Shown here one piece after another: positions 1-64,000 of a stretch of DNA of 64,000 bases. The notes under the pieces are model-generated. The model did not search any database. It worked only from the letters and a program-made list of their open reading frames with translations, and was not told where the DNA came from. This DNA is from an uncultured Bacteroidota bacterium (GTDB taxonomy: Bacteria; Bacteroidota; Bacteroidia; Flavobacteriales; Flavobacteriaceae), in NCBI GenBank assembly GCA_902583445.1, contig CACHVZ010000001.1, positions 62,001 through 126,000 on the forward strand. The letters are read 5' to 3'. How positions within the stretch are numbered: the stretch's first letter is position 1; every line of letters starts with the position of its first letter. The position numbers and the translations under genes are program-made.

Positions 1-674
1 AAAATTTTATCATCAAATTTTTGTTTTAGTATATCAGTTAATTTCGAAAGACCACCTAATAAAGTAAATATTTTAGGCTTTGATTTTCTCTTCATTTTTA
101 TCATTCCAATTATTACACTCCCGTACTTCTGTTCTAACTCCCATATATTTTTTAGTGTATGTTTTGCACTCATAAATTTTGTATCGTCAGCATATATCCC
201 AGTCAAAAAAGGAACTATCAGTTTATCGTGAAATTCACTTCCAAATCTTCTGGAAATAAAACTTTTTACATTGGTATTTTCTTTATGCCTAGGAATAAAG
301 ACCTCAAGTAAAATCCTAACTTTTGAAAAAAAACTTAATAATGAAGTTGAAAAAAAATCATAAAATGTTAAAGGTATTTTTGCTGGTTTTCCGTTTAGTA
401 ATACATATCTATTCTTAACTCCCTGTTCATCAGGATAGATTATTTCCTCTGATAAATTCAGATCGTCAATTAATTCCTGAACACCCATGTTATTGTTGAG
501 TACTGTATTAGGACCATTTTCACAAGTATAACCCTCACTTTCAAATGAGTCTATAATCCCACCTACTTTATCACTTGATTCTATTATGAGAAAGTTTGTT
601 ATTTTTTTTGATAAAAAATTTGCAGTACTTAGTCCAGATATTCCAGCCCCTATAATTACTGTATTTAAATTCAA
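1..674 (-). CDS. hemG: Protoporphyrinogen oxidase, FAD-dependent (HemY type), 3'-truncated by window edge
   Basis: It should oxidise protoporphyrinogen IX to protoporphyrin IX, the penultimate step of protoheme synthesis, with FAD and oxygen. About 224 codons are visible; the C-terminus lies beyond base 1. The N-terminus carries the dinucleotide-binding fold VIIGAGISGLSTANF (residues 6-20), an acidic residue near 30 and the KVGG stretch typical of flavin amine-oxidase-like enzymes. Near residues 150-185 the PFLTGIYADD and IWELEQKYGSVIIGM segments match the oxygen-dependent HemY family. The best start is TTG at 674, reading MNLNTVIIGAGISG, because no in-frame ATG lies before the FAD motif. It begins just after the hemH stop and is the last visible gene of the heme operon. 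Family assignment is firm; the start is less so. Confidence 0.9.
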   Translation of the reverse strand, partial: MNLNTVIIGAGISGLSTANFLSKKITNFLIIESSDKVGGIIDSFESEGYTCENGPNTVLNNNMGVQELIDDLNLSEEIIYPDEQGVKNRYVLLNGKPAKIPLTFYDFFSTSLLSFFSKVRILLEVFIPRHKENTNVKSFISRRFGSEFHDKLIVPFLTGIYADDTKFMSAKHTLKNIWELEQKYGSVIIGMIKMKRKSKPKIFTLLGGLSKLTDILKQKFDDKI

Positions 675-676
675 GT

Positions 677-1696
677 TTAATTTAATTTTAAATAATCTTT
701 GGTCCAACTTGATATTAACTCGGCCCAATTATCATCATCATTAAGACAAGGAACATATGTATACTCTTCGCCACCTGCTTCTAAGAATTCCTCTTTACCT
801 TCCATTTCAATCTCCTCAAGTGTTTCAAGACAGTCTGTGACAAAAGCTGGAGTAATAATAACTAACTTTTTCTTACCGCTCTTAGCTAGTCTTTCTAATT
901 CACTATCTGTATAAGGCTTCAACCAAGGTTCATTTGGAAGCCTTGATTGAAAGGAGTTACTGTACTTATCCTTTTCAATGTTCAGTTTTTCAGTTACTAA
1001 TCTTGTAGTTTCGAGGCATTGATGTTTATAACATGTTTTGTGTGCTAAAGAATTAACAGAGCAACAATTTTCAACTTTATAACAATGCGAATTTGTTGGA
1101 TCAGAAATTTTTAAGTGACTTACAGGAATTCCATGATATGAAAATAAAATATGATCATACTCGATGTCTTTTATTGAGAAAGAAATTTTTGAAGATAATA
1201 AATCAATATAGTTTGAATTATTGTAAAAAGGAGGGACTATATCGATTTTAATATTTGGAAAATTTTCGTAAACCTCTTCCTTCACCTTCTCAACAACAGT
1301 TTCATAGGATGACATTGCATAGTGAGGATAAAGTGGAAGAACTAAAATATCTTTCACACCATTATCTTCCAATTCTTGGATACCTTTCTTTATGGTTATT
1401 GAACCATATCTCATTGCAAGTGATACGGGAATATCAAGAAGTTTAGTTATCTTATCAAATAGTCTTCTGGATAAAACAATTAATGGTGATCCCTCTTTCC
1501 ACCATATTTTTTTATATGCTTTAGCAGATTTTCTTGGCCTTATATTTAATATTACTAGCTTGACGAGTATCCATCTAAAAATATAACTTTTACCTATGAC
1601 TCTTTTATCCATTAAAAATTCATCGAGATATCTCTTGATGTCAGGAATTGATGTACTGTCTGGAGAACCTAAATTAATTAATAATAATCCTTTCAT
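677..1696 (-). CDS. hemH: Ferrochelatase
   Basis: It inserts ferrous iron into protoporphyrin IX, the last step of protoheme synthesis. The product has 339 residues, normal for the family. The catalytic histidine lies in FSYHGIP (H188). A cysteine-rich stretch follows (C205, C211, C212, C222, C227), ending in the family motif CYKHQCLETTR; such clustered cysteines bind a 2Fe-2S cluster in some ferrochelatases, but that is not shown here. The conserved PAFVTDCLETLEEI segment is at 283-296. The start shares one base with the hemN stop (1696), so the genes look translationally coupled. The neighbouring iron importer would supply the metal. Confidence 0.96.
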   Translation of the reverse strand: MKGLLLINLGSPDSTSIPDIKRYLDEFLMDKRVIGKSYIFRWILVKLVILNIRPRKSAKAYKKIWWKEGSPLIVLSRRLFDKITKLLDIPVSLAMRYGSITIKKGIQELEDNGVKDILVLPLYPHYAMSSYETVVEKVKEEVYENFPNIKIDIVPPFYNNSNYIDLLSSKISFSIKDIEYDHILFSYHGIPVSHLKISDPTNSHCYKVENCCSVNSLAHKTCYKHQCLETTRLVTEKLNIEKDKYSNSFQSRLPNEPWLKPYTDSELERLAKSGKKKLVIITPAFVTDCLETLEEIEMEGKEEFLEAGGEEYTYVPCLNDDDNWAELISSWTKDYLKLN

Positions 1697-3075
1697 TATA
1701 CTGTATTTGAATATGTTCCAACCTTTTGATCTATCATTGGGTCAAATCTCATAGCAATGTTTCGAGTAAATAATCTCCCCTTTTCATTAATGGCTATAAT
1801 ACCTGATTTAAAATTCAATATTCCATCTGAAATAAAATCATCAAGAAGATCTTCTTTAAATTTTACAATTTTATATATGTCAGAAGTAGAGACTTTATAT
1901 TTTTTTGAAATTTTATTTAAATCCACAAAATAATTACACATGATAGAATTAATTATTTCACGAATTATCTTTTGTTCGTTTGTTACTGAATATCCCCTAA
2001 GAACTGCTAGATTATTTTTTTCTATTGAATTAATATATTGACTAGCATTTTTAATATTTTGTATATACGCTGAGTCTAATTGAGAAATTGAAGATGCTCC
2101 AAAGGCATATACCTGTCCAGTTGTTTCCCGTGTACAATATCCCTGAAAATTTCTATGGAGCTGTTTGTTATTTAAAGCAATTGCAAATTCATCTTCGGGT
2201 TTTGAATAATGATCCATACCTATAGATACATATCCAGCTTTTAAAAGTTTCTCATATGCGATTTCGTACATAAGTGCCTTATCACTTGAGCTAGGAAATC
2301 CAATTTTTTCTAATATTTTTTGTCTTGGTAGTACGCTTGGTACATGTGCATATGAAAAAGTAACAACCCTATCAGTATTTAATTTTATTGCTCTGTCTAC
2401 AGTCTCTGAAAAATTTTCCGGTGTCTGATATGGCAGTCCATATACAAGGTCAATATTTGTTCCAGTAAATCCTTCATCTTCAATTTTTTTCACAATTTTT
2501 TCAATTGGGTACTTGGATGGCTTTCTATTTATACCTTCAAGGACATCGGTTCTGAAATCTTGAATTCCAAGTGAGATTCTGTTGAAACCAAACTTTTTTA
2601 ATAGCTCAATATGATTAAATTCTAAGTGAGCTGGATTACATTCAATTGCCATCTCGTAATTAGCAGAGAAATCAAAAGTTTCATAAAGCTTATTGGTAAC
2701 TCTTTCAATATATTTATATGATATAGCATTTGGTGTTCCACCTCCCCAATGAACTTGAGTTAATTTCCTTTTAGAGTCTATCTTTTTTGAGACAAATTCA
2801 ATTTCTTTGATCAAAGCATCAATGTATCTCTCAAGAAATGGTTTTGTAAAACCTGTTTCTGTTGTACAGCCACAAAAATGGCAGATTTGAGGACAAAAAG
2901 GAATATGAATATAGACTGATACACTCTCAGGAGATTCACTGTTTGATAAAATCAACTTTTCAACATAGTCTTCATTACTAAAATTAGTATCAAAAAATGT
3001 AGCTGGCGGATATGAAGTGTATCTAGGGCCAGTTGAGCTATATTTCTTTAATAATTTCTCATCTACTTTACTCAT
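1696..3075 (-). CDS. hemN: Oxygen-independent coproporphyrinogen III dehydrogenase (radical SAM)
   Basis: It decarboxylates coproporphyrinogen III to protoporphyrinogen IX without oxygen, using S-adenosylmethionine radicals. The 459-residue product has the radical SAM signature CPQICHFC (C61, C65, C68) followed by C70, and GGGTP at 111-115 for SAM binding. The N-terminal GPRYTSYP motif and the C-terminal FGASSIS segment separate true HemN from the heme chaperone HemW. It overlaps hemE by 4 bp. No oxygen-dependent HemF is seen in the window, although the next oxidation step uses the oxygen-dependent HemG, so the route mixes both oxygen strategies. Confidence 0.95.
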   Translation of the reverse strand: MSKVDEKLLKKYSSTGPRYTSYPPATFFDTNFSNEDYVEKLILSNSESPESVSVYIHIPFCPQICHFCGCTTETGFTKPFLERYIDALIKEIEFVSKKIDSKRKLTQVHWGGGTPNAISYKYIERVTNKLYETFDFSANYEMAIECNPAHLEFNHIELLKKFGFNRISLGIQDFRTDVLEGINRKPSKYPIEKIVKKIEDEGFTGTNIDLVYGLPYQTPENFSETVDRAIKLNTDRVVTFSYAHVPSVLPRQKILEKIGFPSSSDKALMYEIAYEKLLKAGYVSIGMDHYSKPEDEFAIALNNKQLHRNFQGYCTRETTGQVYAFGASSISQLDSAYIQNIKNASQYINSIEKNNLAVLRGYSVTNEQKIIREIINSIMCNYFVDLNKISKKYKVSTSDIYKIVKFKEDLLDDFISDGILNFKSGIIAINEKGRLFTRNIAMRFDPMIDQKVGTYSNTV

Positions 3076-4100
3076 GCTCTATTCCAATTTTTATTTTTTA
3101 TCCATTCAACTACAAACTTTACTTTTTTATGGTCTATATCAGGCAGAAAACCATGACCTAGATTAAATATCCAATCAAAATTTTGATTGCCAAAATTAGT
3201 CAAAGTATTTAAATAGGTTTCAATTTTTTTATAGTCCTCATAAAATATTCTGGGATCCATATTTCCTTGAATACCGATTTCATTATTTAGTATTTCTCTT
3301 GCATGAAAAATTGATGTATGCCAATCTATACTAACATAATCACATATATCTTTACCAATATAACTTATACCAAAACCAAAATCTTTAGGAAAAAAAATTG
3401 TTGGACAATTTTCTTTCTTTGCAGTAGTTAGAATTCTTTTTGCATATGGAAGTATTAAATCTACATATAATTCATATGGAATGGAGCCACAATAAGTTTC
3501 AAAAAGCTGAAAAACATCAATACCAGCTTTACACTGACCTTTTACATAATCAATGGATGATTCTGTTATAAGTTCAAGAATCTTTTTACTCTCCTCTCTA
3601 TTTTCATATAAATATTTAATTGCTTTTTTCATATGATCTTTTGATCCTTCTCTCTTAAACATGAAAAGAAAAACAGTTAGTGGTCCACCGCAAAAACCAA
3701 TTAATGGAGTATTTTGATTCTTATCCGATTGAACTTGTTTGATATTATTATATATGTAATTCAACTTACTTGAATCAAATTCCAAATCAGCTGCTTTTGA
3801 ATTAAAATTTAATGGATTGTTAAAAATAGGACCAGTTTTTTTGAACTCAACATCAAGACCTAATGCATGTGGAATTACCAATATATCGCTAAATAAAATT
3901 GCAGCATCAACATTCAAATCTTGTATTGGTAGTAATGTAACTTTAGAAGCAAGATCTTTATCATTCATTAGTTCATGGAATGTGTATGACTCTTTAAGTT
4001 GCATATAATTTGGAAGTATCCTCCCAGCTTGTCTCATAAACCATACAGGAGGTCTATTTGTTTTTTCACCATTTAAAGTTCTGATTAATATTGAATCCAT
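3072..4100 (-). CDS. hemE: Uroporphyrinogen III decarboxylase
   Basis: It removes four carboxyl groups from uroporphyrinogen III to give coproporphyrinogen III. The 342-residue protein has the family N-terminal signature RPPVWFMRQAGRILP (about residues 17-31) with its conserved arginines, and FSDILVIPHALGLDVEF (about 90-106) with the catalytic aspartate. The C-terminal LGHGFLP motif is also present. The product feeds the adjacent hemN gene. It is separated from the hemL stop by no bases and overlaps hemN by 4 bp. Nothing is unusual. Confidence 0.96.
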   Translation of the reverse strand: MDSILIRTLNGEKTNRPPVWFMRQAGRILPNYMQLKESYTFHELMNDKDLASKVTLLPIQDLNVDAAILFSDILVIPHALGLDVEFKKTGPIFNNPLNFNSKAADLEFDSSKLNYIYNNIKQVQSDKNQNTPLIGFCGGPLTVFLFMFKREGSKDHMKKAIKYLYENREESKKILELITESSIDYVKGQCKAGIDVFQLFETYCGSIPYELYVDLILPYAKRILTTAKKENCPTIFFPKDFGFGISYIGKDICDYVSIDWHTSIFHAREILNNEIGIQGNMDPRIFYEDYKKIETYLNTLTNFGNQNFDWIFNLGHGFLPDIDHKKVKFVVEWIKNKNWNRA

Positions 4101-5384
4101 TTAGTTTAATTTTTTTAGTGAATCTAGATTACTTTCAATTATATTATCAATATCTTTTTGATCGATTTTATTTGATAAAAACATACACTCATATTGAGAT
4201 GGGGGAAGATATATTCCTCTCTTTAACATATAATGAAAGTATTTTGAATATAATTCTGTATTACAATCTTGTGCGTCACTAAAATTTTCGATTTTTTGTT
4301 TTTTTGAAAAAAATAATGTCATCATAGATCCTACTCTAGCTATATTTGCGCTTACACCAGTCTTATCAATATTTTTATTTATTCCATTCTCGATTTTTGA
4401 TGAGATTATCTCTAAGTCTTTATAAACTTGATCGTCGAGCCTGTTCAATACACTGAGCCCAGCAGCCATTGCAAGAGGATTACCCGATAAGGTTCCAGCT
4501 TGATAAACTGGACCGTCAGGTGCTACGTGATCCATAACTTCTTGACTACCGCCGTATGCTCCTGCAGGTAAACCACCTCCTATAATTTTTCCTAAAGTTG
4601 TAAGATCAGGTTTTACTCCGTAAAGTTCTTGTGCACCACCTTTTGATACTCTAAATCCACTCATAACTTCATCAAAAATCAAGAGAGTATCATTCTCATC
4701 ACATAAAACCCTTAATTCATTCAGAAAATTTTTATTTGGTTTGACCAAGCCCATATTTCCAGCAATAGGCTCTATAATAACTGCAGCAATTTTATTTTTA
4801 TTTTTTTTAAAAAGTTCATTTACAGAATCAATATTATTAAAGTCTGCAACTAATGTATCTCTTGCAATATTATCAGTTACCCCTTGACTGTCAGGCTTTC
4901 CTAAAGTCATAGCACCTGAACCTGCTCTTATTAAAAAACTATCAAAGTGTCCGTGATAATTTCCAGAGAATTTTATAATGAGATCTTTCCTTTTATATCC
5001 TCTTGCTAATCTGATTGCACTCATTGTTGCCTCTGTACCTGAGCTTACCATTCTTACTTTTTCTATAGAAGGGACCATATCGATTATCTTTGATGCCATT
5101 AGGGATTCAATTTCTGTAGGTGCGCCATATGTTGTTCCTCTTTTCGAGTACTCAATTATAGAATCAATTGTGGCTTTTTCAGCATGCCCAAAAATAAGGG
5201 GACCCCAAGATCCAACACAATCTATATATTCGTTATCATCAATATCATTCATCTTACTTCCTTTACCACTTTTAAAAAAAATAGGAGTTGAATTTACACT
5301 TCTGAAGGCTCTAACTGGAGAGTTTACTCCACCAGGTATAATTTTTTTTGCCTTATTGTACGCTTCTATACTTTTACTAAACAT
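4101..5384 (-). CDS. hemL: Glutamate-1-semialdehyde 2,1-aminomutase
   Basis: It converts glutamate-1-semialdehyde, made by HemA, to 5-aminolevulinate with pyridoxal phosphate. I chose ATG 5384 (MFSKSIEAYNKA) over the longer frame starting at 5423, because this N-terminus matches the family and the start lies one base beyond the hemB stop. That gives 427 residues. The PLP lysine is K266 in TTLGKIIGGGLPAGA, and the PLP-ring aspartate lies in IFDEV (238-240). The SSGTEATMSAIRLAR segment (114-128) binds the cofactor phosphate. It is embedded in the heme operon, between hemB and hemE. Confidence 0.96.
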   Translation of the reverse strand: MFSKSIEAYNKAKKIIPGGVNSPVRAFRSVNSTPIFFKSGKGSKMNDIDDNEYIDCVGSWGPLIFGHAEKATIDSIIEYSKRGTTYGAPTEIESLMASKIIDMVPSIEKVRMVSSGTEATMSAIRLARGYKRKDLIIKFSGNYHGHFDSFLIRAGSGAMTLGKPDSQGVTDNIARDTLVADFNNIDSVNELFKKNKNKIAAVIIEPIAGNMGLVKPNKNFLNELRVLCDENDTLLIFDEVMSGFRVSKGGAQELYGVKPDLTTLGKIIGGGLPAGAYGGSQEVMDHVAPDGPVYQAGTLSGNPLAMAAGLSVLNRLDDQVYKDLEIISSKIENGINKNIDKTGVSANIARVGSMMTLFFSKKQKIENFSDAQDCNTELYSKYFHYMLKRGIYLPPSQYECMFLSNKIDQKDIDNIIESNLDSLKKLN

Positions 5385-5385
5385 T

Positions 5386-6366
5386 CTATTTATTTGATAA
5401 TATTTTAGCGATCTCTTCTGCATTATATGTTATAATTGCTGAAGCTCCTGCACGCTTTATTGCATAAAGTATTTCCATTGTAAGTTCATACTCATCCACC
5501 TGATTATTTTCAGCGGCAGATTTAACCATAGCATATTCCCCACTAACATTATATGCTATTATTGGAATATTAAAATTTTCTTTGGCTTTTGATATAATAT
5601 CTAAGTAAGCTAGAGCAGGTTTTATTATTATTGCATCACATCCTTCATTTATGTCGTACTCTATTTCCCTTATAAACTCATTAGTATTTTTAAAATTCAT
5701 TTGATGGGTTTTTCTGTCTCCAATTTCTAATTTGCTATCAACAGCGTTTCTGAATGGACCATAAAATGATGATGCATATTTAACTGAATATGGGAAAATT
5801 GGTATTTTTTCAAATCCATTCATATCTAAAGTATCTCTTATTCTTTGAACTCTTCCGTCCATCATATCAGAAGGGGCTAAAATATCTGCTCCAGATTTTA
5901 CAAGAGTTAATCCCTGACTTGATAATGTTTTTAAAGTTTCATCATTATCAACATCATTATCTATAATTGTTCCGCAATGTCCATGAGAAGTATAGCTGCA
6001 ATTACATAAATCTGCAATTATTAAAATTTCGTCTTTAAACCTTTCTTTAATTGCTTTAATAGTAATTGGGACAATACTATCGCTTGAACATGCAATCTCC
6101 CCGTTGCTGTCTTTTTTATCTGATACCCCAAATAATAGTATAGATTTAATTCCAAGCTTAATTAATTGTTCACATTTTTCAATTACATTGTCAGTTGAAA
6201 GTCTATATTGTCCTTTAAGAGACTCTATTTCATCCTTTACATTATTGCCTTCACATACAAAAATTGGATATATTAAATCAGAGATATTTATTTCGACATC
6301 CTGAACAAGCGATCTAATGTTTTTGTTATATCTAAGCCTTCTTAATCTGGATTCAGGATATTTCAT
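5386..6366 (-). CDS. hemB: Delta-aminolevulinic acid dehydratase (porphobilinogen synthase)
   Basis: It condenses two 5-aminolevulinate molecules to porphobilinogen. The 326-residue product has both Schiff-base lysines: K196 in YSVKYASSFYGPFRNA and K249 in IIIKPALAYLD. The metal site reads DLCNCSYTSHGHCG, with C121, C123 and C131. This is the cysteine-rich zinc-type site rather than the aspartate-rich magnesium type. The gene overlaps the 3' end of hemD by 14 bp and is followed almost directly by hemL, which supports one transcript. Confidence 0.96.
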   Translation of the reverse strand: MKYPESRLRRLRYNKNIRSLVQDVEINISDLIYPIFVCEGNNVKDEIESLKGQYRLSTDNVIEKCEQLIKLGIKSILLFGVSDKKDSNGEIACSSDSIVPITIKAIKERFKDEILIIADLCNCSYTSHGHCGTIIDNDVDNDETLKTLSSQGLTLVKSGADILAPSDMMDGRVQRIRDTLDMNGFEKIPIFPYSVKYASSFYGPFRNAVDSKLEIGDRKTHQMNFKNTNEFIREIEYDINEGCDAIIIKPALAYLDIISKAKENFNIPIIAYNVSGEYAMVKSAAENNQVDEYELTMEILYAIKRAGASAIITYNAEEIAKILSNK

Positions 6367-7066
6367 AATTTAAATTTTTATTTAAAAAATTAATAATTGA
6401 ATTGCTTATTCCTTCGTAGGACTGCATTTTAGCTGTTACCAGTGGTTTATAACCTCTTCCTTCAATATATTCTGTTGTGGTATTACCAATACTGATTATC
6501 TTATCATTAGGGTTGTATTTATTAATGAATGATTCAAAAGTTGATGGGCTCGTAAATACTGTAAAGGTATTTTCATACTCTAATAAATTTTTAATCTCAT
6601 GATTGACTTGATCTATTAATGAGGTTTCATAAAAAATACCTTGTTCTATGTTAATAAACTTTGATAGACAATCAAACAAATCTTTTTTTGCTAAGTTCCC
6701 TTGGGCAAGAAGAATTTTTGATTCCGTTTTTAAATCAAGCGCTCTTATGTCTTCACACATAAATCTCGAGTAGTTTCTTTTCAAGATATAGTCAGCTTGA
6801 AAATTATATTTTGCAAGTTTATCTGCAGTCTTTCTTCCAATGCATATAAAGCCTAATGCATCATCAATTTTTGCAGTTAAGTTATTCATGAAATATTTCA
6901 CTCCATTTTTTGATGTAAATATTACATATTGAAAGTTATTGGGGTTAATAGAGTTGATAATCTTAGATGTTGATATCATCGGGTAATGATAAATATCTAC
7001 ACCCATTGATTTAAGTTCTGAAAAATTAAAATCAATTTCCTCTCCAGTCAATATAATATTATACAT
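6353..7066 (-). CDS. hemD: Uroporphyrinogen-III synthase
   Basis: It cyclises hydroxymethylbilane with inversion of ring D to give uroporphyrinogen III. This family is poorly conserved. The call rests on the two-lobed pattern with VIFTSKNGVKYF in the first lobe, an ICIGRKTADKLAKY segment, SKILLAQGN, then VFTSPSTFESF and IISIGNTTTEYIEGRGY, together with its place between hemC and hemB. I prefer ATG 7066 (MYNIILTGEE), which overlaps the hemC stop by 1 base, over a start five codons upstream. The length of 237 residues is usual. Confidence 0.88.
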   Translation of the reverse strand: MYNIILTGEEIDFNFSELKSMGVDIYHYPMISTSKIINSINPNNFQYVIFTSKNGVKYFMNNLTAKIDDALGFICIGRKTADKLAKYNFQADYILKRNYSRFMCEDIRALDLKTESKILLAQGNLAKKDLFDCLSKFINIEQGIFYETSLIDQVNHEIKNLLEYENTFTVFTSPSTFESFINKYNPNDKIISIGNTTTEYIEGRGYKPLVTAKMQSYEGISNSIINFLNKNLNYEIS

Positions 7067-7067
7067 A

Positions 7068-7994
7068 CTATTCAAAATCAAATTTTTTAATTAATTCTTT
7101 TCCTCCATTTTCTAAAATCTTATTTGCTAACAGATTATCTAAATCTACATTTTCATTTTTGTTAGCCTCGGCTTTATCTTTTATTAAAACCTTACCGTCT
7201 AATGATAATACGGCTCCAATCAAGCATATTTTATCTCCATTTACACTGGAGAAGGCTGCTATTGGTGAGTTGCATCCTCCACCTAACTTATCCATAAATG
7301 ATCTCTCAAGAAATGTACATCTCTCAGTCTCTTCATGATTTATTTTGCAAATAATTTTATCTATTTCAGATTTATCTGAGTTTATTTCAATTGCAATTGC
7401 TCCTTGACCTGGTGCATTAAGCATTATTTCGACATCAAGGTATTCAGATATATAACCTTCAAGACCTAATCTTTCTATACCAGCAGCTGCCATAACAAGC
7501 CCATCATATTCACCATTTATCATTTTTTTAATTCTAGTGTCAACATTTCCTCTAATATCCTTAACTGTTAGATTTGGATTAATGTTTAATAACTGTGCTT
7601 TTCTTCTTAAAGATGAAGTTCCAATTATTTCATTTTTAGTAAACTCTGAGAGTTTTTTTTTACTTCGACTCAAAAAAACATCTTTGTGATTACCTCTCTC
7701 TAAAATTGCTGAGGTTTTTATAATCGAGGAATTTTCAACTGGTAAGTCCTTTAAACTGTGTACAGCTATATCTATTTTTTCTTCAATTAATGAGTCTTGA
7801 ATTTCTTTAACAAAGAACCCTTTATCTATGCTCCTGTCGAGATTTCTATCCTGAATCTTATCTCCTTTTGTTTTTATTTCAACAATTGAATAATCAATGT
7901 TAGGAAATTTTTTCTTAAGGTTTTCTCTAACTAGATTTGCTTGATACAATGCAAGTTTGCTTGAGCGAGTTCCGATTTTTATTAGATTAATCAT
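7068..7994 (-). CDS. hemC: Hydroxymethylbilane synthase (porphobilinogen deaminase)
   Basis: It polymerises four porphobilinogens into hydroxymethylbilane. The 308-residue product carries the dipyrromethane-cofactor cysteine C241 in LGGGCNSPIAAF. The catalytic aspartate is D83 in HSLKDLP, and the arginine-rich cofactor-contact region includes GTSSLRRKAQ (125-134) and DIRGNVDTR (147-155). It overlaps hemA by 8 bp, so the two are probably translationally coupled. Nothing is atypical. Confidence 0.96.
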   Translation of the reverse strand: MINLIKIGTRSSKLALYQANLVRENLKKKFPNIDYSIVEIKTKGDKIQDRNLDRSIDKGFFVKEIQDSLIEEKIDIAVHSLKDLPVENSSIIKTSAILERGNHKDVFLSRSKKKLSEFTKNEIIGTSSLRRKAQLLNINPNLTVKDIRGNVDTRIKKMINGEYDGLVMAAAGIERLGLEGYISEYLDVEIMLNAPGQGAIAIEINSDKSEIDKIICKINHEETERCTFLERSFMDKLGGGCNSPIAAFSSVNGDKICLIGAVLSLDGKVLIKDKAEANKNENVDLDNLLANKILENGGKELIKKFDFE

Positions 7995-9261
7995 CTAAAA
8001 AGATTTGATTAATAATCTCAATAGCTTTTTCATCTTTACCATTGTTACTTGCTTCTTTTATTTTTCTAACTAAATTGTCAGAGAACTTTTCATAAATTTT
8101 ATTAAGCTTCTCATTAAATTCATCGGAATTAACTATGTTAGAGTTACAATCACATGAGGAAGAGTTAATATTGTTAATAGTCTCCTCAACAACAACATCC
8201 TTTATTTGATTTTTGATTGAAAGTATGGAAGGTCTTAGTTGCCTTGAATTTGTCCAATCATCGAAATCAGATAAAAAATCATCAATAAATTTTTCTGCTT
8301 TTTTGACTTCTGCTTTTCTTTTTTTGTAGTTTACGTTTACAACATCTTTGAGACCATCTACGTTAATTAGCTTCACATTTCCTATTTTATTACATGAGTC
8401 AGGAATATTCCTTGGGACAGAAAGGTCTATCATAAGAAGTTCGTTGTCTCTTTCGCTCATTATCTTTTCAACCTCATTCTTACTTAGTAAAGGATTTTTT
8501 GAGGATGTCGAAAAAATAGCAACATCTACTTTTTTAAGTTCCTCTTTAAATGAGCTAAAGTCTACCGAGCTATAGCCAAGTTCACTTGCAAATTCACTAG
8601 CCTTTTTGTTTGTCCTGTTGGTAATTTTCAAATTGGGGTATCCTTTTTGATGTAAGTGTCTAATAGATAATTGAGATGTTTCACCTAAACCGACACAAAG
8701 AAATTTTGGATTGCTTATATTCAGATCTTTATGGATCTTCTCTACTGCAGCGTAACTAACCGATACAGCACCTTTACCAATTTTAGTGTTTGTTCTAATA
8801 AACTTACCAGTTTCCAATGATTTCTGGAACATTCTTTTTAAAATAGGACCTAACATTTTGTGCTTGTATGAGAAATCATAAGCATCCTTCAACTGCTCAA
8901 CTATCTGAAATTCGCCAATTATCATAGATTCGAGCCCAGATACTAATCTAAATAAATGTTTTGAAACTTTATAGGAACCAGACACCATCATAAGGTGAGG
9001 AGATATAGAATCTTTAAACTTTCTAAAATCTGCTAACTCTTTAACAATACTGTGTATGAACTTATTTTCTTTTCCAATGTGATTCTCAAATTCAAAGTAT
9101 ATCTCTGTTCTATTACATGTTGATAATAACATTAGACCTTCTACACCAACATTCTTTTTAAGTAAATTGTGAAATACAATTTTATCTGCATTATCGAGAT
9201 AGAATTTCTCACGAAGATCGAGAGGGGCATTTTTAAAATTTAGACTTATTAAACCAATCAA
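7987..9261 (-). CDS. hemA: Glutamyl-tRNA reductase
   Basis: It reduces glutamyl-tRNA(Glu) to glutamate-1-semialdehyde with NADPH and is the committed, usually regulated, step of the C5 heme pathway. The 424-residue product shows the catalytic cysteine C49 in STCNRTEIYFE, the signature GLESMIIGEFQIVEQLKDAY near 109-128, and an NADPH-binding fold around FLCVGLGETSQLSIRHL. The start is TTG at 9261; no in-frame ATG fits the family N-terminus. It is the first gene of the heme operon. Two TAAATTTG boxes lie within 40 bp upstream and a 19-bp palindromic operator-like box lies 91 bp upstream, so iron-dependent control is likely. Confidence 0.95.
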   Translation of the reverse strand: MIGLISLNFKNAPLDLREKFYLDNADKIVFHNLLKKNVGVEGLMLLSTCNRTEIYFEFENHIGKENKFIHSIVKELADFRKFKDSISPHLMMVSGSYKVSKHLFRLVSGLESMIIGEFQIVEQLKDAYDFSYKHKMLGPILKRMFQKSLETGKFIRTNTKIGKGAVSVSYAAVEKIHKDLNISNPKFLCVGLGETSQLSIRHLHQKGYPNLKITNRTNKKASEFASELGYSSVDFSSFKEELKKVDVAIFSTSSKNPLLSKNEVEKIMSERDNELLMIDLSVPRNIPDSCNKIGNVKLINVDGLKDVVNVNYKKRKAEVKKAEKFIDDFLSDFDDWTNSRQLRPSILSIKNQIKDVVVEETINNINSSSCDCNSNIVNSDEFNEKLNKIYEKFSDNLVRKIKEASNNGKDEKAIEIINQIFLDD

Positions 9262-9277
9262 AATCGAGTAATATTTG

Positions 9278-9285
9278 CAAATTTA
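9278..9285 (-). promoter_or_regulatory. Candidate -7 promoter box before hemA
   Basis: On the minus strand the sequence reads TAAATTTG, an exact match to the Bacteroidota -7 consensus TAnnTTTG. It lies 17-24 bases before the hemA start, and a second copy sits at 9292-9299. No well-spaced -33 TTG is visible, so the call is tentative. Confidence 0.4.
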
Positions 9286-9351
9286 ATTTTACAAATTTAC
9301 AAATAATAACGCTAAAGGTTCTAAAAGTATTGTTTGAAGTTCTCAGTACTA

Positions 9352-9370
9352 ATATAGAATTGTTCTAAAT
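9352..9370. promoter_or_regulatory. 19-bp palindromic operator-like box upstream of hemA
   Basis: The sequence ATATAGAATTGTTCTAAAT matches the window consensus ATTTAGAA-nnn-TTCTAAAT at 15 of 16 arm positions. It lies in the 148-bp gap between the DUF393 gene and hemA, about 91 bp before the hemA start. The same box occurs at the iron-uptake promoters nearby, so I infer that the same regulator controls heme synthesis. Its distance from the proximal -7 box leaves activation or a second promoter open. Confidence 0.6.
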
Positions 9371-9409
9371 AGTTGCTAAAAAATATCGTTATAGGTTCAT
9401 AAGTTTTCC

Positions 9410-9805
9410 TTATTCTATGATTCTGCTTTTTAAATCTCCATTAATTATAGGGCATGACTCATATTTTCCAAAAAATTTATACCTGGTAAATGCTACGATA
9501 TCATAAGCAATATTTGATATAAAGGTGGGTAGTATCAGTATTAAGATTCTTATTATAAAAAGCATTTTTACTATTCTCAAGATGTAAAAAACTGCTTTGC
9601 TTTTTTGCAATATAGTACCATCTTTTTTTATTACAGCAACAGAATCAACTTTCAGTACATCTGGGTAGTGAGTTTTTGTAAAATTACTCTGTAGACTAGT
9701 TACATTAAAATGTTCATCTTTGTCTTTATTAAGAATCAACCGAATAAAGAAATTACAAAGTACACATATGCCATCATAGATAATAATTTCACGTTCTTGA
9801 TTCAT
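9410..9805 (-). CDS. DUF393 (DCC family) thiol-disulfide oxidoreductase-like protein
   Basis: A 131-residue protein of the DUF393 family, whose hallmark is an N-terminal DxxCxxC motif in a thioredoxin-like fold. Here it reads YDGICVLCN with C14 and C17. Hydrophobic segments around 75-100 (MLFIIRILILILPTF) suggest membrane association. The true start is probably ATG 9805 (MNQEREIIIYDG), six codons inside the longest frame. It lies on the same strand between the TonB receptor and hemA and could be co-transcribed with either. The substrate is unknown; a redox role in metal or heme handling is only suggested by position. Confidence 0.82.
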   Translation of the reverse strand: MNQEREIIIYDGICVLCNFFIRLILNKDKDEHFNVTSLQSNFTKTHYPDVLKVDSVAVIKKDGTILQKSKAVFYILRIVKMLFIIRILILILPTFISNIAYDIVAFTRYKFFGKYESCPIINGDLKSRIIE

Positions 9806-9844
9806 AGCTACCCAAAAGTACAAGAATTTTTAATTCATAAAAAA

Positions 9845-12058
9845 TTAAAATCGATATTCAAAGCCAGCATAAATTCCGAAAGGATGGCCTGGTCTTAATC
9901 CTGCAGGAGCCCTTGAAACTGCATAATTTTTATCAAAAAGGTTTAACATTTTTGTTCTAAATGTAATATTTGAATTTAAATTATATCTAAAGGATATATC
10001 AAAAATTAAATAAGAAGGTATCTCAACTGAACCATTTGCAACGGTTGAATATTTTCCATTATAATTTCCACTTAAATTAATTTCATATTTATCAGACTGA
10101 AAGCTTATTGAGGAATTTAATTGATGTTGAGGTATATATGGAATCCTATCACCATTATTAACTTCTCCCCATATATCTTGGGTGCTTCCAAAATTGCTTT
10201 GAAATTTTGCATTAGTAAGAGTATAGGAAAGCGAAAAAGGAATAGAAAGTTCATTACTTTCTAATAAATTAGTTCTCAATAAAAATTCAAATCCGTTTAC
10301 TAAAGCTTTACCGGCATTAAAGGGATCCTGCTCTCCAAAACCTCCTGTTGCTGCAAGATCATTACCTAATAGGTTGGTATAGTTATTTTGATAGAAAATC
10401 AATTCTGAATTTATGTTTTTATATGATAGTCTAGTTCCTATCTCTAGATTAACACTCTCCTCAGCTTTTTGTCCAACTGAACTTCCTGGAGGTGAATACC
10501 CCTTGTGTAGTCCTCCAAACATAGAAATTTTATTATTAAAGCTGTAATTTATCCCAATACCGGGTATAAATACTGAAACCTTATTCTGTCTATTTGATAC
10601 CTCATCTTTATTTCTTAGAGGATTTGATTTACCATAATCATCTCTCTCTAACTTTATAGATTCATACCTTATTCCTGGGGTAATCGTTAATCTTTTTGAT
10701 TTGTATTTATACATAATATATGAAGCAAATGAGTTAGCAGAGCTTATTCTATTGCCCTGCGATCCTCTATCTCCATACTCACTGAGTGACAAGAACCCAT
10801 TATTTATATTATATATATCTTCCCACTGAAATCTATCTTCTTCATCATAATGAAACCTAAAACCAATTTCTAAGTCATTGAATGACTCATTTTTCCCATA
10901 CCAATGATAATCAATTTTTGTTTGAACTCCTTTAGACAAATACTCTCTATTATTAGCTTTAACTTTTAAAGAATTATCGGTTTCATTTAACTCTCCTCTT
11001 ACAAGTGAGATATGTCCTGAGTATTGATTTGGGTTTGACAATACCTTTGAAATTTTTTGTGAATCTCCATTATAAACTATATCATCGAGTTTATACCAAT
11101 TTCTTTTAAAACCGTTATGGTAAATATTAGATGTAATTTTAAACCTTTCAGAGAGATTTAATTGATGAGTGATTAAATACTGTGTATGTTCTGCATCCAT
11201 TTTATCTTTTTCTGAACCGGGATATCTTAATAAAGGATTTATATCAAAATCATCTTCTGTTAGACCTAAATAAGTTTCATTTGATATTTCATCATAATAA
11301 TGAAACTTAAATTCTAAACTCTGGGATATTAATAATTGATCTGAGCTATTAAGTCTGATCTTTGATGTTATTTCATTTATATCAAATCCAGTATTTAAGT
11401 TATTACCTAATGCTTTAAATCCATCTGAATTATAGTTTAAATACTCAATCATATATCCAAAATTATCGAAACTATTACCAAATGTTGAATGAAGTTGACC
11501 TGTGTCAAAGCTACCATAACTGGTTGTAATTTTTCCCTTGAAAGATTCTGGTATTTCAGTTGAAACAAAGTTTATAGCTCCGCCGGTTGTATATGGTCCG
11601 TATTGAATTTGACTACTACCTTTTAGAACTTCAACAGCTTGCATCCTAGCTACTGATGGAAAATAGTAAGCAGATGAAGCACTGTAAGGGGCTGGTGAGA
11701 TTAATATACCATCCTCCATTATTGCAATTTTTGAACTTCTTTCAGGTGAAGTACCTCTTATACTAATATTAGGCCTAAGCCCAAAACCATCCTCTTCATA
11801 AAAATTAATACCTGCAATCTTATTTAATGCTCTATGAATATCAGAGAAGTTAAATTCAGCTAGCTCAGTGGTTGATAAAAAATATGCAGCTCCAGTCCTA
11901 TTTTTTGCAACAAATTTATTTCCAAGTATTGTATTTGGTTTAATAATAACTTCATCAAGAGCAGTTATTGAATCAATTTTTAATTGATTTTGTTCTTGAT
12001 TTTGTGAGTATGACAATAATGTAGAAATTAACGTTAGGGTAAATACTATTTTTTTCAT
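9845..12058 (-). CDS. TonB-dependent outer-membrane receptor, probably ferric-chelate (FecA-like)
   Basis: A 737-residue outer-membrane protein with an N-terminal signal peptide (about 1-18). A plug domain spans about 40-155, including the IRGTSPERSSKIAIMEDGI and EVLKGSSQIQYGPYTTGGA segments, and a 22-strand-type barrel ends in a terminal aromatic residue (YRF). It should bring an iron chelate into the periplasm using TonB energy. The plug and barrel resemble ferric-citrate type receptors. It is divergent from a ferric-iron ABC importer, and the 197-bp gap between them carries three copies of the 19-bp box, which supports an iron-repressed uptake locus. The exact siderophore cannot be read from sequence. 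Confidence 0.88.
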   Translation of the reverse strand: MKKIVFTLTLISTLLSYSQNQEQNQLKIDSITALDEVIIKPNTILGNKFVAKNRTGAAYFLSTTELAEFNFSDIHRALNKIAGINFYEEDGFGLRPNISIRGTSPERSSKIAIMEDGILISPAPYSASSAYYFPSVARMQAVEVLKGSSQIQYGPYTTGGAINFVSTEIPESFKGKITTSYGSFDTGQLHSTFGNSFDNFGYMIEYLNYNSDGFKALGNNLNTGFDINEITSKIRLNSSDQLLISQSLEFKFHYYDEISNETYLGLTEDDFDINPLLRYPGSEKDKMDAEHTQYLITHQLNLSERFKITSNIYHNGFKRNWYKLDDIVYNGDSQKISKVLSNPNQYSGHISLVRGELNETDNSLKVKANNREYLSKGVQTKIDYHWYGKNESFNDLEIGFRFHYDEEDRFQWEDIYNINNGFLSLSEYGDRGSQGNRISSANSFASYIMYKYKSKRLTITPGIRYESIKLERDDYGKSNPLRNKDEVSNRQNKVSVFIPGIGINYSFNNKISMFGGLHKGYSPPGSSVGQKAEESVNLEIGTRLSYKNINSELIFYQNNYTNLLGNDLAATGGFGEQDPFNAGKALVNGFEFLLRTNLLESNELSIPFSLSYTLTNAKFQSNFGSTQDIWGEVNNGDRIPYIPQHQLNSSISFQSDKYEINLSGNYNGKYSTVANGSVEIPSYLIFDISFRYNLNSNITFRTKMLNLFDKNYAVSRAPAGLRPGHPFGIYAGFEYRF

Positions 12059-12090
12059 AATTTTCGTTGTGTTTAATTCATGTTTTACAC

Positions 12091-12109
12091 ATTTAGAGCG
12101 GTCCTAAAT
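12091..12109. promoter_or_regulatory. 19-bp palindromic operator-like box (receptor side)
   Basis: ATTTAGAGCGGTCCTAAAT matches 14 of 16 arm positions of the consensus. It begins 33 bp before the TonB receptor start, where a repressor would overlap the promoter of that gene. Confidence 0.55.
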
Positions 12110-12151
12110 AGTCTTTAGAAATAATAAATCTTCATATTAAGATTTGTCACT

Positions 12152-12170
12152 ATTTAGAACCGTTCTAAAT
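12152..12170. promoter_or_regulatory. 19-bp perfect palindromic operator-like box
   Basis: ATTTAGAACCGTTCTAAAT has perfect 8-bp arms around CCG and defines the consensus. It is the middle of three boxes between the divergent receptor and importer genes. Confidence 0.68.
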
Positions 12171-12196
12171 TATACCCTTTCAAATATAAATAATTT

Positions 12197-12215
12197 ATTT
12201 AGAATAGTTCTAAAT
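12197..12215. promoter_or_regulatory. 19-bp perfect palindromic operator-like box (importer side)
   Basis: ATTTAGAATAGTTCTAAAT has perfect 8-bp arms around TAG. It lies 41 bp before the start of the ferric substrate-binding lipoprotein and is the best candidate operator for the importer operon. Confidence 0.68.
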
Positions 12216-12255
12216 AAGAGTATTTTTTTTAATATTGTTGTCTTAAATAGTTTTT

Positions 12256-13275
12256 ATGAAAAAAATAGTATCACTTTTATTCTTATTTATAATTGGATGT
12301 TCTGAGATTCAGGACGAGATGATAGTTAATATATATAGTCAAAGACATTATGATGTAGATCAGTTACAGTATGATAATTTTGAGAAGGAAACTGGAATTA
12401 AAGTAAACGTATTAAAATCAAATGCAGATGAACTTTTGCAAAGAATGAAAAATGAAGGAGAAAGTAGTCCAGCTGACTTATTTATAACTGTTGATGTTGG
12501 AAAGTTATGGCAAGCTTCTGATATGGGATTACTACAAAAGTATAAGGATAATTCTCTGACTGATGGAATTACAGAAAGTCTTTTAGATAAAAATGGCTAT
12601 TGGGTTCCTATAACTTATAGGTCAAGAATAATTGTTTATAGTAATGAAAGAGTGCAAGAAAATGAGTTAACTACATATGAAGGTCTTGCAGATAGTAAAT
12701 GGAAAGGTAGAATTTTAGTTAGATCTTCATCTAATTCATATAACCAAGCTTTATTATCATCACTAGTTGCTAATCTTGGTGAAGAGGATACACAGTCCTG
12801 GACTAATGCACTTGTTTCTAATTTTGCCAGAGACCCTAAAGGAAATGATAGAGATCAAGTAAAGGCAATTGCTGCTGGCCAGGGAGACATAGCAATTGTT
12901 AACTCATATTATATCGGACTGTTATTGTCTTCAGAAAATGAAGAGGAGATTAATGCTGGCAAAGCAATATCAGTTTTCTTTCCAAATCAAGCTGAAGGTG
13001 AAAGAGGATCTCACATAAATGTTTCAGGAATTGCATTGGCGAAGAATTCTCCAAATAAGTCTAATGCTCTTAAGTTGATAAAATACTTGACAAGTGATGA
13101 TGCTCAAAAAACATATGTAAATAATACATTTGAATATTCCGTAAAACCAAATATTGAACCTAATCAAATTGTAAAAGGTTGGGGAAGTTTTAAAATAGAT
13201 CCACTTGACCTAAATATGTTGGGGCAAAAGAGAAAAACTGCGGTTAGTATATTTGACACTGCAGGTTGGAAATAA
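12256..13275 (+). CDS. Ferric iron ABC transporter substrate-binding lipoprotein (FutA/FbpA-like)
   Basis: A 339-residue periplasmic binding protein that should capture ferric iron and deliver it to the permease encoded next. A lipobox IIGC places the lipidated cysteine at C15. The family's iron ligands are visible: Tyr in the NIYSQRHYD segment (Y27, Y32) and the paired tyrosines of NSYYIG (Y218, Y219). The RSSSNSYNQALLSS segment (157-170) is also characteristic. It starts a three-gene operon (12256-15826) and sits 41 bp downstream of a perfect 19-bp box. Specificity for iron rather than another cation or sulfate is inferred from the tyrosines and the context. Confidence 0.92.
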   Translation: MKKIVSLLFLFIIGCSEIQDEMIVNIYSQRHYDVDQLQYDNFEKETGIKVNVLKSNADELLQRMKNEGESSPADLFITVDVGKLWQASDMGLLQKYKDNSLTDGITESLLDKNGYWVPITYRSRIIVYSNERVQENELTTYEGLADSKWKGRILVRSSSNSYNQALLSSLVANLGEEDTQSWTNALVSNFARDPKGNDRDQVKAIAAGQGDIAIVNSYYIGLLLSSENEEEINAGKAISVFFPNQAEGERGSHINVSGIALAKNSPNKSNALKLIKYLTSDDAQKTYVNNTFEYSVKPNIEPNQIVKGWGSFKIDPLDLNMLGQKRKTAVSIFDTAGWK

Positions 13276-13293
13276 ATTATATAAGCTCGAATA

Positions 13294-14874
13294 ATGAGTG
13301 TTAAATCATTAACATTAATAATCTCAGTTATATTAATATGTCCATTGATATACTTAATCTATAGTGTTTTTGGTTTAAACCTTGATAATTTTATCTATTT
13401 ATGGAACAACCTTCTTCTTAACTACTCTTTTAACACTTTGTATCTGGTTATCCTTACTTCAATTTTTTCTTTGATACTCGGGGTAATTCCAGCATGGTTT
13501 ATCTCAACTTCGGATTTTAAAGCAAAACCCCTTTTTGATATATTTTTGTTTCTTCCACTAGCTATACCGTCTTATATTATAGCATTTACATATAGTGACA
13601 TATTGAGTTACACTGGACCACTGCAAAGTTTAATTAGAAAGTCTTATCCAAGTATTTACCCATATTTTAATCATGACTATCTTCAAATTGAAATTTTATC
13701 AGTCTTGATGGCTCTTGTTTTATACCCATATATTTATACTGCATGTAGAATCTCATTTTCTCTAATTGGATCTAACTATATAAAAATTGCTAGGAATCTT
13801 GGGATGTCTCAACTAAAAACTTTTTTTAAAATTATAATTCCAATTTCAAGAGTATCAATTTTTTCAGGTCTTTTTTTAGTGATTATGGAAGTTCTAAATG
13901 AATATGGTGCAGTTAAATATTTTGGAGTTAACACCTTTACAAGTGGAATTTTTAGATCATGGTACTCAATGGAAGACGTTAATACTGCCTCAATACTTGC
14001 AGTCTGTTTATTAATAATTGTTTCGTTTTTTTTCATTCTAGAGAGATATTCAAGTTCTAGATACAATTATAATTATAAACCAAATGATGATACATCAGGC
14101 AATTACAGTTTAAGTAAATCATCAAAGGGTCTTATTTATTTTATATGTTTAATTCCTTTCTTACTTGGATTTTTTATACCTGTAATTTATATTCTAAGAA
14201 ATACCATTGACACATTTGCTTCAGTAGATCTTAATGAGTTATCTACTTTATCATTTAATTCATTTTTTTTAGCTTTAATTTCATCTTTTATAATCTTAAT
14301 AATCGCAATTCTATTTCAATTTTTTAAAAAAATATCAAAAAGTAAAACCATATTCTTTTTCAGTGAAATAGTTTCTTTAACCTACGCACTTCCTGGAGCA
14401 GTAATTGCATTATCACTAATTCTTATTATTTCTGCATTTTCAAATATTTTTGGAATCTCAATTATGTTTGGCTCACTAACTGTACTTGTATATGCATATG
14501 TAATGAGATACATGGCAGTTGGAATATCTCCTTTGAAATCTAGTTTTGAAAAACATCCTGAATCATTTGATCAAACAGGAAGAAACCTGGGTATGACCAA
14601 CTACAAAATTTTTAGTAAGATTCATTTACCAATTAATAAGACCTCTATCTTAATTGCATTTATTTTATGTTTTGTTGACATAATAAAAGAGCTCCCAATT
14701 ACACTTATACTTAGGCCATTTAATTTTGATACACTAGCTGTGAAAACATATGAATACGCAATTGAAGAGATGATTGCAAAATCATCTATATACTCTCTAG
14801 TAATAATTTTATTTGGTACGGTATTATTAATATTTTTGAGGAAAATAATCAATAAGAGTATTAATGTATCTTAA
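13294..14874 (+). CDS. Ferric iron ABC transporter permease (fused double-domain, FbpB-like)
   Basis: A 526-residue inner-membrane permease with two homologous halves, as in FbpB/SfuB-type iron permeases. Each half has several predicted transmembrane helices and an ATPase-contact loop: ARNLGMSQLKTFFKIIIPI near residue 165 and GRNLGMTNYKIFSKIHLPI near 429. It lies 18 bp after the binding protein and overlaps the ATPase gene by 11 bp, so the three are one operon. The arrangement of one permease with two halves implies that it works as a single chain with two ATPase copies. Confidence 0.92.
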   Translation: MSVKSLTLIISVILICPLIYLIYSVFGLNLDNFIYLWNNLLLNYSFNTLYLVILTSIFSLILGVIPAWFISTSDFKAKPLFDIFLFLPLAIPSYIIAFTYSDILSYTGPLQSLIRKSYPSIYPYFNHDYLQIEILSVLMALVLYPYIYTACRISFSLIGSNYIKIARNLGMSQLKTFFKIIIPISRVSIFSGLFLVIMEVLNEYGAVKYFGVNTFTSGIFRSWYSMEDVNTASILAVCLLIIVSFFFILERYSSSRYNYNYKPNDDTSGNYSLSKSSKGLIYFICLIPFLLGFFIPVIYILRNTIDTFASVDLNELSTLSFNSFFLALISSFIILIIAILFQFFKKISKSKTIFFFSEIVSLTYALPGAVIALSLILIISAFSNIFGISIMFGSLTVLVYAYVMRYMAVGISPLKSSFEKHPESFDQTGRNLGMTNYKIFSKIHLPINKTSILIAFILCFVDIIKELPITLILRPFNFDTLAVKTYEYAIEEMIAKSSIYSLVIILFGTVLLIFLRKIINKSINVS

Positions 14875-15826
14875 CATTCAAAAACTAGTTAAATATTACA
14901 ATAAGGATAATCCGATTATTAAAGAATTGGATTTCTCTGTTAAAAAAGGTGAGTTTGTTTCTTTTATAGGTGAAAGTGGTTCAGGGAAAACAACATTTCT
15001 TAAATGTTTAGCAGGTCTTGAAAAAATAAACTCAGGAATAATAACTCTAAACAATAAGATTTTAAATGATAAAGATATATTTATAAAACCTCATCTTAGA
15101 AAAATTGGTTTTATTTTTCAAGATTACCCATTATTCCCTCATTTAAATACTTTAAATAATATTAAAATAAATTTAAATGAATCCTATTTTGCAAATATTG
15201 ATTACTATTTAGACTTAATGGGATTAAGTAATCTTTTGAAAAGATTTCCTCATGAATTATCAGGAGGAGAGCAACAAAGAGTTTCAATAGCAAGAGCCCT
15301 TGTAAGAGAGCCTGATCTTCTTTTAATGGATGAGCCATTTAGTAATCTAGACTCTGCTATTAAATCCAAGATTCAGAATGAGATTTATAAGATTTTAAAA
15401 AAAACCAACACAACAACTATTCTTGTAACTCATGATATTAAAGATACTTTTGACATTTCTGATAAGCTACTAGTTTTTAAGGCAGGAATAGCTCAACAAT
15501 TTGATAATCCAGAGGAGATGTATTGTAACCCTGCAAATTGTTACTGCGCAAAAATCCTTGGAGAGCTCAATCAGATTCAAATTGAAAATAAGGATTTTTA
15601 CATTAGACCTGAAAAAATAAAAATCGTTAAAGATTCTAAGTATAAAGTGAAGGTTGAAAAAATTTCTTTTATTGGTAAAGAGTACAAAATCGAGGCTACT
15701 TTAAATGGTGATATAATTCACTTCTTTAGTAACAACAATATTTCAAGTTCTAACGACTTATTTATTGATTTTAACAAAAATGATTTATTAGAATTTGATA
15801 AAAGGTGTAGTAACTACTTCACATAG
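14864..15826 (+). CDS. Ferric iron ABC transporter ATP-binding protein (FbpC-like)
   Basis: A 320-residue ATPase that powers the adjacent ferric permease. It has Walker A GESGSGKTT (36-44), a Q-loop in IFQDYPLFPHL, the signature LSGGEQQRVSIARAL, Walker B LLLMDEPFSNLD and the switch histidine VTHD. A C-terminal domain of about 90 residues after the nucleotide-binding core resembles the regulatory OB-type extensions of this subfamily. The start ATG at 14864 lies inside the permease reading frame. Two box-like palindromes occur just after its stop but appear to serve the next small gene. Confidence 0.93.
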   Translation: MYLNIQKLVKYYNKDNPIIKELDFSVKKGEFVSFIGESGSGKTTFLKCLAGLEKINSGIITLNNKILNDKDIFIKPHLRKIGFIFQDYPLFPHLNTLNNIKINLNESYFANIDYYLDLMGLSNLLKRFPHELSGGEQQRVSIARALVREPDLLLMDEPFSNLDSAIKSKIQNEIYKILKKTNTTTILVTHDIKDTFDISDKLLVFKAGIAQQFDNPEEMYCNPANCYCAKILGELNQIQIENKDFYIRPEKIKIVKDSKYKVKVEKISFIGKEYKIEATLNGDIIHFFSNNNISSSNDLFIDFNKNDLLEFDKRCSNYFT

Positions 15827-15840
15827 AATATTGATATCTT

Positions 15841-15859
15841 ATTTATAACCATTATAAAT
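15841..15859. promoter_or_regulatory. 19-bp perfect palindrome, variant iron-type box 1 of 40-aa gene
   Basis: ATTTATAACCATTATAAAT is a perfect palindrome with 8-bp arms around CCA. It differs from the window consensus by a symmetric G-to-T change in each arm. It lies 68 bp before the 40-codon Cys/His-rich gene. Confidence 0.5.
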
Positions 15860-15874
15860 TACTGTAAATGAGTA

Positions 15875-15893
15875 ATTTATAATCATTCTAAGG
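15875..15893. promoter_or_regulatory. 19-bp variant box 2 of 40-aa gene
   Basis: ATTTATAATCATTCTAAGG matches 13 of 16 consensus arm positions and lies 34 bp centre to centre from box 1. It ends 33 bp before the small gene. The right half of box 1 and the left half of box 2 also form a 13-bp inverted repeat (15851-15883). Confidence 0.45.
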
Positions 15894-15926
15894 TTTATTT
15901 GCACTAATTTTATAAAAAATATAAAG

Positions 15927-16049
15927 ATGATTCAAACAGTTAATACATGCGTAAATTGTACAAACATGACAGAGTCATTAGTCTGTGCAAAACATAATGT
16001 GAAGGTTGAAGTTAATAATATATGTGGTGATCACGTTGTTATTGATTAA
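15927..16049 (+). CDS. 40-residue Cys/His-rich putative metal-binding protein
   Basis: A short open frame of 40 codons that I do not recognise as a named family. Its cysteines and histidines are regularly placed: C8-V-N-C11, then C20-A-K-H23, then C33-G-D-H36. The spacing CxxC-x8-CxxH-x9-CxxH could hold one or two zinc or iron ions, or a small Fe-S site. There is no signal peptide or hydrophobic segment, so it should be cytoplasmic. It follows the ferric importer and is preceded by two 19-bp boxes of the putative iron regulon. Coding is supported by the dense ligand pattern and placement; function is unknown. Confidence 0.68.
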   Translation: MIQTVNTCVNCTNMTESLVCAKHNVKVEVNNICGDHVVID

Positions 16050-16170
16050 TCTTTCATAGGCATCTAATTTTACGATTTTTATTTTTGTCACTTGTCTATC
16101 TATTTATAGTTAGTCACTTACCTTGTGGCAAAACTTTTAATATATTTACTCTGTAAATAATTGATTAGTT

Positions 16171-17616
16171 ATGTTCCAGAATAAAATGTCATTGAGATTG
16201 AGAATATTTATCTCAATGATTCTATTGGTATTTACAGCAACTTTGCTTGTTCTTGGATCGACATACTATCAGTATAGAACAGAGTCTGACCAGTATAACT
16301 CATACAGACAAGAAAGAAAGGAAAGTCAATTAAAAAGACAGATAAACTATATAGTAAATAAATACAATCTTTCAGAAAATTATGATCTTTGGGAAGATTA
16401 TCAATCTGATTTTGAAGAAATAACACGAATTCATAGTGTTGAATATTCAATATTTAAAATTGATGGAACCCCTCTTTTCTACTCTTATCTTCCTCTAGAT
16501 GTGATATCTAACAATTATTCTTTAGATAGTGATTTTTCAAGAATGTTAGTTTCTAATGAAGAGGGTAAATTTACATCAGAGAACTCTACTGATGTTGGAA
16601 AGTTTCAGGCTTCTTACAGTGTTTTAAAAGATGACAAAGGAATAAAATATGCAATTTTATTTTTTCCATATTTTCAAGATGTATCATTTGCTGAAAGTGA
16701 ATTAAACGTATTCCTTTCTACCCTTTACCAAATTTATTTTATAATGCTTGTTGTTGCAATTGTATTGGCCTATTTTATTTCAAGATTTGTCACTAGGTCA
16801 ATTGAAACAATAAGGTTAAAAATTGGTCAAGCTGGATTATTAAAAAAGAATGAAAAAATATATCTAAAAAATCCAACTAAAGAAATTGATAGCCTTGTTA
16901 ACTCCTATAATAAAATGATTGATGATTTAGAGGATAGTGCCCAGAAATTAGCTAAAACTGAGAGAGAGCAAGCTTGGCAAGAAATGGCCAAACAGGTAGC
17001 TCATGAAATTAAAAACCCATTAACACCTATGAGGCTAACTGTGCAAAGTTTTCAAAAAAATAGTGGAATAGTGTCTAATGGTGAAAAAAATAAACTTAAT
17101 GATTTTTGTGACACATTAATTGAGCAGATTGACACAATGAGTAATGTTGCAACATCATTTTCAGATTTTGCTACTCTTCCAAAAACTCAGCTAGAAAAAA
17201 CTGATGTGGTTGAAGCTACGAAAAAAGCTGTTGAAATATTTGAGCAAAACAATATAACTTTTGAGACACTAAGTGATAGTATTTTTATAAAGTTAGATAA
17301 AGCTCAGTGGATAAGAGTAATGACAAACTTGATCAAAAATAGTATACAGGCTATACCTTATGGTAGAGAGCCTGATATATTAGTTAAAATATCTGAAAAC
17401 TCAAATAACGTAAAAGTTTTAGTGTCTGACAATGGACTTGGAGTTTCAAAAAGCAATCGCGAAAAGATATTTGAGCCAAAGTTTACAACAAAATCTGATG
17501 GTATGGGTCTTGGTCTTGGTATTGTAAGAAATATTATAAGTTCTCACAGAGGAAAAATTTCCTATAAATCAAAAAACAATAAGGGAACAGACTTTACTAT
17601 TACTCTGCCAAAGTAG
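16171..17616 (+). CDS. Membrane sensor histidine kinase (NtrY-like)
   Basis: A 481-residue kinase with transmembrane helices at about 9-31 and 185-205 bounding an extracytoplasmic sensor region of some 150 residues, then a HAMP-like linker. The phospho-accepting histidine is H278 in QVAHEIKNPLTPMRLTVQSF, the NtrY-type H-box. The ATPase domain has the N-box NLIKNSIQA, DNGLGV and GMGLGLGIV. No response regulator lies beside it, so its partner is encoded elsewhere. Its stop codon abuts that of the convergent bacilliredoxin gene. The signal is not identifiable. Confidence 0.88.
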   Translation: MFQNKMSLRLRIFISMILLVFTATLLVLGSTYYQYRTESDQYNSYRQERKESQLKRQINYIVNKYNLSENYDLWEDYQSDFEEITRIHSVEYSIFKIDGTPLFYSYLPLDVISNNYSLDSDFSRMLVSNEEGKFTSENSTDVGKFQASYSVLKDDKGIKYAILFFPYFQDVSFAESELNVFLSTLYQIYFIMLVVAIVLAYFISRFVTRSIETIRLKIGQAGLLKKNEKIYLKNPTKEIDSLVNSYNKMIDDLEDSAQKLAKTEREQAWQEMAKQVAHEIKNPLTPMRLTVQSFQKNSGIVSNGEKNKLNDFCDTLIEQIDTMSNVATSFSDFATLPKTQLEKTDVVEATKKAVEIFEQNNITFETLSDSIFIKLDKAQWIRVMTNLIKNSIQAIPYGREPDILVKISENSNNVKVLVSDNGLGVSKSNREKIFEPKFTTKSDGMGLGLGIVRNIISSHRGKISYKSKNNKGTDFTITLPK

Positions 17617-18027
17617 CTAGCAGAATTCGTTATAAGCTTGAACTAAATTTTCAGAAATTAAATTAGCATCTCTTCCTTCTATATGATGTCTTTCAACCAT
17701 ATGAACTAATTCTCCGTCTTTAAAAAGAGCTATAGATGGAGATGAAGGGGGAAATGGTAACATTTCTTCTCTTGCAGCCTTAGTTGCATCAATATCAAAT
17801 CCTGCAAAAACTGTATAAAGATTATTAGGAATAGACTCATTTGATAAAGACATAATTACTCCAGGTCTTGCATTTCTTGCAGCACATCCACAAACTGAGT
17901 TGACAACAATTAGAGTTGTTCCAGACTTAGTTATAGCATTTTTAACATCTTCTGGTGAGATAAGTTCTGAAAAACCTGAATTAGTAAGTTCAAGTTTAAA
18001 TGGTTTGACAATTTCTTCTGGATACAT
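17617..18027 (-). CDS. BrxA/BrxB family bacilliredoxin (DUF1094)
   Basis: A 136-residue thioredoxin-like protein of the YphP/YqiW family. The family's CxC active site is present as NSVCGCAARNARPG (C46 and C48). In Firmicutes these proteins remove bacillithiol from mixed disulfides; many Bacteroidota also carry members. The PFPPSSPSIALFKDGELVHM region supplies the cis-proline side of the fold. It stands alone on the minus strand, convergent with the histidine kinase. Confidence 0.9.
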   Translation of the reverse strand: MYPEEIVKPFKLELTNSGFSELISPEDVKNAITKSGTTLIVVNSVCGCAARNARPGVIMSLSNESIPNNLYTVFAGFDIDATKAAREEMLPFPPSSPSIALFKDGELVHMVERHHIEGRDANLISENLVQAYNEFC

Positions 18028-18100
18028 ATTTTTTTTACAAATATATAAAGAATAGCTATTAATAATTTTAGATTAACTTATATTTAGGATTCATTGTAAT

Positions 18101-18520
18101 ATGAAAAATAAACAATTGAAATATGATCTTGCATATTTAAAAATGGCTGAAGAATGGTCTAAGCTTTCGTATTGCAAAAGAAGAAAAGTTGGAGCACTAA
18201 TCGTAAAAGATAAAATGATTATTTCAGATGGGTATAATGGCACTCCCTCTGGATTTGAAAATGTTTGTGAGGATGATGAGGGATATACTAAATGGTATGT
18301 GCTTCATGCTGAAGCTAATGCTATAGCCAAAGTGTCTGGTTCTACCCAATCAACAGAAGGAGCAACTCTTTATATTACATTATCTCCGTGTAGAGAATGC
18401 AGTAAACTTATCTTTCAATCTGGAATCAATAGGGTTGTTTATTCAAAAAAATATAAAGACCAATCTGGAATTGAATTCCTTACTAAGTCTGGAGTTGAGG
18501 TTGATTTTATTGAGATCTAG
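18101..18520 (+). CDS. dCMP deaminase family protein
   Basis: A 139-residue zinc-dependent cytidine/deoxycytidylate deaminase. Zinc ligands and the catalytic glutamate are visible: H69-A-E71 in VLHAEANAI, and C97 and C100 in SPCREC. The GYNGTPSGFENVCED segment (45-59) matches the dCMP deaminase (ComEB) type. It should supply dUMP for thymidylate synthesis from dCMP, which fits the ribonucleotide reductase genes just downstream. Its stop abuts that of the convergent small membrane gene. Confidence 0.9.
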   Translation: MKNKQLKYDLAYLKMAEEWSKLSYCKRRKVGALIVKDKMIISDGYNGTPSGFENVCEDDEGYTKWYVLHAEANAIAKVSGSTQSTEGATLYITLSPCRECSKLIFQSGINRVVYSKKYKDQSGIEFLTKSGVEVDFIEI

Positions 18521-18715
18521 CTATTTATTTTTGTCTTTGATTTTCTTAGAAACCATTAATATCAAAATTAATAGCAATGCACATAAAGAAAGCATAAAAC
18601 AAATAAGTGCAATCTTGTTATCATCATCTAATAAATTATAGATATTTAACTGTGTTAAATTAAATACTACTAACAAAATTGTTAAAAACAATAAAACTTT
18701 TTCTAGATTTTTCAT
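18521..18715 (-). CDS. Small two-helix membrane protein, unknown function
   Basis: A 64-residue frame I do not recognise. It contains two hydrophobic stretches (about 7-24 and 36-55) separated by a polar DDDNK turn, and a lysine-rich C-terminus. The two-helix pattern and the tight convergent junction with the deaminase gene favour a real gene, but there is no motif to give a function. Confidence 0.55.
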   Translation of the reverse strand: MKNLEKVLLFLTILLVVFNLTQLNIYNLLDDDNKIALICFMLSLCALLLILILMVSKKIKDKNK

Positions 18716-18982
18716 TTTCAGATTGCAAACATAAGTTAAAAAATTTTCTTGAAAATATTTTTTTCTTTCATTTTAAAGCTAGAAAATAGGGGATATATTT
18801 TATAAAACTTAAGAAATTAGTGAATAAAAAATTTTTATTTTTTTAGTAAAAAAAATTATATGAAAACATTTTTTTTCATTGTTAAAAACTTTATGTTAAT
18901 GTTAAGAAAATCTACTTTCAATTTTCATTAATATTTTAAATATTTGAAGTTAGGAATCTATCATAAACCAAAAATTTTAATT
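18716..18982. other. AT-rich intergenic region before nrdB
   Basis: A 267-bp stretch with no convincing open frame. It is very AT-rich with long A and T runs, and near 18881-18905 it contains three GTTAA elements at irregular spacing (14 and 6 bp). It presumably carries the nrdBA promoter. I found no clear NrdR-type box or -7 element. Confidence 0.4.
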
Positions 18983-19960
18983 ATGCAGCAAGAACCACTT
19001 TTACAAGAAAACAAAGATAGATTTGTAATTTTTCCAATTGAGCACCATGACATATGGGAATGGTATAAAAAATGTGAAGCCAGTTTTTGGACAGCTGAAG
19101 AGATTGATCTTCATCAAGATCTAAATGATTGGAGTTCAAAATTAAATGACGACGAGAGATATTTTATCAAACACATCCTTGCTTTTTTTGCTGCCTCAGA
19201 TGGAATTGTAAATGAGAACTTGGCTGAAAATTTTGTAAATGAAGTTCAGTACTCTGAAGCAAAATTTTTCTATGGTTTTCAGATTATGATGGAGAATATT
19301 CATTCGGAAACATATTCTTTACTTATTGACACTTATGTTAAAGACGATAAGGAAAAAGATACTTTATTTAAAGCCATAGAAAATTTTCCAGCAATAAAGA
19401 AAAAAGCTGACTGGGCTCTAAAATGGATTGAGTCTGATTCCTTTGCTGAAAGACTTATAGCTTTTGCTGGAGTAGAAGGTATATTTTTCTCAGGGTCTTT
19501 CTGTTCAATTTTTTGGTTGAAAAAGAGAGGGCTTATGCCAGGATTAACTTTTTCTAACGAGTTAATTTCAAGAGATGAAGGTGTGCATTGTGATTTTGCA
19601 GTTCATCTTCATAATAATCATATTATTAATAAAGTACAAAAGGAAAGAATTAAAGAAATTTTAATAGATGCTCTTAATATAGAAAGAGAATTTATAACAG
19701 AATCGCTTCCAGTAAGTTTAATCGGTATGAATGCAAAACTAATGACGCAATATTTAGAATTTGTTACCGATAGACTTTTAGATCAATTTGGATGTGAAAA
19801 AGAATTTAATGTTTCTAATCCATTCGACTTTATGGATATGATTAACCTTCAAGGTAAAACTAATTTCTTTGAGAAAAGAGTTTCAGAATATCAAAAAGCA
19901 GGTGTTCTAAATAATGATAAAAAAGAAGAGTCAAACTTTGATCTTGACGATGACTTCTAA
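18983..19960 (+). CDS. nrdB: Class Ia ribonucleotide reductase, beta (radical-generating) subunit
   Basis: The 325-residue di-iron subunit forms the tyrosyl radical used by NrdA to reduce ribonucleotides. Iron ligands and the radical tyrosine are seen in ENIHSETYS, which corresponds to E115, H118 and Y122 of E. coli NrdB. A second ligand set is in FAGVEGI and [10 protein letters not shown]. The open frame extends upstream to a TTG at 18944, but ATG 18983 ([18 protein letters not shown]) matches relatives. It lies 48 bp before nrdA in the order nrdB-nrdA and depends on oxygen and iron. Confidence 0.96.
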
Positions 19961-20008
19961 AATAATCGTTTAATTAATTTAATTTTAAAAATGGTATAGT
20001 GTAGGGAT

Positions 20009-22495
20009 ATGTCTATGTATGTAATTAAAAGGGACGGAAGAAAAGAGCCCATAATGTTTGATAAAATAACCGCTAGGATAAAGAAGCTTTGTTATGGTTT
20101 TAACGAGTTAATTGATCCTGTTAGAGTTGCAATGAGGGTAATTGAGGGTCTTTATGATGGTGTTACAACTTCAGAATTAGATAACCTAGCAGCAGAAATT
20201 GCTGCGACTATGACAACTACTCATCCAGATTATGCATCTCTTGCAGCAAGAATTTCTGTCTCAAACTTACATAAAAATACCACGAAGTCCTTCTCTGATA
20301 CCATGAAGGATCTTCACGCATACGTAAATCCAATAAATGGTAAAAAAGCTCCGCTATTATCAGATGAAGTCTATAAAGTGATTAAAAAAAATGCAGAGTT
20401 ACTTGACTCAAAAATTATTTACAACAGAGATTTCGGATATGATTACTTTGGATTTAAAACTCTTGAAAGATCATACCTTTTAAAAATTAATGGAAATATA
20501 GTTGAGAGACCTCAACATATGTTGATGAGAGTCTCGGTAGGTATTCATCTTGATGATATTGATGCTGTAATTGATACTTACGAGTTAATGTCAAAAAAAT
20601 ATTTTACTCATGCAACTCCTACTTTATTTAATGCAGGCACGCCCAAACCACAAATGTCCTCATGTTTCTTACTAGCCATGCAAGATGATAGTATTGATGG
20701 AATCTATGATACACTAAAACAAACAGCTAAAATTTCTCAGTCTGCTGGAGGAATTGGTCTTTCAATTCATAATATAAGATCTACAGGATCATACATATCT
20801 GGAACAAATGGTACATCAAATGGTATTGTTCCAATGCTAAGAGTTTTTAATGACACTGCTAGATATGTTGATCAGGGGGGTGGTAAAAGAAAAGGTTCTT
20901 TTGCAATATATATTGAACCATGGCACTCTGACATTTATGATTTTCTAGACCTAAAGAAAAATCATGGTAAAGAGGAAATGAGAGCAAGGGATTTATTTTA
21001 TGCTATGTGGATTCCTGATCTATTCATGAAAAGAGTTGAAAATAACGAAGAGTGGACTTTGATGTGTCCAAACGAGTGTCCTGGATTATATGATTGTCAC
21101 GGAGATGAGTTTGATAAGCTTTATTTAAAATATGAAAAGCAGTCAAAGGGAAGAAAGTCAATTAAGGCTAGAGAGCTTTGGGAAAAGATTCTTGAATCTC
21201 AAATTGAGACAGGTACTCCATATATGCTATATAAAGATTCTGCAAACAGAAAATCAAATCAAAAGAATCTTGGGACTATTAGATCTTCGAACTTATGTAC
21301 AGAAATACTTGAGTACACTTCAAAAGATGAAATAGCAGTTTGTAACCTTGCATCAATTGCTCTTCCAATGTTTGTTGATGATGGAAAGTTTAATCACCAA
21401 AAATTATATGATGTAACAGTAAGAGTTACCAAAAACTTAAATAAAGTTATTGATAGAAATTACTATCCTGTTAAAGAAGCTGAAAACTCTAATTTTAGAC
21501 ATAGGCCAGTTGGTCTTGGTGTTCAAGGTTTAGCTGATGCATTTATTCTATTAAGGATGCCATTTACTTCTGATGAAGCAAAAGAGCTAAATCAAGAAAT
21601 TTTTGAAACCATTTATTATGCTGCACTTAATGCTTCAGTTGAGGAAGCTAAAAAAGATGGAGTTTATGAATCATATAAAGGCTCTCCAATTTCAAAAGGT
21701 GAATTCCAACATAATATGTGGGGAGTTGAAGATGATGACTTAAGTGGTAGATGGGATTGGAAAAAATTAAGAAAAGATGTTTTAAAGCATGGTGTGAGAA
21801 ACTCTCTTTTAGTGGCACCAATGCCAACTGCAAGTACATCTCAAATTCTTGGAAATAATGAATGTTTTGAACCTTATACTTCAAACATTTATACTAGAAG
21901 AGTTTTATCTGGTGAATTTATTATTGTTAACAAGCATTTACTAAATGACCTAGTTGAATTAGGACTTTGGAGTGAAGATATGAAACAAGATCTAATGGCT
22001 GCAAATGGATCAATTCAAGATATTGAAGGTATTCCAGATCATTTAAAAGAGCTATACAAAACTGTGTGGGAGATGAGTATGAAGGATATAATCGATATGG
22101 CTAGACATAGAGGGTTTTTCATTGACCAATCACAATCACTTAATTTATTTATGGAAGGTGCTACTATGTCAAAACTTACATCTATGCACTTCTATGCATG
22201 GAAATCTGGTCTTAAAACAGGTATGTACTATCTAAGGACTAAATCTGCTGTTGATGCAATCAAGTTTACACTTAAGAAAAAAGAATCTGTTCCTGAAAAA
22301 ATAGAAGAGATTAAACTTGAAGCTGAGACTAAAGAAGTAGGTGAAGTTCAAATTACTAGAACAGAAAAAGCAGCTAAAACTAAATCCAAGGAAAAACCAG
22401 TTGCTGTTGAACCACTAACTCCTGAAGAGCTAAAACAAATTATCTCTCAATCTAAAGAGAATGAGGATGATGACTGTCTTATGTGTGGTTCTTAA
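20009..22495 (+). CDS. nrdA: Class Ia ribonucleotide reductase, alpha (catalytic) subunit
   Basis: An 828-residue catalytic subunit that reduces ribonucleoside diphosphates. An N-terminal ATP cone (about 1-95) implies allosteric activity control. Catalytic cysteines lie in [11 protein letters not shown] and in SSNLCTEI / [10 protein letters not shown]. The C-terminal redox pair is CLMC near the last residues, reached through a Lys/Glu-rich linker of about 70 residues (roughly 745-815). The pattern is typical of flavobacterial NrdA and nothing is missing. It is in an operon with nrdB. Confidence 0.96.
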
Positions 22496-22585
22496 TATTC
22501 TGAATTAAATTTTTATTATACTCAATCCATATATAATTGATAAGAATCTATTATATATTAAATAATCAATATTTTATATCCTAAT

Positions 22586-22651
22586 GTTAATTTAATGTTA
22601 TGTAAAAGTTTGCTATTTGTTAATTTATAGTTAACTTTATGTTATAAAACT
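22586..22651 (+). promoter_or_regulatory. Six GTT-initiated direct repeats at exact 11-bp spacing (PHO-box-like)
   Basis: GTT occurs at 22586, 22597, 22608, 22619, 22630 and 22641, each exactly 11 bp apart, mostly as TGTTA or AGTTA followed by AT-rich bases. PhoB-type response regulators bind direct repeats with an 11-bp period (E. coli TGTCA...). The array ends 7 bp before the next gene, which lies beside a phosphate transporter. A TAACTTTA near-match to a -7 box sits at 22632-22639. Confidence 0.55.
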
Positions 22652-22658
22652 AAGGATT

Positions 22659-23009
22659 ATGAGAATTATATTGATGTTTTTTGCACTCTCCATTACTAGT
22701 TTAAGTGCACAAGAAAAAAAAATTGTTATTAAAGAAGGAACTAATACCTTTAAGGTAGTTTACTATAATGAGGCTGGAAATATTTTACAGCAAGGTTTTA
22801 TAAAAAACAAAAAGCTTCATGGCGAGTGGGCTAGCTTTTATAAAGATGGAAAAAAGGCAGTATCTGGTCAATATGATAAAGGTAAAAAAGTCGGAAAATG
22901 GTTCTTTTGGAATAAAGAAACAATTCGTGAAGTTGATTTTGTTGATAACAATATTATTAAGGTTGTAAACTGGAGTTCCCCTGCTACAATTGCAACAGTT
23001 GATGATTAA
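22659..23009 (+). CDS. Secreted YwqK-like (MORN-type repeat) protein
   Basis: A 116-residue exported protein with a signal peptide ending near SLSAQ (1-17). The mature part contains MORN_2/YwqK-type repeats such as GFIKNKKLHGEWASFYKDGK and SGQYDKGKKVGKWFFW. The family has no defined enzymatic role, and the label antitoxin used in databases for YwqK is not supported here. Its stop overlaps the PiT stop by 4 bp in convergent orientation. The 11-bp repeat array directly upstream suggests tight regulation, perhaps by phosphate. Confidence 0.72.
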   Translation: MRIILMFFALSITSLSAQEKKIVIKEGTNTFKVVYYNEAGNILQQGFIKNKKLHGEWASFYKDGKKAVSGQYDKGKKVGKWFFWNKETIREVDFVDNNIIKVVNWSSPATIATVDD

Positions 23010-24613
23010 ATATTGATTTCCCCTTTTTTCTTAAATTTTCTGTGGTTTTTGAATATTATTATTGACACAAAAATAATTGTCATCAAAATACCAGTTATTT
23101 TGAGTTGGTGAATTGTAAACACAACCAATCCACAAATAAGAAAAGCAGAAAATGCAGTTAAGAACCAACCACCTATAACACTCACTACTCCAGAGACTCT
23201 ATAAATTGCACTATCTGAACTCCATGCTCTATCTGATAATGAAGTCCCCATTGCAACCATGAATGTAACATAAGTAGTTGAAAGAGGTAATTGGTATGAA
23301 GTAGCAATTGATATTAAAATTGCAGCAATAACAAGATTAAGACAAGCCCTTAATTTATCAAATGAGGGTCTTATTCCATCTACTGACTTAGCTTCGGTAT
23401 AATTATCTTTTAAAGTAAAAGATTGATTTATTTGGTTTAGAAGTCCTTTAGGTAGCAACTTTTTTAAAAGTTCATTTAAAAAAACACCTAACATGACTAA
23501 TGATTTTCCAACTGGATTAGCTTTAAACTTTTCATCAGTATCATTTTGATTTGATAAATCTAAACTTGTTTTTACAACATTCTTAGCTTTCGAAGAAAAC
23601 CATAAGGTAATAACCATAATAAGACCTGATAGAAAAAGATAAATAGGTTTAGTATTAACCTTTTCAGAAAGAGAGATCATAGAATACTCAGATGCAGTTA
23701 AAGAAGATGCAGACCATAATTGAAAAGATTCAAGAGCGGCAATTGGAACTCCAATAAAGTTTACTAAATCATTTCCAGCAAAAGCAAGAGCAAGTGAAAA
23801 AGTTCCAACTCCAATAATTATCTTATAGATATCTAATTTTAAAATTTTGGAGATAAATAGAGAGAAAATAAACCAAAATATTAAGCTAATGATCCAGAAA
23901 AATAAAATATTTGAATCTATAAATTCATTAATAGTTAAGTCATCTAAAATTGAAAAAGTTTGAGATGAGTAGGGGGTACCTTTAATTCCTTTTATAAGTA
24001 TAAAATTAATTATTGATGTAAATGATAATGATCCAAAAATACAATTTAGGAGTATGCTTTTAGATTCAAAATCAAAAGTTAATATAACTCTAGATATCCA
24101 CTGAATTATTGCGCCAATTGAAAAAGCAATAAAAACAGATAACAGAATACCAATTACTATTTCAGTTGCTTTTTGAACATTAATATAATTTTCAATTTCA
24201 ATCAGGCTTGCATCTGCATTAATTATTTTAATTAGTGACATCACAACAGCAGCACCTAATAATTCAAATACAATTGATACAGTGGTCGAAGTTGGTAGGC
24301 CCCAAGAGTTGAATAAGTCTAATATTAGAATATCAGTTATCATAACAGATAAGAAGATTATTATAATATCACTAAAGAAAAATGCTTCAGGATTAAAAAT
24401 GCCTTTTCTAGCAATTTCCATCATACCACTAGAAGATAAGGCCCCAAATGCAACTCCTAAACTTGCAAGTATCATTATATTTTTAAAAGAAATTACTTTT
24501 GAACCAATAGCAGAGTTTAGGAAATTAACAGCATCATTACTTACTCCTACTATAAGATCAAAAGCAGCAAGTAAAACAATTAATCCAACTATGAATATGT
24601 ATATGCTTTCCAG
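23006..24613 (-). CDS. Inorganic phosphate transporter, PiT family
   Basis: A cation-coupled phosphate permease of about 535 residues. The longest ATG frame starts at 24475 but lacks the N-terminal phosphate signature. Reading upstream without a stop gives DLIVGVSNDAVNFLNSAIGS, the conserved PiT motif, so the real start is a non-ATG codon, most likely CTG at 24613 (ESIYIFIVG, matching relatives that begin MENIYIF) or ATT at 24616. The second signature lies near the C-terminus in LPLSTTYVTFMVAMGTSL. It is only a few bases after the TonB receptor stop, so both are probably co-transcribed, which points to phosphate or a phosphate ester as substrate of the receptor. Confidence 0.9.
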   Translation of the reverse strand: MESIYIFIVGLIVLLAAFDLIVGVSNDAVNFLNSAIGSKVISFKNIMILASLGVAFGALSSSGMMEIARKGIFNPEAFFFSDIIIIFLSVMITDILILDLFNSWGLPTSTTVSIVFELLGAAVVMSLIKIINADASLIEIENYINVQKATEIVIGILLSVFIAFSIGAIIQWISRVILTFDFESKSILLNCIFGSLSFTSIINFILIKGIKGTPYSSQTFSILDDLTINEFIDSNILFFWIISLIFWFIFSLFISKILKLDIYKIIIGVGTFSLALAFAGNDLVNFIGVPIAALESFQLWSASSLTASEYSMISLSEKVNTKPIYLFLSGLIMVITLWFSSKAKNVVKTSLDLSNQNDTDEKFKANPVGKSLVMLGVFLNELLKKLLPKGLLNQINQSFTLKDNYTEAKSVDGIRPSFDKLRACLNLVIAAILISIATSYQLPLSTTYVTFMVAMGTSLSDRAWSSDSAIYRVSGVVSVIGGWFLTAFSAFLICGLVVFTIHQLKITGILMTIIFVSIIIFKNHRKFKKKGEINI

Positions 24614-24617
24614 AATA

Positions 24618-27437
24618 TTAAAGGTTTATACTGTAAGATAGTGAATAAGTTGTTCCGTAGTTTCTATAAGAAAAAGTCTTAGGTTCAAAGTTAAAAAACT
24701 CATACATAGATTCTCTTTTATCACCAAGAATATTATCAACTTTAAATCTTAATGTTTTAATTTTTCCATCTTGGTTAATGAATCTTTTCTCAATACTTGT
24801 ATTTAATGAATTAAACGGTAATGTAAACACATCAGTAACCGTATCATTTCCAACAATCTCTAGAGTTTTACCTTGAGTATTATAAAATATGCTAGCTTCT
24901 ATATTTTTCTCAAAACTTTCATAATTTAACGAAGCATTTACAATATACGGTGCTTGTCCTTGTAGTCTCCTAAATTCTTGAAATTCCTCACCTTCAGGTA
25001 ACCTAAATCTTCTAATATCTTCTTCAATTTTACCATATTTTAATCTAGATTCAATAATTGAGAAATTGATATTGTAACTAAGTTTATTTCTATCATTTAA
25101 GAATAAGTTTTGTCTGGATTCAACTTCAAAGCCATAAACATCTGCTTCATCATTATTTCTTGCTATAAATCCGTTGTCATCAGATCTATCAAATAGTTGA
25201 ATTTCGATAGGGTCTTGAAAGTTTTTAAAAAATCCACTAATTGCGAAAAACTGACCATTCTCAGAATATTTTTCATATCTAATATCATAGTTCATAATTA
25301 GAGAAGGCTTTAAATCAGGATTACCATAAAATCTATTGTTTGTAACTGGATCAAGAATAATTGCAGTTGAGTTTTCTTTGAAACTCGGTCTAGCTGTTGT
25401 TTTATATCCAGATAATCTAAGTTGATTAGAGTCATTTAAACTATATATTAGGTTTAATGATGGAAAAAAATCTGATCTATCTGCAAAAAGAACTTCATCA
25501 TAAACATTTCCAAATAATTCTCCAGTATAAGTAAGTTTATAATTTTCGAGTCTTAAACCAGCAATAGTTTTCAACTTTTCACTTAAGTTAAATTCTCCAG
25601 AAACATAGGCAGATAACTTATCTATGTATGAGTCAAATTGATTTTCTTCTTGAAGAATACCTGTTACGTAGGATCCTGTATTTTTAGATAAAGTCCAGAT
25701 ATTTTCAGTTTTTAAAATATTATTTGGCACTCCATTTAAATCAACATTGTTTCCTTTATAATCAATTACAAATCTATCAGTTTCAAATATTCTATTTTTA
25801 TATAAATATGAGGCTCCTATATCAAGTTTGTAGGGTAAAGATTTAATTTGACCAGACTTACTAAAATCTATTTTTGCTGTTATAACATCCTCCTCTAAAC
25901 TTCTCCATATTCTTTTTGGAAAACCAGAGCCATTTCTTGATAACCTATATCTATTATTATCAATAATTTCAAATACAGTAACTTTAAGATCTTTGTCATC
26001 AACTATTGCCTTAGTTGCATTTGCTTTAATTGAAAGATTTGTTGAACCATCCTCATTAAAATTATGTTTAACCGAAATTGGAACAGATAAAATTGTTCTT
26101 TGTGTATATGTTAAAAAGTTTCCTACACCGTCGAATTCGTCACTCGTAAATTTATAAAAACCTCCCCTTCTTGAATTAGACTCTCCATTTTGAATAGCAA
26201 GAAAGTTTAGTTTATATTTTGTTGATTTTGAACTGTAGGTCAAACCTGTCAAAAGATTCAAAGTAACATTTTCAGAACCAAAAAGGCCATCATTATCACT
26301 GCTCTTTGTCATCCCAGACTCATTAAATCTATAGGTGCTATTTAAAAAGTCATCTAAAAAAGATTGCTCACTTCTATAATTAAAACTAGCTATGTAACCC
26401 CATTTATGATCATTTTCTAATATGTAACTATTACTTGCAGATAAACCAAAATTATAATCCATAAAACTAGAATCACTCAAAGGTTCCATTACTTTATTGA
26501 ATGAGTCAGTATATTGAGTGAGAAGATTTCTATCAACACTTTCATTAACAGGCGATGGAATAAATGTTCCACGAGCAATCGGCAGTTCTCTGTAATCACT
26601 ATCAAATCCAAGGAAATCAGTCGAACTTCTTTCAGAATAGATATAATTATCATTAAAGTGCATATCTGGATTATAACGTACTCCAAATGAAAGATTATAT
26701 GTTGGAGAGTTAGAGAAATCTTTTAGAACTACATTAACGATACCACCTGTAAAATCAGCATCTAAATTTGCAGATGCAGATTTGACAACCTGTATATTAT
26801 CAATTAAGCTAGTTGGAAAAATATCTAATTGGAGTGTATTTTTATCTGGATCTAAACCTGGAACTTCAAGATCATTGATTAATGTTTTAGAATATCGATC
26901 ACCTAAACCCCTAACATAAACGTATTTTCCTTCTTGAATAGAAATACCAGGGACTCTTTTAATAGCTGACGCTATATCATTATCTCCAGCTTTTTTTATT
27001 GATTCTAATGATAGTCCATCTAGTAAAACACCTGAATTTTTTTGAATACTTAAAACAGCATTTTCAGAATTATTTCTTGCACTAGTAGTTACCACTACTT
27101 CATCTAGTGATTCAGATGCGGGGTTTAAAACTACTTCTATTGTTTGGTTTGGATTTGTAGGGGAAATAAAAATATCTGTAATCTTTAGAGTCTCATATCC
27201 CACAAAAGAAATTGTGATTTCATATTTTCCCTCTGCCAGGTCATCAATAAAGAATTTACCATCAAAATCTGTTTCTTGACCATCGCTAAATTGAATAGGT
27301 TCAATTTGGCTAACCAAAACATTTGCAAATGGAAGTATATCATTAAACTCACCGTCAATGACTTTACCATCGATGTAATATTGGGAAGCTAAAAGGCTTG
27401 GAATTATTAAAAATGAGGTAATAAGTAATTTTTTCAT
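24618..27437 (-). CDS. TonB-dependent receptor with N-terminal carboxypeptidase-regulatory-like domain
   Basis: A 939-residue outer-membrane receptor. It has a signal peptide (1-18), then a CarboxypepD_reg-like beta-sandwich (about 20-110) including FDGKFFIDDLAEGKYEITIS. The plug domain follows (about 120-240) with AIKRVPGISIQEGKYVYVRGL and ADFTGGIVNVVLKDF, then a long barrel. This architecture is typical of Bacteroidota receptors of the SusC-like/OMP3 type, but no SusD partner is present. Its neighbours are a PiT phosphate transporter and a beta-helix lipoprotein. Import of phosphate-containing substrate is inferred from context only. Confidence 0.86.
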   Translation of the reverse strand: MKKLLITSFLIIPSLLASQYYIDGKVIDGEFNDILPFANVLVSQIEPIQFSDGQETDFDGKFFIDDLAEGKYEITISFVGYETLKITDIFISPTNPNQTIEVVLNPASESLDEVVVTTSARNNSENAVLSIQKNSGVLLDGLSLESIKKAGDNDIASAIKRVPGISIQEGKYVYVRGLGDRYSKTLINDLEVPGLDPDKNTLQLDIFPTSLIDNIQVVKSASANLDADFTGGIVNVVLKDFSNSPTYNLSFGVRYNPDMHFNDNYIYSERSSTDFLGFDSDYRELPIARGTFIPSPVNESVDRNLLTQYTDSFNKVMEPLSDSSFMDYNFGLSASNSYILENDHKWGYIASFNYRSEQSFLDDFLNSTYRFNESGMTKSSDNDGLFGSENVTLNLLTGLTYSSKSTKYKLNFLAIQNGESNSRRGGFYKFTSDEFDGVGNFLTYTQRTILSVPISVKHNFNEDGSTNLSIKANATKAIVDDKDLKVTVFEIIDNNRYRLSRNGSGFPKRIWRSLEEDVITAKIDFSKSGQIKSLPYKLDIGASYLYKNRIFETDRFVIDYKGNNVDLNGVPNNILKTENIWTLSKNTGSYVTGILQEENQFDSYIDKLSAYVSGEFNLSEKLKTIAGLRLENYKLTYTGELFGNVYDEVLFADRSDFFPSLNLIYSLNDSNQLRLSGYKTTARPSFKENSTAIILDPVTNNRFYGNPDLKPSLIMNYDIRYEKYSENGQFFAISGFFKNFQDPIEIQLFDRSDDNGFIARNNDEADVYGFEVESRQNLFLNDRNKLSYNINFSIIESRLKYGKIEEDIRRFRLPEGEEFQEFRRLQGQAPYIVNASLNYESFEKNIEASIFYNTQGKTLEIVGNDTVTDVFTLPFNSLNTSIEKRFINQDGKIKTLRFKVDNILGDKRESMYEFFNFEPKTFSYRNYGTTYSLSYSINL

Positions 27438-27445
27438 AAGTTAAA

Positions 27446-27480
27446 TTTAAAAAAAAACGCCTATGAAATCATAGGCGTTT
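27446..27480 (-). terminator. Intrinsic terminator between lipoprotein and TonB receptor genes
   Basis: On the minus strand a 12-bp perfect stem (AAACGCCTATGA / TCATAGGCGTTT) with a 2-nt centre is followed by a run of T residues. It lies after the lipoprotein stop and ends only about 9 bases before the TonB receptor start. It should stop most transcripts from the lipoprotein gene and allow limited read-through. Confidence 0.85.
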
Positions 27481-27508
27481 ATAGTTTATGGTTAAATAAA
27501 CAAATTTA

Positions 27509-28864
27509 TTATTGCTCAGTTGACCAAACAGTCCATCCAAATACTCCTTCGTCAGCACCTTGGCCAGCACTAGGATTTGTTCCTATAGTTGCCCAATCAG
27601 AGAATACAGCATCTATATTAAACCCTGCTACAGAACTAGCACTCTCAGTAATTTTAGACTGAGTAAACTGACCGTTAAAATACCAATCAGAGAAAATTAC
27701 ATCTTCACTGCCACCAACTGTTGTACCAAATGTGTGTTGGTATGAATTAAAGTTGTAAGTTCCATCCATATCACCCCAAGATTCAATTTTAGATAATTCC
27801 GCTGCATCACCAAAAACGTGAACATCAGTAACTGTTCCTTGGAAGTTTTCTCTTACCTTACCTAACTGATCAGAATCTGTTGCAGTTTCAGTGTATCTAG
27901 CATACACAGTTAAGCCACTAATTAAGTTTTTTGCTCTGTAACTAGCTACTTTTGAACCATCCATTTCGAAAACTCCATCTGAATCATACGTTAATTCAAC
28001 AACTGCATTTGTTACAGTACCACTGTATGCCATATCAACATCAATGGAATCATCGTTTGCATTAACAATTACTATGTTTTCAATATCAACAGATCCACCA
28101 AAAAATTCAACTCCATCATCTTCACTTCCAAGAATTTCAATATTCTTAATTGAAGTTCCAGCACCTACACCTCCTAAAGTAAGACCTTGAATTTCTTCAT
28201 CTGGAGCTACTTCTGTTCCAGTATGTCTTATAGAGACGTAATTTAATACTCCTGAGGAATCACTATTGTCATCACCACCATAGTAGTTCCAAATTTCACC
28301 AGCAACACCTTCAACACCTTCTATTCCTCTTTCAGGAGATGAGTTAGAAATCTTTGCTTTACCAAGAAGAATTAATCCACCCCAAAGACCCCTGTCTTTA
28401 GATGTTCTGTTAGTTGAAGCTGAGGTTAAAGAAATATTATCATTAATATCTGTCATTATAATTGGATTATCGTAACTACCATCAGCAATAATTTGACCTC
28501 CTCTTGAAATTACAAGTGCAGTTGCATCAGCAAGTTGACCCTCACCAGCTTTGATGATTGTTCCAGCCTCAATGATTAATCGTGCACCGGACATTACAAC
28601 AACTTTACCTCTTATAATGTGAATAGACTCTGCCTTCCATGTTTCGTCAGAGAAAATTTTAGTTATACCACCATCAACACCATGCTCAACTGTAGCTGGA
28701 GCACTAGGTGTAGTAGGAGTTGTAGGTGTGGTAGGTGTAGTAACAGTAACAGTTTCAGTTACAGTAACAGTTTCTACTACAGTTCGCACGTCATCATCTT
28801 TAGAACATGCAACAAATACGATTGCAACTAGTGCAATAATTGAGTAAATTTTAGTGTTTTTCAT
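27509..28864 (-). CDS. Surface lipoprotein with predicted parallel beta-helix fold
   Basis: A 451-residue lipoprotein (lipobox VFVAC, C20, followed by an acidic SKDDD sequence that in Bacteroidota can direct surface export). A low-complexity linker holds TV repeats (about 28-42) and PTTPTTP repeats (43-54). The rest is rich in V/I/G/D turns such as ISRGGQIIADGSYDNPIIMTD and GGVGAGTSIKNIEILGSEDD, as in right-handed beta-helix proteins. Similar proteins are often encoded beside TonB receptors without SusD, so it may be a substrate-binding partner. The strong terminator after it suggests it is made in excess of the receptor. Ligand unknown. Confidence 0.7.
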   Translation of the reverse strand: MKNTKIYSIIALVAIVFVACSKDDDVRTVVETVTVTETVTVTTPTTPTTPTTPSAPATVEHGVDGGITKIFSDETWKAESIHIIRGKVVVMSGARLIIEAGTIIKAGEGQLADATALVISRGGQIIADGSYDNPIIMTDINDNISLTSASTNRTSKDRGLWGGLILLGKAKISNSSPERGIEGVEGVAGEIWNYYGGDDNSDSSGVLNYVSIRHTGTEVAPDEEIQGLTLGGVGAGTSIKNIEILGSEDDGVEFFGGSVDIENIVIVNANDDSIDVDMAYSGTVTNAVVELTYDSDGVFEMDGSKVASYRAKNLISGLTVYARYTETATDSDQLGKVRENFQGTVTDVHVFGDAAELSKIESWGDMDGTYNFNSYQHTFGTTVGGSEDVIFSDWYFNGQFTQSKITESASSVAGFNIDAVFSDWATIGTNPSAGQGADEGVFGWTVWSTEQ

Positions 28865-28888
28865 AATTTATTATTATAATTTATGGAA

Positions 28889-28896
28889 CAAATGTA
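28889..28896 (-). promoter_or_regulatory. Candidate -7 promoter box of the lipoprotein gene
   Basis: The minus strand reads TACATTTG, matching TAnnTTTG, 25-32 bases before the lipoprotein start. A -33 element is not evident. Confidence 0.42.
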
Positions 28897-29118
28897 TTTT
28901 TTTGTTTTCGGGGTTTATTTAATTAGGAATTAACAAAACTTTTATTTAATGTTAATTTTTGTTGTCAAATGTTAACTAAATATTATGTACTATAATATGT
29001 TAGATTAATATTTTTTGAAAAGTTTCTTGTAAATTTTAGCCCTCAAAAAATAATAGGGTTAACTAATATTTGGATTTAAATAGAAAAAAGTTATAATTTC
29101 GCCTTTAAACCGTATTTT

Positions 29119-29418
29119 ATGTCCAAGTTTGGTGAGCTTTTAGATGAAAAAAAACCTTTGCTTTTGGTTTTTTTTAGTGAGCTGGATGAAATTTCAACAT
29201 CTCTTCATCCTGTTCTAAAAGATGTTGCTGCTGCGCTTGGTGATAAGGGTAAAGTGATTAAAATAAATACTGAAAAAAATATTAAACTATCAGAAGCATT
29301 AAGAGTTAAAGTTATTCCTACTTTAATGATTTACAAGTATGGTGAAATGGTTTGGAGACAAAGTGGAGACCAAGATGCAAATACTCTGATAAGCTTAATG
29401 AAAGACCAGCTTAACTAA
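29119..29418 (+). CDS. Thioredoxin-fold protein lacking the CxxC active site
   Basis: A 99-residue protein with the size and secondary-structure pattern of thioredoxin: LLLVFFSELDEISTSLHPVL, then GKVIKINTEKN, the cis-proline segment VIPTLMIYKYGE, and the C-terminal helix. The position of the CxxC active site reads SELDEIS, with no cysteine, so it cannot act as a dithiol oxidoreductase. It may be a scaffold or substrate-binding member. It is convergent with the DUF2723 gene, and an inverted repeat spans their junction. Confidence 0.82.
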   Translation: MSKFGELLDEKKPLLLVFFSELDEISTSLHPVLKDVAAALGDKGKVIKINTEKNIKLSEALRVKVIPTLMIYKYGEMVWRQSGDQDANTLISLMKDQLN

Positions 29419-29463
29419 GGAATGAATATTTTGTTGAATTTATGTTTATTAATTAGTTAAGCT
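29408..29463. terminator. Inverted repeat at the convergent junction, possible bidirectional terminator
   Basis: AGCTTAACTAA (29408-29418) and TTAGTTAAGCT (29453-29463) form an 11-bp inverted repeat with a 34-nt loop. It covers the thioredoxin-like stop codon and is followed by CTTTTATT. The long loop and low GC make it a weak terminator candidate. Confidence 0.4.
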
Positions 29464-29466
29464 CTT

Positions 29467-32400
29467 TTATTCTACAATATTTTTTAAAAGCTCATCAAGA
29501 TTCTTTTTATAATTATCATATAACTCACTATTAAAAAGTTCTATGCTGTTTATAATCTTGCTGTAATTATTAATATCAGAAGTAATTCCCTCTATGTAGA
29601 AAATTTGTTCTTCTTCATCTAGGTTTGAAAAAGCGGAAACTCTTCTAATTAAAAGATCTTCTATTTTATCAATAATCTCTTTTGAATATTCAAGCTCATT
29701 AGACTTTACAAGAGAAATAATAAAATCGGAAACTGACATATAATAATCAAACTCACCATATATAAAGTTAAATTTTTCAGAACTAGAAATAAATCTTTTT
29801 ATTTCATCAACTGTCATTTCACTTGCATCAAAAACCAACATAGTTTTTATAAGATTTCTATATCTCTCAATGTCAGATACTATCTCCTCACCAACATTAT
29901 ATTGGTTAAAAATTTCAAGCGACGAATAATAATTTAATCTGTCAGAATATTTTAAAGAGATCTTTTTTACTATATCCTGTGCTTTCAAATCTTTGTCAAT
30001 TTTATAATATCCCTCAATAAAAGGAGTCCATAAACTATAATATCCATAAAAATCAATTGGCATTTTTTCAAAAGCAAGATCTATTATCTCTTCTGCTCTA
30101 TCATATTGCCCCTCTAGAATTAAAGTCTCTGATAATCTTGATAAATTACTTCTAAATGAAATACTATTTTTTCTTGTCTCTGGGTCGTGATAAATCTCAG
30201 TGCTTTCAGAATTACCCCATGACCATTTTTTTACAATATCATACATTAGATCAGAATCAACTCTACCCATTTCATATGGATTGCTTCTGTCAATAGGTGT
30301 TCTTATTGGAACTAATTTATATACTAGGCCATCTAATTGAAGATAGTCTTTCATCCATATATATTCAGAATCCTCATAACTACCTCCGGTAAAATATATT
30401 GGCCTCTTCCAATCGTTATTAGCCAGAATATCTAACATTAAAATTTGATTTTTTGTTATAATAGATTCAGGCAGGTCAATATCAATATAATCAACTATAA
30501 GATCTTCATCTTCTTTATTTACAATTCCACTTTCTATTACATTCTCTTTATTAACAGATAGTCTAATTTTATTTGTTGGATAAAAAACAGTTTCAAGCGC
30601 ATTCTCAGGATAATCGCTTGTATCACCTCCTGCTTGGGTTATTAAGTTCCTATATTTAGTTCTTGGATTATCGCTAGCAACCCAGTTAACAAAATCCCCT
30701 ATATCCCATCTTACAGAATCAAGCAGATTCTCATATCTTATATAGTCTCTAATACCAAAAGCATATGCTTCATGTTCCATTTGTGAAGGTATAGGACTAC
30801 TTTCATATGCTCTTCTTTTCATCTGGTCAATATACCAATCAGTTGCTAAAAGACTTGTATTGATAGTCCTTACATCAGTTCTAAATTCTTCAATCTCTTG
30901 CGCATACCATAGAGCAAAAGTATCATTATCACCAATTGTAAAAATCATTGCATCTCTATCCTCATCAATTGATTGCAGATATGCTTTTGCTAGAGATTGT
31001 GCAGTATACCTATCTGATCTGTCATGATCATCCCAATTATTACTTGCCATTAAAAAAGGAACCGACAATAAACACAATGAGTAAAGACCTCCTTGTAAAA
31101 GTTTACTATTATATTTTTTCAAATAATATGAAATTGCTGCATAACCCATACCTATCCAAATGGAGAAAACATAGAAAGATCCAACTAGAGCATAATCTCT
31201 TTCTCTTGGCTCAAAAGGTCTTTCATTTAAATAAAACTTTAATGCAAGACCAGTAAACAAGAATAGTAGTAGTAATGTCCAGAAGGATTTTATATCATAC
31301 TTATAACAGAACAGAAGTCCAATAATTCCAAGTAATAGAGGTAGGAAAAAATAAGTGTTTCTTGCTTTATTATTTTTCTGATCCTGATCTGTTGAATCTT
31401 GATTCCCGATTCTTAACTCATCAATAAACTTAATACCACTTATCCAGTTTCCATTCATAATTGAATAGTCACCTTGAATATCATTTTGTCTACCTGCAAA
31501 ATTCCACATGAAATATCGCCAATACATGTAATTTATCTGATAGGAAAAAAGAAAACTTAGGTTATCAAAAAGAGTCGGTTTGCTAATATTAAGATAAGGG
31601 CCTAAAGATCTAAAGAACTCATTGTAATCATCACCATCAACTTCACCTTGTAACTCTCTATTTAGAAACTCATTTACACTTTCGACAATTACCTGTTCAT
31701 TTTTATATCTATCAAGAATCTCAAACTTTAATGGATTAGTAAAGTTCATATAGTTTGCTGCATGATTAGAGCTCCACAACCTTGGAATCAAACCTCTATG
31801 TTTTGAATTTGAATTTATCTCAGAATCCTCCCAATAATTTACAACCTTATACCTTCCTGTAGTATAATCTCTTTCGTATTTTGGTTTTCCATCAACATAT
31901 GGTTCTTTGTCGTCTTGTGGTGCATATATATCAGAGAACATTGGTCCATAAAAAAGATAAGTTTTTGGATACTGCTCTAGCCTGTAATATGCTAAAAGTG
32001 TTCTTGCATCAGATGGTGAATTCTCGTTGATTACAGTTTTGGCATTAGATCTTATCGGTATCATTAACCATGATGAAAACCCTATAAATACAAATAAAAC
32101 AGATAAAAAAAGAGTATTTAACTGAACCATTCCTTTCGATCTAGTATATGATAATCCCTTATAAAAAATTACAATCATTAATAGACCGGCAATTATTGTT
32201 CCGGAGTTAAATGGTAACCCAAATGAGTTTACAAAGAAAACTTCTAGTTGACCAAAAATCGATAAAGTTGAGGGTAATAATAGTTTAAAAATAAACAGTA
32301 ATACTGATACAGATATTATGTTAGCTATTAAGAAACCCTTTAGGGAAACATCTTTATATTTTCTAAAATAGTATATCATTACAATAGCTGGTATTGTTAG

Positions 32401-32979
32401 TATTGCCATAAAGTGAACGCCGAATGATAAACCAATTAAAAATGAAATTAGTAATAACCATTTATCACCTCTTTCATTTTCAAAGTCTTTATCCCATCTT
32501 AACCCAGCCCAAAAAGTTGAAGAGAGAAAAAGCATAGCTAATGCATATACCTCAGTTTCAACTGCGTTAAACCAGAAGCTATCTGAAAAAGTAAATGCTA
32601 ATGCACCAATTGATGCACTTAGAATTGTTGCCCATGAATTTTTGAATTCATTTTCCTTGAAAATTTTATTTAAAATCAAGGTTGTTGACCAGAATAAGAA
32701 TAATATTACAAATGCACTAGATACTACTGATAGAAAATTTACTGCAAGCGCTATTAAATCATTGCTAGGGGCAAATAATGAAAAAATTGCACCCATCATT
32801 TGATGAAAAGGAGCTCCAGGTGGATGACCAATCTGAAGCTTTGCAGAAGTTGAAATATATTCACCTGCATCCCAATAGCTAGCAGTTGGCTCTACAGTTA
32901 ATCCATATGTAAATAGGGCAACCGAAAACAGAATCCAACCTGCTACATTGTTAATTTTTCGAAACTTAGTTTCGGACAT
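29467..32979 (-). CDS. DUF2723 multi-membrane protein, putative GT-C glycosyltransferase with TPR-like C-terminus
   Basis: A 1170-residue membrane protein. The first half has about a dozen hydrophobic helices and the DUF2723 hallmark near the N-terminus, PTASYWDAGEYISTSAKLQIGHPPGAPFHQM (split here: ASYWDAGEY and GHPPGAP). The acidic DxGE site resembles GT-C glycosyltransferases. DUF2723 is related to eukaryotic TMEM260, a protein O-mannosyltransferase, so an O-glycosylation role at the cell envelope is plausible. The C-terminal 500 residues are soluble, with helical repeat character near 950-1050. It stands alone on the minus strand. Confidence 0.83.
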   Translation of the reverse strand: MSETKFRKINNVAGWILFSVALFTYGLTVEPTASYWDAGEYISTSAKLQIGHPPGAPFHQMMGAIFSLFAPSNDLIALAVNFLSVVSSAFVILFLFWSTTLILNKIFKENEFKNSWATILSASIGALAFTFSDSFWFNAVETEVYALAMLFLSSTFWAGLRWDKDFENERGDKWLLLISFLIGLSFGVHFMAILTIPAIVMIYYFRKYKDVSLKGFLIANIISVSVLLFIFKLLLPSTLSIFGQLEVFFVNSFGLPFNSGTIIAGLLMIVIFYKGLSYTRSKGMVQLNTLFLSVLFVFIGFSSWLMIPIRSNAKTVINENSPSDARTLLAYYRLEQYPKTYLFYGPMFSDIYAPQDDKEPYVDGKPKYERDYTTGRYKVVNYWEDSEINSNSKHRGLIPRLWSSNHAANYMNFTNPLKFEILDRYKNEQVIVESVNEFLNRELQGEVDGDDYNEFFRSLGPYLNISKPTLFDNLSFLFSYQINYMYWRYFMWNFAGRQNDIQGDYSIMNGNWISGIKFIDELRIGNQDSTDQDQKNNKARNTYFFLPLLLGIIGLLFCYKYDIKSFWTLLLLFLFTGLALKFYLNERPFEPRERDYALVGSFYVFSIWIGMGYAAISYYLKKYNSKLLQGGLYSLCLLSVPFLMASNNWDDHDRSDRYTAQSLAKAYLQSIDEDRDAMIFTIGDNDTFALWYAQEIEEFRTDVRTINTSLLATDWYIDQMKRRAYESSPIPSQMEHEAYAFGIRDYIRYENLLDSVRWDIGDFVNWVASDNPRTKYRNLITQAGGDTSDYPENALETVFYPTNKIRLSVNKENVIESGIVNKEDEDLIVDYIDIDLPESIITKNQILMLDILANNDWKRPIYFTGGSYEDSEYIWMKDYLQLDGLVYKLVPIRTPIDRSNPYEMGRVDSDLMYDIVKKWSWGNSESTEIYHDPETRKNSISFRSNLSRLSETLILEGQYDRAEEIIDLAFEKMPIDFYGYYSLWTPFIEGYYKIDKDLKAQDIVKKISLKYSDRLNYYSSLEIFNQYNVGEEIVSDIERYRNLIKTMLVFDASEMTVDEIKRFISSSEKFNFIYGEFDYYMSVSDFIISLVKSNELEYSKEIIDKIEDLLIRRVSAFSNLDEEEQIFYIEGITSDINNYSKIINSIELFNSELYDNYKKNLDELLKNIVE

Positions 32980-33015
32980 TATTTGATCAATTAATTTAAG
33001 TTCAGGTTAATTTAA

Positions 33016-36000
33016 TTACATTGAAACACTTATATAATCTAACTCAAGATTCTTAAAGCTTGAATTAAAATTTGGTATATCATTGGAAATAATTGTGTCA
33101 TATATTTCCAATTGTTTATTAACTTTTTCAATTAATTCATTCTTTACATTAATGTCTTGGTCTGTAGGTCTAAAATCACCACCTCTAAAAGCAGAATTTA
33201 GATTACCTAAGTTATTTGTTAGCTTAACTCCATAATTTAATGGATCCTGATTACTTTGATTCTTTGTTTGATATAATTCATTTTCAACCTTATCTAAAGA
33301 ACTTAAAATTGACTTTGAATCTTCGATTAAATCCTTTGTAAGTTCATTGTCAGAATATTCTGACTGAAACTTTTTAAAATCATTTTTAATTTTTCTAATG
33401 TTAATTATTGCTTTGTGAGCTTTATCCACAACCGCATTAACCTCATTAACAAAATCGAATTGAGCTTTAATATCATCAATTGATCCTTCTGAAGTTGGGT
33501 CTTTTAAAATTGTAAAATTTTTAGAAAGCTCTACACCATTAGTAGATAATTTTACAATATAATCTCCTGGAACTGCTTTAGCACCAGAAAAATCTGCTCC
33601 CCATAAAACCATTTTATCAAGTCTTTTTGCTCCTGGATATTTCATGTCCCAAACAAAAGAATTTCCTCCTTGTTTAACTTTCATTGAGTTCTCTTTGCTT
33701 TTATTTGAAAACTCCTTTATCAGTCCACCATCATTGGAGTGAATGGAAAGCTTAACCTCATCATTTTCTTTATCAAAGTTTGGAAGATAATAATGAACAA
33801 TAACTCCATTTGGAAGATTAGTCCCTGCCGTCAATGATTTCATTCCACCACCACCTCTCATTCTATATGAATCTTTTGGCTTGTATAGTTTAGCTTCATT
33901 AGAAGATTCACTTAATTGATGCAGAACTGTTAGGTCATCTAGAATCCAAATACTTCTTCCTTGAGTTGCAACAATAAGTGAGTTATCTTTTATTGTTAAA
34001 TCAGTAATTGGAACAATAGGTAAGTTTTTTTGAAATTTATTCCAACTGTTACCCTTATCAAAAGAAATATACATTCCTGTTTCGGTACCTGCATAAAGAA
34101 TATTTTTATTCACCTTATCTGATCTAACTACTCTTGTAAAGTGTTCGCTCTCTATTCCAGATGTAATTAATTTCCAATTTTTTCCATAATCCTCAGTTAC
34201 ATATAAATAAGGTGTAAAGTCACCTAGCTTGTATCTTGTTCCTGCTATGTATGCAGTCCCTGTATCAAAAGAAGAGGCGTCAATACTATTTATCATCATC
34301 CAATCTGGCATTTTCTTTGGAGTTACATTCTCCCATGTGTTTCCACCATCTTTTGTTAAATGGATCAATCCATCATCACTACCAACCCAAATCAATCCTT
34401 CTTGAATTGGAGATTCATCAACAGCGAATAGAGTTGCATAATATTCTACTCCGGTATTATCTTGAGTAATAGGGCCACCAGATGAAACAAGTTTTGTCTT
34501 GTCATTTCTTGTTAAATCAGGACTAATTGTCTCCCAACTTTGCCCCTCATCATTAGAAAGATGAACATGATTAGAAAAAGTATAGAGTTTTGACGAATCA
34601 TGTTTACTAAAAGCAATTGGGAAGTTCCAATTAAATCTATATTTCATGACTTCAGCACCTTCACCAAGAGTTGTAATTGGCCATACATTAATTACTCTAG
34701 AGGTGTTTTTTTCATGATTCCTTCTTTCTAAAAACCCTAAGTAGCTACCTCCATAAACAATTTCATTATTATTAGGATCAATAGCAATATGACCTGACTC
34801 TCCACCAGCAGTACTTTCCCAGTCATTATCACTTATGCTATAACCTAAACTTCTATGTCTTACTCTTTGGGTAGAATTATCTTGTTGAGCAACATAGATT
34901 CTGTAAGGAAATGAATTATCAGTAGTTACTCTGTAGTACTGAGCTGTTGGTTGATTAAAATAAGTACTCCATGTTTTTCCTTTATCATAAGTTACTTGAG
35001 CACCTCCATCATCAGCAATTATCATCCTTGAATTATCTTCAGGAGCAATCCATAAATCATGGTGGTCTCCATGATTCGCATTACTTGACTTAAAAGTTTT
35101 ACCTCCATCATCTGAGAAGTGATATGAAACATTCATTACATATACGCCATCTATATCTTGCGTATCAGCATAAATTTTTGAATAATACCAAGCTCTTTGT
35201 CTTAGAGATCTGCTACTATTTGTATGAATCCAGTTTTCGCCTCCGTCATCAGATCTATATACACCTCCCTTTTCTTGATTTTCAACAATTGCCCAAACTC
35301 TTTCTGAATTAACTGGCGATACAGTTACTCCAATTACACCAATCGTTCCAGTTGGGAAACCATTATTTTTACTAATCTTAATCCAACTCTCTCCACTATC
35401 AATACTTTTCCATAAATCAGAGCCTTCACCTCCACTGCTTAAACTATGAGATGTTCTTTGAACTCTCCATGTAGATGCATATAAAATTCTTGGATTATTT
35501 GGGTCCATTACAATTTCAAATGCTCCAGAAAGGTTATTTGCAAAAAGAACTTTTTTCCATGTTAATCCTCCATCAACAGATTTATAAACTCCTCTATCAT
35601 TTGTTGGTTTATAAATATTACCAAGAACAGCAGCATAGACTATGTTATTGTCGTTAGGATCAATCACTATTCTAGGAATGTGTCTTGAATTTGGTAATCC
35701 AGAAAACTTCCATGTTTTACCAGCATCAACACTTTTAAATACCCCGTATCCAGATGATACATTTCCTCTAATTGTAACCTCACCACCACCAACATATATT
35801 ACATTTGAATCATTACTAGCAACTGCAATTGAACCAATACTTCCACCAAAGAAACCATCTGAAATATTTTCATAAGTTTTACCTCCATCTTGTGTTTTCC
35901 ATACTCCACCTCCAGTAGCACCAAAATAATATAAGTCGGTTTGTCCAGTAACTCCAACAACCGCAGCAGATCTCCCACCTCTAAATGGCCCAATTTCTCT

Positions 36001-36138
36001 GTATTCAACTGACTCATGAAGAGCCTGATCAAAAGTTATACTATTTTTTGATTTTTTTTGTGAGTATAAGTTTGTATTAGATAAAAGAATAGTAATACAA
36101 AAAATCGTTATAAGATTTAATATTTTTTTTAAAGTCAT
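33016..36138 (-). CDS. Exported sortilin/BNR-repeat beta-propeller protein
   Basis: A 1040-residue secreted protein with a signal peptide (LNLITIFCITILLSNTNLYS). It has many DGGxTW/DxGKTW Asp-box repeats, for example TQDGGKTYENI, SVDAGKTWKF, SVDGGLTWKK, SDDGGENWIH and TKDGGNTWENV, which form VPS10/sortilin-like seven- to ten-bladed propellers. A helical C-terminal region (about 900-1040) follows a beta-sandwich-like segment. I prefer ATG 36138 (MTLKKILN) to the first ATG at 36180, because only the former begins a proper signal peptide. Often annotated as glycosyl hydrolase, but no catalytic residues can be assigned; it may be a peptidase-like or binding protein. Confidence 0.8.
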   Translation of the reverse strand: MTLKKILNLITIFCITILLSNTNLYSQKKSKNSITFDQALHESVEYREIGPFRGGRSAAVVGVTGQTDLYYFGATGGGVWKTQDGGKTYENISDGFFGGSIGSIAVASNDSNVIYVGGGEVTIRGNVSSGYGVFKSVDAGKTWKFSGLPNSRHIPRIVIDPNDNNIVYAAVLGNIYKPTNDRGVYKSVDGGLTWKKVLFANNLSGAFEIVMDPNNPRILYASTWRVQRTSHSLSSGGEGSDLWKSIDSGESWIKISKNNGFPTGTIGVIGVTVSPVNSERVWAIVENQEKGGVYRSDDGGENWIHTNSSRSLRQRAWYYSKIYADTQDIDGVYVMNVSYHFSDDGGKTFKSSNANHGDHHDLWIAPEDNSRMIIADDGGAQVTYDKGKTWSTYFNQPTAQYYRVTTDNSFPYRIYVAQQDNSTQRVRHRSLGYSISDNDWESTAGGESGHIAIDPNNNEIVYGGSYLGFLERRNHEKNTSRVINVWPITTLGEGAEVMKYRFNWNFPIAFSKHDSSKLYTFSNHVHLSNDEGQSWETISPDLTRNDKTKLVSSGGPITQDNTGVEYYATLFAVDESPIQEGLIWVGSDDGLIHLTKDGGNTWENVTPKKMPDWMMINSIDASSFDTGTAYIAGTRYKLGDFTPYLYVTEDYGKNWKLITSGIESEHFTRVVRSDKVNKNILYAGTETGMYISFDKGNSWNKFQKNLPIVPITDLTIKDNSLIVATQGRSIWILDDLTVLHQLSESSNEAKLYKPKDSYRMRGGGGMKSLTAGTNLPNGVIVHYYLPNFDKENDEVKLSIHSNDGGLIKEFSNKSKENSMKVKQGGNSFVWDMKYPGAKRLDKMVLWGADFSGAKAVPGDYIVKLSTNGVELSKNFTILKDPTSEGSIDDIKAQFDFVNEVNAVVDKAHKAIINIRKIKNDFKKFQSEYSDNELTKDLIEDSKSILSSLDKVENELYQTKNQSNQDPLNYGVKLTNNLGNLNSAFRGGDFRPTDQDINVKNELIEKVNKQLEIYDTIISNDIPNFNSSFKNLELDYISVSM

Positions 36139-36213
36139 ATTTGATATATTTACAGAGGCAAAGTAAAATAAAATATTCAATTTTCATATAGAATTATTGA
36201 GTATTAAATAAGG

Positions 36214-37470
36214 ATGGATACATACGCAAACATACTATTGATTACTATTCCTATTTTTTTAGTATTAATTACAATCGAAATATTATATGGTGTCTGGAAG
36301 AAAGATCAACAGCACTCATTTATGGATACTATATCAAGCTTAAGTTCAGGTTTTACAAATTTACTTGTAGATATTCTAGGATTAGGTATAATAATTTTTT
36401 CATATCCATTCTTCTATGAAAGACTTAAGGTTATTGATCTTGAAGAGAGTATTCTTCTATATTTTATTGCTTTTGTCTGTATTGATTTTGCAAGTTATTG
36501 TCACCACAGACTTAATCACTCAATAAATATTTTTTGGAATATGCATGTGATTCATCATAGCAGTGAAGAATTCAATCTTGCCTGTGCCTTAAGGCAAAGT
36601 ATTACTAATAATTTAGGCATTGGAGTATTGTTCCTAATTCCTGCAGCATCTTTAGGCGTACCACCACAAGTAATTGCTATTTTGGGACCACTTCATCTCT
36701 TTGGTCAATTTTGGTATCATACAAAGCATATAGGGAAGTTAGGTTGGTTAGAATATATTCTTGTAACCCCCTCACAGCATAGAGTTCATCATGCTATTAA
36801 TAAAGAATATATTGATAAGAATCTTGCAGCAATTTTTTGTGTTTGGGATAGAGCCTTCGGAACTTTTCAAGAAGAACTTGATGATGTTCCATGTGTATAT
36901 GGAACATTAAAGCCTGTTGAGACTTGGAATCCAATTTGGATAAATTTTCAACATTTATGGTGCCTAATTCAAGATGCTTGGTATACAAATAGTTTAAAGG
37001 ATAAATTTAGAATATGGTTTATGCCCACAGGTTGGAGACCAGAAGATGTAACAAAAAAATTACCTAGAGCTAAAGTTGAAAATGTATATAGCCAGGAAAA
37101 GTATAAACCAGAGTATAAATTGATTCATAAAATATTCGCTGGATTCCATTTTGTAGTGCAAAATATAATTCTATTTGTATTTTTAACTTCATTTTCAGAC
37201 ATATCTTTAGCGGATAAAACCGCATATTTTATCTTAATCTTTTCAACTATTTTTAGTTCTACATCTGTGATGGATGGATTTAAATGGTCAACTACATTTG
37301 AATTCTTGAGAATATTTATTGGAATAGCAATTATCATCTACAGTCAAGAGTTTAATCTTACATATAATTTTACTCTTGCAACTTTCTTGATATCATATTT
37401 TGCTGTATCTGCAATTCTGAATTTTTTGCTTATTAAATCAGTACCTCTGCGTAATATTCAAGAAATTTAA
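36214..37470 (+). CDS. Fatty acid hydroxylase / sterol desaturase family membrane protein
   Basis: A 418-residue integral membrane di-iron oxygenase. Histidine clusters that bind the di-iron centre are visible: HHRLNHS (about 97-103), HVIHHSS (about 112-118) and HRVHHAIN (about 190-197). The length and the C-terminal extra helices resemble alkylglycerol monooxygenase-like members rather than short sterol desaturases. Substrate is probably a lipid but cannot be assigned. It is divergent from the sortilin-like gene and precedes tRNA-Gln. Confidence 0.86.
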   Translation: MDTYANILLITIPIFLVLITIEILYGVWKKDQQHSFMDTISSLSSGFTNLLVDILGLGIIIFSYPFFYERLKVIDLEESILLYFIAFVCIDFASYCHHRLNHSINIFWNMHVIHHSSEEFNLACALRQSITNNLGIGVLFLIPAASLGVPPQVIAILGPLHLFGQFWYHTKHIGKLGWLEYILVTPSQHRVHHAINKEYIDKNLAAIFCVWDRAFGTFQEELDDVPCVYGTLKPVETWNPIWINFQHLWCLIQDAWYTNSLKDKFRIWFMPTGWRPEDVTKKLPRAKVENVYSQEKYKPEYKLIHKIFAGFHFVVQNIILFVFLTSFSDISLADKTAYFILIFSTIFSSTSVMDGFKWSTTFEFLRIFIGIAIIIYSQEFNLTYNFTLATFLISYFAVSAILNFLLIKSVPLRNIQEI

Positions 37471-37500
37471 TAAATATATCTTTTAAAGAAAAAAATCATT

Positions 37501-37508
37501 TAAATTTG
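37501..37508 (+). promoter_or_regulatory. Candidate -7 promoter box of tRNA-Gln
   Basis: TAAATTTG matches TAnnTTTG and ends 8 bases before the tRNA 5' end, the usual distance to a start site. No -33 TTG is seen. Confidence 0.5.
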
Positions 37509-37516
37509 CAGCTAAT

Positions 37517-37589
37517 TGGCCTATGGTGTAACTGGCAACACGTCTGGTTTTGGTCCAGAAGAGTCTAGGTTCGATCCCTAGTAGGCCAA
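37517..37589 (+). tRNA. tRNA-Gln (anticodon UUG)
   Basis: A 73-nt cloverleaf. Acceptor stem TGGCCTA (37517-37523) pairs with TAGGCCA (37582-37588). The D stem is GTGT/ACAC. The anticodon stem TCTGG/CCAGA encloses loop TTTTGGT with anticodon TTG (37550-37552), which reads CAA. The T stem CTAGG/CCTAG encloses TTCGATC. The 3' CCA is not encoded, so it must be added after transcription. It lies alone before nusA. Confidence 0.97.
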
Positions 37590-37616
37590 CAATTTTATTA
37601 TCTCGATAATTTATAA

Positions 37617-37624
37617 TAAATTTG
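37617..37624 (+). promoter_or_regulatory. Candidate -7 promoter box of nusA
   Basis: TAAATTTG, an exact TAnnTTTG match. It places transcription start near 37631, before a terminator-like hairpin and the nusA start at 37691. No -33 element is evident. Confidence 0.42.
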
Positions 37625-37644
37625 CCAAGCATTATGAAAATTTC

Positions 37645-37674
37645 AGAGGCGACATTATGTCCCTCTTTTTTTTT
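37645..37674 (+). terminator. Terminator-like hairpin in the tRNA-Gln/nusA gap (possible nusA attenuator)
   Basis: AGAGG pairs with CCTCT and GAC with GTC around an ATTAT loop, with one bulged C at 37650, followed by nine T residues. It could end the tRNA-Gln transcript. Because a promoter box lies between the tRNA and the hairpin, it could also attenuate nusA. Confidence 0.65.
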
Positions 37675-37690
37675 AAATAAAGTTAAGAAC

Positions 37691-38923
37691 ATGGAAAATA
37701 TATCATTATTAGAATCTTTTTCGGAATTCAAAGATGAAAAGTTAATAGATAGAGTAACACTAATGGTTATTCTGGAGGAAGTTTTTAGAAATACCCTTAC
37801 AAGAAAATTTGGAACAGATGAAAACTTTGACATAATTATTAATCCTGATAAAGGAGACCTTGAGATATGGAGAAATAGAATAGTAGTTAAAGATGGTGAA
37901 GTTGAAGATCCGAATGCTGAAATAGAAATAACTCAAGCAAGAAAAATTGAGCCTGACTTTGAGGTTGGTGAAGAGGTGTCAGAAGAATTTAAATTAATTG
38001 ACCTAGGTAGAAGATCTATTCAAGCATTAAGACAAAACCTTGTTTCAAAAGTTTTTGAGCATGATAGCAACAATACTTTTAATCAATTTAAAGATAGGGT
38101 TGGTGAAATTTTTACTGCTGAAGTACATCATGTTAGAGCTAGAGAGATGATTCTTTTAGATGATGATGGAAATGAATTAATTATGCCTAAGGATAAGCAG
38201 ATTCCAAAAGATTTCTTTAGAAAAGGAGATAACGTTAGAGGAGTTATTGAAAATGTTGAGCTGAGAGGTAACAAACCCAGAATTATATTTTCTAGAACAT
38301 CACCGTTATTCCTAGAGAAGTTGTTTGAACAAGAAATACCTGAAGTTTTTGATGGTCTAATTACTATTAAAAAAGCAGTCAGGATTCCTGGTGAAAAAGC
38401 AAAAGTTTCAGTAGACTCATATGATGACAGGATTGATCCAGTTGGAGCTTGTGTTGGTATGAAAGGATCTAGAATACATGGAATAGTAAGAGAGCTTGGT
38501 AATGAAAATATTGATGTAATAAATTATACAAATAATACTCAGTTATATATTACCAGAGCTTTAAGCCCTGCAAAAATTAATTCGCTAAATATTGATGAGG
38601 AAAAGAAGACTGTTCAGGTTTATCTTAACCCAGATGAAGTTTCTAGAGCAATTGGAAAAGGAGGTCATAATATCAGATTAGCTGGAAGGCTAACTGGATA
38701 TGAAATTGATGTCTACAGAGAAGGTGCTGAAGAAGATGTAGAACTTACTGAGTTTAAGGATGAAATTGATGGCTGGGTAATTGAAGAATTTAGAAAGGTT
38801 GGATTAGATACTGCAAAAAGTGTACTTGAATTGGAAGCAGAGGATCTTGTTAAGAGAACTGATCTAGAAGAAGAAACAGTAGCAGATGTCCTTAAAATTT
38901 TAAAAGAAGAATTTGAAGATTAA
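37691..38923 (+). CDS. nusA: Transcription termination/antitermination factor NusA
   Basis: A 410-residue elongation factor that binds RNA polymerase and modulates pausing and termination. It has an N-terminal polymerase-binding domain (1-130), an S1 domain (about 135-205) and two KH domains, with GSRIHGIVRELG near 258 and IGKGGHNIRLAGRLTG near 320. A short helical tail follows. The open frame extends to 37622, but the extra residues come from the hairpin and T-run leader, and MENISLLESFSEFK is the natural N-terminus. It is followed after 5 bp by infB. The usual rimP gene is not upstream. Confidence 0.95.
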   Translation: MENISLLESFSEFKDEKLIDRVTLMVILEEVFRNTLTRKFGTDENFDIIINPDKGDLEIWRNRIVVKDGEVEDPNAEIEITQARKIEPDFEVGEEVSEEFKLIDLGRRSIQALRQNLVSKVFEHDSNNTFNQFKDRVGEIFTAEVHHVRAREMILLDDDGNELIMPKDKQIPKDFFRKGDNVRGVIENVELRGNKPRIIFSRTSPLFLEKLFEQEIPEVFDGLITIKKAVRIPGEKAKVSVDSYDDRIDPVGACVGMKGSRIHGIVRELGNENIDVINYTNNTQLYITRALSPAKINSLNIDEEKKTVQVYLNPDEVSRAIGKGGHNIRLAGRLTGYEIDVYREGAEEDVELTEFKDEIDGWVIEEFRKVGLDTAKSVLELEAEDLVKRTDLEEETVADVLKILKEEFED

Positions 38924-38928
38924 ATTAT

Positions 38929-41430
38929 ATGTCAACACCTGTAAGGTTAAATAAAGTTTTAAAAGAATTAAATATCTCTCTAGATAGAGCTGTTGATTTC
39001 CTTAGTTCAAAAAAAATCGATATTGAACCAAGGCCAACCTCTAAGATAGATCAAGAGACTTATGGCCTTCTTCTTGCAGAGTTTCAAACTGATAAGTCAG
39101 ATAAAGACAAGCTTGAGGAAATTAATACTCAAAAGAAAAAAGAGCTTGAGGAAAAACAAATTATTGAAGAAAAACTTCAAGAGAAATCGGATGAGAAATT
39201 AGAAGTCAAGGAAGAAACTTCAAAAGAAACTGAATCCAAAACTCAGATTTCTAAGCCAGTCCAAGAAAAGTTTGAGAAAGAGGAAGAAAAGAAAGATCCT
39301 GAAGATTCCTCAAAAATTCAAACAAATTTTCAAAAATTAACTGGGCTAAAAAAGACAGGTGAGGTCATCGATTTGGATTCGATTAAGAAAAAAGAAGATC
39401 AAGTTGAAGAATCTAAAAAAAGAAGAAGGAAAAGAATTAGTAAAGATGTTTCTCAACCTAAAGGCTTTGCAAATAAACTTAGCAAGGATAATAAATCAAA
39501 AAATTTAAATCAAAAAGTTGAGCCAACTGATGATGAAATTCAAAAACAAATCAGGGAAACTCTAGAAAAACTTCAAGGTAAATCTTCAAAGTCTAAGGGA
39601 GCCAAATATAGAAAAGACAAAAGAGATCAACATAAACTTAAAAGTGAAGAAGATCTTGCTCAACAAGCTGAAGAAAGCAAGAAAATAAAAATTACAGAAT
39701 TCATTACTGTTGGAGAGATTGCTACTTTAATGGAAGTCAGCTCAAATGATATAATATCTGCATGTATGAGTCTTGGAATTATGGTAACAATGAATCAGAG
39801 ACTTGATGCAGAAACTCTTTCCGTTGTTGCAGATGAGTTTGGATTTGAATTAGACTTTGTAAAAACTGATATTGAAGAAGAGAAAGAAGAGGTTGAAGAA
39901 GAAGATGATACAGAAAATCTTAAAGAGAGATCTCCAATTGTAACAGTAATGGGGCATGTAGATCATGGAAAGACTTCTTTACTTGATTACATAAGGAAAT
40001 CTTCTGTAGCAGATGATGAATCTGGTGGAATTACTCAACATATTGGAGCATATTCTGTGTCCGTAAATTCAAAAAAAATTACTTTCCTTGATACACCTGG
40101 TCATGAAGCTTTTACTGCTATGAGAGCAAGAGGTGCTCAGATAACAGATATAGTAATTGTTGTAATTGCAGCAGATGATAATATTATGCCTCAAACTAAA
40201 GAGGCTATTAGTCATGCTCAAGCGGGAGGAGTTCCTATAATCTTTGCAATCAATAAAATTGACAAAGAAGGAGCGAATCCTGATAAAGTTAAAGAATCTT
40301 TAGCTTCTATGAATTTAGTTGTAGAAGATTGGGGTGGTAAAATTCAATCACAAGATATATCTGCGTTAAGCGGTAAAGGTATAGATGAACTTCTTGAAAA
40401 GGTTCTTCTTGAAGCAGAAATAATGGATCTAAAAGCTAATTCAGATAAATTATCAACTGGAACTATTCTAGAAGCTTATCTTGATAAAGGTAGGGGTTAT
40501 CTCTCAACAGTTCTGGTTCAAAACGGTTCACTTAAAATAGGAGATTATATGTTAGCAGGAAAGATAAGTGGAAAAGTTAAGGCAATGTTTGATGAGAGTG
40601 GTAATTCTCTAGAAGTTGCTAAGCCCTCAACTCCTGTTTCAGTTCTTGGTCTTGATGGTGCACCTCAAGCAGGTGATCAGTTTAAGGTTTTAGAAGATGA
40701 GAAAGAAGCAAAGCAAATTGCTGCTAAAAGAACTCAACTTGTTAGAGAACAAAGTGTAAGAACTCAAAAACACTTAACGCTTGACGAGATTGGAAGAAGA
40801 ATTGCAATTGGGGACTTCCAAGAATTTAATGTTATAATCAAAGGTGATGTTGATGGATCAGTTGAGGCACTAACTGATTCTTTTCAAAATCTTTCAACTG
40901 AGGAGATTCAAGTTAATATAATTTTTAAAGGTGTTGGTGCAATTACAGAGTCAGATGTGCTTCTTGCTTCCGCTTCTGATGCAGTAATAATAGGATTTAA
41001 TGTAAAACCAACTCAAAGCGCAAGAAAATTATCTGAAAAAGAACAAATTGATATTAGGTCTTATTCGATTATATATGATGCAATTAATGACCTAAAGGAT
41101 GCAATGGAAGGAATGCTTTCACCAGAAATGAAAGAAGAAGATACTGGTGAAGCTGAGGTTAGAGATACTTTTAAGATTTCAAGGATTGGGACAATTGCTG
41201 GATGTATGGTTACCTCAGGAAAGATTCTTAGAAACTCAAGTATTAGGGTTGTAAGAGGTGATGAACAAATATTTGAAGGTAAATTACTCTCACTAAAAAG
41301 ATTTAAAGATGACGTTAAAGAAGTAGCAAAAGGATATGATTGTGGAATACAAATAAATGATTTTAATGACCTTGAAGTAGGTGACCTAATTAAATGTTAT
41401 CACGAAATCGCTGTTAAGAAAAAATTATAA
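38929..41430 (+). CDS. infB: Translation initiation factor IF-2
   Basis: An 833-residue GTPase that places initiator tRNA on the ribosome. The N-terminal 270 residues include a Lys/Glu-rich linker (about 60-250). The G domain has GHVDHGKTS (near 341), GGITQHIGAY, DTPGHEAF, NKID and SALSGKG. Domains II-IV follow to the C-terminus. It is shorter than many Bacteroidota IF-2 proteins because the linker is reduced. Its last codons overlap the convergent SPOR gene by 6 bp. Confidence 0.97.
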   Translation: MSTPVRLNKVLKELNISLDRAVDFLSSKKIDIEPRPTSKIDQETYGLLLAEFQTDKSDKDKLEEINTQKKKELEEKQIIEEKLQEKSDEKLEVKEETSKETESKTQISKPVQEKFEKEEEKKDPEDSSKIQTNFQKLTGLKKTGEVIDLDSIKKKEDQVEESKKRRRKRISKDVSQPKGFANKLSKDNKSKNLNQKVEPTDDEIQKQIRETLEKLQGKSSKSKGAKYRKDKRDQHKLKSEEDLAQQAEESKKIKITEFITVGEIATLMEVSSNDIISACMSLGIMVTMNQRLDAETLSVVADEFGFELDFVKTDIEEEKEEVEEEDDTENLKERSPIVTVMGHVDHGKTSLLDYIRKSSVADDESGGITQHIGAYSVSVNSKKITFLDTPGHEAFTAMRARGAQITDIVIVVIAADDNIMPQTKEAISHAQAGGVPIIFAINKIDKEGANPDKVKESLASMNLVVEDWGGKIQSQDISALSGKGIDELLEKVLLEAEIMDLKANSDKLSTGTILEAYLDKGRGYLSTVLVQNGSLKIGDYMLAGKISGKVKAMFDESGNSLEVAKPSTPVSVLGLDGAPQAGDQFKVLEDEKEAKQIAAKRTQLVREQSVRTQKHLTLDEIGRRIAIGDFQEFNVIIKGDVDGSVEALTDSFQNLSTEEIQVNIIFKGVGAITESDVLLASASDAVIIGFNVKPTQSARKLSEKEQIDIRSYSIIYDAINDLKDAMEGMLSPEMKEEDTGEAEVRDTFKISRIGTIAGCMVTSGKILRNSSIRVVRGDEQIFEGKLLSLKRFKDDVKEVAKGYDCGIQINDFNDLEVGDLIKCYHEIAVKKKL

Positions 41431-41805
41431 ATCTGAGAGTTTTATAATAAAAGATCCAGGATAAATTCTTCTAATTTTCTCCAGGCTTTGGGACGCAACA
41501 TTTATATCCTTGTATTCTCCTATTCTTACTTTATAATTTGGGGTCTCGAATATCAGTTCAGACTTAACATCTTCATAGTTTTGTTTAAAATCATTATAAA
41601 TCGAATCTGCCTCATTCAGACTACCATAAAAAATTTGAATTGTATAGTAGGTTGATTCAAAAGTTTTCTTGCTAAAATCTTTTTTGATTTGAAAGAATTT
41701 TTTAGTTAATGTATCATTATAATTAACATCTTCATCTTGCGCAGAAGTATTCCAGAATGAAGATAAAAGCATGCAAATGACTATTGAAAATTTAAAGTTT
41801 TTCAT
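41425..41805 (-). CDS. Small exported SPOR-domain-like protein
   Basis: A 126-residue protein with a signal peptide (MKNFKFSIVICMLLSSFWNT) and a C-terminal domain of about 75 residues that fits SPOR: YYTIQIFYGSLNEADSIYND followed by YKVRIGEYKDINVASQSLEKI and PGSFIIK. SPOR domains bind peptidoglycan stripped of stem peptides. I chose ATG 41805 over 41829 because it starts the signal peptide. It is divergent from the respiratory operon. A role in envelope maintenance is inferred. Confidence 0.8.
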   Translation of the reverse strand: MKNFKFSIVICMLLSSFWNTSAQDEDVNYNDTLTKKFFQIKKDFSKKTFESTYYTIQIFYGSLNEADSIYNDFKQNYEDVKSELIFETPNYKVRIGEYKDINVASQSLEKIRRIYPGSFIIKLSDL

Positions 41806-41845
41806 CACTAATTTTATCAAATTTAACAAATTGCAATAACATCTT

Positions 41846-41864
41846 ATTTAGAATCATTATAAAT
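41846..41864. promoter_or_regulatory. 19-bp palindromic operator-like box upstream of the respiratory operon
   Basis: ATTTAGAATCATTATAAAT matches 15 of 16 arm positions of the box seen at the iron and heme promoters. It lies 46 bp before the -7 box of actA and 40 bp before the divergent SPOR gene. Confidence 0.55.
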
Positions 41865-41876
41865 TAAATATTTGTT

Positions 41877-41897
41877 CATTTTAGAGTTTCTAAAATG
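41877..41897. promoter_or_regulatory. 21-bp perfect palindrome at the actA promoter
   Basis: Arms CATTTTAGA and TCTAAAATG flank GTT. The arms resemble the 19-bp box, but the AGA/TCT cores are two bases closer. It lies 12 bp before the actA -7 box, where a bound protein would touch the polymerase. Confidence 0.5.
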
Positions 41898-41909
41898 GTG
41901 TTTATGATG

Positions 41910-41917
41910 TAAATTTG
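41910..41917 (+). promoter_or_regulatory. Candidate -7 promoter box of actABCDEF-coxBA
   Basis: TAAATTTG matches TAnnTTTG and lies 68-75 bp before the actA start. It follows two palindromes and precedes a long leader hairpin. Confidence 0.5.
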
Positions 41918-41956
41918 TGATGTTAAAAAAAGTGGTCAAAAAACACTTTAACATCA
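41918..41956 (+). other. Leader inverted repeat of the respiratory operon
   Basis: TGATGTTAAA...GTG at 41918-41934 pairs with CACTTTAACATCA at 41944-41956, leaving a 4-nt A bulge and a loop of about 9 nt. It would form at the very 5' end of the predicted mRNA. It has no T-run, so it is not a terminator; it may protect the message or act in regulation. Confidence 0.5.
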
Positions 41957-41984
41957 TGATTAAAAATTTAATTGCCCCCAACGA

Positions 41985-43232
41985 ATGCTACTAATAAAAA
42001 GAATATTTTTAGTAGCACTTCTTCTACCTTCCTTAAGTATTTCTCAAGAAGCAGATATTCAGGCTGGAAAAAGTTTATTTAATGCTAATTGTGCAGCTTG
42101 TCATCAGTTAAATAGGAAAGCAGTTGGTCCAGCCTTAAGTGGTGTGACTGAAAAGTATGATAGAGAATGGTTATACAAATGGATCAAAAATGGTACTCAA
42201 ATGATAAAAGATGGGGACCCTCAAGCTGTTGCAATTTGGGAGGAGTATAATCGTGCGGTAATGACAAATTATCCACAATTTTCAAATGAGCAAATTGATA
42301 ATATTTTAGCATATACTGATTACACTCCGCCTCCACCAGCGGTCACAGTTGCTGCATCGGCTCAAACTGTTAGTCAGGGTTCTGATATATCTGTTAATGT
42401 AATATTAGCAGTTACTATAGTCATTTTCACAATCTTAATTGTGATGTTATTCCTTGTGCAAAGGACATTAATTAAGATTGCTAGTGCAAGTGGAGTTAAA
42501 ATTGAAACAGACACAAAAAGAAGTATTACACCTTTGTGGCAAAAAATTGTTAAGAATCAATTTTTGATATTTATTATGGTTGTAGGTTTCCTGCTTTCAA
42601 GTGCATATTTTACTTATGGTTATCTTATGCAGGTCGGGATAGATCAAGGTTATGCACCTATTCAACCAATTCATTATTCACATAAAATACATGCTGGAGC
42701 AAACCAAATTGAATGTAAGTATTGTCACTCTTCTGCAAGAGTTTCAAAACATTCTGGGATACCTTCATTAAATGTGTGTATGAACTGTCACGAATATATT
42801 GCTGAATATAATGGTGAGGAAGATCTTGAAAATGGATACACAAGAGACTTCTATACTAATGAAATCAAAAAACTTTATTCCGCTGTTGGATGGGATGAAG
42901 AGAGTCAAGTTTATACAGGGAATACAAAACCAGTAAAATGGGTTAGAATTCATAATCTTCCAGATTTTGTTTACTTCAATCATGCTCAACATGCACAGGT
43001 TGCAAAGATAGAATGTCAAACATGTCATGGGCCTGTAGAGGAGATGGAAATTATGTATCAGTACTCTCCATTAACTATGGGATGGTGTATTGATTGTCAC
43101 AGAGAGAGTAATGTTGATAAGGATAATGAATACTATCAAAAAGTTCATGAAGAGCTTTCAAAAAAATATGGTGTTGAAAAATTAACTGTAGCGCAACTTG
43201 GTGGAATAGAGTGTGCAAAATGTCACTATTAA
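41985..43232 (+). CDS. actA: Alternative complex III multiheme cytochrome c subunit ActA with N-terminal monoheme domain
   Basis: A 415-residue exported, membrane-anchored cytochrome that takes electrons from quinol oxidation. Six CxxCH motifs are visible: CAACH (C36-H40) in an N-terminal class-I-like domain, then CKYCH, CMNCH, CQTCH, CIDCH and CAKCH in the C-terminal pentaheme ActA domain (about 235-415). Two hydrophobic helices near 139-161 and 188-207 lie between. A signal peptide is at 1-20. It starts the ACIII-cytochrome oxidase operon and needs six hemes per chain, which fits the heme and iron box found upstream. Confidence 0.93.
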   Translation: MLLIKRIFLVALLLPSLSISQEADIQAGKSLFNANCAACHQLNRKAVGPALSGVTEKYDREWLYKWIKNGTQMIKDGDPQAVAIWEEYNRAVMTNYPQFSNEQIDNILAYTDYTPPPPAVTVAASAQTVSQGSDISVNVILAVTIVIFTILIVMLFLVQRTLIKIASASGVKIETDTKRSITPLWQKIVKNQFLIFIMVVGFLLSSAYFTYGYLMQVGIDQGYAPIQPIHYSHKIHAGANQIECKYCHSSARVSKHSGIPSLNVCMNCHEYIAEYNGEEDLENGYTRDFYTNEIKKLYSAVGWDEESQVYTGNTKPVKWVRIHNLPDFVYFNHAQHAQVAKIECQTCHGPVEEMEIMYQYSPLTMGWCIDCHRESNVDKDNEYYQKVHEELSKKYGVEKLTVAQLGGIECAKCHY

Positions 43233-43233
43233 A

Positions 43234-46200
43234 ATGAAAAGCAAAAAATTATATTGGAAGGGAATCGAGCAATTAAATAGTGAAAGTACTATAGTTGAAG
43301 GTCTTGAGGATAATGAATTTGTTGAAAAACTTCCTGTTAATTCAAAAGAAGAAAATGATGGTGCTTCAAGAAGAGACTTCTTAAAGTATGTTGGTTTTAG
43401 TTCAGCAGCAGCTGCATTAGTAGGTTGTGAAGGACCTGTGATTAAATCTGTGCCATATGTTGTACAGCCTGAGCAAATAATTCCAGGTGTTGCTAATTTT
43501 TATGCAACAACAATTGCTGACGGTAATGACTTTAGCAGTATTTTGGTTAAAACTAGAGAAGGAAGACCAATCAAAATTGAGAGCAATAAAGATGCTTCAA
43601 ACTTTGGGGATGCTAATGCAAGAGTTCATGCTTCTGTATTATCTCTTTATGATGCCAATAGAATACAAGGTCCAAAAATTTCAGGTGAATATACTGACTG
43701 GGATACAATGATTAATCTCGTAAAAGTTAGCTTACAGAATTTTAAAGATCAAAACAAAAAAGTTGTATTATTAACTCAGACATACCCAAGCCCTACTACA
43801 AATAATATTATTAAAGAACTTTTAGATGAGTATCCTAATGTAAATCATGTGATTTATGACACTATTTCAGACTCGTCTGTTTTAGATGCTTTCGAAAATA
43901 TCTATGGTTTAAGAGCAATGGCTGACTATGACTTTTCAAAAGCTGAAAATATTATCTCTATTGATGCAGACTTTCTATCTGATTGGCAGGGTGGAGGATA
44001 TTCTGCAGGCTACACCAAGACAAGAGTTCCAGATAAGTCTAATAACAAGACAATGTCATACCATCTTCAATTTGAATCAAATATGACTTTATCTGGTTCA
44101 AATGCTGATGATAGAGTGCCAGCTAAACCTAGTGAGCTGAAAAAAATTGTTACAAGAATTTATTCTAGACTAACAGGTAAAGGTGATATAAAAGGTTCAC
44201 TTACACCAGAAATTGACAGATACATTGACTTATCAATTGAAAGAATCCTTAGCTCACCAAATAAATCGGTAGTTGTGTCGGGAGTTGACGATGTTGAAAT
44301 TCAAGAACTAATTCTTCTTATAAATAGATCGATTAATTCAGAAGCTATTGATATTAATAACCCAAGGTTGATTAGAAAAGGCAGTAATTCTGATTTAAAT
44401 GAATTTGTTTCTGAATTAAACTCTGGCAAAATATCTGGAGTTATTACATCAGGTGTAAATCCACTTTATTCACTTCCAAATTTAGAATCTGTAAAACAAT
44501 CTTTTGAAAATCTTGAGTTTTCGCTAGTATTTTCTGAAAAAGAAGATGAGACAGCAAAGTCTGCTATGTATGTTGCAGCTTCTAATAATTATCTAGAGTC
44601 GTGGGGAGATTATGAGTTTAAAAAAGGTAATTTTTTCCTTGCCCAGCCTACAATTAGACCTCTTTTTGATACAATTCAATTTCAGGACTTTTTCTTAAAA
44701 CTTTTAGGATCAAATGTAAGTTTTTATGAAAGGATTAAATCAAATTGGCAGAATTCTATACTTAAAGGTAAGACATGGGGTAAATCATTACAAGATGGTT
44801 ATTATAATGATTTTACAAGTTTTAATTTAAGACCTAGAAAGTTATCTTCAAGCATTTCTTCAATAAGTGAAGATAGACCCGAAGAATTTTCTCTTGTACT
44901 TTATTCTAAAACTGGAATTGGAGATGGTTCTCAATCTTCTAATCCGTGGCTTCAAGAATTTCCTGATCCAATAACTAGAGTTACTTGGGATAATTATCTG
45001 ACCATGTCAGCTTCTGATGCCAATAAACTTGGCTTGAAAAATTATAATGTATCGAACGGTGCTTTAAATGGTAGTTATGCTAATATTTCTGATGGTGAGA
45101 ATCAATTGAAAGTCCCTGTTTTAATTCAACCTGGTCAAGCAAATGGTACAGTAGGTTTAGCTTACGGATATGGAAAGACTGAAGGTATGAATGATGTAAT
45201 GAAAGTAGGTGTTAATGCATATACCTTTTATAATAATTTTTTTAAAACTCAAACAATTAGTATCTCCAAGGTAAAAGGTGATCATGAGTTTGCATGTATT
45301 CAACTACATAATACTATGATGGGTAGAGATGAGATTATTAAAGAAACTGATATTGATACATATAACTCAAAAGAAAAGTCTTATTGGAATCCAACTGTTA
45401 TGGTATCTAAAAATCATATTGAGACAAAAGTTACATCAAAAGAAGTTGATATTTGGAGAGAATTTGATAGATCCACGGGTCACCACTTTAACTTATCTAT
45501 TGATTTAAATGCGTGTAACGGATGTGGTGCATGTGTTATTGCTTGTCATGCAGAAAATAATGTTCCAGTTGTTGGTAAAGAAGAAGTAAGAAAATCAAGA
45601 GATATGCATTGGCTTCGAATTGACAGATACTTTTCATCTGAAGATAACTTTGAAGGAGATGTTAAAGCCAAAGAAGGAACATCGGGATATAGAGAATATA
45701 GAGCTACCCAAACTAAATTGGAAACTGCTGCTGAAAACCCTAAGGTAGTTTTTCAGCCAGTAATGTGTCAACATTGTAATCACGCTCCATGTGAAACTGT
45801 ATGTCCTGTTGCTGCTACATCTCATGGTCGACAAGGACAAAATCAAATGGCCTACAATAGATGTGTGGGAACTCGTTATTGTGCAAATAACTGCCCATAT
45901 AAAGTTAGAAGATTCAACTGGTTTGCATATGCAGAAAATGATGAATTTGACTATAATATGAATAACAATCTGGGAAGAATGGTTCTAAATCCTGATGTAA
46001 ATGTTAGGGGAAGAGGTGTAATGGAGAAATGTTCTCTTTGTATCCAAATGACGCAGAAAACTATACTCGATGCAAAAAAAGATGGCAGAAGAGTTGTGGA
46101 TGGAGAATTCCAAACAGCATGTTCAAATGCATGTAGTGATGGTGCTATTGTTTTTGGAGATATCAATGATAAAGACAGTAAAATTTCTGAATTAAATCAA

Positions 46201-46290
46201 AAAGATAGAGCATACAGACTCCTTGAGAGTATTGGAACAAAACCTAATATTTTATATCAAGTTAAGGTAACTAATAGTAAAAAAGTATAG
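43234..46290 (+). CDS. actB: Alternative complex III iron-sulfur/molybdopterin-fold subunit ActB
   Basis: A 1018-residue periplasmic-side subunit. The twin-arginine-like motif SRRDFLKYVGFSSAAAALVGC near residues 46-66 (written in part: SRRDFLKY) suggests Tat export. A large molybdopterin-oxidoreductase-like domain without the usual cofactor ligands occupies the centre. The last 280 residues hold four ferredoxin-type clusters: NACNGCGACVIAC, CQHCNHAPCETVC, CVGTRYCANNC and CSLC...CSNAC. I start at ATG 43234, one base after the actA stop, not the overlapping ATG at 43213. It passes electrons inside ACIII. Confidence 0.93.
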   Translation: MKSKKLYWKGIEQLNSESTIVEGLEDNEFVEKLPVNSKEENDGASRRDFLKYVGFSSAAAALVGCEGPVIKSVPYVVQPEQIIPGVANFYATTIADGNDFSSILVKTREGRPIKIESNKDASNFGDANARVHASVLSLYDANRIQGPKISGEYTDWDTMINLVKVSLQNFKDQNKKVVLLTQTYPSPTTNNIIKELLDEYPNVNHVIYDTISDSSVLDAFENIYGLRAMADYDFSKAENIISIDADFLSDWQGGGYSAGYTKTRVPDKSNNKTMSYHLQFESNMTLSGSNADDRVPAKPSELKKIVTRIYSRLTGKGDIKGSLTPEIDRYIDLSIERILSSPNKSVVVSGVDDVEIQELILLINRSINSEAIDINNPRLIRKGSNSDLNEFVSELNSGKISGVITSGVNPLYSLPNLESVKQSFENLEFSLVFSEKEDETAKSAMYVAASNNYLESWGDYEFKKGNFFLAQPTIRPLFDTIQFQDFFLKLLGSNVSFYERIKSNWQNSILKGKTWGKSLQDGYYNDFTSFNLRPRKLSSSISSISEDRPEEFSLVLYSKTGIGDGSQSSNPWLQEFPDPITRVTWDNYLTMSASDANKLGLKNYNVSNGALNGSYANISDGENQLKVPVLIQPGQANGTVGLAYGYGKTEGMNDVMKVGVNAYTFYNNFFKTQTISISKVKGDHEFACIQLHNTMMGRDEIIKETDIDTYNSKEKSYWNPTVMVSKNHIETKVTSKEVDIWREFDRSTGHHFNLSIDLNACNGCGACVIACHAENNVPVVGKEEVRKSRDMHWLRIDRYFSSEDNFEGDVKAKEGTSGYREYRATQTKLETAAENPKVVFQPVMCQHCNHAPCETVCPVAATSHGRQGQNQMAYNRCVGTRYCANNCPYKVRRFNWFAYAENDEFDYNMNNNLGRMVLNPDVNVRGRGVMEKCSLCIQMTQKTILDAKKDGRRVVDGEFQTACSNACSDGAIVFGDINDKDSKISELNQKDRAYRLLESIGTKPNILYQVKVTNSKKV

Positions 46291-46293
46291 TAT

Positions 46294-47679
46294 ATGTCAT
46301 CACATTATGAAGCTCCTATAAGAAAACCTTTGGTCCTCGGAGACAAGAGTTATCATGATATAACAGAAGATATTGCTAGGCCAGTAGAGACCCCGCCTAA
46401 TATGGACTGGTGGATAGCATTCGGAATATCTATGGCTGCATTTATGTGGGGTGTTGGATGTATAATTTATACTATTGGAACTGGAATAGGAACTTGGGGT
46501 CTAAATAAAACAGTTGGCTGGGCATGGGATATTACAAACTTTGTATGGTGGGTTGGTATCGGTCATGCTGGAACTTTAATTTCCGCAGTGCTATTACTAT
46601 TTAGACAGAAATGGAGAATGGGTATTAATAGATCTGCAGAAGCAATGACAATATTCTCAGTAATTCAAGCAGGACTATTCCCCGTAATTCATATGGGTCG
46701 ACCTTGGCTTATTTATTGGTTTTTTCCAATTCCTAATCAGTTTGGATCTTTATGGGTAAATTTCAATTCACCTCTTTTATGGGACGTTTTTGCTATTTCT
46801 ACTTATTTAACAGTTTCATTAGTATTTTGGTGGACTGGTCTACTACCTGATTTTGCAATGATTAGAGATAGAGCTGTTAAACCTTTTCAAAAGAAAATTT
46901 ACAGTTTAATAAGTTTTGGATGGTCTGGAAGAGCAAAAGATTGGCAAAGGTTTGAAGAAGTTTCATTGGTGCTAGCAGGACTTGCAACTCCTCTTGTTTT
47001 ATCTGTTCATACAATTGTATCATTTGATTTTGCTACATCTGTTATTCCAGGTTGGCATACAACAATTTTTCCACCATATTTTGTTGCAGGTGCAATATTT
47101 TCAGGATTTGCTATGGTTCAAACACTATTGATTATAATGAGAAAGGTCTCAAGGCTTGAGAGTTACATTACTGTTCAACACATAGAAATGATGAATATTG
47201 TAATTATGATTACTGGTTCAATTGTAGGTTGTGCATACATCACTGAACTTTTTATAGCATGGTACTCTGGAGTTGAATATGAGCAATATGCATTTTTAAA
47301 TAGAGCAACTGGTCCATATTGGTGGGCTTATTTTTTAATGATGTCCTGTAATGTTGTATCACCACAAGTTATGTGGATTAAGAAGATCAGGACAAGTATA
47401 ATATGGTCATTTGTAATTTCAATAGTTGTAAATGTTGGGATGTGGTTTGAAAGATTTGTGATTATTGTCACCTCTCTTCATAGAGATTATTTACCATCGT
47501 CATGGACAATGTTCTCCCCAACTTTTATTGATATTGGAATATTTATCGGAACTATAGGATTCTTCTTTGTATTGTTTTTGCTTTACGCTAGAAGCTTTCC
47601 AGTTGTTGCTCAATCTGAAGTAAAAACAATTCTTAAATCATCAGGAGAGAATTATAAAAAATTAAGAGATAAAAAATGA
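46294..47679 (+). CDS. actC: Alternative complex III quinol-binding membrane subunit ActC (NrfD-like)
   Basis: A 461-residue polytopic NrfD/PsrC-family protein with about ten transmembrane helices, which forms the quinol-oxidising site of ACIII. Characteristic segments are WWVGIGHAGTLISAVLLL, HMGRPWLIYW and FATSVIPGWHTTIFPPYFVAGA. It follows actB by 3 bp and overlaps actD by 4 bp. Confidence 0.95.
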   Translation: MSSHYEAPIRKPLVLGDKSYHDITEDIARPVETPPNMDWWIAFGISMAAFMWGVGCIIYTIGTGIGTWGLNKTVGWAWDITNFVWWVGIGHAGTLISAVLLLFRQKWRMGINRSAEAMTIFSVIQAGLFPVIHMGRPWLIYWFFPIPNQFGSLWVNFNSPLLWDVFAISTYLTVSLVFWWTGLLPDFAMIRDRAVKPFQKKIYSLISFGWSGRAKDWQRFEEVSLVLAGLATPLVLSVHTIVSFDFATSVIPGWHTTIFPPYFVAGAIFSGFAMVQTLLIIMRKVSRLESYITVQHIEMMNIVIMITGSIVGCAYITELFIAWYSGVEYEQYAFLNRATGPYWWAYFLMMSCNVVSPQVMWIKKIRTSIIWSFVISIVVNVGMWFERFVIIVTSLHRDYLPSSWTMFSPTFIDIGIFIGTIGFFFVLFLLYARSFPVVAQSEVKTILKSSGENYKKLRDKK

Positions 47680-48212
47680 GTTCAAAAAGCTTACATGTTT
47701 TGTTTGATGATGATGATATTTTATTAGATGCTGTAAAGCAGATAGTAAAAAGTAAGATTTATATCAATGAAATATACACACCATTTCCAGTTCATGGACT
47801 TGATAAAGCTATGAAACTTAAGCCAACTAATATATCCATTGCAACATTTATTTATGGATGTATTGGTTTCACTGTTGCTGTAATGATGATGAATTATATT
47901 ATGATTGTTGATTGGCCTCAAAACATAGGTGGAAAACCAAGCTTTACTTTAATTGAGAATATACCTTCGTTTGTGCCAATAATTTTTGAGATGACAGTAT
48001 TTTTTGCTGCTCATTTAATGGTTATAACTTTTTATTTAAAAAGTAAATTATGGCCATTCAAAAATGCAGAGAATCCTCACCCATCAACCACTGATGATAA
48101 ATTTTTGATTGATATGGAGACGGGAACAAATGTTGCAAAGACAAAGACTATGTTAAAAAAACTTGGTGCAATTTCCATAGATGTAATAAATAATGATGAA
48201 GATGAGAAATAG
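47676..48212 (+). CDS. actD: Alternative complex III subunit ActD (DUF3341)
   Basis: A 178-residue small membrane subunit of the DUF3341 family. It begins with a soluble FDDDDILLDAVKQI segment and IYTPFPVHGLDKAM, typical of ActD, and has two transmembrane helices near 58-80 and 98-122. It is translationally coupled to actC (4-bp overlap) and overlaps actE by 20 bp. ActD is structural in known ACIII. Confidence 0.94.
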   Translation: MSSKSLHVLFDDDDILLDAVKQIVKSKIYINEIYTPFPVHGLDKAMKLKPTNISIATFIYGCIGFTVAVMMMNYIMIVDWPQNIGGKPSFTLIENIPSFVPIIFEMTVFFAAHLMVITFYLKSKLWPFKNAENPHPSTTDDKFLIDMETGTNVAKTKTMLKKLGAISIDVINNDEDEK

Positions 48213-48750
48213 TTTAATATTAATTTTTTCCATAAGTATTTTACTTACATCATGTTTTGATCCATCAAAACCTAACTTTCAGTACTTTCCAGATATGTAT
48301 GAGTCTTTAGCATATGAAACATATGCTGAGTCTGAAGCGTTTTCTAATGGAATCGAAGCTCAGCTCCCACCAGAGGGATCTATAGCAAGAGGATGGGAAC
48401 CGTATGATTATGAAGATTCAAATGAAGGCTATGAACTTGCAAAAGCTCAGTTAATATCTCCTTTGGAAGTTAATGATTATAATAGAAGCCAAGGTAAAGA
48501 GCTCTACGAGATTTATTGTTCTGTATGTCACGGAGATAAAGGAGATGGAATGGGGATTTTAGCTCAAAGAGAAAAGTTTTTAGGAATACCTGCATATATA
48601 GATAGAGAAATTACTCCAGGTAGTATTTATCATGTGCTTATGTATGGTATAAACGCAATGGGTTCTCATGCAGGACAGGTCAATGAAGAAGAAAGATGGC
48701 AGATTGCACAATATGTAATGGAACTAAGAGAAGAACAAAAAAGTAATTAA
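48193..48750 (+). CDS. actE: Alternative complex III monoheme cytochrome c lipoprotein ActE
   Basis: A 185-residue lipoprotein (lipobox LLTSC near residue 21) with a single heme motif CSVCHG and the distal methionine region NAMGSHAGQV. It is the periplasmic cytochrome of ACIII that hands electrons towards the oxidase. Three possible ATG starts (48193, 48196, 48202) all precede the lipid signal and overlap the actD end; the choice is uncertain. Confidence 0.93.
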   Translation: MMKMRNSLILIFSISILLTSCFDPSKPNFQYFPDMYESLAYETYAESEAFSNGIEAQLPPEGSIARGWEPYDYEDSNEGYELAKAQLISPLEVNDYNRSQGKELYEIYCSVCHGDKGDGMGILAQREKFLGIPAYIDREITPGSIYHVLMYGINAMGSHAGQVNEEERWQIAQYVMELREEQKSN

Positions 48751-50096
48751 TGTATAAAGATTATAAATTTTCAAATCAAATTAAAGTACTTTCTATTAGC
48801 TTAACTCTAATTGGACTTCTTGGAATTTTATATGGCTTTTATGCAGCCCCTTCGACTGTTGAAGAAGCAAAAGAAATTGTTGCAAGTATGAGTCATGATT
48901 CTGACTATGGAGGCTCTGGTTATGGAGAATCAGATCATGGAGATTCTGAATATGGATACGAATCGAGTGGTTATGAATATGATCATGACAAACATGTCTT
49001 TAATCAGTTACATAATAAGCCATGGGCAGCAATTTATGTACCCGCATTATTCTTCATGATGATTTCTCTTGGAGTATTAGCTTTCTATGCTATTCAAAGA
49101 GCTTCTCAAGCTGGTTGGTCTATTGTATTATACAGAATAATGGAAGGAATCACAGGCTACCTATTTCTAGGATGTCTATTCGTGTTAATTATTCTAGGTT
49201 TTTCAGCATTTAAATTTAATCATCTTTTTATATGGATGGATCCAGAAGTGGTTTCACATGATGAGATTATCAGAAATAAAATAGGATATCTCAATATTCC
49301 TTTCTTTTTTATACGTTCAATTATATATATAGCAGGTTGGGTTATTTACAGAGAGATAACAAGAAGACTTTCACTTCAGCAAGATGAGAACAATGATATA
49401 AGTGTCCATAAAAAATTATTTAAGTTTTCTGCTGGATTTTTAGTGTTCTTTTTGGTTTCAGAGTCAATGATGTCATGGGATTGGATTATGTCTATTGACC
49501 CTCATTGGTTCAGTACCCTTTTTGGCTGGTATGTTTTTGCTGGTATGTTTGTTTCAGGTATAACAACTATCGCACTAATTACGATCTACTTGAAGTCAAA
49601 AAATTATTTAGAATTTGTAAATAATAGTCATATTCATGACCTAGCTAAATTTATGTTTGGAGTAAGTATTTTTTGGGCATATCTTTGGTTCTCTCAATTT
49701 ATGCTTATTTGGTACTCAAATATTCCTGAGGAGGTAACATATTTTATAACAAGAATTGAAGACTATAATTTCTTGTTTTTTGGAATGGTAGTGTTAAACC
49801 TTATATTTCCATTAATTGTTCTTATGAATAGTGATTTTAAGAAGACAAACTTTATTGTAATTTTGACAGGTATTGTAATTATAATAGGTCATTATATAGA
49901 TGTTTATAACATGATTATGCCGTCAGCTGTTGGAGATATGTGGTCATTTGGGCCTGCAGAAATTGGTGGATTTATGTTCTTCCTTGGTATATTTTTGTAT
50001 GTAGTCTTTAGAGCCATTTCAAAAGCACCAATTTTGGCTAAAGGTGATCCGTTTATAGAAGAAAGTAAAACATTCCAATATTATAATTTAGATTAA
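48750..50096 (+). CDS. actF: Alternative complex III membrane subunit ActF
   Basis: A 448-residue polytopic quinol:cytochrome c oxidoreductase subunit, homologous to ActC, with about ten helices. The start shares its first base with the actE stop. Between the first and second helices is a low-complexity stretch (about 46-75) rich in G, S, Y, D and E (for example GGSGYGESDHGDSEYGYESS), facing the periplasm. Related proteins often have His-rich sequence at this place. Function of that loop is unknown. Confidence 0.93.
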   Translation: MYKDYKFSNQIKVLSISLTLIGLLGILYGFYAAPSTVEEAKEIVASMSHDSDYGGSGYGESDHGDSEYGYESSGYEYDHDKHVFNQLHNKPWAAIYVPALFFMMISLGVLAFYAIQRASQAGWSIVLYRIMEGITGYLFLGCLFVLIILGFSAFKFNHLFIWMDPEVVSHDEIIRNKIGYLNIPFFFIRSIIYIAGWVIYREITRRLSLQQDENNDISVHKKLFKFSAGFLVFFLVSESMMSWDWIMSIDPHWFSTLFGWYVFAGMFVSGITTIALITIYLKSKNYLEFVNNSHIHDLAKFMFGVSIFWAYLWFSQFMLIWYSNIPEEVTYFITRIEDYNFLFFGMVVLNLIFPLIVLMNSDFKKTNFIVILTGIVIIIGHYIDVYNMIMPSAVGDMWSFGPAEIGGFMFFLGIFLYVVFRAISKAPILAKGDPFIEESKTFQYYNLD

Positions 50097-50097
50097 A

Positions 50098-51165
50098 ATG
50101 ACAATATTACTAGTTCTAACATCATTAATTTTAATTTCAATTGCAGTTTGGCAACTGACCAAAATTTTAGAGCTATCTAAACCTGCTGATTATGATGATA
50201 GCGAGATTGCATCCGATAAGGATAACGATATGCAGGGAAAATTAATGTTCCTTTTCCTAATATTTATTTATGCATTAACTATTTTTTCTTTTTATCAGTG
50301 GGGTGACGTGATGCTTCCTGAATCTGCATCTGTTCATGGAGAAAATTATGATAACTTACTATGGTTTTCATTTGCCGTTATCTTTTTTGTTCAGACTATT
50401 ACTCAAGCTTTACTTCACTATTTTGCATTTAAATATAGAGGTAACAAGAAAAGAAAAGCTTTATTTTTTGCAGATAGTACATTTTTGGAGGGTGTCTGGA
50501 CAATTATACCAACAATAGCTCTTGCAGGTTTAATATTATACGGATTATTTACTTGGGTGGATATTATGACAATTGAGGAAAATGATGATGCTCTTGTTGT
50601 AGAATTATATGCTCAACAGTTTAATTGGAAAGCAAGATATGCAGGAGAAGATGGTGTGTTAGGTGATGCGAATGTTCGTTTCCTTCAAGATTTTGGTGGA
50701 AAAAACTTGGTTGGAATTGATCCGACCGACAGGAATGGAGATGATGATATTGTGGTTCAAGAACTTCATCTTCCGGTAAATCGTGAAGTTGTATTTAGAA
50801 TTAGATCTCAAGATGTACTTCATTCAGCATTTATGCCTCATTTTAGGGCGCAAATGAATGCAGTACCTGGAATGATTAATCAGTTTGCATTTATTCCTAA
50901 TGTAACAACCGAGGAAATTAGATTAAGGCCTGAAATTGTTGAAAAGGTAAGAAAAATCAATAAGATTAGATTTGATAAAAGTGAAGATTTAGTTGCAAGT
51001 GGTGACTTTCCACTTGACCCATATGAATTTGATTTTTTACTTTTATGTAATAAAATTTGTGGAGCTTCTCACTACAATATGCAGATGAAAATAGTTGTTG
51101 AGACTGAAGAAGAATTTAACAGGTGGTTAGATGATCAACCTACATTTAAAGAATTTGTTCAATAG
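50098..51165 (+). CDS. coxB: Cytochrome c oxidase subunit II
   Basis: A 355-residue subunit with two N-terminal transmembrane helices and a periplasmic cupredoxin domain. The CuA ligands are visible: HSAFMPHFRAQM (His) and CNKICGASHYNM (two Cys, His, Met). QFNWKARYAGEDG is the conserved region before it. There is no C-terminal cytochrome c domain, so it is aa3- rather than caa3-type; ActE can serve as donor. It directly follows actF, giving an ACIII-oxidase supercomplex operon. Confidence 0.96.
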   Translation: MTILLVLTSLILISIAVWQLTKILELSKPADYDDSEIASDKDNDMQGKLMFLFLIFIYALTIFSFYQWGDVMLPESASVHGENYDNLLWFSFAVIFFVQTITQALLHYFAFKYRGNKKRKALFFADSTFLEGVWTIIPTIALAGLILYGLFTWVDIMTIEENDDALVVELYAQQFNWKARYAGEDGVLGDANVRFLQDFGGKNLVGIDPTDRNGDDDIVVQELHLPVNREVVFRIRSQDVLHSAFMPHFRAQMNAVPGMINQFAFIPNVTTEEIRLRPEIVEKVRKINKIRFDKSEDLVASGDFPLDPYEFDFLLLCNKICGASHYNMQMKIVVETEEEFNRWLDDQPTFKEFVQ

Positions 51166-51177
51166 AAATAAAACGAA

Positions 51178-53043
51178 ATGGCAAACAGAGGTAACAGAAG
51201 AGCTAAAATAGTTGGAACAGATATCGAGATTGATATTACTGAAAAAAAGGATATTGTTATTGAATCTCATGATGATGATCATGGTCATGATGACAATCAT
51301 CACAAGGAAACTTTCATAACTAAATATATCTTTAGTATCGATCATAAAATGATATCAAAACAATATCTAATAACCGGATTGATAATGGGTATTGTTGGTA
51401 TTGCTATGTCACTTTTATTTAGACTTCAGCTTGCTTGGCCAGAAGAATCTTTTGGAATTTTTGATGTATTACTTGGTAAATGGGCTACGGATGGTGTAAT
51501 GGACCCTAATGTTTATCTAGCATTGGTGACTATACATGGAACGATTATGGTTTTCTTTGTATTAACTGCTGGATTAAGCGGAACATTTAGTAATCTCCTC
51601 ATTCCTTTACAAATAGGTGCTAGAGATATGGCCTCAGGATTTTTAAATATGATTTCTTATTGGTTGTTTTTTATTTCTTCTGCATTAATGATTGCGTCAC
51701 TATTTGTTGAGGCAGGACCTGCTGCAGCTGGTTGGACAATATATCCGCCACTTAGTGCATTACCTCAGGCACAGCCTGGTTCTGCCGCTGGTATGACTTT
51801 ATGGTTGGTTTCAATGGCATTCTTTATCGCATCATCTTTACTTGCTGCATTAAACTACATTGTTACTGTTTTAAACTTAAGAACAAAAGGAATGACAATG
51901 ACAAGACTCCCTTTAACTGTATGGGCATTTTTAGTTACTGCAATTATAGGTGTTGTGTCCTTCCCAGTACTTTTATCTGCAGCATTATTACTAATAATGG
52001 ATAGAAGTTTTGGAACTTCTTTTTTCCTATCAGATATCTTTATACAAGGTGAGGTACTCCATTATCAAGGTGGTTCTCCAGTTTTATTTGAGCACCTTTT
52101 TTGGTTCCTTGGACACCCAGAGGTATACATTGTACTTTTACCTGCTCTTGGAATTGCATCTGAAGTAATTGCAACAAATGCTCGTAAGCCAATTTTTGGA
52201 TATAGAGCAATGGTAGGATCAATCCTTGCTATTGCATTTTTATCAACAATAGTTTGGGGACATCATATGTTTGTAACCGGAATGAATCCTTTCTTAGGAT
52301 CGGTATTCACTTTCACAACTTTACTAATTGCCATTCCATCTGCTGTTAAGGCATTTAACTACATAACTACAATATGGAAAGGTAATATTCAATTCAATCC
52401 TGCAATGTTATTTGCAATTGGGCTTGTTTCTACTTTTATAACAGGTGGTCTAACAGGAATTATTCTTGGAGATAGTGCGCTGGATATAAACTTACATGAT
52501 ACATATTTTGTTGTAGCACACTTTCATTTAGTAATGGGTATTTCTGCTCTTTATGGTTTATTTGCCGGTGTATACCATTGGTATCCAAGAATGTTTGGTA
52601 GAATGATGAATAAGACACTTGGATATGTTCATTTTTGGATTACTGCAATTAGTGCTTATGGAGTATTCTTCCCAATGCACTTTATTGGTATGGCTGGTCT
52701 TCCAAGAAGATATTATACAAACACGAACTTTCCATATTTCGATGATGTTGCAAACATTAATGTCATAATTACACTGTTCGCACTTTTAGCAGGTGCTGCA
52801 CAAATTATTTTCTTGTATAATTTTATTAGCAGTATGTATTATGGAAAGAAAGCTGAACAGAATCCATGGAAGTCCACAACATTAGAATGGACAGCTCCAA
52901 TTAAACATATTCACGGAAACTGGCCAGGCAAAATTCCTCATGTTTTTAGATGGGCTTATGACTATTCAAAACCTGGTTCCAAAGAGGATTTTGTCCCTCA
53001 AAATGTTCCATTAAAAAAAGGTGAGAAAGAGCTTCAGCATTAG
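51178..53043 (+). CDS. coxA: Cytochrome c oxidase subunit I
   Basis: The 621-residue catalytic subunit that binds heme a and the heme a3-CuB centre. Key motifs include the HPEVYI segment (WFLGHPEVYIVLLPALG), WGHHMFVTGM for CuB, and DTYFVVAHFHLVMG for both hemes. The N-terminal tail contains an Asp/His-rich run (HDDDHGHDDNHHKE, about 38-51), which could bind metal and is common in relatives. It is the last gene of the act-cox operon. Confidence 0.97.
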   Translation: MANRGNRRAKIVGTDIEIDITEKKDIVIESHDDDHGHDDNHHKETFITKYIFSIDHKMISKQYLITGLIMGIVGIAMSLLFRLQLAWPEESFGIFDVLLGKWATDGVMDPNVYLALVTIHGTIMVFFVLTAGLSGTFSNLLIPLQIGARDMASGFLNMISYWLFFISSALMIASLFVEAGPAAAGWTIYPPLSALPQAQPGSAAGMTLWLVSMAFFIASSLLAALNYIVTVLNLRTKGMTMTRLPLTVWAFLVTAIIGVVSFPVLLSAALLLIMDRSFGTSFFLSDIFIQGEVLHYQGGSPVLFEHLFWFLGHPEVYIVLLPALGIASEVIATNARKPIFGYRAMVGSILAIAFLSTIVWGHHMFVTGMNPFLGSVFTFTTLLIAIPSAVKAFNYITTIWKGNIQFNPAMLFAIGLVSTFITGGLTGIILGDSALDINLHDTYFVVAHFHLVMGISALYGLFAGVYHWYPRMFGRMMNKTLGYVHFWITAISAYGVFFPMHFIGMAGLPRRYYTNTNFPYFDDVANINVIITLFALLAGAAQIIFLYNFISSMYYGKKAEQNPWKSTTLEWTAPIKHIHGNWPGKIPHVFRWAYDYSKPGSKEDFVPQNVPLKKGEKELQH

Positions 53044-53076
53044 TCTTAGTCATGATCTCAGATTACACAATTAGTG

Positions 53077-53084
53077 TATATTTG
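53077..53084 (+). promoter_or_regulatory. Candidate -7 promoter box of ruvB
   Basis: TATATTTG lies 6-13 bases before the ruvB ATG. If used, the mRNA would be nearly leaderless. Confidence 0.32.
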
Positions 53085-53089
53085 ATATA

Positions 53090-54088
53090 ATGGATATAAA
53101 TCAGGAAAAAGATAACGAATTTGACAAGGCTTTAAGACCTTTAAAGTTTTCTGATTTCATTGGCCAAGAGTCAATAATTAAAAATCTTAAAGTTTTTGTT
53201 GAGGCATCTAATCAAAGAAACGACGCACTAGATCATACATTATTTCATGGACCTCCAGGTCTTGGAAAAACCACATTAGCACATATTTTAGCAAGTGAGC
53301 TTAATGTAGGTCTAAAGGTTACATCTGGTCCTGTAATTGACAAGCCAGGAGACTTAGCGGGATTACTTACAAGTCTTGAAGAAAGAGATATATTATTTAT
53401 TGATGAGATTCACAGATTAAGTCCTGTAATTGAAGAGTACTTATATTCTGCAATGGAGGATTATAAAATTGATATCATGATTGAGTCAGGACCAAATGCA
53501 AGGACAGTTCAGTTAAATTTAAATCCATTTACACTTGTTGGGGCAACTACTAGATCAGGTTTTTTAACTAATCCAATGAGAGAAAGGTTTGCCATTTCAA
53601 ATAGACTTGAGCATTATGAGGACGAGCTTTTATCAAAAATTGTTGAGAGGAGTTCAAATATTCTAGACTTATCCACAGATAGTGAATCTTGTTTTGAAAT
53701 TGCTAGAAGAAGTCGTGGTACTCCAAGAATTTCAAATTCTTTACTTAGAAGAGTTAGAGATTTCGCGCAAATTAAAAGTGATGGAAAAATTAATCTTGAG
53801 ATTACAAAATATGCTCTAAGTTCTTTAAATGTCGATAAAAACGGTCTTGATGAAATGGATAATAAGATTCTAGAAACTATTATAGAAAAATATAACGGAG
53901 GCCCAGTTGGGATTTCAACATTATCTACATCACTATCTGAAAATTCTGAAACTATTGAAGAAGTCTATGAACCCTTCCTAATTCAACAGGGGTTTATTAT
54001 AAGAACACCTAGAGGAAGACAAGTAACAGAAAAGGCATACAATCATCTTGGAAGAAATAAAAACAATCAGAATAATTTATTTAATTAA
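53090..54088 (+). CDS. ruvB: Holliday junction branch-migration helicase RuvB
   Basis: A 332-residue AAA+ motor that drives RuvA-bound Holliday junctions. Walker A is GPPGLGKTTLA, Walker B is DEIHRL and the sensor region reads GATTRSGFL with the arginine finger near MRERF. A C-terminal winged helix follows (GGPVGISTLSTSL). It is separated from ruvA by maeB, as usual in flavobacteria. Confidence 0.97.
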   Translation: MDINQEKDNEFDKALRPLKFSDFIGQESIIKNLKVFVEASNQRNDALDHTLFHGPPGLGKTTLAHILASELNVGLKVTSGPVIDKPGDLAGLLTSLEERDILFIDEIHRLSPVIEEYLYSAMEDYKIDIMIESGPNARTVQLNLNPFTLVGATTRSGFLTNPMRERFAISNRLEHYEDELLSKIVERSSNILDLSTDSESCFEIARRSRGTPRISNSLLRRVRDFAQIKSDGKINLEITKYALSSLNVDKNGLDEMDNKILETIIEKYNGGPVGISTLSTSLSENSETIEEVYEPFLIQQGFIIRTPRGRQVTEKAYNHLGRNKNNQNNLFN

Positions 54089-54093
54089 TAATT

Positions 54094-54101
54094 TATATTT
54101 G
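54094..54101 (+). promoter_or_regulatory. Candidate -7 promoter box of maeB-ruvA
   Basis: TATATTTG matches TAnnTTTG 17-24 bases before the maeB start. No -33 TTG is visible. Confidence 0.42.
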
Positions 54102-54117
54102 ATAATAATTCATCCTT

Positions 54118-56397
54118 ATGGCAAAAAGAAGAGATAGAAGAGAATCATTAGTTTATCACGCAAAGCCAAAACCGGGAAAAATTGAGGTTGTACCTACAAA
54201 AAAATACAATTCACAAAGAGATTTAGCTATTGCATACTCACCTGGTGTAGCAATTCCATGTCAAGAGATTGAACAAGACCCTATAAACGTATATAAGTAT
54301 ACTAATAAATCAAATTTAGTTGCCGTTATTTCAAATGGAACTGCTGTACTAGGTCTTGGCGATATTGGACCTGATGCATCAAAACCTGTTATGGAAGGTA
54401 AAGCACTTTTGTTTAAAATTTTTGCTGATATTGATGTTTTTGATATCGAGATTGATGAAAAAGATCCAGATAAATTTATAAGTGTTGTTAAGTCAATTTC
54501 TACAACTTTTGGAGGAATTAACCTTGAAGATATTAAAGCGCCTGAAGCTTTTAAAATTGAAAGAGAACTTATAAATGATCTTGATATTCCTGTTATGCAT
54601 GATGACCAACATGGGACAGCAATTATATCTGCTGCAGCTTTATTAAATGCACTTGAATTAGTAAATAAAAAAATTGAAGATGTAAAATTAGTTGTATCTG
54701 GAGCTGGTGCAGCTGCAATTGCTTGCACTAAGTTATACATATCCTTTGGAGCAAAACTTGAAAACATTGTAATGACTGATAGTAAGGGTGTAATAAATCA
54801 ATCCAGGTCAGGTCTTTCTGATGAAAAAAAGCTTTTTATTACAAAAAGAAAAATTAACTCTCTTGAAGAGGCAATGAAAAATTCAGATGTTTTTATTGGT
54901 TTGTCTATGGCTAACATTTTGTCGGAAAAGATGCTTGCCTCAATGTCAAAAGATCCTATTGTTTTTGCAATGGCAAACCCAGATCCTGAAATTGATTATA
55001 ATACTGCTATGACTGTTAGAGATGATATAATATTTGCTACTGGTAGATCTGATCTTCCAAATCAAGTAAATAATGTTCTTGGCTTTCCTTTTATATTTAG
55101 AGGAGCTCTGGATGTGAGGGCTACCAAAATAAATGAAGAAATGAAAAAAGCTGCTGTGATAGCCCTTGCTGAACTTGCAAAAAAACCTGTCCCTGAGCAA
55201 GTTAATATTGCTTACGACGAAACTAAACTTCTTTTCGGAAAAGACTATATTATTCCTAAACCATTTGATCCAAGACTTATTAGTGAAATCCCTCCTGCTG
55301 TAGCAAAAGCAGCCATGGAATCAGGTGTTGCTCAAGAACCAATTTCGGATTGGGATAAATATACCCAAGTTTTAGAAGAGCGGTTAGGTAACAATCAAAA
55401 ATTAATTAGAATAATTCATAGACGTGCTAGAAAAGCCAAAAATAAAAAACTTGTATTTGCTGAGGCTGACCATATGGACGTATTAAAAGCTGCACAGATT
55501 TGTTTTGAGGAAGGGATTGCGAAACCGATTCTCTTAGGTGGAAAAAAAATTATTGAAGAACTTATGGAATCTCTTGAGTTTAATGAAGATATTGAAATAA
55601 TTGATCCAAAAGATAAAATTAATAAGGAAAGAATTGAAGAATATTCTTTAATTCTATTTAAGAAATTAAGGAGAAAAGGTAAAACATTAGATGATGTAAA
55701 AAGACTTTTAAGGGGAAGAGATTATTTTGGAGCAATGATGGTAGAAAATGGTGATGCTGATTGTATGCTTTCAGGATATTCAAAAAGTTATCCTTCTGTA
55801 TTTGTTCCTCTCATAAGATCTATTGGCAAAGCAGAAAATGTTCAAAAAGTTGCTGCTACCAACCTTATGATTACTAGAAAAGGTCCTTTATTCTGCTCAG
55901 ATACCTCTTTAAATATTAACCCTACACACAAAGAGATTGCAAGAATTACTGTTGATACTGCTAGAGTTGTTAAAAGACTTGGGATTGACCCTGTAATTGC
56001 AATTTTATCTTATTCAAATTTTGGTTCATCAGACTCTGATGAAGCTAAAAAAGTTTCAGAGGCTGTTGAAATTCTTCACAGAGATCACCCCGAGTTAATT
56101 GTTGACGGTCCTATTCAATCAGATTTTGCCCTAAATAGAGAAATGTTAAAAAATAGATTCCCGTTTTCAATTCTTAATGGAAGAAAAGTTAATACATTAA
56201 TATTTCCAAATCTAGACTCTGCTAATGTCACTTATAAAATAATTAAAGAATTGGACAGATCAGTTTCAGTTGGACCTATTCTTATCGGTTTGAATCAACC
56301 AATTCATATTTTACAATTAGGCGCATCAGTCGATGAGATTGTAAATATGGCTGCTATATCAGTTATTGATGCAAATGAAAGAAAAATTAAAAAATAA
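54118..56397 (+). CDS. maeB: NADP-dependent malic enzyme with C-terminal phosphotransacetylase-like domain
   Basis: A 759-residue two-domain protein. The N-terminal malic enzyme part (1-430) decarboxylates malate to pyruvate; it has YSPGVAIPCQEI, HDDQHGTAII (metal-binding) and a nucleotide fold around LVVSGAGAAAIACTKL. The C-terminal PTA-like domain (about 440-759) is usually regulatory and non-catalytic. It is followed with a 1-base overlap by ruvA. It links the TCA cycle to pyruvate and NADPH supply. Confidence 0.95.
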   Translation: MAKRRDRRESLVYHAKPKPGKIEVVPTKKYNSQRDLAIAYSPGVAIPCQEIEQDPINVYKYTNKSNLVAVISNGTAVLGLGDIGPDASKPVMEGKALLFKIFADIDVFDIEIDEKDPDKFISVVKSISTTFGGINLEDIKAPEAFKIERELINDLDIPVMHDDQHGTAIISAAALLNALELVNKKIEDVKLVVSGAGAAAIACTKLYISFGAKLENIVMTDSKGVINQSRSGLSDEKKLFITKRKINSLEEAMKNSDVFIGLSMANILSEKMLASMSKDPIVFAMANPDPEIDYNTAMTVRDDIIFATGRSDLPNQVNNVLGFPFIFRGALDVRATKINEEMKKAAVIALAELAKKPVPEQVNIAYDETKLLFGKDYIIPKPFDPRLISEIPPAVAKAAMESGVAQEPISDWDKYTQVLEERLGNNQKLIRIIHRRARKAKNKKLVFAEADHMDVLKAAQICFEEGIAKPILLGGKKIIEELMESLEFNEDIEIIDPKDKINKERIEEYSLILFKKLRRKGKTLDDVKRLLRGRDYFGAMMVENGDADCMLSGYSKSYPSVFVPLIRSIGKAENVQKVAATNLMITRKGPLFCSDTSLNINPTHKEIARITVDTARVVKRLGIDPVIAILSYSNFGSSDSDEAKKVSEAVEILHRDHPELIVDGPIQSDFALNREMLKNRFPFSILNGRKVNTLIFPNLDSANVTYKIIKELDRSVSVGPILIGLNQPIHILQLGASVDEIVNMAAISVIDANERKIKK

Positions 56398-56978
56398 TGA
56401 TCACATATATCAAAGGAAGACTGATTGAAAAAACACCTACAAAGATTATAGTCGAATCTAATGGAATAGGATATGAAATAAATATATCCTTAAATACTTT
56501 TGAGAGAATATCAGATGAAGAGAACATAAAAATTTTCACATATCTTCAAAGAAAAGAGGACTCTGACATATTGTTTGGGTTTAGTGAAGAATCTGAGAGA
56601 GCTATATTTCAACAACTAATATCAATTTCTGGAATTGGTCCTAGTACAGCAAGAACAATTTTATCATCAATTTCTCCAAAAGAAATTCAAGATGCGGTAT
56701 GGTCAGAAGATGTAGAAAGAATAAAATCTATTAAAGGAATTGGATTAAAAACTGCCCAGAGATTAATAATAGAATTGAAAGATAAAGTAGAATTATTTGA
56801 CAAAAAAGATTTAGATTTATCTGGCAAAAATTATGACATAAAAAAAGAAGCTTTACTTGCCTTATCAGTCTTGGGTTTTAATAAATCTAAATCAGAACAA
56901 ATAGTAAGTAAAATTTATTTTGAAAATAAAGAAATAGAGCTTCAAGAATTAATTAAACAATCACTAAATAAATTATAA
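56397..56978 (+). CDS. ruvA: Holliday junction DNA-binding protein RuvA
   Basis: A 193-residue protein that binds four-way junctions and recruits RuvB. N-terminal OB fold (1-64), two helix-hairpin-helix motifs (SISGIGPSTARTIL and SIKGIGLKTAQRLI) and a C-terminal RuvB-contacting domain (about 145-193). In most gliding flavobacteria the next gene is the very large sprA; here gcvH starts after 1 base. Confidence 0.96.
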   Translation: MITYIKGRLIEKTPTKIIVESNGIGYEINISLNTFERISDEENIKIFTYLQRKEDSDILFGFSEESERAIFQQLISISGIGPSTARTILSSISPKEIQDAVWSEDVERIKSIKGIGLKTAQRLIIELKDKVELFDKKDLDLSGKNYDIKKEALLALSVLGFNKSKSEQIVSKIYFENKEIELQELIKQSLNKL

Positions 56979-56979
56979 A

Positions 56980-57360
56980 ATGAATATTCCAGAAGAACTT
57001 AGATATACAGAAGAACATGAGTGGGTTAAATTAGACGGTAATGTTGCAACTGTAGGAATTACAGATTTTGCTCAAAGTGAACTTGGCGATATTGTATATC
57101 TTGAAATCGATTCATTAGATACTGAGATTAATTCAAATGAAGTATTTGGAACAGTTGAAGCAGTTAAAACAGTCTCAGATTTATTTATGCCTGTAAATGG
57201 TAAGGTTGTAGATGTTAATTCTTCACTAGAAGATAATCCTGAAGCAGTAAATGATGACCCATATGGAGAGGGCTGGATTATAAAAATTGAAGTATCTAAT
57301 TCATCTGATATTGATGCTCTTATGAATTCGGAAGAATATAAAAATTTAATAGGTAGTTAA
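56980..57360 (+). CDS. gcvH: Glycine cleavage system H protein
   Basis: A 126-residue lipoyl carrier that shuttles the aminomethyl group among GcvP, GcvT and GcvL. The lipoylated lysine is in FGTVEAVKTVSDLFMPVNG. The TEEHEWVKLDGNVATVGITD segment is the usual N-terminus. It lies directly after ruvA without any other gcv gene, as in other flavobacteria. Confidence 0.97.
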   Translation: MNIPEELRYTEEHEWVKLDGNVATVGITDFAQSELGDIVYLEIDSLDTEINSNEVFGTVEAVKTVSDLFMPVNGKVVDVNSSLEDNPEAVNDDPYGEGWIIKIEVSNSSDIDALMNSEEYKNLIGS

Positions 57361-57433
57361 AAAAAAATAAAGAATTAGTTAACTATATGAAATAATTATA
57401 TTTTTTTATAGATTAGCACTTTAAAATTGATTA

Positions 57434-58138
57434 ATGCAACCCAAAAAAAATCCAAAAGCTGATTTAAATAAAGACAGGAATCTATATTTTGTAATTGGTC
57501 TTACACTTGTCCTAGGTGTAACTTGGGGTTCTATTGAGTATAAAACATATGAGAAAGTTTTTGATCTTTCTGCACTAGATATGCTTGAAGATGATGACGA
57601 GGATATTCCTATAACAGAGCAGTTAAAAACTCCTCCACCTCCACCTCCACCTCCACCTGCTCCAGAGGTAATAGAAGTTGTTGAGGATGAAGAAGAAGTT
57701 GAAGAAACTGTAATTGAATCAACAGAAACTGATCAAGATGAAATTATAATTGAAGAAATTGAAGTTGAAGAAGAATTCGACGATATTGATGTTCCCTTTG
57801 CTGTAATTGAGGATGTTCCAATTTTTCCTGGCTGTGAATCTGTTGCTAAGTCTGAGAGAAGAACTTGCTTTCAAGATAAAATTAACCAACATATAAGAAG
57901 AAATTTTAGATACCCTGAAATTGCACAGGAAATGGGTATTCAAGGTAGAGTATACGTTAACTTCATTATTGCTAAAGATGGCTCCATCACTAATATTAGA
58001 ATGAGAGGACCAGACAAAAACCTCGAAAATGAAGCGCAGAGAATAATAAGTAGACTACCTCAAATGACACCTGGAAAGCAAAGAGGAAGAGCTGTAAGGG
58101 TTCCATTCAGTATACCAATTACATTCAGACTTCAATAA
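57434..58138 (+). CDS. TonB family energy transducer
   Basis: A 234-residue inner-membrane protein with one N-terminal helix (about 19-33), a proline run (TPPPPPPPPPAPEV, about 68-81), a Glu/Asp-rich periplasmic linker (about 82-120) and a C-terminal TonB domain (about 145-234) with IRRNFRYPEIAQEMGIQGRV and a terminal FRLQ. A PIFPGCE motif precedes the domain, as in many Bacteroidota. It should energise receptors such as the two encoded here. No exbB or exbD is nearby. Confidence 0.92.
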   Translation: MQPKKNPKADLNKDRNLYFVIGLTLVLGVTWGSIEYKTYEKVFDLSALDMLEDDDEDIPITEQLKTPPPPPPPPPAPEVIEVVEDEEEVEETVIESTETDQDEIIIEEIEVEEEFDDIDVPFAVIEDVPIFPGCESVAKSERRTCFQDKINQHIRRNFRYPEIAQEMGIQGRVYVNFIIAKDGSITNIRMRGPDKNLENEAQRIISRLPQMTPGKQRGRAVRVPFSIPITFRLQ

Positions 58139-58162
58139 AGGATATTTCCTAAACATAAATTA

Positions 58163-59056
58163 ATGTCTGACACTTTAAATATAAAGCAATCGTCTTTATT
58201 TTCTCAAACTCTTATTTTAATAAAACACAGACTGTCTTTTAGTGTTGTTTTTTCATCAGTTTGTTCATATTTGATTGCATTTGATGTATTTTCATTAACT
58301 ACATTTTTACTCCTTATCATAGGTGGATTTTTTGTAGTTGGTTCATCAAACGGTTTTAATCAAATAATTGAAAGAAGAAGAGACGCATTGATGATGAGGA
58401 CATCTTCAAGGCCACTTCCGAGTGGAGAAATGACAGTTAATCAAGCACTTATTATATGTTCTTTTCTTAGCTTGTTAGGACTAACTATTTTATATGTTAT
58501 CAATTTTAGAACAGCAATCTTTGGGCTGATATCAATGATTATTTATTTAGCTCTATATACACCCTTAAAACCTGTAACTCCTTTATCTGTATTCTTTGGA
58601 GCTATTCCTGGAGCTATTCCTTTTATGTTAGGATGGGTTGCGGTTACTGATAGATTTTCAATTGAAACAGGAATTCTCTTTATGATTCAATTCTTTTGGC
58701 AATTTCCTCATTTTTGGGCTATTGGATGGGTCTCACATGATGATTACAAAAATGCTGGTTTTAAAATGCTTCCAAGTGGTAAAAGGGATAATGCCACTGC
58801 ATTTCAAATTGTATTTTACACAATATGGATGATTATTGTTTCAACACTTCCTTATTTTAGTTTCACAGGAAAACTATCAATAGGTATTTACTCTTTAATT
58901 TTAATTTTAGTTTCAGGATCTTTAATGTTATATCAAGCTTTAAAATTAATGAGGTATAAGCATAAACAAAATGCTATAAGACTAATGTATGCAAGTATTT
59001 TTTATTTAAGTTTTATTCAAATTATATTTGTCATCGATAAATTCATATTTCAATGA
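58163..59056 (+). CDS. ctaB: Protoheme IX farnesyltransferase (heme O synthase)
   Basis: A 297-residue UbiA-family membrane prenyltransferase that attaches farnesyl to protoheme to make heme O, precursor of heme A for the oxidase. The aspartate/glutamate-rich site NQIIERRRDALMMRTSSRPLP (about 68-88; first part NQIIERRRDALMMRT) and VSHDDYKNAGFKMLP are present with about eight helices. It overlaps the first subunit III gene by 4 bp. No heme A synthase (ctaA) is in the window. Confidence 0.95.
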   Translation: MSDTLNIKQSSLFSQTLILIKHRLSFSVVFSSVCSYLIAFDVFSLTTFLLLIIGGFFVVGSSNGFNQIIERRRDALMMRTSSRPLPSGEMTVNQALIICSFLSLLGLTILYVINFRTAIFGLISMIIYLALYTPLKPVTPLSVFFGAIPGAIPFMLGWVAVTDRFSIETGILFMIQFFWQFPHFWAIGWVSHDDYKNAGFKMLPSGKRDNATAFQIVFYTIWMIIVSTLPYFSFTGKLSIGIYSLILILVSGSLMLYQALKLMRYKHKQNAIRLMYASIFYLSFIQIIFVIDKFIFQ

Positions 59057-59667
59057 GTGAAGCAAATACAATAGAGTCACAGACTGCAAAAGCTAAAAAG
59101 ATGATGTTATGGTTTGGTATGATAAGTATTACCATGACTTTTGCAGGTTTAACCAGTGCATTTATTATAAGTAGTTCAAGACCTGATTGGTTAGATTCTT
59201 TTGTTTTGCCAACATGGTTCACAATAAGCACTATTTCAATTATACTTAGTAGTGTGTTTTTTCAGTTAGCAAAAATTAAACTTGATCAATATGTTCGTGT
59301 TTCACTTCCAGAAAATATAAACATTTACCTTCAAAGAAATAATGTAAATATTTTTCTTGGACTTACTATTTTAATGGCAGTAACTTTTGTTGTTTCTCAG
59401 TTTTTAGGCTTTGGTGAGATTATATCACAGGGCTATTATTTTACAGGCCCTGAAAGTTCTGTAACTACTTCATATATATACATTTTAGCATTTTTACATT
59501 TAGCTCACTTATTTGCTGGGATTATTGTTTTAAGTGTTGTTACAACTAGGTTTAATAAACAGAAATATGAGAAGAATAAACTAGGATTTGAGATGGCATT
59601 AATTTTCTGGCATTTTCTGGGAGCTTTATGGATATATTTATTCTTTTTTATTAAATACTTCAGCTAA
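59053..59667 (+). CDS. Heme-copper oxidase subunit III (short paralogue)
   Basis: A 204-residue subunit III family protein with five hydrophobic helices. The HFLGALWIYLFFFIKYF ending and AFLHLAHLFAGIIVL segment are typical. It is the first of two consecutive subunit III genes, an arrangement common in flavobacteria. It is coupled to ctaB. Confidence 0.92.
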   Translation: MSEANTIESQTAKAKKMMLWFGMISITMTFAGLTSAFIISSSRPDWLDSFVLPTWFTISTISIILSSVFFQLAKIKLDQYVRVSLPENINIYLQRNNVNIFLGLTILMAVTFVVSQFLGFGEIISQGYYFTGPESSVTTSYIYILAFLHLAHLFAGIIVLSVVTTRFNKQKYEKNKLGFEMALIFWHFLGALWIYLFFFIKYFS

Positions 59668-59674
59668 AAATTAA

Positions 59675-59682
59675 TAAATTTG
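59675..59682 (+). promoter_or_regulatory. Candidate -7 promoter box before the second subunit III gene
   Basis: TAAATTTG lies 19-26 bp before the ATG at 59701 and could give a separate transcript start within the cluster. Confidence 0.42.
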
Positions 59683-59700
59683 TACTCAAAATTGCCCTAG

Positions 59701-60681
59701 ATGCAAGCATCTTCGTTAACAAAAACAAAAAATAATTCTTGGGGAGGAGGTGGAATTAAACCACTTGATGCAGCTTATGGAAAACTAATGATGTGGTTTT
59801 TTATAGTATCGGATGCCCTTACATTTTCAGGATTTTTAGTTGCCTATGGATTTTCAAGATTTAAGAACATAGATTCCTGGCCTATAGCTGATGAGGTTTT
59901 TCATCATTTTCCATTTTTACATGGTGTAGACGCTCCAATGTATTATGTGGCTTTGATGACTTTTATTCTAATCTTCTCGTCTGTAACAATGGTTTTAGCT
60001 GTTGATGCAGGTCACAATAACGATAAAAATAGAGTTGCTTTCTACATGTTATTAACTATAATTGGAGGTGCAGTTTTTGTTGGTTCACAAGCATGGGAAT
60101 GGAAAAACTTTATTAAAGGAGAGTATGGGGCTGTTGAAATTCAAAATGGAGAGATACTCCAGTTTTATGATATTAAAAAAGACAAAAGAATTCCTATTGA
60201 TGAATTTGCTATTCTTCAGTCTCAAGATAGAATAACCCATGATGATAATGTTGGTGTATGGTATCAAAGTGAAATTGAGCTTCCTGAAATTACTCTATCT
60301 GAAGTTATGGAGGGTTTTAAAACCAATTCTGCGATCACAGTTCGTGTTGAAAAGTTAGATGAGAAAGGTCAAAAAATAATTCTTTCTAGAGAAGATGCAG
60401 AGGATAAACTTTCTTCAGCCACAAGAGTTGTAAAAGGTGCTAATTTAATTAGAAATGAGTATGGAAATCCACTTTTTGCTGATTTCTTTTTCTTCATTAC
60501 AGGTTTTCATGGTTTTCATGTTTTCTCAGGGGTTATCCTTAATATTATAATATTTATAAATGTCCTCTTAGGGACCTATGAAAGAAGAGGGCGCTACGAC
60601 ATGGTTGAAAAGGTAGGATTATATTGGCACTTTGTTGATTTGGTCTGGGTATTTGTATTTACATTCTTTTATTTAGTATAA
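59701..60681 (+). CDS. coxC: Cytochrome c oxidase subunit III with soluble insertion
   Basis: A 326-residue subunit III. The membrane core is split by a hydrophilic insertion of about 110 residues (about 140-250; for example IPIDEFAILQSQDRITHDD), after which the canonical TGFHGFHVFSGV segment and the end HFVDLVWVFVFTFFYLV resume. The reading frame is intact, and a similar insertion is usual in flavobacterial CoxC. It is followed after 2 bp by subunit IV. Confidence 0.94.
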   Translation: MQASSLTKTKNNSWGGGGIKPLDAAYGKLMMWFFIVSDALTFSGFLVAYGFSRFKNIDSWPIADEVFHHFPFLHGVDAPMYYVALMTFILIFSSVTMVLAVDAGHNNDKNRVAFYMLLTIIGGAVFVGSQAWEWKNFIKGEYGAVEIQNGEILQFYDIKKDKRIPIDEFAILQSQDRITHDDNVGVWYQSEIELPEITLSEVMEGFKTNSAITVRVEKLDEKGQKIILSREDAEDKLSSATRVVKGANLIRNEYGNPLFADFFFFITGFHGFHVFSGVILNIIIFINVLLGTYERRGRYDMVEKVGLYWHFVDLVWVFVFTFFYLV

Positions 60682-60683
60682 AC

Positions 60684-61076
60684 ATGGCAAAGCACGAACA
60701 TAAATTAGAAATTTTTAGAGGCTACTTAAAGTTTAAATCTAATGTCCAAAAAATCTGGGGTGTTTTAATTTTTCTTTCAATTGTTACTGCGATTGAAGTT
60801 GCACTTGGTATCTTAAAACCTCCAATTTTAATGAACTACTTTCTTGGTCTTAAATTAATAAATTGGTTGTTTATTATTATGACAATAATAAAGGCTTATT
60901 ATATAACATGGGACTTTATGCATGTTAGAGATGAAAAGCCGTTTCTTAAGAATATGATTGTAATTCCCTTACTTATTCTAATACCATTTTTACTTTTTAT
61001 ACTCTTATGGGAAGGTTCTTATATCTTTGATGTAATGCTAGATGGTTTAAAAGAATGGGATTTTGATATTTATTAA
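60684..61076 (+). CDS. Cytochrome c oxidase subunit IV (small membrane subunit)
   Basis: A 130-residue protein with three transmembrane helices of the bacterial oxidase subunit IV (CoxD/CyoD-like) type. The core helix IMTIIKAYYITWDFMHVRDE is typical. It shares one base with the following gene. Structural role in the oxidase. Confidence 0.9.
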   Translation: MAKHEHKLEIFRGYLKFKSNVQKIWGVLIFLSIVTAIEVALGILKPPILMNYFLGLKLINWLFIIMTIIKAYYITWDFMHVRDEKPFLKNMIVIPLLILIPFLLFILLWEGSYIFDVMLDGLKEWDFDIY

Positions 61077-61735
61077 TGACTAAGGATCTAAAAAAGTATT
61101 TAATTCTTGGCTTTCTCTTTTTTTTCCCAATTTTCGTATATGTTTTTTTATCCACTGGGATAAATAACTTTGCCAAGTTACCAGTACTAACTTATGGTGT
61201 AAATGATATAGTTGACTTGGAAGGAAATCTATCCAAAGTATCACTAAAAGACAATATTTCAATAGTTGGTTTTTGGGGTGGAGATATTGAGAACAAAAAA
61301 TCTGAAGCGCTTAACTTGAATCAAAAAATTTATAAACGTTTTTATGAATTTCAAGATTTTCAGTTTGTATTTCTATATAATGTTGACGAATCTAAAGCAA
61401 TTGAAGATTTAAAATTGGAATTAATTAGTGGTGTAGGTACAGATCTAAAAAAATGGAACTTTATTCCAACATCACAATCGAGTATCAAAGATGTATTTAA
61501 TAGTTTTAAAACTAATATAGAATTAGATGAAAATTTTAGTACTCCATATGTATTTATTGTAGATAGAGATTTAAGTTTAAGGGGAAGAGATGATGATGAA
61601 GATACTGGTATGTTATATGGTTTTAACTCTCAATCTGTTGCTGAAATAAATAATAAAATGGTTGATGATGTAAAGATTATTCTTGCCGAGTATAGATTAG
61701 CTCTCAAAAAAAACGATTCACTATTTAATGAATAA
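61076..61735 (+). CDS. Membrane-anchored SCO/thioredoxin-like protein without metal-binding cysteines
   Basis: A 219-residue protein with one N-terminal anchor helix (about 8-27) and a periplasmic thioredoxin-like domain. The SCO copper site would lie at VGFWGGDIENKK, where no cysteine is present. Similar cysteine-less proteins occur between oxidase subunit IV and SCO in other flavobacteria. It overlaps the SCO gene by 8 bp. Assembly or scaffold function in oxidase biogenesis is inferred from position. Confidence 0.75.
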   Translation: MTKDLKKYLILGFLFFFPIFVYVFLSTGINNFAKLPVLTYGVNDIVDLEGNLSKVSLKDNISIVGFWGGDIENKKSEALNLNQKIYKRFYEFQDFQFVFLYNVDESKAIEDLKLELISGVGTDLKKWNFIPTSQSSIKDVFNSFKTNIELDENFSTPYVFIVDRDLSLRGRDDDEDTGMLYGFNSQSVAEINNKMVDDVKIILAEYRLALKKNDSLFNE

Positions 61736-62426
61736 TAATTTAAAATATATTGGATTACTGATAATTATAATTCTTTTTGGGATATTCTCACTTCCAAAAA
61801 TATATGAAAGGGTTATCAACTCCGATATTACAGATACAAATAGACTTCACAGTAATGAGAGGCTTTCTTATTTGACAATTTCAGATGAAAAAAGAAAAGC
61901 CCCTGATTTTATTCTAACTAATCAGGATTCTATTTTAATATCAAATGAGGATATGAGTGGAAAAGTATATGTGCTAGAATTCTTTTTTACAAGATGTCCA
62001 GATATATGTATTGAGATGAATCAAAACATGAAGTCACTAGATGATAAGTTTGCTGAGACAGATGAATTTGGTATAATTTCAATTACAATTGATCCCAAAA
62101 ATGACACTCCTTCAATCTTAAAAAAATACTCTGAAGCGCTTGAGGTCAAATCTCAAAACTGGCATTTTTTAACAGGTGAGAAAGATTACATATATGATTT
62201 AGCAAATAATGGCTTTAATATTTTTGCAAATGAAAACACAAGTTTTGAAGGAGGCTTTGAACATCAGGGTTATTTTGCACTTATTGATAAAGATGGGTAT
62301 ATTAGGTCCAGAAAAGATAGCTTTGGTAATCCAATTATGTACTATCTGGGGATAACTGATATTAATGCAACCCAACAGGGAATAGAGATGTTAAGCTATG
62401 ATATAAAAAAATTGATAGATGAGTAA
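61728..62426 (+). CDS. SCO1/SenC family copper chaperone for cytochrome oxidase
   Basis: A 232-residue membrane-anchored protein. The copper ligands are present: FFTRCPDICIEMNQ (CxxxC) and a distal histidine in FEGGFEHQGYFALID. SCO proteins load CuA of subunit II. The N-terminal helix (about 5-23) anchors it in the inner membrane. It overlaps DUF420 by 8 bp, in line with a common assembly operon. Confidence 0.93.
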   Translation: MNNNLKYIGLLIIIILFGIFSLPKIYERVINSDITDTNRLHSNERLSYLTISDEKRKAPDFILTNQDSILISNEDMSGKVYVLEFFFTRCPDICIEMNQNMKSLDDKFAETDEFGIISITIDPKNDTPSILKKYSEALEVKSQNWHFLTGEKDYIYDLANNGFNIFANENTSFEGGFEHQGYFALIDKDGYIRSRKDSFGNPIMYYLGITDINATQQGIEMLSYDIKKLIDE

Positions 62427-62958
62427 AATTGAAAATTCAGGTCAAACTTTGAAATATAAATTCTTAATAATTGTAGTCTCAATTGTTATTCCAGTAGTGG
62501 TTTTAATATTATTTAACATAAGAATAACATCTTTACCACCATTAACATTTTTGCCTCCTATATATGCTACAATTAATGGAATTACAGCTATACTTTTAAT
62601 AGCTGCTCTTTACAGTATTAAAAACAAAAAAATAAAGCAACATGAATTGCTAATGAAGACTTCAATCTTCCTTTCTCTTGTTTTTCTTGTTATGTATATA
62701 TTGTATCACATGACTACAGATCCAACTCCATATGGGGGAGAGGGTATAATAAGAACTGTTTATTTCTTTATTTTAATATCACACATTGCACTTTCTGTTT
62801 TTATTGTACCAATGGTTTTAGTCACATATGTAAGAGCTATTTCTAAAATGTTTGATAAGCATAAGAAAATTGCAAGGATCACTTTTCCAATTTGGCTTTA
62901 TATAGCTGTAACAGGTGTTATAGTATATTTAATGATTTCACCTTACTATGTTTATTAA
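62419..62958 (+). CDS. DUF420 membrane protein (oxidase-associated)
   Basis: A 179-residue polytopic protein with five helices. DUF420 proteins are regularly encoded with heme-copper oxidases, and their histidines (HELLMKTS, LYHMTTDPTPYGG, ISHIALSV) may bind heme or copper. It overlaps the SCO gene and shares one base with the next small gene. Function is not established. Confidence 0.9.
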   Translation: MSKIENSGQTLKYKFLIIVVSIVIPVVVLILFNIRITSLPPLTFLPPIYATINGITAILLIAALYSIKNKKIKQHELLMKTSIFLSLVFLVMYILYHMTTDPTPYGGEGIIRTVYFFILISHIALSVFIVPMVLVTYVRAISKMFDKHKKIARITFPIWLYIAVTGVIVYLMISPYYVY

Positions 62959-63173
62959 TGAATAGAATTTTACTCATATTATTAATTTTTATTCTGTCCT
63001 CAACAGAGTCTTTTGCTCAATGTTCTATGTTAAGCGCAATAATGGAGAGTGACCAACAATATGAAGCTGCTAAAGGATTAAATAGGGGTATAGTTTATTT
63101 AATGTCAATACCCTACATCCTTGTCGGGTTAATTATTTGGAAGATATACAGGACTAATAAAGCATCTAACTAA
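62958..63173 (+). CDS. Small exported membrane protein of the oxidase cluster
   Basis: A 71-residue protein with a signal peptide (1-20, ending SFAQ) and one C-terminal helix (VYLMSIPYILVGLIIWKIY). Flavobacterial relatives at this place usually read QCxMCRA after the signal; here the text is QCSMLSA, so the second cysteine is lost. It starts at ATG 62958, within the DUF420 stop. Unknown function, probably linked to oxidase assembly. Confidence 0.72.
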   Translation: MNRILLILLIFILSSTESFAQCSMLSAIMESDQQYEAAKGLNRGIVYLMSIPYILVGLIIWKIYRTNKASN

Positions 63174-63254
63174 TTTTTTTAAAAAATTTTTATGTAACGT
63201 TTGCTTCTCATTAAAAAAAATGATAAGTTTGCGTTACGTTTAAAAAATTTAATT

Positions 63255-63650
63255 ATGAACATAGGAGAACTCGTGCCTATATTAGGTATTTTAACAGGAA
63301 TTATTGTCCCTATTGCTGTATTTTTATGGCTATATCATGAAAATAAAAACAAGTATGCTGCAGTTATTGAAATCTCTAAGAATCTAGATGATCCGTCAAA
63401 AGCTGAGGAATTGATAAAAATTTTTGAGGATCGAAAAAAAGGACCATTAGATTATAGAAGAAGTGGTGTTATAACTCTTTTCGTTGGTATAGGAATTTAT
63501 CTAGTTGGATATATATCATTTGGTAGGCTTTTTGAAGCAGCTGGAGCTTTAGTTGCTTTCATTGGAGCAGGCCAGACAATAGCAGGCTATTTATATCCAA
63601 ATACAGGCAAAGAATTAACTGATGCAGTTGATGAATATGAAAAAAAGTAA
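63255..63650 (+). CDS. DUF6249 family membrane protein
   Basis: A 131-residue protein with an N-terminal helix (about 5-25), a charged middle with LDDPSKAEELIKIFEDRKKGPLDYRRSG (about 43-70; key piece LDDPSKAEELIKIFEDRK) and two C-terminal helices. This matches DUF6249, a Bacteroidota family often found with an HTH regulator. I use ATG 63255; the frame is open from 63201. The C-terminus GKELTDAVDEYEKK resembles that of the next protein. Function unknown. Confidence 0.78.
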   Translation: MNIGELVPILGILTGIIVPIAVFLWLYHENKNKYAAVIEISKNLDDPSKAEELIKIFEDRKKGPLDYRRSGVITLFVGIGIYLVGYISFGRLFEAAGALVAFIGAGQTIAGYLYPNTGKELTDAVDEYEKK

Positions 63651-63852
63651 ATTTAATTGTTCTTTAAAAAAACAGATAATAGCACAATCAATTTTATGGG
63701 CTATAGCAATGTTATCTGTTGCAATATTTGATAAGAAGGAATTTGTTGTCTTGATCCTAATACTTCTATCCTATATGTCATTATATGTTTTTCGAAATCA
63801 TCATATTGGTAAGGAACTATCAGATGCAGTTGAAGAATACGAAAGTAAATAA
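63637..63852 (+). CDS. Small membrane protein sharing a C-terminal motif with the DUF6249 neighbour
   Basis: A 71-residue frame with two hydrophobic helices (about 17-30 and 35-51) and the C-terminus GKELSDAVEEYESK, close to the end of the preceding protein. It overlaps that gene by 14 bp, so they are translated together. The shared tail may mark a common binding partner. I prefer ATG 63637 (MKKSKFN) to 63622. Confidence 0.65.
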   Translation: MKKSKFNCSLKKQIIAQSILWAIAMLSVAIFDKKEFVVLILILLSYMSLYVFRNHHIGKELSDAVEEYESK

Positions 63853-63855
63853 AGT

Positions 63856-64000
63856 TTGGGAAGAAATCATAAAAAACTTAATAACCGTCTTGAGGAGCTT
63901 AGGAGAAAAGCTGGCTTAACTCAACAAGAGCTTTCTGAAAAAGCGGAGGTTTCAAGAAAGAGTATAAACGCAATTGAAAATGGAATATATGTTCCTTCAA
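63856..64000 (+). CDS. HTH (Xre/Cro family) transcriptional regulator, truncated by window edge
   Basis: The visible 48 codons read as a helix-turn-helix of the small YozG-like type: LRRKAGLTQQELSEKAEVSR then KSINAIENGIYVPS. The best start is TTG 63856, because a stop codon lies directly upstream in frame and no ATG is present. Such ~70-residue regulators often accompany DUF6249-like membrane proteins. The C-terminus is missing. It presumably controls the small membrane cassette. Confidence 0.85.
   Translation, partial: MGRNHKKLNNRLEELRRKAGLTQQELSEKAEVSRKSINAIENGIYVPS

Follow-up and report, generated by a model that had tools for sequence, protein, structure and literature searches.

A predicted Fur box shared by iron-import, heme and alternative complex III genes of a marine flavobacterium, with helically stepped spacing at actA

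Results

Palindromes between iron, heme and respiratory genes

The window analysed here, a 64,000-nucleotide stretch from the draft genome of an uncultured member of the Flavobacteriaceae, carries a heme-synthesis cluster (order hemA, C, D, B, L, E, a radical-SAM gene and hemH, with hemC and hemD named by eye), a receptor and ABC transporter for which iron is the inferred substrate of the fbpA-like protein, a very small Cys/His ORF and a respiratory operon. Six copies of a 19-bp palindrome lie in the first part of this arrangement:

7987–9261, minus strand: hemA, first gene of the heme cluster (TIGR01035, above cut-off)
9352–9370, minus strand: predicted Fur box with 1 mismatch, ahead of hemA
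9845–12058, minus strand: TonB-dependent receptor, siderophore type (best match TIGR01783, below cut-off)
12091–12109, unstranded: predicted Fur box in the receptor–fbpA interval, 2 mismatches
12152–12170, unstranded: predicted Fur box, perfect palindrome, 0/16 mismatches
12197–12215, unstranded: predicted Fur box, perfect palindrome, 0/16 mismatches, ending 14 bp 5' of the fbpA -7-like element TAATATTG (12230–12237)
12256–13275, plus strand: fbpA-like periplasmic binding protein (no NCBIfam model above cut-off)
13294–14874, plus strand: fbpB-like ABC permease
14864–15826, plus strand: fbpC-like ABC ATPase
15841–15859, unstranded: predicted Fur box, 2 mismatches, first of two before the small Cys/His gene
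15875–15893, unstranded: predicted Fur box, 3 mismatches, second of two before the small Cys/His gene
15927–16049, plus strand: 40-aa Cys/His protein, the one-repeat form of a 77–82-aa two-repeat family

The seventh copy, with one mismatch, precedes the respiratory operon:

41425–41829, minus strand: divergent SPOR-domain gene, a rival target of the 41846 box
41846–41864, unstranded: predicted Fur box with 1 mismatch, ahead of actA
41910–41917, plus strand: actA -7 element TAAATTTG, 45 bp after the box
41985–43232, plus strand: actA, encoding the multiheme cytochrome c of alternative complex III (ACIII), supported by operon context
43213–53043, plus strand: actB–actF and cytochrome oxidase subunits II and I, by Pfam domains

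All seven sites named in a preliminary description of this DNA are present at the positions given there, and its placing of them in intergenic DNA is borne out, since 7/7 lie between ORFs. The pattern is not special when three mismatches are allowed: the window then holds 10 matches against 4.8 expected (4/100 shuffles reach 10), and across the draft genome the pattern is found 102 times and its reversed control 100 times, a count that led us to reject the three-mismatch pattern as a genome-wide finder. The signal lies in the strong matches. At most one mismatch is found at 5 places genome-wide, 4 of them inside the window, and at most two at 11 places, 6 of them inside. The five of the latter that fall outside the window are an intergenic one before a ResB-like gene (L010; Pfam match), one over a gene start beside a COX15-like gene named by eye (L005) and three within ORFs (L008, L009, L011). 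Three further window matches at the three-mismatch level (29845, 41583 and 48750, the last at a gene start) are inside ORFs and were taken as chance.

The motif corresponds to a published Fur box

The preliminary description had left the regulator open. In two reports on Riemerella anatipestifer (Flavobacteriales), the Fur box is given as 5'-ATTTAGAATTATTCTAAAT-3' and Fur is reported to bind several promoters in EMSA (PMC5609570; PMC10986502). The window palindrome matches this box, so the regulator's identity need not stay open. With a matrix built from no other sequences than the 11 boxes published for R. anatipestifer, 41846 is the best match in the window, 12197 ranks second and 15841 fourth, but 9352, 12152 and 15875 reach only ranks 11, 12 and 17. 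Rank 3 fell to 41583, within an ORF, and the 12091 site was absent from the best 25 window matches.

One Fur gene was found in the draft genome (91.9 bits, cut-off 23.1); compared with solved chains, its product is most similar to Fur proteins. Attempts to delete fur in F. psychrophilum did not succeed (PMC9331221). Among 30 aligned fur loci, from 54 genomes with a Fur match, HDH and EFCDPR are invariant (30/30), YRVSRAT(L/I)YN is present in 28 and purA lies immediately 3' of fur in 29; we take the His, Glu and HDH residues to be the regulatory ligands of the winged-helix protein. The CxxC structural zinc motif was not found in the window organism's Fur, which reads HDHLIITDTGE, while several relatives keep it. 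Some accepted Fur proteins also lack CxxC, and we therefore do not regard its absence as excluding Fur. As a control, the fur loci themselves hold 7 sites in 100 kb; upstream of fur, 2/30 loci have a three-mismatch site near the start, which leaves Fur autoregulation without support.

In their length and their TTTAG..CTAAA arms the palindromes are similar to sites of DtxR-type regulators (DtxR/IdeR/MntR), and PF01325 is matched in 28/35 relatives outside the genus. No DtxR-family match occurs in the draft genome, which at 73% completeness makes this absence weak evidence by itself. In the genus, exactly one Fur is found in 22/25 genomes and a DtxR match in 1/25, although the boxes are kept. 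The Fur EMSA data on the same motif, in the published portions at hand (PMC5609570, PMC10986502), also argue against such a regulator, which we consider very improbable and have rejected given the lack of a match in the genome and the single one in the genus. Binding of some sites by another Bacteroidota iron regulator is more improbable still. The MerR-like MliR of Bizionia, a marine flavobacterium, is described as an activator of iron homeostasis, but the part of the MliR work available describes no such motif (PMC9478572), and a link between the motif and Fur already exists.

Orthologous promoters retain the boxes

At the 14 fbpA loci having upstream sequence (L038 and L047, at contig ends, were left out), a box with at most three mismatches is always present upstream, and the 12152-position box is retained with at most one mismatch in 12. 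These loci hold 36 sites in 4.2 kb of upstream DNA vs 2 in 53.6 kb elsewhere. The hemA box is at the same place in 8/8 genus loci and within 300 bp in 13/22 more distant ones, giving 21/30 loci within the order at up to three mismatches; 30 of the 31 matching genomes were examined, as G052 matched but yielded no locus.

Of the two boxes before the small Cys/His gene, again at up to three mismatches, the first is found in 16/18 orthologous loci (not L033 or L034) and the second in 18/18; in the window the second ends 11 bp before the -7-like TAATTTTA (15905–15912). The ORF shows 606 synonymous vs 291 nonsynonymous differences, and sequence comparison marks it as a genuine gene that corresponds to one half of a two-repeat Cys family. 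The protein has no Pfam or NCBIfam match, and its AlphaFold model, computed with 31 sequences, had a mean pLDDT of 42.3 and was too poor for a fold search. A box accompanies the two-repeat form in 34/52 rows and the family overall in 48/66 rows, in which some genomes are entered twice. The family is a concrete candidate for an iron-starvation gene.

Such conservation between species is, at the level of sequence, the decisive support for the palindromes. That they are chance matches in AT-rich DNA is almost certainly wrong: the genome count at three mismatches does equal its control, yet the strong matches cluster in the window, and orthologous promoters keep the boxes while the remainder of the same loci does not. 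These comparative counts already refute a chance reading of the reported sites. The earlier proposal that one regulator controls these genes stands in part. One motif is common to receptor/ABC import, hemA, the small Cys/His gene and the ACIII operon, and the linked sites are kept in relatives; what the proposal missed is that the sites have two geometries, abutting the promoter at fbpA and the small ORF and lying upstream in helical steps at actA. Most box ends at fbpA and the small ORF fall 11–17 bp before the -7-like element, which is, as read from the sequence, a repression-like geometry.

A spacing ladder upstream of actA

The operon encodes a multiheme ActA, an Fe-S ActB, an NrfD-type ActC, ActD and ActE, with Fer4 at the actB position, PF03916 (NrfD), PF11821 (ActD), PF13442 (cytochrome), PF00116 (COX2) and PF00115 (COX1); the actF position gave no Pfam match. 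Within the order, an actA box with at most three mismatches was found in 49/50 loci (29/29, then 20/20 more distant) and in 12 families; L122 was left out at a contig end, and G038, a partial actA match, was outside the sample. Outside the order, one genome was taken from each of 45 families. Among the matches listed, the box is at a measurable distance in 28/45, misplaced in 1/45 (f73) and without a recognisable -7 element in 2/45 (f17, f61), and no actA box was found within 400 bp in 14/45. Wider actA regions contained a box at this mismatch level in 31/40, likewise among the matches listed, vs a shuffled mean of 1.15/40. Fur is present in most tested boxless families, while in f43 a box is present and no Fur was found; across 36 genomes the Fur–box association gave counts of 24/8/1/3 (Fisher p = 0.076).

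We measured the distance from the box to the actA -7 element TANNTTTG. Over all lineages, with those outside the order drawn from the matches listed, it is 42–47 bp (37), 55–58 bp (17) or 34 bp (2), with one ambiguous case of 22 or 44 bp. The first set of 49 lineages gave 34 bp (2), 42–47 bp (36) and 55–57 bp (11). A second set of 13 families, gathered later to test the ladder, has the box in 8, at 44, 55, 55, 55, 56, 56 and 58 bp, the 58-bp value lying at the ladder edge, and at 22 or 44 bp in one (in f29 the first TANNTTTG is at 22 bp and the second at 44). Left out of these statistics were L117, L221, f17 and f61, in which no TANNTTTG was found, and f73 with its misplaced site; a second, promoter-overlapping site in L223 was set aside and the first of two TANNTTTG in f18 was used. 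Between -7 and ATG the distance varies widely (20 to 170), and equal-length spacers are 42% identical vs 30% when shuffled. The box is upstream of the promoter, not over it, and in a constrained position. Because the distances move in steps of one helical turn, Fur at actA would act from upstream, probably as an activator.

The gaps between box and promoter at hemA, 66–67 bp in the genus and 131–133 bp (9) or 57–67 bp (4) at the 13 distant loci, may follow the same ladder, which we do not claim since too few lengths are independent.

Alternative readings of the actA box

All the sites could be ordinary Fur repressor sites, with the 41846 box serving the divergent SPOR gene and ACIII responding to iron by other routes. 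The genus box indeed ends 20 bp before the SPOR -7 element, a plausible occluding position, and a SPOR-like neighbour is seen in most loci viewed (by eye, except the window's own gene). The gap on the SPOR side varies, however (20, 32–35, 43, none, and 12 or 33 in one locus), while the actA side keeps its helical ladder, and the box stays in the 4/20 loci that have no SPOR neighbour by eye (L215, L218, L221, L225). We regard this account as unlikely and, given the variable gap and the persistence of the box without SPOR, rejected the SPOR gene as the main target of the 41846 box. A different possibility, tentative although to be taken seriously, is that Fur at actA acts indirectly by displacing a repressor or positioning a second activator, without touching RNA polymerase. 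In many loci of the family the DNA between box and -7 holds another conserved stretch (TTTCTAAAAT-like), and Fur is known to work as an anti-repressor at ftnA and at gonococcal norB (PMC3788343). Against it, the TTTCTAAAAT-like stretch is by eye unrecognisable in most spacers outside the family, where the ladder still holds.

Discussion

Our favoured reading, which we hold to be probable, is that the palindromes are boxes bound by Fe-Fur and that at actA Fe-Fur most likely activates the ACIII operon. The single Fur found in this marine flavobacterium, carrying iron, would bind the palindromes and repress at the boxes that abut promoters. The actA box, about 45 bp upstream of -7 and on a fixed face of the helix, is where Fe-Fur would most likely activate an iron-rich respiratory operon, switching on ACIII and the cytochrome oxidase when iron is plentiful. 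We incline, by a modest degree, to a wider version in which Fe-Fur is a direct, helix-phased ACIII activator across the class and also controls the undescribed small four-Cys-repeat family, which may handle metal under iron starvation. In this wider version the ladder would be the trace of contact between Fur and RNA polymerase of the -33/-7 type. As a direct ACIII activator, Fe-Fur would be one protein that turns import off and an iron-rich respiratory chain on.

Expression data from relatives are suggestive and agree with activation at actA. In Elizabethkingia anophelis, a quinol:cytochrome c oxidoreductase cluster, which we read as ACIII, is 4.1–8.6-fold higher in iron-rich cells (PMC7221216). 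For R. anatipestifer RAYM_00020, an ACIII-like subunit by name, Table 2 of PMC5609570 gives a fur-mutant value of -3.47; in our reading its expression drops in the fur mutant when iron is lost, in which case iron would also act through some route other than Fur. The last value in that row, -2.23, is hard to assign to a column, the table having blank cells.

ACIII replaces the bc1 complex in organisms without bc1, as stated in the available portion of PMC8552683, and the literature searched yielded no paper tying alternative complex III to Fur or the ferric uptake regulator. If the reading is right, an iron switch whose spacing moves by helical turns exists in many families of the class, and the rare and disputed role of Fur as a direct activator would become testable in a genetically tractable species. 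It also bears on the trade-off between iron uptake and respiration in iron-limited marine flavobacteria.

The arrangement can be compared with several known systems. Class I promoters of CRP have activator sites at several positions, one helical turn apart, upstream of -35. The actA box positions step likewise by one helical turn, but the regulator is another one, the promoter is of the -33/-7 type and the contact is hypothetical. Like the E. coli-type Fur box GATAATGATAATCATTATC, the window sites are 19 bp long and AT-rich, with a central AATnATT in several, but their arms are ATTTAG/CTAAAT rather than GATAAT/ATTATC. The R. anatipestifer Fur regulon shares the 19-bp consensus and sites before TonB-dependent receptors; the available text describes no upstream activating geometry (PMC5609570, PMC10986502), and its table of 11 sites names no ACIII, hemA or small Cys/His gene (PMC5609570). 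The Neisseria genes norB, aniA and nuoA are activated by Fur through boxes placed about 100 bp upstream (PMC3788343). They resemble actA in having a Fur box upstream of a respiratory-gene promoter, with activation by Fe-Fur in Neisseria; there the box is about 100 bp away from the start site, whereas the actA box lies about 45, 56 or 34 bp from -7 (PMC3788343 for Neisseria). Unlike the Neisseria sites, the actA box recurs in many families of a class at positions separated by helical steps, and activation there is predicted.

Recurrence of a published Fur box

All seven palindromes that the preliminary description had placed in intergenic DNA were present, each between ORFs:

9352-9370, near hemA
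12091-12109, receptor–fbpA region
12152-12170, receptor–fbpA region
12197-12215, receptor–fbpA region
15841-15859, before the small Cys/His ORF (15927..16049)
15875-15893, before the same ORF
41846-41864, before actA, the first gene of the alternative complex III (ACIII)/cytochrome oxidase operon

They deviate from ATTTAGAA-N3-TTCTAAAT by 0, 0, 1, 1, 2, 2 and 3 mismatches. At ≤3 mismatches the window contains 10 matches against 4.8 expected, a number reached in 4 of 100 shuffles. The draft genome of the source (1.02 Mb, 27 contigs, 73% complete) contains 102 against 100 for the reversed control, and weak matches alone therefore carry no meaning. Strong matches (≤1 mismatch) occur at five places genome-wide, four of them inside the window. 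Two other sites of the draft genome were also seen. A 1-mismatch site (locus L005 1501-1519; G000:C2:133425-133443) covers the beginning of a small ORF that has a COX15-like gene (named by eye) upstream of it. A 2-mismatch candidate Fur box (locus L010 1501-1519; G000:C11:13113-13131) precedes by ~53 bp a gene with a ResB-like match, which is likely a further regulon member outside the window.

The regulator had been left open because the motif is unlike the E. coli Fur box; in Riemerella anatipestifer, however, this 19-bp motif has been published as the Fur box, 5'-ATTTAGAATTATTCTAAAT-3', described in the available text of PMC5609570 as a prediction with 11 tabulated sites and EMSA for four promoters. 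The rhuB box, ATTTAGAATTATCCTAAAT, likewise has EMSA in the part of PMC10986502 at hand. The published box is not uniform, since a third paper of the Riemerella field quotes an E. coli-type sequence instead (PMC7976709, in the section available). Of the two regulator types originally suggested, Fur is by far the more probable: the source draft genome, 73% complete, has one PF01475 (Fur) match at 91.9 bits and no PF01325 (DtxR) match. Among 25 genomes of the window's genus, 22 have one Fur and one has a DtxR match. Top matches of the source Fur among solved chains are Fur proteins, the sequence YRVSRAT(L/I)YN is conserved in 28/30 fur loci, and purA lies directly downstream in 29/30. Neither the palindrome as a type of site nor its regulator is new.

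Conservation before orthologous genes

For footprinting, loci were oriented with the gene reading forward and searched at ≤3 mismatches. Sites were found before actA in 29/29 loci (29 sites in 11.6 kb versus 5 in 113.9 kb elsewhere), before the small ORF in 18/18 (34 in 5.4 kb versus 7 in 49.9 kb), before fbpA in all 14 loci having upstream sequence (36 in 4.2 kb versus 2 in 53.6 kb) and before hemA in 21/30 (21 in 9 kb versus 3 in 115 kb). Control fur loci gave 7 sites in 100 kb, with 2/30 upstream of fur. This conservation in relatives bears out the proposal that one motif links iron import, hemA, the small Cys/His gene and the actA operon.

At the small ORF, 11 bp separate the end of the last box from a -7-like element in 17/18 loci, and at fbpA the corresponding distance to TAATATTG is 14-17 bp in 12/14 loci; for both genes one mismatch to TANNTTTG was allowed, and further such matches lie nearby. 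Boxes so close to the -7 element contain the -33 region, the usual arrangement when Fur represses.

At hemA, 8/8 loci of the genus have a TANNTTTG 66-67 bp after the box, and some have further copies at 52 or 82 bp; in 9/13 distant loci having a box, it lies 131-133 bp before the hemA -7 element. Elsewhere in the family, several genera have the box beside an AraC-like gene of divergent orientation, which in some is followed by hemH (both named by eye). The box may repress araC-hemH, and it may also act on hemA. A second conserved element, approximately AACGATAC-N10-TTTAGCGTTATT (by eye; window 9305-9334 and loci L051-L075), lies between Fur box and hemA promoter at many of the family's loci; it may be bound by the AraC-like regulator encoded divergently from hemA in other genera. 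The window also carries a heme gene cluster at 677-9261. A hemA relative (E ≤ 1e-20) was found in only 7/24 genus relatives; drafts with a listed completeness of 92-95% are among those lacking it, which suggests patchy heme auxotrophy. The window hemA is only 25-32% identical to matches outside the genus.

The small Cys/His protein

The 40-aa ORF (motifs CxxC, CxxH, CxxH) is matched in 15/24 genus relatives, with a longer form in one (G020), and its codon differences are 606 synonymous versus 291 nonsynonymous. A 77-82 aa family with two four-Cys repeats, to whose first half the ORF corresponds, keeps C9, C12, C21, C34, C49, C52, C60 and C72 invariant and was found in 19/296 genomes sampled from the order Flavobacteriales, the window's included. 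Named genera with the small Cys family include Maribacter, Nonlabens, Winogradskyella and Aquimarina. The two-repeat form has a box ≤200 bp upstream in 34/52 rows. By eye, from first residues, an fbpC-like gene precedes the small Cys gene in 6/17 loci, and neighbours at other loci resemble a flavodoxin, a PepSY protein, TonB receptors or a Fur gene. The family has no Pfam or NCBIfam match, and its structure model is poor; it may serve in metal handling or redox chemistry when iron is scarce. At window 15841-15893 the two boxes, 34 bp apart, enclose a 15-bp spacer, TACTGTAAATGAGTA, nearly invariant in the genus and itself partly palindromic.

Helical spacing of the actA box

The actA box lies far upstream of the promoter at a constrained distance from TANNTTTG, in contrast to fbpA and the small ORF. 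It is present in 49/50 examined loci of the order (29 + 20), the 49 covering 27 genera and 12 families; the sole boxless locus belongs to a genome (G051) that also lacks Fur. Of 26 genera with a measurable gap from box end to TANNTTTG, 22 have 44-47 bp, three have 56-57 and one has 34; within the window's genus, one genome (locus L124) has a gap longer by 11 bp.

The search was extended to 32 families outside the order, among the matches listed, each represented by a single genome, plus eight further genomes from the window's family. Sites occurred in 31/40 of these regions (shuffled mean 1.15, maximum 6). Among the matches listed, 20 of the 32 families gave a measurable gap, two had a box without TANNTTTG, one a misplaced site and nine none. 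The resulting 49 lineages (26 genera of the order, three further genera of the window's family and the 20 families) had gaps of 34 (2 lineages), 42-47 (36; mean 45.4, sd 1.0) or 55-57 bp (11; mean 55.8), and 48/49 fell ≤2 bp from 34.5, 45.5 or 56, again among the matches listed. The steps of ~10.5-11.4 bp equal one helical turn. As these lineages are related by descent, a simple p-value does not apply to the ladder. Equal-length spacers between genera of the order are 42% identical versus 30% when shuffled, and the -7-to-ATG distance varies from 20 to 170 (sd 35).

Thirteen families outside the order, fetched later as a test of the ladder, had a box with ≤2 mismatches in eight and none in five, among the matches listed. 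Their gaps were 44, 55, 55, 55, 56, 56 and 58 bp, and one family (f29) has TANNTTTG at both 22 and 44 bp. For both sets outside the order, 28/45 families listed gave a measurable gap and 14/45 had no box; gaps of 35-41 or 48-54 bp were absent both from the 49 lineages above and from the 13 later families, among the matches listed. Changes in the actA gap come in one-turn steps.

Many loci of the family (L114-L143) also have a conserved TTTCTAAAAT-like stretch between box and -7 element, perhaps the site of another regulator. One actA locus (L223) has a second 1-mismatch box over the promoter itself, making dual control possible there.

Target and sign of control at actA

In most cases a SPOR-like gene diverges from actA (judged by eye; the copy in the window has a Pfam hit). 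Since the distance between this gene and the box varies and the box is kept in 4/20 loci with a different gene in that position (L215, L218, L221 and L225), actA is the most likely target, although both genes may be served. Fur and box co-occurred in 24 of 36 genomes, all from the sets preceding the 13 later families; eight had Fur (in one case a partial match) but lacked a box in place, one (f43) had a box without Fur found and three neither, a weak trend in the right direction (Fisher p = 0.076).

In Elizabethkingia anophelis, a quinol:cytochrome c oxidoreductase cluster that its authors named bc1, and that we read as ACIII from subunit names, is 4.1-8.6-fold higher with iron (PMC7221216). 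In R. anatipestifer CH-1, some cytochrome genes are lower under iron limitation, ACIII being unnamed among them in the available portion of PMC5429918. RAYM_00020 of strain YM falls on iron loss (-1.01) in the part of PMC5609570 Table 2 at hand, where blank cells blur the column assignment of two further values, -3.47 and -2.23. The former appears to give the response to iron in the fur mutant, and its persistence there would argue that Fur is not the sole input. Strong actA expression from a plasmid appeared lethal in F. johnsoniae, as the available text of PMC8552683 has it, which fits tight control. A helix-phased candidate Fur box of ACIII in many families of the class is new as far as our literature search shows. 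Direct activation by Fur from upstream boxes is described for Neisseria norB, aniA and nuoA in the accessible part of PMC3788343, with the mechanism debated.
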